Assembly (NCBI GenBank): GCA_022821775.1
Contig: JAJECY010000265.1
Span: 1 to 33,230, forward strand
Reading direction: 5' to 3'
From: Acidobacteriota bacterium
Lineage (GTDB): Bacteria; Acidobacteriota; Terriglobia; Versatilivoradales; Versatilivoraceae
DNA: 33,230 bases
The notes beneath the pieces are model-generated. The model was not told the origin of the DNA. It was given only the letters and a program-made list of their open reading frames with translations, and ran no database searches. The number at the start of each line of letters is the position of its first letter. Within the stretch, counting starts at the first letter, position 1. Made by a program: the position numbers and the translations under genes. Shown here one piece after another: positions 1 through 33,230 of the stretch.

Positions 1-1
1 C

Positions 2-880
<879 letters not shown>

Positions 881-1070
881 CGCGCCGTGGGGCCGAGCGG
901 GACCCTGGCCTATTCTCCCAACTTGCCCTGACCCGCCTTCTTCCACTTCGTAGCCCAGCAGACCCCCCCGGCCCGGCTCCGGTTGGACCGCCCCTGCCGA
1001 TTTGACCGGGCTTCCACCCCCACCACATGTATTGGGCGGCCACGCCGAGCTTCGTAAGGAGGGCACGCAG

Positions 1071-2528
1071 ATGGAACGTTGGGCGATTTTCACCGTGGCA
1101 ATCGCGTGGCTGGTGCCTGGGGCACTGCAGCAGGAGCCATCGGCCTGTAGAACCCTTGTCGTTTCAGTTCCCGAAGGCGGCTCTGTCAGATCCCTTTCCA
1201 ATCTTCATTTCTACAGCCAGGGAGTGACCCACGGGCTTCAGGTAGATGAAGGCTTCCATGAGGTATTTGTTCCCCAACCGGACGTTGGATACAGGTTTAA
1301 CTCCTGGAAGCAGTCAGGCGCGCACTTTTGTGGCGGACAGATAGGGAATTGCACTGTCACGCTGTCCCCGCGTTTTCTACTTGAGCCTGTCTTCGACAGA
1401 GAGGTGGGAGCCCTGGGTTACAGGGGGATCCGCAAGCTGGATTACCGCGACATGGCAGTGGACGGCTTGTTCTTCGCACAGGCCCATGCAGATTTCAATG
1501 GCGACGGGATTCTCGACCTGTTCAGGGTTGCCGGAGATGCCAGTGGTCGATCTTTTGAGCACAGACATGTTGAGATGTGGATTGGAAGCGGAGAAGGGGC
1601 CTACTTTCGGGACGATTTACTGCTCGTGGATCCGACCGCCGGCGGCATCAATCCTCGCAAAGTCGTTGTGGCCGACTTCAATGGGGACGACAAGGCCGAC
1701 GTGATTGTGGCGGATCATGGTTATGATGCCGAACCGTTTCCCGGAGCTCCCGTGTTGCTCTACTTGTCGACGGCTGACGGCCGACTCGAGAAAGCGCAAG
1801 GACTGGACCACATCGTAGGATTCCATCATGGCGTGGCCGCGGGGGACATCGATGGGGATGGAGATACCGACGCATTTGTAACCGATTTCATTCCCAAATT
1901 CCTGCTCAACGATGGTCAAGGGAACATGGTCCAGAATAGGACCTACTTGCCCACACAGTATCCCATGGAACACGCGGGATACTATACCTCAGAGATGGTG
2001 GACGTGGATCGGGACGGTCATCTGGACTTACTGGTTGCGGGTCACGAATTTGATTCCGAACCCGCCATCGTGCTCTGGGGGACGCAGGAGCCCGGTTTTA
2101 CCAGAAGCGAGGCAAGTGTTCTGCCGAAGGTGGTCGATTTTGGGATCATCGTGGACATAGATGTTGCGGACTTTGACGGAGACAATATCAATGATCTTCT
2201 GTTGAACCGAGTTGGCTCCGGGCCCGGGAGAGACTTCTATGACGGTGCATACTTTCAACTGCTCAAGGGACAGGAAGATCGGCGCACATTTGCCGATATC
2301 ACCGCGTCCAGCGTTGACAACGAAGGGCTACTGACCCTCTCTGAGGAACAGGGGTCGTGGTTTGTGTGGCTGATTCTTCAGGACTGGGATTCTGACGGGA
2401 ATTTGGACATTTTGGTGGACAACCAACCGCATGGACCGGGCGGTGAAAGTTTCGTGGTGTTAAACAACGGCGTATCACTGTTTTCTCCATTGACAGTGGT
2501 AAGGCCGGCAAAAGACACGATTGATTAA
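1071..2528 (+). CDS. Secreted FG-GAP / VCBS repeat protein
   Basis: A predicted exported calcium-binding beta-propeller protein of 485 residues. I chose ATG 1071 because AAGGAGG lies 8 nt upstream and the next residues form a signal peptide (MERWAIFTVAIAWLVPGALQ); the frame is open upstream to 1002 but that part is not protein-like. After a cysteine-containing N-terminal beta region (about 25-115) come six D-x-[DN]-x-D-G-type FG-GAP loops at about residues 141, 202, 259, 311, 367 and 438 (for example ADFNGDGILD and GDIDGDGDTD). This fits integrin-alpha-like propeller blades that bind Ca2+ in the loops. The ligand or function is unknown; family members act in adhesion or as extracellular structural proteins. 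Base composition is less GC-rich than the neighbouring operons and a recombinase relic lies just downstream, so horizontal acquisition is possible. It appears monocistronic. Confidence 0.88.
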   Translation: MERWAIFTVAIAWLVPGALQQEPSACRTLVVSVPEGGSVRSLSNLHFYSQGVTHGLQVDEGFHEVFVPQPDVGYRFNSWKQSGAHFCGGQIGNCTVTLSPRFLLEPVFDREVGALGYRGIRKLDYRDMAVDGLFFAQAHADFNGDGILDLFRVAGDASGRSFEHRHVEMWIGSGEGAYFRDDLLLVDPTAGGINPRKVVVADFNGDDKADVIVADHGYDAEPFPGAPVLLYLSTADGRLEKAQGLDHIVGFHHGVAAGDIDGDGDTDAFVTDFIPKFLLNDGQGNMVQNRTYLPTQYPMEHAGYYTSEMVDVDRDGHLDLLVAGHEFDSEPAIVLWGTQEPGFTRSEASVLPKVVDFGIIVDIDVADFDGDNINDLLLNRVGSGPGRDFYDGAYFQLLKGQEDRRTFADITASSVDNEGLLTLSEEQGSWFVWLILQDWDSDGNLDILVDNQPHGPGGESFVVLNNGVSLFSPLTVVRPAKDTID

Positions 2529-2618
2529 CGTCCACTAAAACGAAGCAGCCCCCATCGATGTCACGACAGAAATCCAGGAACTTCTGTTTCTAAATTAGCT
2601 CCTCTCCTCCGCCATTTC

Positions 2619-2822
2619 TCAAACAGAGAACCTCTCCACAATATTCCGCGTCACCCTATGCCGCCGTCGGTCATAGATCTGGGTGGTTTTGGGATTGGCG
2701 TGGCCGACCAGGTACGGCACGTCCTCCAGCGGCACATCCCTGGAGAGCAGGTCGGTCAACCAACAGCACCCTGAGGCTGTGAGTGCTGAAGACCGGGAGC
2801 AGGGAAAGGTCCCGGTTCCGCT
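2619..2822 (-). pseudogene. Tyrosine recombinase (phage integrase family) C-terminal relic
   Basis: Reading the minus strand, the last 40-odd codons encode DVPLEDVPYLVGHAN, then PKTTQIYDRRRHRVT, ending NIVERFSV. That is box II of a tyrosine recombinase, with the second conserved His in GH and the nucleophile Tyr in IYDRR, nine residues apart as usual. In the overlapping frame just upstream sits FSTHSLRVLLV, whose HSLR (2781-2770) matches the H-x-x-R motif. Removing one base near 2757 joins the two frames and gives 23 residues from this Arg to the second His, the spacing of intact family members. The N-terminal and core-binding parts are missing; the homology stops at a 10-bp tandem repeat (2833-2872). 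It is therefore a truncated, frameshifted remnant, probably of an integron- or phage-type integrase. Confidence 0.75.
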
Positions 2823-2832
2823 CGGCGTCTTG

Positions 2833-2872
2833 CTTCGTGTGTCTTCGTGGTCCTTCGTGTCCCTTCGTGGAT
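2833..2872. repeat. Four tandem 10-bp CTTCGTGKNN repeats
   Basis: Four consecutive units, each beginning CTTCGTG, start at 2833, 2843, 2853 and 2863. On the other strand they read CACGAAG every 10 bp, about one helical turn. They abut the truncated end of the recombinase relic. A related degenerate run of ACGAA units occurs at about 21093-21115. Such CACGAAG strings are often dispersed non-coding repeats in GC-rich genomes; no function is assigned. Confidence 0.8.
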
Positions 2873-3078
2873 AACTCTTTTTACCCCGTCGCATGCAGCG
2901 CGACACCAGGTTGTTTCAAGTGAGGGCCCCGCGTTTTCCGGGTAACCCTTTTGGCGGTGTTGCGCATCAGAGATATTTGGTGAGCGGGTTGGGCGTCGAA
3001 ATGCGGCGCCGGTTCGAAACCCGCGGGTCAGGGCGGGCGCCTCGTCTCTCACACGATTTCCTGAAACGGGAGGGCGTT

Positions 3079-3414
3079 ATGGAGCTAAGGGATTGCAAGT
3101 TCTTCTACGGGGGGCAGGAGATGAGCTTCTCGGTTTTTTCAAACGATCCTTGCCGGGCTCGATATCTCGACAGCATCTCGGTGCCCTTGGTTCAGACACG
3201 GGTCGATGTTTATGGGATCGAGCCGGGCCCGAAGACCCGTTGGGTTCTGATCAGGCAAAAAGACGAGGAGAAGGACAGATTCAGGCTGTTTGTTCGTCAG
3301 GGCGACAGGTTTGTGGAGAGCCGGGAACAGGCTCTGTCCAAGGAATTGCGGGACGAGATTCTCGGCAGATTCCCCAACCTGACGGGTGAATTTCACCCGC
3401 CGCTGGCGGCTTGA
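3079..3414 (+). CDS. Small hypothetical protein
   Basis: An open frame of 111 residues from ATG 3079, with GGGAGGG at 3068-3074 four nt upstream. The frame is open further upstream to 2893, but that part overlaps no recognisable domain and follows a recombinase relic, so the internal ATG is preferred. The protein is soluble-looking and charged (for example KTRWVLIRQKDEEKDRFRLF), with no signal peptide or membrane segment. I do not recognise a family. The end of the gene carries two adjacent inverted repeats (3383-3399 and 3399-3410). It runs towards pnp on the other strand with 45 nt between stops. Coding status rests on the ribosome site and protein-like composition only. Confidence 0.5.
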   Translation: MELRDCKFFYGGQEMSFSVFSNDPCRARYLDSISVPLVQTRVDVYGIEPGPKTRWVLIRQKDEEKDRFRLFVRQGDRFVESREQALSKELRDEILGRFPNLTGEFHPPLAA

Positions 3415-3459
3415 CCCGCACGAAGCTCACTCGGTCGCTCGGTGCACGGGGCGCTTGCT

Positions 3460-5559
3460 TCAGGATGACTTTTGCCGTTGTTCCCTCAACACGGCCTTTC
3501 GGCTCAGCTTGATCTTCTGGCCGTCAATCCCAATGACCTTGACCAGAAGCTGGTCACCCTCCTTCAGCTCGTCCCGGACTTGCCGGATTCGATGCTCGGC
3601 GATCTCGCTGATATGAAGGAGGCCGTCTGTCCCGGGAAAGATTTCCACGAAGGCGCCGAAATCCACCAGGCGAACCACCTTGCCTAGATAGATCTTGCCC
3701 ATTTCCGCCTCGGCAGTGAGGTCCTTGATGATCTGAATGGCCTTTCGGGCGGACGCCTCGTCGATGGCAGCGATGTTGACCTTGCCGTCGTCTGCCACGT
3801 CGATCTTGACCCCGGTCTGTTCGGTGATTCCGCGAATCACCTTGCCTCCGGGTCCAATGACGTCGCGGATCTTCTCCCGCTTGATGCGAAGGGAAAAGAT
3901 CTTGGGAGCAAATTTTGAAGTGTCGCTCCGGTGGGCTGAAATGGTGTCCAGCATTCTGTCCAGGACGAAGAGTCTTCCGCGCAGCGCCTGCTGCAGGGCC
4001 TCACTCATGATTTCCATGGTCAAGCCGGCGATCTTGATGTCCATCTGCAGGGCCGTGATTCCGGCTCGGGTCCCGGTGACCTTGAAGTCCATGTCTCCGT
4101 AGTGGTCTTCGGCCCCGGCGATGTCGGTCAAGACGGCGTATCGGTCTCCTTCCTTGACCAACCCCATGGCAATGCCGGCGACCGGGGCCTTGATGGGGAC
4201 GCCGGCGTCCATCAGCGCGAGGATGCCGCCGCAGACGCTGGCCATTGAGGAAGAACCGTTGGACTCCAGGATGTCGGAGACAATGCGAAGGGTGTAGGGG
4301 AACTTTTCTTCGGCGGGAACCACCGGCAGAATGGATCGCTCCGCCAGGGCGCCGTGGCCCACCTCCCTGCGCCCGGGCCCTCGCATGAATCCCGTTTCGC
4401 CCACACTGAAGGGTGGGAAGTTGTAGTGGAGAAGGAACCGCTTGGACGATTCGCCCTCCATGATGTCGATCTTCTGTATATCGTCCGAAGTGCCCAGGGT
4501 GGCGGTGACCAGGGCCTGGGTCTCGCCGCGGGTGAAAAGGGCCGAACCGTGGGTGCGGGGCAGAAGGCCGACCTCGCAGGTGATGGGTCGGACGGCGTCG
4601 AACTCACGACCGTCCGGGCGTTTCTTTCGTTCGAGGATGTCGTCGCGAAAGATCTGCTCCTTGATGCGATCGAAAATAGCCGACGCATCGCTTCTCAAGT
4701 CGGCCGACTCCTCCGGGTAGCCGCTCAGCAGGGCTTCCTTGACCTTGTCAACCTGTTCGTAGCTTCCTCTCTTGCCGTGCTTTGTGGTGTCGAGAGCGTC
4801 CCTGAGATCGGCTGACACCTGCTGGGAAATCTGACTGAAAAGCTTCTCGTCGACCGGACGCGACTCCAGCGGACGTTTCCGGACCCCCAGGCTGGCCGCC
4901 AGTTCCCTTTGCAGGGGGACAATCTGCTTGATGTGCTCGTGTCCGAAAGCCAATGCTTCAACCATGGTGGCCTCGGAAACCTCTCGAGCTCCGGCTTCGA
5001 CCATCACGATGCCCTCTTCACTGCCGGCAACGATCAAATTGAGCAGACTTTCTTTAAGGTCCCGACTGGTGGGGTTGATCACTAGGCTGTCACCGATCAG
5101 ACCCACGCGAACCGCGGCGATGGGGGTCTCGAAGGGAATGTCGGACACCATCAGGGCCGCGCTGGCGCCGGTGATGCCGTGGATGTCGGGATCGTTCTCT
5201 CCGTCCGCGGAGAGCACCAGGGCAATGATCTGGGTGTCGCAGCGATAGCCCGACGGAAACAGCGGTCGGATGGGACGGTCTATCAGTCGACAGGTCAGAA
5301 CCTCCTTTTCGCTCGGCTTGCCCTCGCGTTTGAAGAAGCCCCCCGGAATGCGTCCCGCGGCGTAGTAGTTTTCCCGGTAGTCTACAGTCAGAGGAAAGAA
5401 ATCCACGTTGTCCCGGGGCTGTCTTCTGGAACAGGCGGACACCAACACCACCGTGTCTCCGTAACTGACTTGAACTGCGCCGTCAGCCTGGCGGGCGATC
5501 CTGCCCGTTTCGATGGTGATTTCCTTGCCTCCGATGAGTGTGCTGGTTTTCTCAATCAT
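3460..5559 (-). CDS. pnp: Polyribonucleotide nucleotidyltransferase (PNPase)
   Basis: A phosphorolytic 3'-5' exoribonuclease and degradosome component that releases nucleoside diphosphates. The 699-residue length is normal. Domains run in order: first RNase PH-like core (begins MIEKTSTLIGGKEI, with DFFPLTVDYRENYYAAGRIP and LIDRPIRPLFP), alpha-helical linker, second RNase PH core (RPITCEVGLLPRTHGSALFTRG and GRREVGHGALAER), a KH domain (IRDVIGPGGKVIRGI, about 555-610) and a C-terminal S1 domain (GKVVRLVDFGAFVEIFPGTDGLLHISEI). It is the last gene of the minus-strand ribosome/transcription block, 119 nt after rpsO. That gap holds a long stem-loop resembling the RNase III processing and autoregulation site known from the E. 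coli rpsO-pnp gap. Identification is unambiguous. Confidence 0.98.
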   Translation of the reverse strand: MIEKTSTLIGGKEITIETGRIARQADGAVQVSYGDTVVLVSACSRRQPRDNVDFFPLTVDYRENYYAAGRIPGGFFKREGKPSEKEVLTCRLIDRPIRPLFPSGYRCDTQIIALVLSADGENDPDIHGITGASAALMVSDIPFETPIAAVRVGLIGDSLVINPTSRDLKESLLNLIVAGSEEGIVMVEAGAREVSEATMVEALAFGHEHIKQIVPLQRELAASLGVRKRPLESRPVDEKLFSQISQQVSADLRDALDTTKHGKRGSYEQVDKVKEALLSGYPEESADLRSDASAIFDRIKEQIFRDDILERKKRPDGREFDAVRPITCEVGLLPRTHGSALFTRGETQALVTATLGTSDDIQKIDIMEGESSKRFLLHYNFPPFSVGETGFMRGPGRREVGHGALAERSILPVVPAEEKFPYTLRIVSDILESNGSSSMASVCGGILALMDAGVPIKAPVAGIAMGLVKEGDRYAVLTDIAGAEDHYGDMDFKVTGTRAGITALQMDIKIAGLTMEIMSEALQQALRGRLFVLDRMLDTISAHRSDTSKFAPKIFSLRIKREKIRDVIGPGGKVIRGITEQTGVKIDVADDGKVNIAAIDEASARKAIQIIKDLTAEAEMGKIYLGKVVRLVDFGAFVEIFPGTDGLLHISEIAEHRIRQVRDELKEGDQLLVKVIGIDGQKIKLSRKAVLREQRQKSS

Positions 5560-5595
5560 TGATATGTTTCCCGGCCCGGATTGCCGCCTACACCA

Positions 5596-5644
5596 AAATA
5601 GCGACTGCCGGCATCACGTTCGGCAATGCTCGGAGTCGCTATTT
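5596..5644 (-). promoter_or_regulatory. Long stem-loop in the rpsO-pnp intergenic region
   Basis: In the pnp mRNA sense the arms are AAATAGCGACT (5644-5634) and AGTCGCTATTT (5606-5596), a perfect 11-bp stem. It continues inward through CCG/CGG and GCAT/ATGC after single-base bulges on each side, closing on an 11-nt loop (5615-5625). In total 18 bp pair. It starts 34 nt after the rpsO stop and ends 36 nt before the pnp ATG, and has no T-tract, so it is not an obvious terminator. By analogy with E. coli it is a candidate RNase III cleavage and PNPase autoregulation site; that role is inferred. Confidence 0.7.
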
Positions 5645-5678
5645 CATTGTTCAAGCTCGAATTGTCTTCCCGGGCTCG

Positions 5679-5948
5679 CTACTTGCGTATTCCAAGTCTT
5701 TGGATGACCGTTCGATAGCGTTCGACATCCTTCGTCTTCAGATAGTCCAATAAACGCCTGCGGTGCCCGACCATCTTCAGCAGACCGCGGCGAGAAGCGT
5801 GATCCTTCTTGTGTTCCTTGAAGTGGCCCGTCAAGTAGGTGATCCGCTCGCTCAGCAGAGCAATCTGGACTTCCGGCGACCCCGTATCGGTGGGATGGGT
5901 CCGGTATTTCTGAATCACTGAGCTCTTGAGATCCGGTGTCAGTACCAT
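5679..5948 (-). CDS. rpsO: 30S ribosomal protein S15
   Basis: Primary 16S rRNA-binding protein of the small-subunit platform. From ATG 5948 the product has 89 residues, the normal S15 size, beginning [16 protein letters not shown] and containing the family signatures [31 protein letters not shown] and RRRLLDYLK. The frame stays open to another ATG at 6005, which would add 19 residues ([19 protein letters not shown]) not seen in the family. Neither start has a strong Shine-Dalgarno site, so 5948 is chosen by length and homology. It sits between truB and pnp in the usual order, 84 nt after truB, and is probably cotranscribed with both. Confidence 0.96.
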
Positions 5949-6032
5949 GAATTCGAAGAGTGGATCCTTTCCTTCCAGGCCGATAAAGCAGGCGGAATGT
6001 AGCATATTCCCGTCCCCGAAGTAAAGCGAAAG

Positions 6033-6953
6033 CTATAGGACCAGCTTGGGGAGAAGGCGGACCGCGCCCTGTTCGCCGCGTCCGTCCGGGTGCCGGGAGG
6101 CAGCCGCTTCAGCCAGACCCAGCAGCAGCCCCGAGTCGGAAAGAACCCGGATCATGGGGGACTCCGAATGATCAAGGGGAACGTTGCCGACTCCCAGCGT
6201 CCTTCCATGGGCAAAGGCCTCCCGGTCTTTCGCGGAGACGCGGATGCCGGGAATATCCTCCAGCATGGAGTTCATGGAGAGCAGGAACCGGGTCCAGTCT
6301 GGGGGCATTTGTCCCTGTGGCAGCGGACAGGCCATCGACAGGGAGAACTTTCCCGATGAGAGGCGGCGCAGCCTGGAGAGATGGGCTCCACAGCCCAGCT
6401 TCTGTCCCAGTTCGTGGGCCAGGGCTCGGACATAGGTTCCCGGCGAGCAGTGGATTTCGAAATCGACGGTGTCCGCCGCGTCTTGGCGAAACCTGAATTG
6501 ATGAATGCGGACCCGCTGGGGAGGGATTTCAACCGGGAGCCCCTGCCGGGCCAGTCGGTAGGCACGTCGTCCCCCGATCTTCTTGGCCGAGTATGGGGGA
6601 GGAGCCTGCATCTGCTCGCCAACCATGGATTCGACCGCGGTCCGGAGTCGGTCCGGTGCAAGACGGGGCTGTCGAAACTCGGATGTCGGTTGACCCAGGC
6701 GATCATAGGTGTCGGTGGTCAGGCCCAATTGGATGGTTCCCTCATAGACCTTCCTGCCGCCCATGAGAAATCGCGCCAATCGGGTCGCCCGCCCGACTGC
6801 CAGGGGCAACACCCCGGTGGCCATGGGGTCGAGAGTCCCGAGGTGGCCGATTTTCTTGATCTGTAGCTGGCGGCGGATGAGCTGAACGACGGCGTGCGAG
6901 GTCATGCCTTCCGCTTTGTCGATGACAAGGAAGCCCGTGAGCGGTCCATTCAT
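6033..6953 (-). CDS. truB: tRNA pseudouridine(55) synthase TruB
   Basis: Converts U55 of the tRNA T-loop to pseudouridine in the cytoplasm. The 306-residue product begins MNGPLTGFLVIDKAEGMTSH and carries the catalytic aspartate at D42 within GHLGTLDPMATGVLPL. The RNA-binding motifs KVYEGTIQLGLTTDTYD, QAPPPYSAKKIGGRRAYRLAR and CSPGTYVRALAHELG follow in family order. A C-terminal extension of about 80 residues fits a PUA-like TruB_C region. ATG 6953 is the natural start; no clear Shine-Dalgarno site precedes it. It lies 54 nt downstream of rbfA and 84 nt upstream of rpsO in the conserved nusA-infB-type operon. Confidence 0.96.
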   Translation of the reverse strand: MNGPLTGFLVIDKAEGMTSHAVVQLIRRQLQIKKIGHLGTLDPMATGVLPLAVGRATRLARFLMGGRKVYEGTIQLGLTTDTYDRLGQPTSEFRQPRLAPDRLRTAVESMVGEQMQAPPPYSAKKIGGRRAYRLARQGLPVEIPPQRVRIHQFRFRQDAADTVDFEIHCSPGTYVRALAHELGQKLGCGAHLSRLRRLSSGKFSLSMACPLPQGQMPPDWTRFLLSMNSMLEDIPGIRVSAKDREAFAHGRTLGVGNVPLDHSESPMIRVLSDSGLLLGLAEAAASRHPDGRGEQGAVRLLPKLVL

Positions 6954-7007
6954 GGGGGTTTCGGGGGAAGGGAGCGCCGGTGCGGAAATTGTGGGACAGG
7001 ATTCCGG

Positions 7008-7373
7008 TTACTGGTCCGGGGTATCGACGGTCTTGGTCCGGTCGAGCAGTTCTTCAATCCGCGCTCCGTACTCGATGGAGCGATCGTATTGAAAGTCCAG
7101 TTCCGGAGCGGCTCTCAGCTTCAGTTGGGAGCTGATTTCATGGCGAATGTGGGCAGAAGCCCGGTTGAGTCCCAGCAGCGTCTGTTCGCGGTCTTCCCGG
7201 CTGCCCAGCACGCTGACGAAGACTCTGGCTTTCTTGAGGTCGGCGCTCATCTTGACCTCGGTGACGGTGGCCAAGCCGATTCTCGGATCCCGCAATCCGC
7301 GCAGAATGATCTGGCTGATGGCCATTCGAAGCAATTCGCCGACTCGTCCCGGCCGTCTGGAGGGGGATTTCAT
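7008..7373 (-). CDS. rbfA: 30S ribosome-binding factor A
   Basis: A KH-fold maturation factor that binds late 30S precursors and helps 16S rRNA 5'-end maturation and cold adaptation. The product is 121 residues from ATG 7373, close to the usual length, with the signatures RVGELLRMAISQIILRGLRDPRIG, here shortened to its key parts RVGELL, IILRGLRDPRIG and VTEVKMSADLKKARVFVSVLG, then RAAPELDFQYDRSIEYG. ATG 7373 overlaps the TGA of the preceding DUF503 gene as ATGA, which implies translational coupling. An alternative ATG at 7391 adds six residues and has GGAGGG 12 nt upstream. Neighbours and family match make the call firm; only the start is uncertain. Confidence 0.95.
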   Translation of the reverse strand: MKSPSRRPGRVGELLRMAISQIILRGLRDPRIGLATVTEVKMSADLKKARVFVSVLGSREDREQTLLGLNRASAHIRHEISSQLKLRAAPELDFQYDRSIEYGARIEELLDRTKTVDTPDQ

Positions 7374-7648
7374 AGAAACTCTATCTGGCATCGAGCCAGA
7401 TTTCCCTCCAGGATTCTCTCCGCCTCATCGGTCACCGCCTGCAGGGTTCGTTCGAGGATGGTGTGGTCGGAAGAGATGGCAACGATACCCAGGGTCGATC
7501 GCTGCCAGAGGTCCTGGTGTCCGCATTCGGCTATGGAGATATTGAACTTCTTGAGGCGGTCCCGCAGGCTGCGAATCACCTGGCGTTTGTCTTTGAGCGA
7601 CTGGGCATAGGGGATGACGACTTCGAGGGTGAGCAAACCGATGTTCAT
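7370..7648 (-). CDS. ylxP: DUF503 family protein (YlxP-like)
   Basis: A 92-residue protein of the DUF503/YlxP family, beginning MNIGLLTLEVVIPYAQSLKD followed by KRQVIRSLRDRLKKFNISIAE; the SLKDKR and FNISIAE positions are typical. Its exact job is not established, but family members are almost always encoded between infB and rbfA, as here, so a part in ribosome assembly or translation is inferred. It follows infB by 28 nt and its stop overlaps the rbfA start by four bases. No signal peptide or membrane segment is present. Confidence 0.9.
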   Translation of the reverse strand: MNIGLLTLEVVIPYAQSLKDKRQVIRSLRDRLKKFNISIAECGHQDLWQRSTLGIVAISSDHTILERTLQAVTDEAERILEGNLARCQIEFL

Positions 7649-7676
7649 GGCGGGCTTCGGTGGAGCCGGGCCGGCC

Positions 7677-10289
7677 TCAATCCATCTGCGGGGCGACCCT
7701 CTCCATGATGAAGGCTTCGATGACGTCGTCGTTCTTGATGTCGCTGAACCGCTCCAGGCCGATGCCGCATTCCAGTCCCGAGCGAACTTCTCCGGCGTCG
7801 TCCTTGAAGCGCCTCAGGGAGGAGATCCTGCCCTCGTAGATCACGACATTGTCTCGCAGCAGCCGCGCTTTGGAGTTTCGGGCAACTTTCCCGTCGGATA
7901 TATAGCAGCCGGCCACCACTCCCGCCCTGGGAACCTTGAAAGTCATTCTGACCTGAGCGGTGCCTTGCCAGGTTTCCTTGTAGGTGTGGTCCAGCAGGCC
8001 CAGCATGGCATTCCGGATCTCGTCACTGATCTTGTAGATCACGGTATGCAGGCGAATGTCGACACCCTCCTGAGACGCCAGTTCAGCGGCCTTCTTTTCC
8101 GGCCTGACGTTGAATCCGACGATGACGGCATTGGAGGCCGAGGCCAGAAGCACGTTGGTTTCGGTAATGGCCCCGGTACCGCGGTCGATGATCTTCACCT
8201 TCACCTTTTCGTTGCTGAGCTTGGAGAGAGTTTCCGACACGACTTCCACCGAACCTTGCACGTCGGCCTTCAAAATGATGGGAAGCTCCTTGACCACGCC
8301 TTCGCTCATCTGCTCATGCAGATGTTCCAGCGTGAGGCGTGCCGTCTTGGCCAGTTGGCTCTCTCGAAGCTTCGATTGGCGCAGATTGCCGATCTGCCTG
8401 GTCCTGCTCGCGTCGCTGAGCACCTGGAACAGGTCGCCGGCATGGGGAACCGATTCAAGCCCCAGGACCTCGACCGGCATGGCGGGAACGGCGGCTTGCA
8501 CCGGCTTGCCGTGGAAGTCCAGCATGGCCCTGACTTTCCCCGTGACCGGGCCGGCGATAAAGGGGTCCCCGACCTTCAAGGTGCCGTTTTGAACCAGGAC
8601 GGTTGCCACCGGTCCTCTGCCGCGGTCCAGCTTGGCTTCCACGATCGTTCCCATGGCCGTTCGCTGGGGGTTGGCCTTGAGGCCCTGCAGATCGGCGACC
8701 AGCAGAATCATCTCCAGCAGGAGGTCCAGGTTGGTTTTCTCTATGGCGGAGACTTCCACGGTTACGGTGTCTCCGCCCCAGTCTTCCGGTGTCAAGCCGT
8801 TGGCGGCCAGGCTTTTCTTGACCGTGTCCACCTGGGCATTGGGCCGGTCGATCTTGTTGATGGCCACGACCATGGGAACCTTGGCGGCCCGGGCATGGTT
8901 GATGGCCTCCAGCGTTTGCGGCATCACGCCGTCGTCGGCCGCCACCACCAGGACGACGATGTCGGTCACCTTGGCTCCCCGAGCTCGCATCATGGTGAAG
9001 GCTTCATGGCCCGGAGTGTCCAGGAAGGTGATCAGGCGCTGGTTCTTCTCGACCTGGTAGGCTCCGATGTGTTGGGTGATGCCTCCAGCTTCCTGGGAGG
9101 TGACGTCGGTTTCCCGGATTGCATCCAGCAGGGAGGTCTTGCCGTGGTCCACGTGGCCCATGATGGTGACCACCGGCGGTCGCGGCTCGATGTTCTCCGA
9201 TTTTTCCTCGGCAATGGCTTCATACTCGGCGTCTTCCTCGAAACTGACGATAGAGGCTTCCGCCCCGAAATCCGCGCTCAGGTCCTTGGCCAGAGCCTCG
9301 TCCAGAGTCTGGTTCATGGTGGCGAAGATGCCCTTGTCCAACAGCCGCTTGATCAGATCCTTGGCTTTGACTTCCAGCCGCTCCGCCAGTTCCTTGATGG
9401 TGACGCCCTCGGTCAGGGTGACGGAGCGGTTGATGGGAATGGGCTGGAAGGGTTCGGGCCGGGCCGCGGCCGGCGCCTGCCGTGCAGCGAAGCGGCCTTC
9501 CCGAGACTCATGCCGCCCGCCATGACGCCGCTGGCCCGGCCTGCCCCGGCGGTGGTCCCGGGGCGGTCCGCCGGGCCCGGCAGGGCGGCCGGGGAAAGGG
9601 GTCAGAGGTCTGCGCTGCGGAGGGAAGCCGGAAGTGGGCCTGGTTCCCGTGGGCAGGCTGAGAGGCCGGGCAGGCGCTCCTTGCCGGGCCCGGGAAAGAA
9701 ACGGCCGGGTCCGGATCTGGCCCGATCTGGAAAGGTGCTGGCGGATGGTTTCGGTCGGCGAAGGGCGCTCGACGCCCGCGGGCTTCCTGGGCGGCGCAAC
9801 CGTGCCCGCCGCGGGGCTCGGTCTTGTGATCCCCGGCTCCAATTTGGCGGCCGGCTGCAACACGACGGCCGGTTGGTCAGTGGCCGGGGGAGGAGTGGCG
9901 GCGGGGGGCGCCGTCGGGACAGTCTCGGGAACGGGAGGCTTGGGTTGGACCTCCACGATCGTCGGCGGGGCCGTTTCGGGGGGGGCGTCCGCCGGGGCTG
10001 TCGCGACCGTGGCCGGCTCGGCGGCCTCCTCGGTCTTGGCCGGGCCTTCCGGCGCCGGTCGGGGCTTCTCCGCGATTTCGGGCTGGCTCGGTTTCTCTGG
10101 TGCGGCTGCCTTTGTCTTTTGCGTCTTTTTGCCGGAGAAGTGGTCCTTGATGTCCTGGACGACTTCGGCCTCCACAAAACTGCTGGCCGAGACTTTCTTC
10201 ATCCCCTCCTGCTTCAGGTAGGCGACGATCTCCTTGACCTCGACCTTGATCTCCGGCGCCAGTTTTAACAACCGGGTCTTTTCGCTCAC
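7677..10289 (-). CDS. infB: Translation initiation factor IF-2
   Basis: The GTPase that brings fMet-tRNA to the 30S subunit and promotes subunit joining. The 870-residue product starts at GTG 10289 with GGAGG four nt upstream. Order: an IF2_N domain (about 15-50), a long Pro/Ala/Arg-rich low-complexity linker (about 60-275), a second IF2_N domain ([20 protein letters not shown]), then the G domain with P-loop GHVDHGKT (378-385), switch region [13 protein letters not shown]3 DTPGHEAF and G4 NKID (478-481). Domains II to IV follow, including an EF-Tu-like barrel and the C-terminal fMet-tRNA-binding barrel ending in [17 protein letters not shown]. It lies 20 nt after nusA. The ylxR gene often found between nusA and infB is absent. 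Confidence 0.98.
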
Positions 10290-10309
10290 AAAACCTCCGC
10301 GGGCAGTGG

Positions 10310-11818
10310 TTAGCTGCCCCCGATTCCCTCCTCACCAGTTTCAGGGCCGTTTTCGTCCGAGCCCGACCGCTCCATTGAACTTTCCGCCTCTGCGCCGTCG
10401 GCTTGCTCCGGGGAGTCTCCCGAAAGGTCAGCGGACTCGAGCGAGCCTTCGGCTTCCTCAGCCTGCGCCGCGGCTTCGCGGGCTTCGGCCTCCCTCCTGG
10501 CTCTCTCCTCTTCGGCCCTCTTTTCGGCTTCGGCAGCCCGTCTGGCTTCGACTGCTTCGGTGTATTGAATGTAGTATTCCTTCACCGAAGCGATAATCTT
10601 TTCGGCGCTCTTGGGGCCAACCCCCTTGATGTCGGTAAGATCCGCAATGGGCGTGTCAGCCAGCTCCTCGATGGTCTCGATACCGCTTTCCGTGAGCTTG
10701 GCCAGGATGCCCGGCGAAAGAGCCGGCAACTCGGAGAGCGGTGTCTTGGCTGACAGCAGAGCCATCTGATCTTCAATTTCGGCCCGCTTCTCCTCTTCGC
10801 TCTTGATATCGATCTTCCACCCCGTCAGCTTTGCCGCCAGGCGCACGTTCTGGCCCTTTTTCCCGATAGCCAGAGACAATTGATCCGTTTCCACGATGAC
10901 TTCCAGATGCCTGTCCTCGGCATCCAGGACGGAGGCGCGACTGATCTTGGCGGGGCTCAAGGCGTTCATCACGAAGTTGATGGTCTCCTCGGAATAGGGG
11001 ATGATGTCGATCTTCTCTCCGTGGAGTTCACGGATGATGGCCTGAACTCTGGATCCTTTCATTCCCACACAGGCCCCCACCGGGTCGACGTCCTTGTCTC
11101 GAGAGGACACGGCAATCTTGGAGCGTTCCCCCGTGTCCCTGGCGGCAGCCCTGATGGTCACCGTCCCGTCATAGATCTCCGGCACTTCCATTTCAAACAG
11201 CTTGGCCAGCAAGGCCGGGTCAATGCGGGAAACAATGACCTGAGGGCCTCTGGAGGGTTTCTCCACCTTGATGATGACCACGCGGATTCTGTCGCCCATG
11301 GTGAAGCTCTCCAGGCGCGACTGCTCCCGCCTGGGAAGTCGGCCTTCAGCCGTTCCCAGGTCGACAATCACGTCGGGTCCCTCGGTCCGCTTCACCAGGC
11401 AGGTGACCACCTCGCCGAGTCGCTCGCTGTATTCTTCGAAGATGCTCTCGCGTTCCGCTTCGCGAACTTTCTGTAGAATCACCTGCTTGGCCGTCTGGGC
11501 GGCGATGCGCCCCAGCACATCGGTGGGTTTCTCTATTCTCACTTCGCCATCGATCTCCGCATTGGGATCGATTCGGCGGGCCTCGGGCAGGGAGATTTCG
11601 TGGGTGGGGTCGGTGACCGTTTCTACGACCTGCTTGACCGCGTAAACCTCGACCCGACCGGTGTCCTTGTTAAAAAAGGAGGTCAGTTCCTCGGTGGACT
11701 TGTAGTACTTGCGGGTGGCCACCAGAATCGCATCTTCGACGGCGCTGACCACAATCTCCGGGTCGATTCCCTTTTCCTTGCTGAGAAGGTCGATGTGCTG
11801 GTAGAGCAAGGTGCTCAT
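10310..11818 (-). CDS. nusA: Transcription elongation/termination factor NusA
   Basis: Binds RNA polymerase and the nascent transcript, controlling pausing, termination and antitermination. The 502-residue product has an N-terminal RNAP-binding domain (SKEKGIDPEIVVSAVEDAIL and KYYKSTEEL, about 1-125), an S1 domain (VVTCLVKRTEGPDVIVDLG, about 133-197), two KH domains (VGACVGMKGSRVQAIIREL and LAIGKKGQNVRLAAKLTGWK) and a helix-hairpin-helix region (DLTDIKGVGPKSAEKIIAS, about 385-425). It ends in an Ala/Glu-rich tail of about 70 residues that is more acidic and longer than the minimal form. ATG 11818 is the start, 52 nt after rimP. As the regulator of terminators it may act on the hairpin at the head of this operon. 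Confidence 0.98.
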   Translation of the reverse strand: MSTLLYQHIDLLSKEKGIDPEIVVSAVEDAILVATRKYYKSTEELTSFFNKDTGRVEVYAVKQVVETVTDPTHEISLPEARRIDPNAEIDGEVRIEKPTDVLGRIAAQTAKQVILQKVREAERESIFEEYSERLGEVVTCLVKRTEGPDVIVDLGTAEGRLPRREQSRLESFTMGDRIRVVIIKVEKPSRGPQVIVSRIDPALLAKLFEMEVPEIYDGTVTIRAAARDTGERSKIAVSSRDKDVDPVGACVGMKGSRVQAIIRELHGEKIDIIPYSEETINFVMNALSPAKISRASVLDAEDRHLEVIVETDQLSLAIGKKGQNVRLAAKLTGWKIDIKSEEEKRAEIEDQMALLSAKTPLSELPALSPGILAKLTESGIETIEELADTPIADLTDIKGVGPKSAEKIIASVKEYYIQYTEAVEARRAAEAEKRAEEERARREAEAREAAAQAEEAEGSLESADLSGDSPEQADGAEAESSMERSGSDENGPETGEEGIGGS

Positions 11819-11870
11819 GAATGCTCCGTTGCGCTCGGAAACAAGGCAACCCCGTATCTGAGACAGAACA

Positions 11871-12323
11871 CTAGAAGTCGAAATCCAGGTGGGCTTTGGA
11901 AACGACTTCCAATGGAATCAATACCGGGGCTGCATCTGTTTGCTGCACGGCCACCCGGTGTCCCTTCATGCCGAGCAACCTTCCACGAAAATGCCGAGAG
12001 CCTTCCACGGCCTGACTGGTGGAGATCTTGACCAGCCTGCCCGCAAAACGCTGGAACTCCCCCGGCGTCCGTAGCCGACGGGTCAGGCCCGGTGAGGATA
12101 CCTCCAGCGTGTAGTTCCCCGCGACGGCTTCCTCGACATCGAGCAACGGACCCACCAAGTGGCTGATTCGAGCGCAGTCGTCGTGGTTGATGCCTTCTGC
12201 CCGGTCGATGAAAATCCGCAGAACTCGCCGGCCCGGGGAACCCTTCAGCTCAACCTCTACGAGTTCGAAACCCTCGGCCCGGACCACTTCGTCGATCAAA
12301 GCCGTTGTTTTCTCTAGCGGCAA
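11871..12323 (-). CDS. rimP: Ribosome maturation factor RimP
   Basis: Needed for 30S subunit maturation. The family core is clear: EVVRAEGFELVEVELKGSPG, RVLRIFIDRAEGINHDDCAR, LEVSSPGLTRRLRTPGEFQR and a C-terminal SH3-like part ending IPLEVVSKAHLDFDF. The frame is open up to a GTG at 12383, but that stretch encodes the terminator-like hairpin and is not family-like. I place the start at TTG 12323, seven nt after GGGAG (12335-12331); the adjacent TTG 12326 is equally possible. This gives 150 residues, the normal size. It is the first gene of the rimP-nusA-infB operon, 52 nt before nusA. Confidence 0.92.
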   Translation of the reverse strand: MPLEKTTALIDEVVRAEGFELVEVELKGSPGRRVLRIFIDRAEGINHDDCARISHLVGPLLDVEEAVAGNYTLEVSSPGLTRRLRTPGEFQRFAGRLVKISTSQAVEGSRHFRGRLLGMKGHRVAVQQTDAAPVLIPLEVVSKAHLDFDF

Positions 12324-12352
12324 CAAGCCTCTCCCGCAGGCTGAAAGGCAAC

Positions 12353-12374
12353 AAAAAAGTGGGCTTTCGCCCAC
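12353..12374 (-). terminator. Terminator-like hairpin in the rimP leader
   Basis: In the rimP mRNA sense the sequence is GTGGGC-GAAA-GCCCAC followed directly by six T, a perfect 6-bp stem with a GNRA loop and a U-tract. It lies 30 nt upstream of the rimP TTG. The position matches the rimP-leader attenuators reported upstream of the rimP-nusA-infB operon in proteobacteria. It may instead end transcription reading in from the upstream gntR gene. Confidence 0.75.
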
Positions 12375-12385
12375 TCGGGTCACGG

Positions 12386-12414
12386 ATTCTATCTTGGGAG
12401 CAGTCGGAAATCAA
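12386..12414 (-). promoter_or_regulatory. Candidate sigma-70 promoter for the rimP operon
   Basis: On the minus strand TTGATT (12414-12409), a 17-bp spacer, then TAGAAT (12391-12386). The predicted start near 12379 would place the terminator-like hairpin at the very 5' end of the transcript, which would make it a 5' stability hairpin rather than a classic attenuator. Prediction by eye only. Confidence 0.4.
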
Positions 12415-12496
12415 CAAAATTCGATGATGGCGGCTGCCGGGCGCACCAGTCGGTCGGATGACGCTTATGAAGTTCCGGCGGGCCTGATGGAAGCCC

Positions 12497-13258
12497 TCAA
12501 GTCGATGTCTGCTCGAGGTGTTGGTGCAGGTCGGCGCTGCTGGAAAGAATATGGGCCTTCATGGCCTGGCGGGCCGGTTCGGCCTGGCCCGATCTCAGGG
12601 CCTTGAGGATAGCCCGGTGTTCCCGGATGGAGGACTCGGCTCGATGGCGGTCCTCGGGGCTGGAAGAGGGGGCTACCAGGCTCTCCTCGATCCAGGCCTG
12701 GAGGTAGCCGCGGGTCATACTGACCAGGTGGTGCAGGATGGTGTTCTGGGTTGCCTGGGCCACCAGCAGGTGAAATTCCAGGTCGAATCGCAGGTACTGC
12801 TCCGGCAGGTCCACCGAACTCTCCATGCCCTGAATGGTTCTTTCCATGGCCTCCAGGTTGGCTGGAGTGGCTTTACGGGCCGCCGAAAAAGCCGTTTGGG
12901 TTTCCAGCATGAGCCGCGTTTCCAGAAGGTCCTCAACCTTCTTGGGGTCCAGCAGAAGGCCCCACTGCAGATTCCGCTCCAGGTATCGCTGGTTGTTGTG
13001 GGAGACGAAGGTCCCTTCCCCGACGCGGCCGTCCAGGATCCCCATCACCGCCAGCGATCGCAAAGCCTCTCGGAGTGTCGCCCGCCCCACCCCGAAGCGC
13101 TTGCAAAGATCCTTCTCCGATGGAAGTCGCTCCCCGGGCTGGAGCACATTGCGAGAAATCAGATCGATGATCTGCTCGATGATCTTGTCACTCAGGGAGG
13201 TCCGGCGAATGGGACTCACTTCCTGCAGGGGTTCGGGCCTGGCGGACTTGACGGGCAT
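12497..13258 (-). CDS. GntR-family transcriptional regulator, FadR subfamily
   Basis: A 253-residue DNA-binding repressor or activator. Residues about 18-85 form a GntR winged helix (LQPGERLPSEKDLCKRFGVG, RATLREALRSLAVMGIL, VGEGTFV). The rest is an all-helical FCD effector domain with the metal-site type residues in RFDLEFHLLVAQAT, EHRAILKAL and AMKAHI, so the ligand is likely a carboxylate bound through a metal ion. It is divergent from the corrinoid methyl-transfer operon that starts at 13501, and a FadR-type palindrome lies in the gap. The likely job is control of that operon and of itself, with the substrate or a product as the inducer. That assignment is inferred from position and operator. 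Confidence 0.93.
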   Translation of the reverse strand: MPVKSARPEPLQEVSPIRRTSLSDKIIEQIIDLISRNVLQPGERLPSEKDLCKRFGVGRATLREALRSLAVMGILDGRVGEGTFVSHNNQRYLERNLQWGLLLDPKKVEDLLETRLMLETQTAFSAARKATPANLEAMERTIQGMESSVDLPEQYLRFDLEFHLLVAQATQNTILHHLVSMTRGYLQAWIEESLVAPSSSPEDRHRAESSIREHRAILKALRSGQAEPARQAMKAHILSSSADLHQHLEQTST

Positions 13259-13346
13259 GGGTTCGGTCTCTGCGTCCGGGGCGCGTCCAACCTCCCGCCG
13301 GTTGCTTTGGGGGAGCGGGAAAAGACTTTACTTGGAGGCCACCACT

Positions 13347-13376
13347 ATAATACCGTATATTTAGGTTGTCAGACAA
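13347..13376 (-). promoter_or_regulatory. Candidate promoter of the gntR gene overlapping its operator
   Basis: On the minus strand TTGTCT (13376-13371), an 18-bp spacer and TATTAT (13352-13347), giving a start near 13340 and a leader of about 80 nt. The -35 element lies inside the operator palindrome, as expected for autorepression. A plus-strand TATAAT occupies 13346-13351 but has no good -35, so the promoter of the divergent operon is less certain. Confidence 0.45.
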
Positions 13377-13379
13377 CCT
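13363..13379. promoter_or_regulatory. FadR/GntR-type operator palindrome
   Basis: AGGTTGTC-A-GACAACCT is a perfect 8-bp inverted repeat with a one-base centre. Its core TTGTCAGACAA fits the T-N-GT-N3-AC-N-A pattern of FadR-subfamily regulators. It lies in the 242-nt gap between the divergent gntR gene and the methyl-transfer operon and overlaps the candidate gntR -35 box. Confidence 0.75.
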
Positions 13380-13500
13380 GCAAATCAGGTTTGTTGCTAT
13401 ACGGAAGGCTGTCAAGCGCGTTGCGGCCTTGCGGGCGGATGGCTGGCGGATCCGGCTTGCCGGGCCGCCAATCCAGCGATGAAACCGAGGGGATTTTGTC

Positions 13501-14145
13501 ATGGGTCTCACCGTCGATCTCGGAAGGCGGATTGAGCTGGTCCCGATGGACCCGCATTTTCAGGACATCTCCATCGGCCTCTACAGGCGGGAGGGAGTGG
13601 CCGCATTGGAGGTGCTGGTGCACAGCTATAGCCGGCGTCCCGGTACCCGCGAGCGCCTGGAGTTCATTGCCGAGACCATGACGGTTCTCGGAGGGATGGA
13701 AGCCTTGCCCGGGGAACCCCTGGTTCTGCGCTTTCCCGCGGGCAGCGATCTTCCGGTGGCCGCCAGAAGGGTTTTCCTGGAAGCCTGCAAGCGTCCCACG
13801 GGCGAGGAGGTCGTCCCCCGGCCCCTCACCATCTTCGACAAGAAATCACAGAGCCAGGTCCAAGTGGCCAGTCTGGGAGAAGGCCTTTACGAGGTAACGC
13901 TGGAAGCTGAAGGGGAGCGAGCCGCCAGGCGGTCCGCTCATATCGCCGGCGGAATCGTCAAGCTCAGCGGGGCCGGCCTGGTGGAAGGGCATCCGGCGCG
14001 GGTGGCCTTGCCGAATCGGCAGTCCATAGACCCGCTGGTCGGATTGCTGCTGGTTCGGGCACTCAACGTCCGAGCCATCGTTCGCGAACAGGAAGCGGCT
14101 GCTTCCCGGGGCGTCCTGTCCGCCCCCAGCGCCCAGAACAACTAG
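13501..14145 (+). CDS. Conserved-looking hypothetical protein, first gene of the methyl-transfer operon
   Basis: A soluble, probably cytoplasmic protein of 214 residues that I do not recognise. ATG 13501 has GAGGGG about ten nt upstream. There is no signal peptide, membrane segment, cysteine pair or nucleotide-binding loop. Features visible are an N-terminal part with VEVLVHSYSRRPGTRERLEF-like mixed alpha/beta character (residues about 35-65), a hydrophobic mid-section and a C-terminal stretch SIDPLVGLLLVRALNVRAIV. It is the promoter-proximal gene of an operon for corrinoid methyl transfer, 30 nt upstream of the UroD-type methyltransferase. A role in substrate handling or as a partner of that enzyme is inferred from position alone. 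Base composition matches the operon, so it is likely a genuine long-term member. Confidence 0.8.
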   Translation: MGLTVDLGRRIELVPMDPHFQDISIGLYRREGVAALEVLVHSYSRRPGTRERLEFIAETMTVLGGMEALPGEPLVLRFPAGSDLPVAARRVFLEACKRPTGEEVVPRPLTIFDKKSQSQVQVASLGEGLYEVTLEAEGERAARRSAHIAGGIVKLSGAGLVEGHPARVALPNRQSIDPLVGLLLVRALNVRAIVREQEAAASRGVLSAPSAQNN

Positions 14146-14175
14146 GCAGATTCTTACATACGGGAGGGAAGTCCT

Positions 14176-15231
14176 ATGGATAGCGGATCTCGATCGGTTC
14201 CATCCATGAGCGGCCGCGAGCGAGTCATGGCTGCGCTGCGGCGCGAGCCGGTGGATCGCACCCCTGTCTGCACCCCCACCTCGGTGGCCACGGTCGAGTT
14301 GATGGACCTGGTCGACGCCCCCTTTCCGGAAGCCAACCAGCAGCCCGAGCTCATGGCTCGCCTGGCGGCTACGGCGTATACCGAGCTGGGGTTCGATACC
14401 ATCATGCCGGTGTTTACCATCATTCAGGATTCCTCGGCCCTGGGGTGCAAGATCCAGTGGGAGCAGAAGGACAACTGGCCCACCGTGAAGATGCGCGAGC
14501 CCATCTGGGAAACCCCTGACGACATTCGGATTCCACCCGATTTCCTGACCCATCGGGACACCCGTTGTGTCCTGGACGCCATCACGATCCTCAAGAAGGA
14601 GTATGGCGACGAGGTGGCTATCATCGGCAAGACCATGGGGCCCTGGTCGCTAGGCTATCACTGCATGGGGGTAGAGCCGTTTCTGCTGATGTCGCTGGAC
14701 GATCCGGGGAAGACCAAGCTCTGTCTGGACAGAATGAAGGAGGCCACCATCCAGTTCGGGATCGCTCAAGTGGAGGCCGGAGCCGACGCCATCACGCTGC
14801 CCGATCACGCCACCGGAGACCTGGTGAGCGGTGAGTACTACAGGAGATACCTCCGTGAGCTCCACATCGAGTTCGCCGAAAAGATACGGATCCCCATCAT
14901 TCTGCACATCTGTGGAAAGACGGTGGACCGCATGGAATACATTGCCCAGACGGGAATGGCCGCCTTCCATTTCGACTCCAAGAACGAGCCGCGGGAATCG
15001 GTCGACATCATGAAGGACCGCATCTCCCTGGTGGGAAACATCAACAACCCGGAGACGCTCTTCTCCAAGGGGCCTGAAGAGGTCCGCCAGGAGGTGGTCA
15101 AGAATCTGGACGCCGGGGTTCACATGGTGGGGCCCGAGTGCGCAATCCCCCTCCAGACATCCATTGAGAACCTGAAGGAGATCCCGGTAGCGGTGAGAGA
15201 CTGGAGCCGGGAGCAGGCAGCCGGGAATTAA
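14176..15231 (+). CDS. Uroporphyrinogen decarboxylase-family corrinoid methyltransferase (MtaA/CmuA-N type)
   Basis: A 351-residue TIM-barrel protein of the URO-D superfamily, starting GRERVMAALRREPVDRTPV after a short leader. Unlike true HemE it carries the zinc-site pattern of methylcobamide methyltransferases: H244-x-C246 in LHICGKT and C322 in GPECAIPL. It is followed 27 nt later by its corrinoid partner, so it very probably transfers a methyl group between a small molecule and the cobalt. Family relatives are MtaA/MtbA (methylcobamide:coenzyme M) and the N-terminal half of chloromethane methyltransferase CmuA. Coenzyme M is not expected here, so a substrate-side role like CmuA is favoured, but the substrate cannot be read from the sequence. 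ATG 14176 follows GGGAGG. Confidence 0.9.
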   Translation: MDSGSRSVPSMSGRERVMAALRREPVDRTPVCTPTSVATVELMDLVDAPFPEANQQPELMARLAATAYTELGFDTIMPVFTIIQDSSALGCKIQWEQKDNWPTVKMREPIWETPDDIRIPPDFLTHRDTRCVLDAITILKKEYGDEVAIIGKTMGPWSLGYHCMGVEPFLLMSLDDPGKTKLCLDRMKEATIQFGIAQVEAGADAITLPDHATGDLVSGEYYRRYLRELHIEFAEKIRIPIILHICGKTVDRMEYIAQTGMAAFHFDSKNEPRESVDIMKDRISLVGNINNPETLFSKGPEEVRQEVVKNLDAGVHMVGPECAIPLQTSIENLKEIPVAVRDWSREQAAGN

Positions 15232-15258
15232 GGTCGGGAAGACGACCGAGAGGGAATC

Positions 15259-16017
15259 ATGGCCAATATCGCAGACATCCGGAACGAGTTCCTCCGCGAG
15301 GAGATCGAAGAGTTCCTTGAACGTCCCGAGGAAATCGAGCGGACGGTCGGCGTCTTCTCCAAGGCGAGGCCCGGCATGCAGGACATTGCCGCCGCCCTGA
15401 TCGAGGGCGAAAACGACACCGTGGACCGGCTGACCCGCGCGGCCCTGGAGGAAGGAATCGGCGCCCTCGAGATCATGGACGACGGCCTGATCGCGGGAAT
15501 GGGCGTGGTGGGGATCAAGTTCCGCGAGAACTTCATCTTCGTGCCGGAGGTCCTGGCCTGCGCCCGGGCCATGAAAGCGGGGATGGCTCACATCGAGCCC
15601 ATTCTTTCGGCTTCGGGCGTCGAGCCCCTGGGCCGGGTCATCATGGGGACGGTCAAGGGCGATCTCCACGACATCGGCAAGAACCTGTGCATCATGATGC
15701 TTCGGGGGGCGGGGTTCGTGGTGATCGACCTGGGGGTGGACACCTCGGCCGACGAGTTCATCGATGCCATCGAGGAGCACGAGGCCTCGCTCATGGGGAT
15801 GTCGGCCCTGTTGACCACCACCATGCCCAACATGGGGAAGACCATCGAGGCCTTTATCGACGCCGACCTGCGGGACGACGTCAAGATCATGGTGGGTGGA
15901 GCGCCGGTCACCCAGGAGTTCGCCGACGACATGGGCGCCGACGGGTACGGAAAGGATGCGCTGGCTTGCGTCGAGTTGGCCAAGGACCTGCTGAGCGCCG
16001 AAGTGGAAATCCCTTAG
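15259..16017 (+). CDS. Methyltransferase cognate corrinoid protein
   Basis: A 252-residue methyl carrier of the MtaC/MttC/CmuA-C type. Residues about 40-125 form the helical cap domain (B12-binding_2). Residues about 126-245 form the Rossmann-like cobalamin domain with the lower-ligand motif D135-L-H137-D-I-G140, then S182-x-L184 and the GG at 213-214; H137 is the expected cobalt ligand. It is about 30-40 residues longer than most MtaC-type proteins because of an N-terminal extension rich in Glu (EFLREEIEEFLERPEEIE). It sits between the URO-D-type methyltransferase and the reactivation genes, and should take a methyl group as Co(I) and pass it on as CH3-Co(III) to the pterin methyltransferase encoded downstream. 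Confidence 0.95.
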   Translation: MANIADIRNEFLREEIEEFLERPEEIERTVGVFSKARPGMQDIAAALIEGENDTVDRLTRAALEEGIGALEIMDDGLIAGMGVVGIKFRENFIFVPEVLACARAMKAGMAHIEPILSASGVEPLGRVIMGTVKGDLHDIGKNLCIMMLRGAGFVVIDLGVDTSADEFIDAIEEHEASLMGMSALLTTTMPNMGKTIEAFIDADLRDDVKIMVGGAPVTQEFADDMGADGYGKDALACVELAKDLLSAEVEIP

Positions 16018-16022
16018 CCGTC

Positions 16023-16292
16023 ATGCAGAAAATCGACAAGGCCGAATACGAAAAGCGCCTCAAGCGGATCAGCGAACTGTTCTCCAGCATGGTCGTTCAC
16101 GCCGACGAGCTGTCCACTTACCGCTGCCCCTACAAGAACCGCTTCGATCAGTGTACGGCCAAGTTCGGGTGCCGCAACCAGCGACGGCCCCCGGTCAAGG
16201 GGGACCTTCTGCTCTGTGCCGGAGACGACAAGCTGGACTACCGCAGTGCCTGGGAGACCCAGGCCGAGGACGGCGGCGAGCCCGGGCGGTGA
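16023..16292 (+). CDS. Small four-cysteine protein between corrinoid protein and RACo
   Basis: An 89-residue protein from ATG 16023, five nt after the corrinoid gene. A basic/acidic helical N-terminus (about 1-30) is followed by C35-x8-C44-x5-C50-x14-C65 within CPYKNRFDQCTAKFGC and DLLLCAG. The spacing could hold a Zn2+ ion or an Fe-S cluster. I do not recognise a named family. Its TGA overlaps a GTG that is in frame with the RACo gene, so the two are tightly linked. It could be an electron donor, assembly factor or adaptor for corrinoid reactivation; this is inferred from position only. Confidence 0.8.
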   Translation: MQKIDKAEYEKRLKRISELFSSMVVHADELSTYRCPYKNRFDQCTAKFGCRNQRRPPVKGDLLLCAGDDKLDYRSAWETQAEDGGEPGR

Positions 16293-16309
16293 CTGAGACA
16301 GGACACTCG

Positions 16310-17950
16310 ATGGGCACCATTCGGCACAATGATCGAAGCCTCGAGCTGGAGGCGGGCAGGACGCTTTTCGACTACGCAGACGAGTTGCGGGTCCAGGTGC
16401 CCACCTCCTGCGGCAGGACCGGATCCTGTCATGAGTGCATTGTAGAAGTTCAGCAGGGGATGGACGCGCTCTGTCCCCGAAGCCCCAGCGAATCCTTCCT
16501 GCGCGACCCCTACCGGTTGGCCTGCCAGTCGGCTGTAGTCGACGACAGCGGCGATGTCGGCTTCTCGCCCCTCCGGCGCAAACCCCAGATTCTCACCCGT
16601 GCAACCCCGGTCAAGACATCGAGGCTGGATCCGATGGTGGTCCGCCAGGGCGATGAAGTCCTCTACGACGGGCAGGTCATCGACCGCTACCGGGGACATC
16701 TGTACGGGCTTGCCATGGACCTGGGCACCACCACCGTGGTGATCGAACTGGTGGATCTGGAGAACGGCGAGACCCTGGCGGTCGCTTCCTTCGAGAACCC
16801 GCAGCGATTCGGTGGAAGCGACATCATGAATCGGATTTCCTACGACGGGGGGCCGTTTCAAGGCGAGCTGCACCAGGCCATTGTCAAGGGTCTCAACTTC
16901 GAGATCCGTGAGCTCTGCAAGCGGCTGCGCGTTCGTCGCCGGGAGATCTACGAGGTGGCGGTGGCCGGCAACTCCACCATGCGCGACCTCTTCTTCGGTC
17001 TGGACGTCCAGAGCATCGGGCAGAAGCCGTACAAGTCTTTGATCGAGCACGAAGTTCTCGACGGAAAGCGCCGGAGCATGTCCCTCACCGTCGAGGCCGC
17101 CAGTCTGGGGGTCCAGGTCCATCCCCGGGCCCGCATCTTCGGACTGCCCCTGATCGCCAGCCACGTGGGGGCCGATACGGCTGCCGACCTGGTGGCCATA
17201 GACATGGAACGTCAGGACGAAGTCACCATGCTGGTGGACGTGGGGACCAACACCGAAGTGGTGGTCGGGAACGGAGAACGCATGATGACGGCCTCCTGTC
17301 CGGCCGGCCCCGCATTCGAAGGGGGCCTGGTCAAGTACGGCATGCCGGGATGCGAGGGGGCCATCGAGTCCATCGGCGCCGTCAACGGACGCTTCGACTA
17401 TCGAACCATCGGCGGCGTGGAGCCCCAGGGGATTTGCGGATCCGGACTGATCGACCTGTTGGCCGAGCTGCGCCGCACCGATCAGATGACACCCAAGGGG
17501 GTTTTCCCCGACAGGGCCTTCGAAATCAACGTCGTTCCGGAGCACGGGATCACGCTCTCCAGAGAGGATGCCAGCAACCTGGCGCAGGCCAAGGCGGCCA
17601 ACTTCTGTGGCCAGTACATTGTCATGCGGCGTTTCGGCATCGCTCCGGGAGACGTCCGACGGCTCTACCTGGCAGGAGGCTTCGCCAACTACGTCAATGT
17701 GGCCAATGCCATCGATATCGGATTCCTGGCGCCGGTGGATCGGGATCGCATCGTCAAGGTGGGCAATGCGGCGGTGCAGGGAGCCAAGGCGGTGCTGCTC
17801 TCCCGCAGCCGGCGGGAATCCCTGGAGCGCCTGATCGGGCGGATCGAGCACGTCGAACTGGAAACGACGCCGGATTTCTTCGAAGTCTTCGTAGAGGGTT
17901 GTCAATTCAAGCCCATGCCTCAAGAAACCGCCGACCTGAAGGTGGGGTAG
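16310..17950 (+). CDS. RACo-type corrinoid activation protein (2Fe-2S + ASKHA domain)
   Basis: Reductive activator of corrinoid proteins: it uses ATP to return inactive Co(II) to Co(I). The 546-residue product has an N-terminal 2Fe-2S ferredoxin domain with C34-x5-C40-x2-C43 and C72, a linker, and a large ASKHA ATPase/DUF4445 domain. The latter shows GLAMDLGTTTVVIELVDLE, VAVAGNSTMRDLFFGLD, MLVDVGTNTEVVVGNG, CPAGPAFEGG, ICGSGLIDLLAEL and LAGGFANYVNVANAIDIGFL. ATG 16310 is preferred, with a weak AGGA site; GTG 16289 overlaps the previous stop and would add seven residues. It is two nt from the next gene, so this core is certainly one transcript. Its presence shows that the corrinoid protein must work as Co(I). 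Confidence 0.95.
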   Translation: MGTIRHNDRSLELEAGRTLFDYADELRVQVPTSCGRTGSCHECIVEVQQGMDALCPRSPSESFLRDPYRLACQSAVVDDSGDVGFSPLRRKPQILTRATPVKTSRLDPMVVRQGDEVLYDGQVIDRYRGHLYGLAMDLGTTTVVIELVDLENGETLAVASFENPQRFGGSDIMNRISYDGGPFQGELHQAIVKGLNFEIRELCKRLRVRRREIYEVAVAGNSTMRDLFFGLDVQSIGQKPYKSLIEHEVLDGKRRSMSLTVEAASLGVQVHPRARIFGLPLIASHVGADTAADLVAIDMERQDEVTMLVDVGTNTEVVVGNGERMMTASCPAGPAFEGGLVKYGMPGCEGAIESIGAVNGRFDYRTIGGVEPQGICGSGLIDLLAELRRTDQMTPKGVFPDRAFEINVVPEHGITLSREDASNLAQAKAANFCGQYIVMRRFGIAPGDVRRLYLAGGFANYVNVANAIDIGFLAPVDRDRIVKVGNAAVQGAKAVLLSRSRRESLERLIGRIEHVELETTPDFFEVFVEGCQFKPMPQETADLKVG

Positions 17951-17952
17951 CC

Positions 17953-19593
17953 ATGAATCCGCCCACCTTGAACTCCAGCCCCTCCGGCAGTTCCTGGGTG
18001 AAGCAGCCGCTGGCCCAACTGCTGCAGCAGACCGACTCCTTTGTGACTTGCATCGAACTCGTGACCTCCCGCGGCATCATCACCGAGCGTAGCGGACGCC
18101 GCGTTCTGGACCTGGCTCGCGGCCTGGCCCGGCATCCGCAGGTCCATGCCCTCAGCATCACCGACAATCCCGGGGGCAACGCCATGCTGAGCGCCGACAC
18201 CCTGGGGACCGATCTGATCGCGCGGGGGCAGGAGGTGATCATCCATCTCTCCTGCAAGGACTGGAACCGGAATGCCCTCCAAAGCCGGGGGTGGAAGCTG
18301 GCCAGCGAGGGATTCAACAACATTCTGGCCCTGTCCGGCGACTGTCCCACCGGCGGATACGCGGGTCAGGCCGGCGGCGTTTTCGACATCGATTCGGTTG
18401 GGCTGCTCAAGATGTATTCGGACATGAACGCCGGCTTGAGGGAAGAAGGGCGGGGTGAAGCCACCATGGCGCCCACCCGGTTCTTCCTGGGGGCGGTGGT
18501 CACCAACTTCAAGCGGCACGAACGCGAGGTGATGCCCCAATACTTCAAGCTGGCGCTGAAGGTCAGGAGCGGGGCCCAGTTCATCATCAATCAGATCGGC
18601 TACGACTCGCGCAAGCAGGACGAGCTGCTGAAGGCCATGAGCCACTACGGGTTGCAGGTTCCGGTGCTGGCCAACGTCTACGTGCTCAGCCGGCCCGCGG
18701 CCCGCTTTTTCAACAGCGGCGCCATCCCCGGCGTTGTCGTGACCGATGAGCTGCTGAGCCTGGTGGAAAAGCAGGCAAAGTCGCCGGACAAGGGACGGGC
18801 CTTCTTCCTGGAGCTTGCAGCCAAGCAGTGCGCCATCGCCCGCGGCCTGGGATATAGGGGAGTCTACCTGGGAGGGCACCTGAAGCTGGAACACTATGCC
18901 CGGGTGCTCTCCATCGCCGACAGTTTCGCCGAGAACGACTGGAAGGACTTCGCCAGAGAGATCCGGTTTCCGCAGAAGGACGAGTTCTATCTCTTTGACG
19001 GCAATGCCGAGACCGGCCTCAGCTCCACCGAGATCAACCCCTCCTACCTGGCGTCCAAGACCCCGGAGGCCCTCGACGCTCTGCAGGGCCGGCTTCCCCT
19101 GAACTACAAGCTCAATCGCTGGGTTCACGAGCGGGTTTTTGAGAGTGGGAGCCCGGGATTCCCCCTGGGTCAGGGATTCTACCGGACGGTGGAGCGGTCC
19201 GCTCCGGGGGTGCGGAAGGCCTTGCACGGGATGGAGCATGCTTTTAAGATAGTGGGCTTCGATTGCCGCGACTGCGGGGATTGCTCTCTGCCGGACATCG
19301 CCTATCTGTGTCCGGAGTCCCAGTGCGCCAAGAACCAGCGGAACGGCCCCTGCGGGGGGACCCGGCAGGGCAAGTGCGAGGTGGGTGAAAAGGATTGCAT
19401 CTGGGCGCTGGCCTACGATCGCTTGAAGGCTTACGGCGAGGAAGAACGCATGCTGGAGCGTCCGGTGGTCTTCCGCAACGGTGCTCTCAGAGGTACCAGC
19501 GCCTGGGCCAACGCCTTCCTGGGCCGTGACCACCATGCGGCCGCCGGAGAGAGTGGAGAGGCCTCCCGGGCCGGTCCCTCGAAAAAGGGATGA
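17953..19593 (+). CDS. metF: Methylenetetrahydrofolate reductase fused to MetV-like cysteine-rich C-terminal domain
   Basis: A 546-residue fusion. Residues about 25-330 form an MTHFR (MetF) barrel: CIELVTSRGI, HALSITDNPGGNA, IIHLSCKDWNRNAL, NNILALSGDCPTGG and FIINQIGYDSRKQDELL. Residues about 420-490 form a MetV-type (MTHFR_C) cysteine-rich domain with C438-x2-C441-x2-C444, C453, C458, C467, C475 and C482 (for example CRDCGDC and CAKNQRNGPCGG). In acetogens MetF and MetV are usually separate and the cysteine domain links to electron carriers. Here the enzyme probably runs as methyl-H4folate oxidase, feeding methyl groups to methylene-H4folate. It begins two nt after RACo and is followed by 90 nt before the pterin methyltransferase. 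The last 30 residues look disordered. Confidence 0.93.
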   Translation: MNPPTLNSSPSGSSWVKQPLAQLLQQTDSFVTCIELVTSRGIITERSGRRVLDLARGLARHPQVHALSITDNPGGNAMLSADTLGTDLIARGQEVIIHLSCKDWNRNALQSRGWKLASEGFNNILALSGDCPTGGYAGQAGGVFDIDSVGLLKMYSDMNAGLREEGRGEATMAPTRFFLGAVVTNFKRHEREVMPQYFKLALKVRSGAQFIINQIGYDSRKQDELLKAMSHYGLQVPVLANVYVLSRPAARFFNSGAIPGVVVTDELLSLVEKQAKSPDKGRAFFLELAAKQCAIARGLGYRGVYLGGHLKLEHYARVLSIADSFAENDWKDFAREIRFPQKDEFYLFDGNAETGLSSTEINPSYLASKTPEALDALQGRLPLNYKLNRWVHERVFESGSPGFPLGQGFYRTVERSAPGVRKALHGMEHAFKIVGFDCRDCGDCSLPDIAYLCPESQCAKNQRNGPCGGTRQGKCEVGEKDCIWALAYDRLKAYGEEERMLERPVVFRNGALRGTSAWANAFLGRDHHAAAGESGEASRAGPSKKG

Positions 19594-19683
19594 CGGGAAC
19601 ACCATCAGGACAGGGCTGAAACGGCAGGAAAGACGGAAGGCAATCACAGGCCGTATCCAGCGACACGACGAGAAAGTAGGGCC

Positions 19684-20718
19684 ATGAACAGGAATGGGAA
19701 CCAGGTTCAGTTCACGACCATCGGCGAGAACATTCACACCACGCGGGTCTTGTTGAGAAAGGGGAAGCGCATCGTCGAGAATCCCGACGGCGTGGAATCG
19801 GTCGTCTACAGGACTGCCGCGGGAGAGACCCGGTACCTGCCCATCCCGGAAGCGGTCAAGCGTACCCAGGATTACCAGGAGGGTCGGGTCAAGCACGTGA
19901 AAATCGCCGTCCTGGCGGCCCAGGCCGGTGGCCCGGAGTCGGAAGAGGGGCTTACTTATCTCCGCTACCTGGTAGAGCGGCAGTTATCGGCGGGCGTGGA
20001 CTACCTCGACCTGAATGTGGACGAGGTGTCCCTCAAGCTGAATGAGCAGAAGGAGGCCATGCAGTGGCTGGTTCGAACGGTGCAGTCCATGAGCACCGTG
20101 CCGGTTTCGGTGGATTCCTCCAACATCGAGATCATTCAGGCCGGCCTGGAGGCCTGCCGTGACGAGGCGGAGAGGAACCTGCTGAATTCGGCCTCCCTGG
20201 AGCGCCTGGAAGCCCTGGACCTGGCCCGGGACCACGACACCAGGGTCATCGTGACGGCGGCCGGCGAGAAGGGGATGCCGCAAAACGAGGTGGAGCGCCT
20301 GGAAAATGCCTCGCGCATGGTGGAGGCCGCCCTGGCCAGGGGGATCTCCCTGGACAGCATCTACGTGGATGTCCTGGTGTTTCCCATCTCGGTCGACGGC
20401 CGGTTCGGCCATCATGCCCTGGAGACCATCAGGCAGTTGCGGGCCCGGTACGGGTCGGAGATGCATATCACCGGGGGGCTGAGCAACGTTTCCTTCGGAC
20501 TGCCCCGCCGCCGGCTGATCAACGACGTCTTCATTCTCCTGTCCCTGGAGGCGGGAGCGGACAGCGGCATCATCGACCCGGTGGCCAGCAACCTGCAGTC
20601 GATCCTATCCATGGACCGCCAGGCCAAGCCCTACCGGATGACGGAGAATTTGCTGTTGGGCAGGGACCGTCACTGCAAGAGTTTCCTGCGGGCCTACCGC
20701 AAGGGAGAGTTGCAGTAG
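19684..20718 (+). CDS. Methyltetrahydrofolate:corrinoid methyltransferase (pterin-binding, AcsE/CmuB/MtgA-like)
   Basis: A 344-residue pterin-binding TIM barrel related to dihydropteroate synthase and AcsE. Recognisable stretches are FTTIGENIHTTRV at the N-terminus, ERQLSAGVDYLDLNVDEVS, VPVSVDSSNIEIIQAGLEAC, DSIYVDVLVFPISVD and ITGGLSNVSFGLPRRRLIND; the GGLSNVSFGLP signature is typical of methyl-H4folate methyltransferases rather than of folate synthesis. The enzyme should pass the methyl group from the corrinoid protein to tetrahydrofolate, giving methyl-H4folate for the MetF-MetV fusion. An unusual basic loop after the N-terminus (LRKGKRIVENPDG) is visible. ATG 19684 follows GAGAAAGTAGGGCC; the gap of 46 nt to the next gene has no terminator. 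Confidence 0.92.
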   Translation: MNRNGNQVQFTTIGENIHTTRVLLRKGKRIVENPDGVESVVYRTAAGETRYLPIPEAVKRTQDYQEGRVKHVKIAVLAAQAGGPESEEGLTYLRYLVERQLSAGVDYLDLNVDEVSLKLNEQKEAMQWLVRTVQSMSTVPVSVDSSNIEIIQAGLEACRDEAERNLLNSASLERLEALDLARDHDTRVIVTAAGEKGMPQNEVERLENASRMVEAALARGISLDSIYVDVLVFPISVDGRFGHHALETIRQLRARYGSEMHITGGLSNVSFGLPRRRLINDVFILLSLEAGADSGIIDPVASNLQSILSMDRQAKPYRMTENLLLGRDRHCKSFLRAYRKGELQ

Positions 20719-20764
20719 GCGGCCCGCCGCGTGCGGGGCAGCGGAGAAAGAGCAGGCTGGAATC

Positions 20765-21088
20765 ATGGCGCAGTATCAGATTCTGTTCTGGAAAGACATT
20801 CCGGCCCAGATCAAGGTCTACGAAGGCCGTCGCGGCGTTTCCAGGCCGTTGCCCGACCGCTTCCAGGTCGAGATCGACCGGGTGGCCATGGCCGAAGGCC
20901 TGGCGGGCACGGATGACTACCTGGACCAGTGGCACTGGACGGCCAGGCAGGAACGGTCCGGAACCACCCGGGAGGTTCTGGACAGTCTGGCCGAGGAGCT
21001 CGAACGGGAGTTCGACGCCCGCAAGCAGCGCCTCCGCCCCCGACGACGGGGCGGATCATTCGAGAGTAAAACAGGGGGTCGTCAATAA
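20765..21088 (+). CDS. 'Virulence factor' family small protein (PF13769-like)
   Basis: A 107-residue soluble protein. MAQYQILFWKDIPAQIKVYE, RPLPDRFQVEIDRVAMAEGL, DDYLDQWHW and the basic-acidic tail match, as I recall the family, the small 'virulence factor' proteins that occur next to MetF and corrinoid/pterin methyltransferase genes, especially in Rhizobiales and Rhodobacterales. The family name is historical and no reaction is known; context points to one-carbon or corrinoid chemistry. The last 17 or so codons (from 21034) lie in a dispersed GC-rich repeat that also occurs, inverted, at 24080-24105, so the C-terminus (LRPRRRGGSFESKTGGRQ) is probably not functional family sequence. It lies 34 nt before the SDR gene. 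Confidence 0.82.
   Translation: MAQYQILFWKDIPAQIKVYEGRRGVSRPLPDRFQVEIDRVAMAEGLAGTDDYLDQWHWTARQERSGTTREVLDSLAEELEREFDARKQRLRPRRRGGSFESKTGGRQ
21034..21075 (+). repeat. Dispersed GC-rich repeat, copy 1
   Basis: Bases 21034-21059 (CCGCCCCCGACGACGG, continuing GGCGGATCAT) recur exactly, on the opposite strand, at 24105-24080. Beyond the 26 identical bases the two copies stay similar for about 15 more (AGTAAAACA against GTGAAGAAACA). This copy forms the 3' end of the 'virulence factor' gene. Confidence 0.8.
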
Positions 21089-21122
21089 GGACGAACCACG
21101 AATGAGCACGAAGAGGTAGCCG

Positions 21123-21911
21123 ATGGCAGCAAGCAGACTGAGACTGGAGAACAAGGTGGCCTTGGTCACGGGAGCCTCTCGCGGCATAGGGAAAGCGATC
21201 GCCCTGGCCTTTGCCGAGGAGGGAGCCGCGGTGGCCGTCAACTACGCGGCCAATCGCCGCATGGCCGAAGAAGCGTGTGAAGCCATCGCTTCGGCAGGGG
21301 GCCGCGCCCTTTGCGTTCAAGCCGACGTGGGAGTGGCCGAGCAGGTGGACGCCATGGTCGGCCAGGTAGTGCAGGAATACGGGCGGATCGACATCCTGGT
21401 CAACAATGCCGGGCTGCTCAACCAGGAGCCTTCGCTGGAGGCGACCGGGGCCGGGTTCGACCGGATGGTGGAGGTCAACGTCAAGGGGGTCATCCGCTGT
21501 GCCGCGGCCGTGGCGGAGGGCATGAAGCAGCGGGGCAGGGGGAGGATCATCAACGTCTCCTCCATTGCCGCCCTGGGCACCTCCATGCCGGGAGTGACCG
21601 GTTACGCCATGACCAAGGCCTCGGTCAACATGTTTACCCGCCGGCTTGCCAGGGAGCTGGGTCCCCACGGCATCACCGTGAACGCCATCGCGCCCGGATT
21701 TATCCTCACCGACATGTCTCGGGAGGGCGCCCGGGCCAGCGGGACCTACGTCGACGGCATCGCCGAACGGACCATGCTGCGTCGAGTGGGCGAGCCGGTG
21801 GACATCGCCGGGGCGGCCCTCTTTCTGGCCTCGGACGACTCGTCCTTCATGACGGGGCAGGTGCTCACCGTGGATGGCGGGCGCATCGACTATCTCACCC
21901 ACTCGGTGTAG
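21123..21911 (+). CDS. Short-chain dehydrogenase/reductase (FabG-like)
   Basis: A 262-residue classical SDR. The NAD(P)-binding loop is T16-G-A-S-R-G-I-G23, the NNAG motif is at 94-97, and the catalytic residues are S147, Y161 and K165 (SSIAALG and YAMTKAS). ITVNAIAPGFILTDMS and the C-terminal FMTGQVLTVDGG are standard. The Arg after TGAS fits NADP(H), but cofactor choice cannot be fixed from this. The closest named relatives would be 3-oxoacyl-ACP reductases, but the position at the end of a methyl-transfer operon and before two 2-hydroxyacid dehydrogenases suggests an alcohol or hydroxy-acid substrate released from the demethylated compound. ATG 21123; 34 nt after the previous gene. Confidence 0.93.
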   Translation: MAASRLRLENKVALVTGASRGIGKAIALAFAEEGAAVAVNYAANRRMAEEACEAIASAGGRALCVQADVGVAEQVDAMVGQVVQEYGRIDILVNNAGLLNQEPSLEATGAGFDRMVEVNVKGVIRCAAAVAEGMKQRGRGRIINVSSIAALGTSMPGVTGYAMTKASVNMFTRRLARELGPHGITVNAIAPGFILTDMSREGARASGTYVDGIAERTMLRRVGEPVDIAGAALFLASDDSSFMTGQVLTVDGGRIDYLTHSV

Positions 21912-21987
21912 CCGGCCCGCCGGGCCCCGGGGGGGCCGGGTGCTTCGGACGGAATCCCGAGACCGGGTCAAAGGAAAGCAATCCCTC

Positions 21988-22968
21988 ATGCCGCCTGAAC
22001 GGATCGTATCCATCGCTCCCATCGATCGGATAGCCATCGACATCCTGCAACGGGTGGCTCCGGTGGAGATCTCGCCCTCCCCGGATGAACCGACGGTGCT
22101 CACCCTGCTTGAGGGGACCGTCGGTCTGGTGGCCCGAGGCACCGAGGGCGGCATTACGCGAAAGATCATGGAAAGCTGTCCGGCCTTGCGGGTCATCGGT
22201 CGACCCGGGGTCGGCTACGATACGGTGGATGTGGCCTTTGCCACCCGGCGGAAGATTCCGGTGGTGTACGCTCCCATCGGAGGGTTCGCCGTCGCCGAAG
22301 CGGCCCTGGCGCTGCTGATGGCCATCGTCAAGAAGGTCCAGTTGGCCGACACCATCCTCAAGCAGGGGCAGTGGCAACGCCGCTACCGGTTGAGCACGGG
22401 AGATCTGACCGGGCACACCCTGGGGATCATCGGGCTGGGTCGAATCGGAGGGCGACTGGCCCGGCTGGTGCAGAATTTCGAGATGGAGGTGCTGGGATAC
22501 GATCCCTTCCTGACGGAAGAAGCAGCCAGGGGAATGGGAGTCGAGCCGGCGCCGTTGGATGATTTGCTGCGACGTTCCGATTTCATTTCGGTGCACGTCC
22601 CCCTGGGGGAGCAGACGCGCGGCATGATCAACCGGGAGCGGATCGCCCGGATGAAGCCGGGAGCCATTTTCATCAACACTGCCCGGGGCGGGGTGGTGGA
22701 GAGCCTGGACGTACTGGCCGATGCCCTGGAGAGCGGGCACCTGGGAGCGGTGGGTCTGGACGTGTTTCCCACCGAACCCCCCGACACCTCCCACCGCCTG
22801 TTCAAACACCCCCACTTTACCGGGGCCCCCCATTTGTTGGGAGTGAGCAGCTTGGCCATGGAGCGCATCTACCGGTCCATGGCTACCGACATGGTGGCGG
22901 TCCTGCAGGGACGGCGGCCCCGATACTGCGTCAATCCGGAGGTTTGCGAGGAGCTGTTGGAGTCTTGA
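21988..22968 (+). CDS. D-isomer-specific 2-hydroxyacid dehydrogenase
   Basis: A 326-residue NAD(P)-dependent dehydrogenase that interconverts a 2-oxo acid and its D-2-hydroxy acid. The Rossmann loop G149-L-G-R-I-G154 is followed by D173-like acidic residue in LGYDPF, which favours NAD. The catalytic set is R233 (TARGG), E263 (FPTEPP) and H282 (APHLLG). The HADH signature MKPGAIFINTARGGVV is complete. ATG 21988 follows AAGGAAAG by eight nt; the frame is open to 21874 inside the SDR end, which is not family-like. It resembles phosphoglycerate/formate dehydrogenase-like members rather than the next gene, so the two are distant paralogues in tandem, 30 nt apart. Substrate is unknown. Confidence 0.93.
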   Translation: MPPERIVSIAPIDRIAIDILQRVAPVEISPSPDEPTVLTLLEGTVGLVARGTEGGITRKIMESCPALRVIGRPGVGYDTVDVAFATRRKIPVVYAPIGGFAVAEAALALLMAIVKKVQLADTILKQGQWQRRYRLSTGDLTGHTLGIIGLGRIGGRLARLVQNFEMEVLGYDPFLTEEAARGMGVEPAPLDDLLRRSDFISVHVPLGEQTRGMINRERIARMKPGAIFINTARGGVVESLDVLADALESGHLGAVGLDVFPTEPPDTSHRLFKHPHFTGAPHLLGVSSLAMERIYRSMATDMVAVLQGRRPRYCVNPEVCEELLES

Positions 22969-22998
22969 CTGATATGACATCAGGGAAGGAAGGAAACT

Positions 22999-23964
22999 AT
23001 GAGAATCGTGGTGCTTGACGGCTACACCCTGAATCCCGGAGATCTTTCATGGGAGGGTTTGGAGAAGCTGGGAACCACCGAGGTTCACGATCGAACCGAA
23101 CCCGGGCTCACCCTTCAGCGTGCAGGGGGCGCGGAGGTCGTATTGACCAACAAGACCGCCCTGGACGCGGAGGCGTTGCGCCGGCTCAAGGGCGAGGGAC
23201 TTCGTTACGTGGGGGTGCTGGCCACCGGATACAACGTGGTGGACATCCAGGCGGCCAGGCAACTGGGAATCCCCGTGACCAACGTGCCCACCTACGGGAC
23301 GGCCTCGGTGGCCCAGTTCGCCTTCGCGCTGCTGCTGGAGCTCTGCCACCATGTGCAGCTCCACAGCGATGCCGTCCGGGGGGGAGAGTGGTCCCGGAGC
23401 ATCGAATGGTGTTTCTGGAAGACGCCTCTCATCGAGCTGTCCGGGCGGACCATGGGGATCGTCGGATTCGGACGCATCGGTCGGCAGGTCGGCCGCATCG
23501 CCGACGCCATGGGCATGCGGGTCATCGCCCATGACGCCGTCACCCTCAACCCTCCCGACTATGAAGGGTTTCGCTGGACCGGCGTGGAAGAGCTGCTGCA
23601 GGAAGCCGATGTGGTCAGCCTGCACTGTCCTCTGTTCCCCGAGACCGAGGGAATGATCAATGCGGAGAGGCTGGCGATGATGAAGCCTACCGCCTTTCTT
23701 CTCAACAATTCGCGGGGGCCCCTGGTCGTCGACCAGGACCTGGCCGACGCCCTCAACGCGGGTCGGATTGCCGGGGCGGGGCTCGACGTGCTGTCGGTCG
23801 AACCTCCCCTGGAGACCAACCCCCTGCTCTCGGCCAGGAATTGCCTGGTGACCCCCCACATCTCCTGGGCGACCCGCGAGGCCCGGTCGCGGCTGATGGA
23901 CACCGTGGTTGGAAATGTGCAGAGTTTCGTCGAGAACCGGACTCAGAACGTCGTGAACCCCTGA
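22999..23964 (+). CDS. D-2-hydroxyacid dehydrogenase, hydroxypyruvate reductase/glycerate dehydrogenase type
   Basis: A 321-residue member of the D-2-hydroxyacid dehydrogenase family starting MRIVVLDGYTLNPGDLSWEG, an N-terminus characteristic of glycerate dehydrogenases (HprA). The loop G156-F-G-R-I-G161 binds NAD(P), and the catalytic residues are R239 (NNSRG), E268 (SVEPP) and H287 (TPHISW). The likely reaction is hydroxypyruvate to D-glycerate or glyoxylate to glycolate. It closes the one-carbon operon and is followed by a repeat-filled gap. Hydroxypyruvate reductase is a serine-cycle enzyme in methylotrophs, but no other serine-cycle gene is present here. ATG 22999 follows GGAAGGAAGG. Confidence 0.93.
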   Translation: MRIVVLDGYTLNPGDLSWEGLEKLGTTEVHDRTEPGLTLQRAGGAEVVLTNKTALDAEALRRLKGEGLRYVGVLATGYNVVDIQAARQLGIPVTNVPTYGTASVAQFAFALLLELCHHVQLHSDAVRGGEWSRSIEWCFWKTPLIELSGRTMGIVGFGRIGRQVGRIADAMGMRVIAHDAVTLNPPDYEGFRWTGVEELLQEADVVSLHCPLFPETEGMINAERLAMMKPTAFLLNNSRGPLVVDQDLADALNAGRIAGAGLDVLSVEPPLETNPLLSARNCLVTPHISWATREARSRLMDTVVGNVQSFVENRTQNVVNP

Positions 23965-23981
23965 GCCTGTCTGAAACAACT

Positions 23982-24198
23982 GTGGAGAGTGGAGAGTGGA
24001 GAGTGAAGAGCCTTGTGCTCGACACGTTAAGCATCGTGTTGATCTTGGCCTGAAACAACACTTGTTTCTTCACCTTTGGATGATCCGCCCCGTCGTCGGG
24101 GGCGGGGGGTGGGCTTACTTGAAGGACTGTGCCGAGACCGGCAGGATGCTTTGCGTGTCGATCAAGTAGCTCTTCACTCTTCACTCTCCACTCTTCAC
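23982..24198. repeat. Imperfect long inverted-repeat (fold-back) element
   Basis: The 329-nt gap before glpX holds no gene. A left arm (23982-24035: GTGGAGAGTGGAGAGTGG, onwards to CGACACGTTAAGCATC) pairs imperfectly with a right arm (24145-24198), whose complement runs GTGAAGAGTGGAGAGTG and on to TCGACACGCAAAGCATC. The arms are about 54 nt and roughly 80 percent alike by eye; the outer parts are 7-8 bp GAGAGTG/GAAGAGTG units. About 110 nt lie between, including the inverted second copy of the GC-rich repeat. Confidence 0.7.
24064..24105 (-). repeat. Dispersed GC-rich repeat, copy 2 (inverted)
   Basis: On the minus strand 24105-24080 is identical to 21034-21059 for 26 bases; similarity continues to about 24064. 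It lies in the loop of the fold-back element. The repeat itself is partly self-complementary (CCGCCCC against GGGGCGG). Confidence 0.8.
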
Positions 24199-24242
24199 TT
24201 TTCGCCTAGGCGCGTCGCCGTCCCATACGACGGGGCGGGGGT

Positions 24243-24266
24243 GGACCGGCCTGGAATTGCCGGTCC
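24243..24266 (+). promoter_or_regulatory. Stem-loop in the glpX leader
   Basis: GGACCGGC (24243-24250) and GCCGGTCC (24259-24266) form a perfect 8-bp stem with an 8-nt loop, 27 nt upstream of the glpX ATG and 17 nt before its Shine-Dalgarno site. No T-tract follows, so it is not a terminator. It may affect translation or mRNA stability. Confidence 0.5.
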
Positions 24267-24293
24267 GCAGGCGCTGAGCCCTTGGAGGTCTTG

Positions 24294-25301
24294 ATGGCCC
24301 GTATCCGCTTACCGTTGCAGAACCTTTCTCGCGCATTCCTCGAGGTGGTGGAACAGTCCGCCATCGCCGCCGCCCGTACCATGGGCATTGGCGACCGAGA
24401 GTTTTCCGATCAGGCCGCGGTGGAGGTGATGCGTAAGATCATGGACAGCGTTCCCATGAAGGGGACCATCGTGATCGGAGAAGGCGAGCGGGACAAGGCC
24501 CCCATGCTCTACATCGGGGAACAGGTGGGCAAACACAAGGACGTCGCCAAGGGCGAGCAGGCTGTCCACGAGGTGGACATCGCCGTCGACCCGCTGGAGG
24601 GCACCAACCTCTGCGCCACCGGGGCGCCCGGGGCCATCACGGTGCTGGCCAGCTCCGAGAAGGGCGGGCTGCTGAATGCTCCTGACTGCTACATGGAGAA
24701 GATCATCGTCGGCCCCTCCTCCAAGGGAGTCATCGATATCGACGCCTCGGTCAAGGACAATCTCCGCGCCATCGCCAAGAGGCTGGACCGCGACGTGGAG
24801 AACCTGGTGGTGGTGGTCCTGGACCGCCCGAGGCATGCCCGGCTGATCCAGGATATCCGGGCCGCCGGCGCCCGCATACGCCTCATTACCGACGGGGACC
24901 TGTCGGCGGGCATCAGCGTGGCCCTCCGCGGGACCGGAGTCCATGCGGTCATGGGCATCGGCGGCGCCCCGGAAGGGGTGTTGACGGCGGCGGCGCTCCG
25001 CTGCCTCAATGGAGAGATCCTGGCAAGACTGGTGGTCAAGGACGAGGAGCAGGCCGAGCGGATGAAGAGCATGGGCATCGAGGACCCGGACAAGGTCTAC
25101 GCCACCACCGAGCTGGCCTCGGGCAAGAACATCATCTTCGCGGCCACGGGAGTCACCGACGGCACCCTGCTGAAAGGCGTGCGTTTCTTCGGAGACGGCA
25201 CCCGGACGCAGTCGCTGCTCATGAACCTGGCCAACCGGCACGTCCGCTTCGTGGACACCGTCCACCTGGCTCAACGCCCCGACATCAGCGTCCGCCTGTA
25301 G
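24294..25301 (+). CDS. glpX: Fructose-1,6-bisphosphatase class II
   Basis: Hydrolyses fructose-1,6-bisphosphate to fructose-6-phosphate in gluconeogenesis (or the related sedoheptulose bisphosphate in sugar-phosphate cycles). The 335-residue length is typical. Visible signatures are [37 protein letters not shown], the metal/phosphate motif [34 protein letters not shown] and [22 protein letters not shown] lies five nt upstream of ATG 24294; the upstream in-frame codons are not needed. It is separated from the methyl-transfer operon by the repeat element and has its own leader hairpin. It is probably a separate transcript, perhaps with the transporter that follows after 103 nt. Confidence 0.97.
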
Positions 25302-25404
25302 TCCGCACTTCTCACCGTGTCGCACCCGATTTGAAAAAAGGCTTTCGAATCCGCCCTGTAATCGATGGGGCATCCGTGCCTGCTGCCCTTCCCGGAGGTC
25401 CGGC

Positions 25405-26319
25405 TTGGCAGTCCTGATCAGCGTCCTCATCGCCGCCGCCGTAGCCCTCTTTCTGCCTGACGCCGTCCTGCGGTTGCAACCGATGCTGGCGCCCGCCTTT
25501 GCGCTGACCATGGTCCTGGTGGGAAGCCTGGTGCGGGCGGAACACAGGGAGAGCTTCCGGCGAGCCCCCCTGAGGCCCATCCTGGGCCTGATCTGCCAGT
25601 ACACCGTCATGCCCTTGACCGCCTGGCTGATTTCCCTGGCCTTCCAGGAACCCGCCCTGCGGATCGGCATCGTGCTGGTGGGGTGCATGCCCGGCGCCAT
25701 AGCCTCCAATGTCATGACCCTGCTGTTCAAGGGAGACCTGATTCTCTCCATCACCCTGACCACCCTGGCCACCTTGACTTGCCCGGTGATCCTGGCCTTC
25801 TGGCTGCCTCTCCTGGCCGGCGCCCGCCTTGAGGTTCCGGCAGGCTCCCTGGCCGTGAGCGCGGTTTGGATGGTGCTGCTGCCGGCCGCCGCCGGGATCC
25901 TGCTGCGCAAGTACCTCCCGAAATTTCCGGCGTGGTGGGACCGGATGGCCGCTCTGGTGGCTTCCGTGGCCATTGTCTTGATCATCATGGTGGTGGTGGC
26001 CGCCAATCGGGAACGGCTGGCCGAGACCGGCCCCTTCCTGATTGCGGCCCTGGTGACGCTGAACCTGAGCGCCTATGGCGTGGCCTACCTGGCCGGCGGG
26101 CTGCTGGGCTGGCCCCCGGCTCAGCGCAGGACCCTGGTGATCGAGGTGGGCATGCAGAATGCCGGGCTGGGTTCCGTCCTGGCCATGGCTCACCTGGGGC
26201 AGGCGGCCGCCATTCCGAGCGCGTTCTATACGGCCCTTTGCGTGTTGACCGCGGCCATGGGCCTGCCTCTGTGGCGGAGGCTGGGGAGGATCGCGCCAGT
26301 CGTTGACAAATCCTCATGA
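25405..26319 (+). CDS. Bile acid:sodium symporter (BASS) family transporter
   Basis: A 304-residue inner-membrane protein with about eight to ten hydrophobic segments. Typical BASS stretches are FALTMVLVGSLV, VMPLTAWLISLAFQ, VLVGCMPGAIASNVMTLLFKGD (the conserved PGG/A-SN crossover region) and TLVIEVGMQNAGLGSVLA (EVGMQN, the second Na+-site signature). Despite the name, bacterial members carry 2-oxo acids, pantoate and other organic anions. I take TTG 25405 as start because GGAGG lies six nt upstream and the protein then begins in the first helix; this is slightly shorter than usual. Possible substrates could be related to the hydroxy-acid enzymes upstream, but nothing shows this. Confidence 0.9.
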   Translation: MAVLISVLIAAAVALFLPDAVLRLQPMLAPAFALTMVLVGSLVRAEHRESFRRAPLRPILGLICQYTVMPLTAWLISLAFQEPALRIGIVLVGCMPGAIASNVMTLLFKGDLILSITLTTLATLTCPVILAFWLPLLAGARLEVPAGSLAVSAVWMVLLPAAAGILLRKYLPKFPAWWDRMAALVASVAIVLIIMVVVAANRERLAETGPFLIAALVTLNLSAYGVAYLAGGLLGWPPAQRRTLVIEVGMQNAGLGSVLAMAHLGQAAAIPSAFYTALCVLTAAMGLPLWRRLGRIAPVVDKSS

Positions 26320-26331
26320 GATCTATAGAGT
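26303..26331 (+). promoter_or_regulatory. Candidate sigma-70 promoter for the exported-protein operon
   Basis: A perfect TTGACA (26303-26308) followed by TAGAGT (26326-26331) at 17 bp, or TATAGA (26324-26329) at 15 bp. It overlaps the last codons of the transporter and would give a leader of about 115 nt before the ATG at 26455. Judged by eye. Confidence 0.4.
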
Positions 26332-26454
26332 TGAGCTTCCCACCGAGGACTGTGTCCGCAACAGAGCCAGGTTGGCCCAAGGGTCTGCCGGCGAAACCTG
26401 TGTCCATGGCTGCGAGAGTTGTTGGTACGGGCTGCTAAAGCCGAGGAGTCGAAC

Positions 26455-28458
26455 ATGGTGTCCCACCGATGCAACCGTCTGATGATCGGGTTGTTCCTGC
26501 TGAGCTTTACGGCGGGATTGGCGGCCGGCGCCGACCGTCCCAAGCCATCCTACTCCGAACCCGAACTGCAAACGCTGGTCCCCCTGGGCGGCAGGGTCGG
26601 CTCAAGCCTGGAGGTCGAAGTTCGGGGCAAGTTCCTGGACGGCGCCCACGCCGCCTGGATGGGGCACGACGCCTTTGAAGCCCGGGTGAAATCGGTGGAG
26701 CCCGTGGCTCCCCCTGAGGCGGAAGGCGACGAAAAGGCCGAGTCCAAGGATGACGGTGAGTACCGTGTCAGGCTCCGGATCGACATTGCGTCCGACGCCA
26801 CCCCGGGGCCGCACCCGCTGAGACTGGTGGCTGCAGGAGGAGTCTCCAACCGGCTCTACCTGCAAATCCACCAGGACCCCGTCATTGCCGAGTCGTCCCG
26901 ACCCCACCAGAAACCCGCCACCGCACAGCCGGTCGCCGTTCCCGCGGTGGTCAACGGCACCATCGAAAGGCAGGGGGAACTGGACTATTACAGCCTGGAA
27001 GCCTCCAAGGGACAGGAAGTTGCGTTCGAGGTGATTTTCAGCCACGAAACCCTTTCCAAGGGCTTTCGCCCGCAACTGCGAATCTACGAGGCCGCGGGCA
27101 GTTGGCTGGGATCTCGTCAACTCACCCAGTTGGCCTTTCACAGTGAAGTCCATGGAGAACTCAATTTGAGCCCGGGTGAAGCGGGACCGCCCCCCGGCAC
27201 CACGCCGATCAACTCGGGATTGAAGTACCGGTTCGGCAAGGCCGGCCGCTACCTGGTGGAAGTGGCTTCAGAGCGATTTCAAGGGAAACCGGAGTACGCC
27301 TACCAGCTCAGAATTGCCCCGGTGGGAGGGGACTACCAGAGCCGCCTCAAGGACTCGGAATGGGGGCGAACCTTCACGCGCAGGATCGGGGCCGATCGCT
27401 TGGAAGTGCTTTGGGCGCGGACGGTCACGTCCAACCGCCCCACCGACCCTGGGGCCGAAGGACAGCCCGCCTCCGGCCGCCCCGATCCGGAAACCACCTA
27501 CGACAACCAGCAGGGGAAGCGCCCGGCTCCTATTCCCAACCGCGTGACCCACTGGGCGGAAAAAGAACCCAACGATGGATCGGGTCGAGCCACCGAGGTG
27601 GCCCTGCCCGGTCTGATTCAGGGGTCCATCGACCGGCCGGGAGACGTGGATACCTACCGATTCAAGTTGCCATCGGCTCAGCGCCTGGCTTTCGAGATCC
27701 AGACTCCCGGCCTGAGTCCCCCCCATTTCACTCCCCGGTTCGAGATCAGGGACGCGGCGGGCCGGACCATGGTGACCAACCTGCATAAGGTGAATTCGAC
27801 GCTGAGCGAGGGTCAGTGGGTGGTCAAGGACGTTGAGTCCAAGGTGATCGAGACCTTCGACCAGGAAGGAGAATACACGCTCGAGGTTAGCGACGTGACC
27901 TCCAGAAGCGGCAGCCCGGATTGCCTGTACCGACTGTTGATCAGGCCGCAGATTCCTCACTTGGGACAATTCACGGTGGAGACCTTGAAGCGGGGGACGG
28001 AAGACCGCCGGGTCGATCCCTTGCGGATCAATCTCGCTCCGGGAGAGGCCAAGACCCTGGTCATCACGGCGCGGGTCGAGGAGATCGACGCCAGGATCAC
28101 CGATTCTCTGGGTGAACGGGCTTTCGACTGGGGAACCGGAGAGATGATCCTGCAGGCGGAGGGGCTTCCCCGGGGAGTCCATGCGCTGCCGGGGACCGGC
28201 ATCCTGAAGATCAAGGGGAAACCGCGCTACGAGACCATTCTGAGATACAATTATCTTCCCGACGTGCTGCAGGCGGTGATGGTGTTTCATGCCGAAGACG
28301 ACGCCCAGGCAATGGCTCTGCCGGAGTCGGTCCGTCTCACGGCCCGACCCCTGATCGGGAGCAGGCCCGGTCCGACCATTCCGGTGGCGGATGTGCCCCT
28401 GATGGTGGTTGCCGGATCAGCCGCGAAAGCCGTTCCCGGGGAGGCGGTCGGGGAGTAG
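26455..28458 (+). CDS. Exported protein with pre-peptidase C-terminal (PPC)-like domains
   Basis: A 667-residue exported protein. ATG 26455 follows GAGGAG by seven nt and opens a signal peptide (RLMIGLFLLSFTAGLAAGA). The mature part starts with an IPT/TIG-like domain (LVPLGGRVGSSLEVEVRGKF, about 35-145). Two or more PPC-type beta domains follow, each with a GxIxxxGDxDxYxxxxxxG pattern: INGTIERQGELDYYSLEASK near 170 and IQGSIDRPGDVDTYRFKLPS near 390. The remainder is beta-rich. No catalytic site is visible. It is the first of three genes (with DUF1549/DUF1553 and DUF1501 proteins) whose association is typical of Planctomycetes and Acidobacteriota. The role is probably extracytoplasmic binding or assembly. 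Confidence 0.85.
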   Translation: MVSHRCNRLMIGLFLLSFTAGLAAGADRPKPSYSEPELQTLVPLGGRVGSSLEVEVRGKFLDGAHAAWMGHDAFEARVKSVEPVAPPEAEGDEKAESKDDGEYRVRLRIDIASDATPGPHPLRLVAAGGVSNRLYLQIHQDPVIAESSRPHQKPATAQPVAVPAVVNGTIERQGELDYYSLEASKGQEVAFEVIFSHETLSKGFRPQLRIYEAAGSWLGSRQLTQLAFHSEVHGELNLSPGEAGPPPGTTPINSGLKYRFGKAGRYLVEVASERFQGKPEYAYQLRIAPVGGDYQSRLKDSEWGRTFTRRIGADRLEVLWARTVTSNRPTDPGAEGQPASGRPDPETTYDNQQGKRPAPIPNRVTHWAEKEPNDGSGRATEVALPGLIQGSIDRPGDVDTYRFKLPSAQRLAFEIQTPGLSPPHFTPRFEIRDAAGRTMVTNLHKVNSTLSEGQWVVKDVESKVIETFDQEGEYTLEVSDVTSRSGSPDCLYRLLIRPQIPHLGQFTVETLKRGTEDRRVDPLRINLAPGEAKTLVITARVEEIDARITDSLGERAFDWGTGEMILQAEGLPRGVHALPGTGILKIKGKPRYETILRYNYLPDVLQAVMVFHAEDDAQAMALPESVRLTARPLIGSRPGPTIPVADVPLMVVAGSAAKAVPGEAVGE

Positions 28459-28484
28459 GTTTGATTGGTGGAGGTGAAGGGGAA

Positions 28485-31085
28485 ATGGAGGCGGTCATGA
28501 CGAGAGGGAAGTCAAAGGGTCGACGCAGCCGACGGCGGCTGCCGATTCCGGGAGTCGTCCTGCTGGCGGGATCGGTGCTGGCGGCCTTGGCGCTGCCCGG
28601 CCTGTCCGTTGCTGAAGAGACCCAGCCGGTGGAGTCGCTCCGACTGCTGCCCGGCAATCCCCAAATCTGGGGGGCCGAGGCTTCCCAGCAGTTCCTGCTG
28701 TTGGCCCGGTTTGCCGATGGCCTGGAGCGGGATGTCACCGACCAGGCTCGCTACGACCTTTCCGATCCTCAGGTGGCCGAGGTCGATGCGTCCGGCAAGG
28801 TGGTGGCCCGTTCCAACGGAAGGGTCGTCCTGACAGCCGCCTTTCGGGACCGGACGGCCAGTACCCGGGTGCTGATCGACGGGATCTCCGAGGAGAGGCC
28901 CTTCAGCTTTGCCCGGGATATCGGCGCCATCTTCACCAAGACGGGGTGCAACAACAGCGAGTGCCACGGGGGAGTCAAGGGCCAGGGAGGCTTGAAGCTG
29001 TCGGTGAACGCGCTCTTTCCCAAGGAGGATTACCGCTGGATCACCAAGGGAGGGATCTACCAGGTGATGTCGGCGGAGGCCGCCGGAGAGCAGAAGCCCC
29101 GGATCGACCTGCAGGATCCGGAACAGTCGCTGCTGTTGCTGAAGCCCACCCTGGCGGTGCCCCACGGAGGAGGCCAGCGGCTCAATCCGGAGTCCGCCAG
29201 TTATCGCACCTTGTTGCGTTGGATCCGGGACGGGGCGCCCTACGGCGAGGAAGGCAGCGAAGAGATCGCCCGCATCGAGCGTCTGGAGGTCTTGCCCCGA
29301 GAGGTGGTGTTGGACCGCAAGGGGCGGCACCGCCTGCTGGTCACGGCCCACATGTCCAACGGACGCCGCGAGGACGTCTCCGAGCAGGTGCTCTACGAGT
29401 CCAACGACCATGAGATCGTGGAGGTGGACGAGTCGGGAGTGGTGACGGCCAAGGGGGTCGGAGAAAGCGCGGTGATGATCCGCGCGGCCGGGCAGGCCAC
29501 CAGCGCCCGATTCGGGGTGATTGCCAAGCCCCTGCCCCGCTACCCCGAAGTGGCGAAGAGGAACTATGTCGACGAGCACGTGTTCGGAAAGTTGGAGCGC
29601 TTCAACATCATTCCCTCCGAGACCTCCAGCGACAGCGAGTTCCTGCGCCGCATCTGCCTGGACCTGACCGGAACCCTGCCGCCGGCCGACAGGGTCCGTG
29701 AATTCCTGTCCAGCGGAGACCCCGACAAGAGGGATGGGCTGGTCGAAACTCTCCTGAACTCGCCCGAGTATGTCGATTACTGGACCTATTTCTTCAGTGA
29801 GCTCCTCAGAGTCTATTCCGGCGCGACCCTCAATGCGGAGCATGCGCTCATCTATGAGGATTGGGTTCGCAAGAACATTGCCGCCAACGTTCCCTATGAC
29901 CGGATGGCGAGAGAGCGACTGGCAGCCCAGGGCTTCAGCGGCCCGGCCTGGTCCTATTGGACCTTCCGCGACCTGACCCCGGTTCCTGAAATCGCCACCG
30001 AGCAGATCCGGGTGTTCCTGGGAAGGAGGCTGGGGTGCGCCCAGTGCCACAACCATCCCTTCGAGAACTGGAGCCAGGATCAGTTCTGGGGGCTGGCGGC
30101 CTTTTTCGGCGACATGACTCAAATCATGGAGGTCGAGAAGATTCGGGGTCCCTATTTCGTGATCGACGACATCGAGGGGCACGGCCGGCGCAAGGATCGA
30201 AGCCCGGCCAGGATCCTGCATCCCAGGACCAAGGAGCAGGTCCGGCCCAGCTTCCCCGACGGCAGCCTTCTTCCCGACAGCCAGCGGCGGGACCTGCGCA
30301 TGAGATTGGCCGAGTGGATGACCGCGCCAGAGAATCCCTATTTCGCCGAGGCTATCGTCAACCGCGTCTGGGGCCACTTCTTCGGACGGGGCATCGTGGA
30401 GCCGGTGGATGACTTCCGTGCGACCAACCCACCGACCCATCCTGAACTTCTCAAGGCGTTGTCCCGGGATTTCGTGGATCACGGCTACGATCTGAAGCAC
30501 CTGTTGCGGACCATCCTGCGTTCTCGGACCTACCAACTGTCGGGTCTGGCCAATGAGACCAACCGGGACGACAAGGTCAACTATTCCCGGGCCCTGCCCC
30601 GCCTGCTGGAAGCGCCGGTGCTGCTGGATGCCATCACTCGGGCCACCGGGGTGGATTCGGAACTCGTCGTCTCCGATAAGCCCGATGCCACCAGCGGCGC
30701 TCCTCCGGGCACGCGGGCCATCAACCTGATCCCGGGGATGGTGCCGTCACCCTTCTTCGAGGTCTACAACCGCAACGATCGTCGGGGCGTACCGGAAAAC
30801 AAGCCCCAACTCACCCTGCTTCAGAGCCTGCACCGGCTGTCGGGGCCGACCTTCACCAGCCGACTGACCCAGGACGGGAGCCGGGTGGACGGTCTGCTGA
30901 AGGAGGGGGCCGGCGACCGTGAGATTATCGAGGATCTCTATCTCTCGGCTTTCACACGCTTTCCCACGGACCGGGAACTCTCCGGGCTCGAGGCCATGCT
31001 GGCCGAGCAGCCGTCGCGCCGGGAAGGGTTGCAGTCTCTGACCTGGGCGCTTGTCAGTTCGCGGGAATTTGTCCATAATCACTGA
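28485..31085 (+). CDS. Exported DUF1549/DUF1553 protein with Ig-like domains and two haem-type motifs
   Basis: An 866-residue exported protein. ATG 28485 has a full GGAGGTGA (28470-28477); ATG 28497 in the same frame is an alternative. An Arg-rich signal peptide (SRRRLPIPGVVLLAGSVLAA) leads to a Big_2-like domain (about 45-130), a cytochrome-like segment with C155-x4-C160-H161 (CNNSECHGG), a second Big_2-like domain (about 265-350), then DUF1549 with C518-x2-C521-H522 (GCAQCHNHPFENWS) and C-terminal DUF1553 (ANPPTHPELL, VNRVWGHFFGRG, RTILRSRTYQLS). The first motif has the unusual four-residue spacing seen in this family. It pairs with the following DUF1501 gene. Function is unproved; a periplasmic redox or surface-polysaccharide role has been suggested for such pairs. 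Confidence 0.92.
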   Translation: MEAVMTRGKSKGRRSRRRLPIPGVVLLAGSVLAALALPGLSVAEETQPVESLRLLPGNPQIWGAEASQQFLLLARFADGLERDVTDQARYDLSDPQVAEVDASGKVVARSNGRVVLTAAFRDRTASTRVLIDGISEERPFSFARDIGAIFTKTGCNNSECHGGVKGQGGLKLSVNALFPKEDYRWITKGGIYQVMSAEAAGEQKPRIDLQDPEQSLLLLKPTLAVPHGGGQRLNPESASYRTLLRWIRDGAPYGEEGSEEIARIERLEVLPREVVLDRKGRHRLLVTAHMSNGRREDVSEQVLYESNDHEIVEVDESGVVTAKGVGESAVMIRAAGQATSARFGVIAKPLPRYPEVAKRNYVDEHVFGKLERFNIIPSETSSDSEFLRRICLDLTGTLPPADRVREFLSSGDPDKRDGLVETLLNSPEYVDYWTYFFSELLRVYSGATLNAEHALIYEDWVRKNIAANVPYDRMARERLAAQGFSGPAWSYWTFRDLTPVPEIATEQIRVFLGRRLGCAQCHNHPFENWSQDQFWGLAAFFGDMTQIMEVEKIRGPYFVIDDIEGHGRRKDRSPARILHPRTKEQVRPSFPDGSLLPDSQRRDLRMRLAEWMTAPENPYFAEAIVNRVWGHFFGRGIVEPVDDFRATNPPTHPELLKALSRDFVDHGYDLKHLLRTILRSRTYQLSGLANETNRDDKVNYSRALPRLLEAPVLLDAITRATGVDSELVVSDKPDATSGAPPGTRAINLIPGMVPSPFFEVYNRNDRRGVPENKPQLTLLQSLHRLSGPTFTSRLTQDGSRVDGLLKEGAGDREIIEDLYLSAFTRFPTDRELSGLEAMLAEQPSRREGLQSLTWALVSSREFVHNH

Positions 31086-31127
31086 GGCTTGCGTTCCGGC
31101 TTTACCGGACACAAACAGGAGAATCAG

Positions 31128-32459
31128 ATGAAAAGGCAAGGAAGGGTCCAAGAGGCATGGCCGCATCTTCGGGGGCGGCGGGAATTCCTGAGGGTGGGCG
31201 CCTTGAGCTATCTGGGCCTCGGCCTGAGCGATTATTTCCAGTTGTCCAGCCTCATGGCTTCCCCCAACGTCAAAACGGCCAAGGCGCAGTCCTGCATTCT
31301 CATCTGGATGCATGGGGGACAGAGCCACCTGGACACCTGGGACGTGAAGGGGAACAGCGGCTTCAAGCCTATCTCCACCAATGCGCCCGGAATCCAGATT
31401 TCGGAGTTGCTGCCCCGCGTGTCCCGACACATGGACAAGCTGTCGATCATCCGCTCGATGAAGAACGAGTCCAACGCCCACTCCGAAGGCACCTACTACG
31501 CCATGACGGGTCACATGCCGACCACCACCACCCGTTTTCCCAGCGTGGGCACCGTGGTCGCCAAGGAACTGGGCACCCGCACCAGCGTTCCGGCCTACGT
31601 AACCACCGGACGGGGACGGCTGAACTCCCGCAGTGCCGGGTTCGTGGAACCCCACTACGAACCCTTCATCATCCCGGAGCCGGGAGCCAAGGATTTCAAG
31701 GTCACCGACCTCGTCCTGCCCGATGAGGTCTCGGTGGACGCCCTCCACGCTCGGCACGCCTTTTTGAAGCTGGTGGACGAACGCTACCGGCAGATGGAGA
31801 ACCACGCCAACTTCGCCACGGTCGACTCCTATAACGAGAGGGCGCTCAACCTCATTACCTCACCGGCGGTCCGCAACGCCTTCGATCTCTCCCAGGAATC
31901 CGAAAAGATCAAGGAGGCCTACGGGCCCGGAAGGTTCGGACAGGGGACTCTGCTGGCCCGCCGCCTGGTGGAGGCGGGATGTCGATTCGTGACCATCGAC
32001 GGCTGGAACAAGGAGGCCAAGCACGATTGGGACACCCACTACAGGAATGACTACTACGTGAAGGAAGAGCTCGTTCCCCCGTTGGACCGGGCTCTCTCGA
32101 CCCTGTTGGTGGACCTGGAGGCGCGAGGCCTGTTCGAGTCGACCATCGTTCTGGTGATGGGTGAGTTCGGCCGCACTCCCAACATCAATCCGGGTCGGGG
32201 GCGAGACCATTGGGGTCACTGCTGGTCCCTGGTGTTGGGCGGCGGCGGCATCAAGGGAGGCCAGGTGGTGGGAGCCAGCGATGAGCGGGGGGCCTACGTG
32301 GCGGAACGTCTCGTCACCATCGGGGATCTCTTCGCCACCGTCTACAAGGCTCTGGGCATCGATTGGACGAAAACCTACCTGGGTCCCGGACGCCGGCCCA
32401 TCTACATCGCCAACTCCATCGGCGACAAGCAGGGAGAGCCCGTCCACGAGTTGGTCTAG
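31128..32459 (+). CDS. DUF1501 protein (alkaline phosphatase/sulfatase-like fold)
   Basis: A 443-residue protein with a twin-arginine type leader (RR at 17-18 in GRREFLRVGALSYLGLGL), so it is probably exported folded by Tat. ATG 31128 follows AGGAG by seven nt; the upstream in-frame codons to 31089 lack a signal. The family stretches CILIWMHGGQSHLDTWDVK, LPRVSRHMDKLSIIRSM, VTIDGWNKEAKHDWDTHYRN, VLVMGEFGRTPNINPGRGRDH (shown here only in part) and HWGHCWSLVLGGGGIKGG are complete. The conserved His and Asp residues fit a metal site, but the substrate is unknown. It is coupled to the DUF1549/DUF1553 gene, 42 nt apart, as is usual in Planctomycetes and Acidobacteriota. Confidence 0.93.
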   Translation: MKRQGRVQEAWPHLRGRREFLRVGALSYLGLGLSDYFQLSSLMASPNVKTAKAQSCILIWMHGGQSHLDTWDVKGNSGFKPISTNAPGIQISELLPRVSRHMDKLSIIRSMKNESNAHSEGTYYAMTGHMPTTTTRFPSVGTVVAKELGTRTSVPAYVTTGRGRLNSRSAGFVEPHYEPFIIPEPGAKDFKVTDLVLPDEVSVDALHARHAFLKLVDERYRQMENHANFATVDSYNERALNLITSPAVRNAFDLSQESEKIKEAYGPGRFGQGTLLARRLVEAGCRFVTIDGWNKEAKHDWDTHYRNDYYVKEELVPPLDRALSTLLVDLEARGLFESTIVLVMGEFGRTPNINPGRGRDHWGHCWSLVLGGGGIKGGQVVGASDERGAYVAERLVTIGDLFATVYKALGIDWTKTYLGPGRRPIYIANSIGDKQGEPVHELV

Positions 32460-32535
32460 CAGCCGGCCCCGCCTGAGTGGCCGATGGCAAGGTGGAGGCG
32501 AAATCGCCTCACGGAACGATAGGGTCTACCGCACT

Positions 32536-32769
32536 ATGGACTATCAATCGGTTCTATCTGTCCTCGGGATTGGTATTGCCAACGTTGTTGCGCTTTGGCG
32601 CATGAACCGGGATTTGAAGCAAGATCTCAAAAACGACATCAACAACCTTCGGCAGGACACGAGAAACGACATCAACGACCTTCGGCGGGACATGAAGGAC
32701 GTTCAACAGCGTCTTTCCCGGGTTGAAGCCCACCTCCAGCACGTCACCGAACCGCAACACGCCTCATAG
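32536..32769 (+). CDS. Small membrane-anchored coiled-coil protein with 11-residue repeats
   Basis: A 77-residue protein from ATG 32536. Residues 4-21 (QSVLSVLGIGIANVVALW) form one hydrophobic segment. Residues 30-62 are three hendecads: DLKNDINNLRQ, DTRNDINDLRR and DMKDVQQRLSR, encoded by 33-bp direct repeats beginning at 32623, 32656 and 32689. The pattern predicts a right-handed coiled coil projecting from the membrane. No family name is offered. There is no strong Shine-Dalgarno site, which lowers confidence. A hairpin GAGGCG-AAAT-CGCCTC (32495-32510) lies upstream. It converges on the next gene with 14 nt between stops. Confidence 0.65.
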   Translation: MDYQSVLSVLGIGIANVVALWRMNRDLKQDLKNDINNLRQDTRNDINDLRRDMKDVQQRLSRVEAHLQHVTEPQHAS

Positions 32770-32783
32770 GGAAATCCGCCGGA

Positions 32784-33230
32784 CTACGTCCCAAACCAGG
32801 TTTCCCCTTCCATCAGGTACTTCCGGGTTTCCTCTTCGTCCAGCTCCACCCCCAGCCCAGGTCCCTCGGGGATATCGATGAACCCGTTGCTGATCTTGGG
32901 CCGGTATCCCTTGAGAATGCGTTCCCAGCCGGGCATGGCGTGGAATTCCAGCGCCAACAGGTTGGGCATGGCGGCGCAGGAGTGAACGGCGGCTGCAATG
33001 CCGATGGCGCTGGAGGCGTTGTGAGGACAGGTCTGGAGATGGTGGATGTCGGCCAGGTCCGCGATCTTCTTGGATTCGGCAATGCCGCCGCTGACCTGAA
33101 TGTCGGGGGCCACCAGGCGGGTGGCCGACCGCCGGAAGAATTCCAGGAACTCGTGGCGCAGGTGGAGGCCCTCCCCCACCAGGGTAGGCGTATGGGAGGA
33201 GGCCGTAAGGGTCGCCCAGGCCTCGACGTC
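32784..33230 (-). CDS. Enolase-superfamily (mandelate racemase/muconate lactonizing-type) protein, C-terminal part
   Basis: The C-terminal 148 residues of a minus-strand gene whose start lies beyond the window end. The frame is open to base 33230. VGEGLHLRHEFLEFF, ATRLVAPDIQVSGGIAESKK, IADLADIHHLQTCPHN and IGIAAAVHSCAAMPNLLALE are the last barrel strands of MR/MLE enzymes. The D-I-x-x-x-GG loop and the His near CPHN are at active-site positions of the galactonate dehydratase-like group. The end PEGPGLGVELDEEETRKYL is the usual capping tail. Substrates in this group are sugar acids, hydroxy acids or their racemates; this one cannot be fixed without the metal-binding residues of the missing N-terminal half. 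Confidence 0.88.
   Translation of the reverse strand, partial: DVEAWATLTASSHTPTLVGEGLHLRHEFLEFFRRSATRLVAPDIQVSGGIAESKKIADLADIHHLQTCPHNASSAIGIAAAVHSCAAMPNLLALEFHAMPGWERILKGYRPKISNGFIDIPEGPGLGVELDEEETRKYLMEGETWFGT

Follow-up and report, generated by a model that had tools for sequence, protein, structure and literature searches.

The operon at positions 13501-23964 of the analysed window, by which we mean the whole stretch of 33,230 nucleotides from an Acidobacteriota bacterium, is real, and with modest confidence we explain it as a modular methyl-transfer system built around a corrinoid protein and belonging to the split-methionine-synthase/Mtg type. In it, an MtaA-like zinc methyltransferase (g2) and a new small partner protein (g1) would take the place of the MTTB-type donor. 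An earlier sequence-only reading had described an operon for corrinoid-dependent methyl transfer that includes a folate branch and a methyltransferase distinct from HemE, and had called for a search for the same gene set in other genomes; the description is supported, and the set was found again elsewhere. Its further proposals, namely a split CmuA, the lack of a known substrate enzyme, carbon-skeleton roles for three dehydrogenases and oxidation of the methyl group through folate as the general route, are not supported.

Organization of the operon and its neighbourhood

Ten plus-strand genes, separated from g1 through g10 by gaps of 2-90 bp, are accompanied by an eleventh in the gap before the activase gene, in line with the earlier count of ten or eleven closely spaced genes. 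g1 (13501-14145, 214 aa) is followed by g2 (14176-15231), a corrinoid methyltransferase of the MtaA/CmuA (URO-D) family with a His-Cys-Cys zinc-site pattern, and, as a separate gene 27 bp further on, by the MtgC-like corrinoid (B12-binding) protein g3 (15259-16017; PF02607 and PF02310, the B12-binding domain with its cap). Next come gX (16023-16292, 89 aa, four conserved Cys), the RACo-type corrinoid activase g4 (16310-17950; 2Fe-2S and ASKHA; PF00111, PF17651 and PF14574), the MetF-MetV fusion g5 acting on methyl/methylene-tetrahydrofolate (17953-19593; MTHFR domain PF02219 and PF12225), the MtgD/AcsE-like pterin-binding methyltransferase g6 (19684-20718; Pterin_bind, PF00809) and g7 (20765-21088), which matches PF13769, the “virulence factor” family. 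The starts at 16310 and 17953, like that of g9 at 21988, are corrected likely starts. These Pfam domains agree with the corrinoid protein, RACo, MetF-MetV fusion and pterin methyltransferase recognized previously.

The last three genes, also matched by Pfam models, encode a short-chain dehydrogenase (SDR; g8, 21123-21911) and two D-2-hydroxyacid dehydrogenases (g9, 21988-22968; g10, 22999-23964), which had been thought to act on the carbon skeleton of the substrate. All three lie downstream of the operon only in loci L004, L006 and L007, whose g2 proteins are 94-99% identical, and at other loci weaker homologues are found elsewhere, mostly on the opposite strand (35-46% identity for the SDR, 26-38% for the dehydrogenases). 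They are lineage-specific neighbours and not part of the operon core.

Upstream, a GntR/FCD-family regulator gene (12497-13258, minus strand; PF00392 and PF07729) diverges from g1 at a distance of 242 bp, and at 25 of the 80 loci a homologue with 46-94% identity lies close to the g1-g2 pair. The promoter scan returned two minus-strand promoter-like sites at 13344-13376, in the gap upstream of g1, and no plus-strand site before g1; terminator-like matches numbered 7, about as many as the 7.6 expected by chance. No conserved transporter or substrate enzyme was observed in the annotated neighbouring gene clusters. The genes inserted between the corrinoid protein, the activase and MetFV in L009, L011, L020 and L068 vary by locus group and gave no substrate clue, as judged by coordinates and first residues, with one representative compared with a family library. 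The neighbours of the lone g1-g2 pair in Poribacteria (beta-lactamase-like, PQQ repeat, thioredoxin, BatA and guaB) were set aside, as they look unrelated and differ from those at other loci.

An MtaA-like methyltransferase with a constant neighbour

Several comparisons place g2 near the methylcobalamin:coenzyme M methyltransferases. It passes the cut-offs of both TIGR01463, the MtaA/CmuA family model (253.8 bits, cut-off 235.4), and PRK06252, the methylcobalamin:CoM methyltransferase subfamily (264.9, cut-off 244), and falls below the equivalog cut-offs of MtaA (243.5 against 400) and MtbA (203 against 600). Its top PDB match is 4ay7 (E 6.2e-52), and its identity is 33% to MtaA (E 2e-58) against 25% over 350 aa to CmuA (E 3e-7). 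The zinc ligands H244, C246 and C322 pointed out earlier are kept in 81, 80 and 81 of 81 aligned g2 sequences, respectively. Assignment to HemE was rejected, with 69.7 bits for TIGR01464 against a cut-off of 302.95 and 20% identity to the presumed HemE encoded at C147; PF01208 occurs at three places on three contigs of the same genome, and the operon holds a single URO-D gene. In a tree of 19 rows, four of them on very long branches that leave the deeper branching order open, g2 stays apart from HemE, MtaA and CmuA. The idea that g2 and g3 are the halves of a split CmuA is not supported, since g2 is nearer to MtaA and the remaining genes fit the Mtg/split-methionine-synthase cluster. A substrate enzyme need not be missing either: in URO-D systems the URO-D protein can itself fill that role (PMC13222342, PMC10418091). 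The gene always found beside g2 is g1.

The His-Cys-Cys site makes a methylated sulfur compound the most likely donor, an argument that comes from one preprint (PMC10418091). Two other substrate classes were weighed. In a dehalogenating system of the Cmu/Cdm/Mec kind, g2 would take its methyl group from a methyl halide; the cmu pathway contains a corrinoid protein, a pterin methyltransferase and MetF, all of which have equivalents here, and g2 and CmuA fall under the same family model. MecE of the dichloromethane cassette has likewise been assigned to the CmuA/MtaA family (PMC9768040). We nevertheless consider dehalogenation quite unlikely, given the lower identity of g2 to CmuA, the unfused methyltransferase and corrinoid parts, a g3 that is nearer to MtgC (44%) than to CmuA (35%), and an operon that, unlike pCMU01, has neither purU nor folD among its neighbours. 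In addition, CdmB, taken here by its published description, showed no zinc (PMC13222342), whereas the zinc pattern of g2 is kept. A methoxyaromatic O-demethylase of the Vdm/Odm/Mto kind would share the four-part plan of a URO-D MTI, a corrinoid protein, a pterin MTII and an activase, and the top PDB match of g6 is 4o0q (E 1.1e-34), the closest solved relative, which we take to be linked to O-demethylation. This assignment is very improbable in view of the linkage to PF02574 and of the site itself: in O-methyl enzymes of the superfamily, again following published descriptions, one or both Cys are replaced (PMC10418091), while 80 of 81 g2 sequences retain His-Cys-Cys.

The two proteins that matter most in the operon are g1 and gX. 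In all 80 loci kept, g1 precedes g2 and shares its strand. It has no Pfam or NCBIfam match, and none of 35 homologues has a Pfam match better than E 0.014. Its two halves are homologous and align to each other (hhalign probability 96.8, E 2.8e-10). An AF2 model with a mean pLDDT of 90.3 found nothing in the PDB below E 0.045 with Foldseek and a top Z of 5.6 with VIA-align 2 (rmsd 3.0 over 79 residues), in the range that its notes call common; the fold-search rows mostly span residues 2-101 and barely cover the second half. A profile search of PDB sequences likewise returned nothing below E 0.07. Counting against the preferred reading, the window's own g1 has lost both C-x3-H motifs of its family; the pattern-based count of these motifs is a lower bound, as L031, L041 and L043 carry both in the alignment. 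Among the literature matches listed there was no paper on g1-g2, which is weak evidence of absence. gX was observed in 38 of the 80 loci, with its Cys pattern in all 38 and a fusion to the activase N-terminus in 15; no family model scored above its cut-off, the PDB profile search gave no match, and the AF2 model is poor (pLDDT 63.7).

Corrinoid protein, folate branch and links to methionine

The Sinorhizobium meliloti Mtg cluster contains a counterpart of each of g3, g4, g5, g6 and g7, at 26-48% identity. For g3 the match is 44% over 207 aa (E 1e-62), and the label MtgC for the S. meliloti protein is derived from its product name and PMC12478193. The activase g4 is 32% identical over 444 aa to the ASKHA protein, g5 aligns to separate MetF (26%) and MetV (34%) proteins, g6 shares 34% over 250 aa (E 1e-32) and g7 48% over 56 aa. 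H137 of g3, pointed out before, lies within a D-x-H-D-I-G motif that is present in 38 of 38 clustered relatives, and the N-terminal ~40 residues of g3 are unaligned in most more distant relatives. The reported absence of MttB/MtgB is confirmed, with no PF06253 match for an MTTB donor in the query genome; such proteins occur in 3 of 51 genomes. A g3 orthologue was detected in all 50 g2-bearing genomes (partial in G336). When 297 Acidobacteriota genomes were searched for g2 and, separately, for the g3 type that goes with it (66-100% identity), the same four came up both times, with the next g3 match at 55% or less.

At E 1e-20, no g6 was found in 19 of the 50 g2-bearing genomes. If these truly lack it, the folate oxidation proposed before cannot be the shared core, and g2 is the sole evident methyl entry to g3 in those genomes. 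Among these 19, 18 have PF02965 and 17 have a PF02574 orthologue with 61-65% identity, and 12 of 13 fetched g3 clusters are ordered g3, gX, activase, PF02574, with some gaps of up to ~4 kb. The pattern of g6 and PF02965 gives a Fisher p of 6e-4, or 3e-5 when PF02965 proteins that stand alone are left out of the MetH count, values inflated by shared ancestry, as 15 of the 19 genomes are labelled Poribacteria. As most genomes are MAGs, gene absences may be gaps, yet G329 and G334 are almost wholly one contig.

These distributions also bear on the direction of transfer. It is conceivable, although we regard it as unlikely, that g2 is an exit, with methyl groups passing from methyl-folate (g5, g6) through g3 to g2, whose acceptor would be a thiol, like the coenzyme M methylated by MtaA, or some other compound. 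MtaA is the nearest of the sequences compared and, among solved structures, the nearest relative, and its role in its own pathway is to methylate a thiol; g2 scores above the PRK06252 cut-off, and g5 and g6 could supply the methyl groups. The genomes without g6 speak against such an exit.

The sequence-only reading missed the link to methionine synthesis. Across the 50 genomes, 40 carry a PF02574 orthologue of 59-100% identity (the upper value is that of the query genome itself), which often lies close to the activase gene, and in 10 none was found; other PF02574 proteins turned up in all 25 genomes checked, among them those 10. The query genome has a single PF02574 protein, at C269, and no PF02965 (MetH activation domain). 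PF01717 (MetE-like) proteins, found in 50 of 51 genomes including this one, could make methionine instead. A purely methionine-synthesizing system, with g2 as an alternative homocysteine methyltransferase and g1 as its helper, would suit the zinc thiol-type site of g2 and the 10 genomes without the orthologue; it is scarcely plausible when 40 genomes have that orthologue and when g1-g2-g3 persist in genomes that have PF02965/MetH.

In the donor-replacement reading that we prefer, reduction of the g3 cobalt to Co(I) would fall to g4, for which gX would serve as redox module, as family membership and gene fusion suggest, and g2, aided by g1, would transfer the methyl group of the donor, probably a methylated sulfur compound, onto g3. 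Methyl-g3 may then pass the group to homocysteine via the PF02574 protein encoded elsewhere in the genome or, alternatively, to tetrahydrofolate via g6, followed by oxidation by MetFV. Run in reverse, g6, g3 and the PF02574 protein might together act as methionine synthase in this organism, an assignment suggested in part by the lack of a detectable MetH activation domain in its genome.

More tentatively, g1-g2 may form a two-subunit donor module, with g1 founding a new family, that would move the methyl group of a methylated sulfur compound (or halide) through the shared corrinoid protein to homocysteine, a folate-independent methionine route scattered over Acidobacteriota, Poribacteria, Latescibacterota and Gemmatimonadota. 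If the donor-replacement reading is right, corrinoid hubs joining methionine synthesis and methyl catabolism would not be confined to bacteria with MTTB donors, and in uncultivated lineages from several phyla another donor enzyme would act on a perhaps common methylated compound. g1 and gX would then be two protein families with testable roles, and g1-g2-g3 a marker set for tracking unseen methyl flux.

Comparison with known methyl-transfer systems

The soluble coenzyme M methyltransferases MtaA and MtbA share with g2 the TIGR01463 model, the His-Cys-Cys site and, for MtaA, 33% identity, but g2 lies below both equivalog cut-offs, has g1 as partner and occurs in bacteria with an Mtg-like set. 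The Cmu chloromethane pathway similarly combines a URO-D methyltransferase with a corrinoid domain and a folate branch; here, however, the two are unfused, the identity to CmuA is low and the neighbours differ. An analogy, and only that, may be drawn with MesD-MesX, a folate-independent methionine synthase in which the methyltransferase needs an uncharacterised partner protein (PMC7857596): MesD is MetE-like and has no cobalamin need, and g1 has no match to MesX/DUF1852 or other Pfam models.

Type 1 mlp gene clusters also contain an MtaA-like methyltransferase with His-Cys-Cys, a corrinoid protein and an activase. They have several Mlps, are without a folate methyltransferase and belong to obligate anaerobes (PMC10418091), whereas this operon has one g2 and a g6.

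Similarity is broadest to MtgBCD(E)/RamA of Ruegeria pomeroyi and Sinorhizobium meliloti and to the split methionine synthase of Phaeobacter inhibens, which share a separate corrinoid protein, a pterin methyltransferase, a RACo-type activase, MetF and MetV, a PF13769 protein and, encoded away from the cluster, a PF02574 protein. In Phaeobacter, protein sets of this type are responsible for methionine production (PMC5764234), and in the marine relative Ruegeria they have a double role, in making methionine and in demethylating betaine (PMC12478193). The operon described here differs in its fused MetF and MetV, in the presence of gX and in having no DUF1638 gene, which encodes a second reactivation protein, among its genes. 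If our reading is true, the “virulence factor” family PF13769 would be a C1-cluster protein, and the donor enzyme would be an MtaA-like URO-D protein acting with g1 rather than an MTTB protein.

Gene content of the operon and the URO-D methyltransferase

The region 13501-23964 carries eleven plus-strand genes in the order g1, g2, g3, gX, g4 to g10, spaced by 2-90 bp, and a GntR/FCD gene is transcribed divergently 242 bp upstream of them. The ten genes described in the sequence-only reading were borne out, together with an additional small gene, gX (16023-16292), between the corrinoid protein gene g3 and the activase gene g4. Pfam scans assigned the plus-strand genes g2 to URO-D, g3 to B12-binding with its cap, g4 to RACo, g5 to MTHFR plus PF12225, g6 to Pterin_bind, g7 (20765-21088) to PF13769, g8 to SDR, and g9 and g10 to 2-hydroxyacid dehydrogenases. 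Neither g1 nor gX exceeded the cut-off of any Pfam or NCBIfam model, and the best Pfam match among 35 scanned g1 homologues was no better than E 0.014.

The proposal that the SDR and both 2-hydroxyacid dehydrogenases are pathway members did not hold up, as their operon position was kept only in L004, L006 and L007, loci with a g2 94-99% identical to that of the window; the contig of L005, like several others, stops short of this position. An SDR homologue (42-46%) was found in a group of Poribacteria loci at a different position, some 3.5-7.4 kb away on the opposite strand, and 2-hydroxyacid dehydrogenase homologues elsewhere (26-38%) do not share the operon's position. Outside the operon, an SBF-family (bile-acid:sodium symporter) transporter gene lies downstream of glpX (25405-26319), and three consecutive genes occupy 26419-32459, the first without a Pfam match and the others encoding DUF1549/DUF1553 and DUF1501 proteins, which are common in Planctomycetes and occur here in the genome of an acidobacterium.

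TIGR01463 (MtaA/CmuA family) and PRK06252 both accept the g2 protein at their cut-offs; its scores against the MtaA, MtbA and HemE models fall short of the respective thresholds. Its closest solved structure is MtaA (4ay7, 33% identity), and it is 25% identical to CmuA. A firm placement inside HemE, named beforehand as a case that would count against the methyl-oxidation reading, was not found, given the failed HemE cut-off and an identity of only 20% to the presumed HemE of the same genome (contig C147). In an alignment of 81 sequences, 149 of 351 positions were invariant, and the zinc pattern was kept at H244 (81/81), C246 (80/81) and C322 (81/81). Kountz and Balskus (PMC10418091) link His-Cys-Cys to sulfur or selenium methyltransferases and altered ligands to O-methyl enzymes; because g2 has this pattern, a sulfur-type partner would be the better guess, offered as a guess and not as a result.

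The g1-g2 pair and its corrinoid and activase partners

With each species represented by a single genome, a scan yielded 248 g2 relatives, and the best 80 of these (77-99% identity) were analyzed. By submitted titles, these 80 comprised 47 Poribacteria, 13 Acidobacteriota lineages, 8 Gemmatimonadota, 8 Latescibacterota, 1 Handelsmanbacteria, 1 Acidimicrobiia and 2 unassigned; L004, at 99%, is possibly the same species as the window. In all 80 loci, g1 precedes g2 in the same orientation and no more than 1.6 kb away, with an extra ORF of 158-210 aa between them in five Poribacteria loci (L057, L058, L061, L075 and L079; gene cluster C39). A g1 profile matched 3 of 198 Acidobacteriota genomes, all three g2-bearing, and g1 also adjoins g2 in the fourth g2-bearing genome, G254, which is possibly outside the 198. 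Thus, g1 and g2 are a pair.

The two halves of the g1 protein are homologous to each other (hhalign probability 96.8, E 2.8e-10), and a C-x3-H motif occurs in each. A simple pattern count shows both motifs retained in at least 70 of the 80 loci, and the g1 proteins of G046 and G254, at 30% identity, have them as well. All four residues have been lost from the g1 of the window (13501-14145) and of L004-L007, and they are therefore not essential everywhere. The AF2 model of g1 is confident (pLDDT 90.3) and gave no convincing match among solved structures.

Separate searches with g2 and g3 in 297 Acidobacteriota genomes, selected in the same manner and with matching genome labels, found g2 in four (G000, G023, G046 and G254) and g3 at 66-100% in exactly the same four, the next g3 match being at most 55%. 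Among 50 g2-bearing genomes (3 Acidobacteriota and 47 from the 80 loci, mostly long loci, with L057 left out), a g3 orthologue was present in all 50, the G336 copy being partial. Within the fetched stretch, g3 was not seen in 41 of the 80 loci, for which contig ends are partly responsible. We conclude that g3 belongs with g1-g2. In addition, L121 (8782-10305), from the genome of L007, encodes a second corrinoid protein (63% to g3) beside another URO-D protein (26% to g2), with which a partial URO-D protein of the window's own genome (C130:413-1045, L003) was grouped; the lineage probably has a second methyltransferase system.

gX was found in 38 of the 80 loci and, among the 39 loci showing g3, is missing only from L047, a short contig. 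Its four cysteines are kept in 38 of 38, and 15 of these loci encode it as an N-terminal fusion with the activase. Where g1-g2 stand alone, gX lies beside the activase in all 15 separate g3 clusters fetched. We infer that gX passes electrons to the activase.

Direction of methyl flow

The pterin methyltransferase g6 was found in 31 of the 50 g2-bearing genomes and the MetH activation domain PF02965 in 32, the latter in 18 of 19 g6-less genomes against 14 of 31 with g6. Three of these 14 (G301, G307 and G309) have PF02965 only as a 281-aa stand-alone ORF. The Fisher p is 6e-4, or 3e-5 with the stand-alone cases uncounted, both values being inflated by shared ancestry, as 15 of the 19 g6-less genomes are labelled Poribacteria. 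Stand-alone activation-domain ORFs (281-292 aa) occur beside the split genes in G301, G307, G309 and G310. Where MetH is absent, g6, g3 and PF02574 may replace it; where MetH is present, g6 can be missing while g1, g2, g3, gX and the activase persist.

A PF02574 (homocysteine methyltransferase) orthologue (61-65% identity) is present in 17 of the 19 g6-less genomes. Of 13 g3 clusters retrieved from g6-less genomes, 12 show the order g3, gX, activase, PF02574, with some gaps of up to ~4 kb. In G329 and G334, an assembly gap is an improbable reason for the lack of g6, since a single contig (5.0 and 6.7 Mb, respectively) holds nearly the whole of each genome. Without g6, a methyl group would enter by g2, the only evident entry, and leave by PF02574, the evident exit, to methionine. 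This argues for, without proving, g2 as the methyl entry. Counting against this reading, the PF02574 orthologue was not found in 10 of the 50 genomes; other PF02574 proteins occur in all 25 genomes checked, including these 10.

Comparison with Mtg and split methionine synthase systems

PF02574 genes lie near g1-g2 in 13 of the 80 loci. The window's own genome has one PF02574 protein (C269, 64% to that in the L071 operon) and one PF01717 (MetE-like) protein; a search of it found no MTTB and no PF02965. Such genes in Phaeobacter inhibens encode a methionine synthase in three parts, together with a RACo-like activase (PMC5764234), and in Ruegeria pomeroyi MtgC and MtgD are used in methionine synthesis and betaine demethylation alike, MtgE being the homocysteine subunit (PMC12478193). 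The S. meliloti pSymB cluster runs from MTTB, a corrinoid protein and DUF1638 to a 'virulence factor', and then through MetV, MetF, a pterin methyltransferase and a hypothetical protein to an ASKHA activase. Its counterparts are 44% identical to g3, 32% to g4, 34% to g6 and 48% over 56 aa to g7, while g5 aligns to both MetF (26%) and MetV (34%); gX and g1 have no convincing match among its proteins. PF13769 'Virulence factor' proteins occur in C1/corrinoid clusters of unrelated bacteria (window 20765-21088; L149 9747-10049), and the family name looks misleading. Taken together, the operon is a variant of the split-methionine-synthase/Mtg hub, carrying an MtaA-like putative donor module as well as two small proteins, each of a new family.
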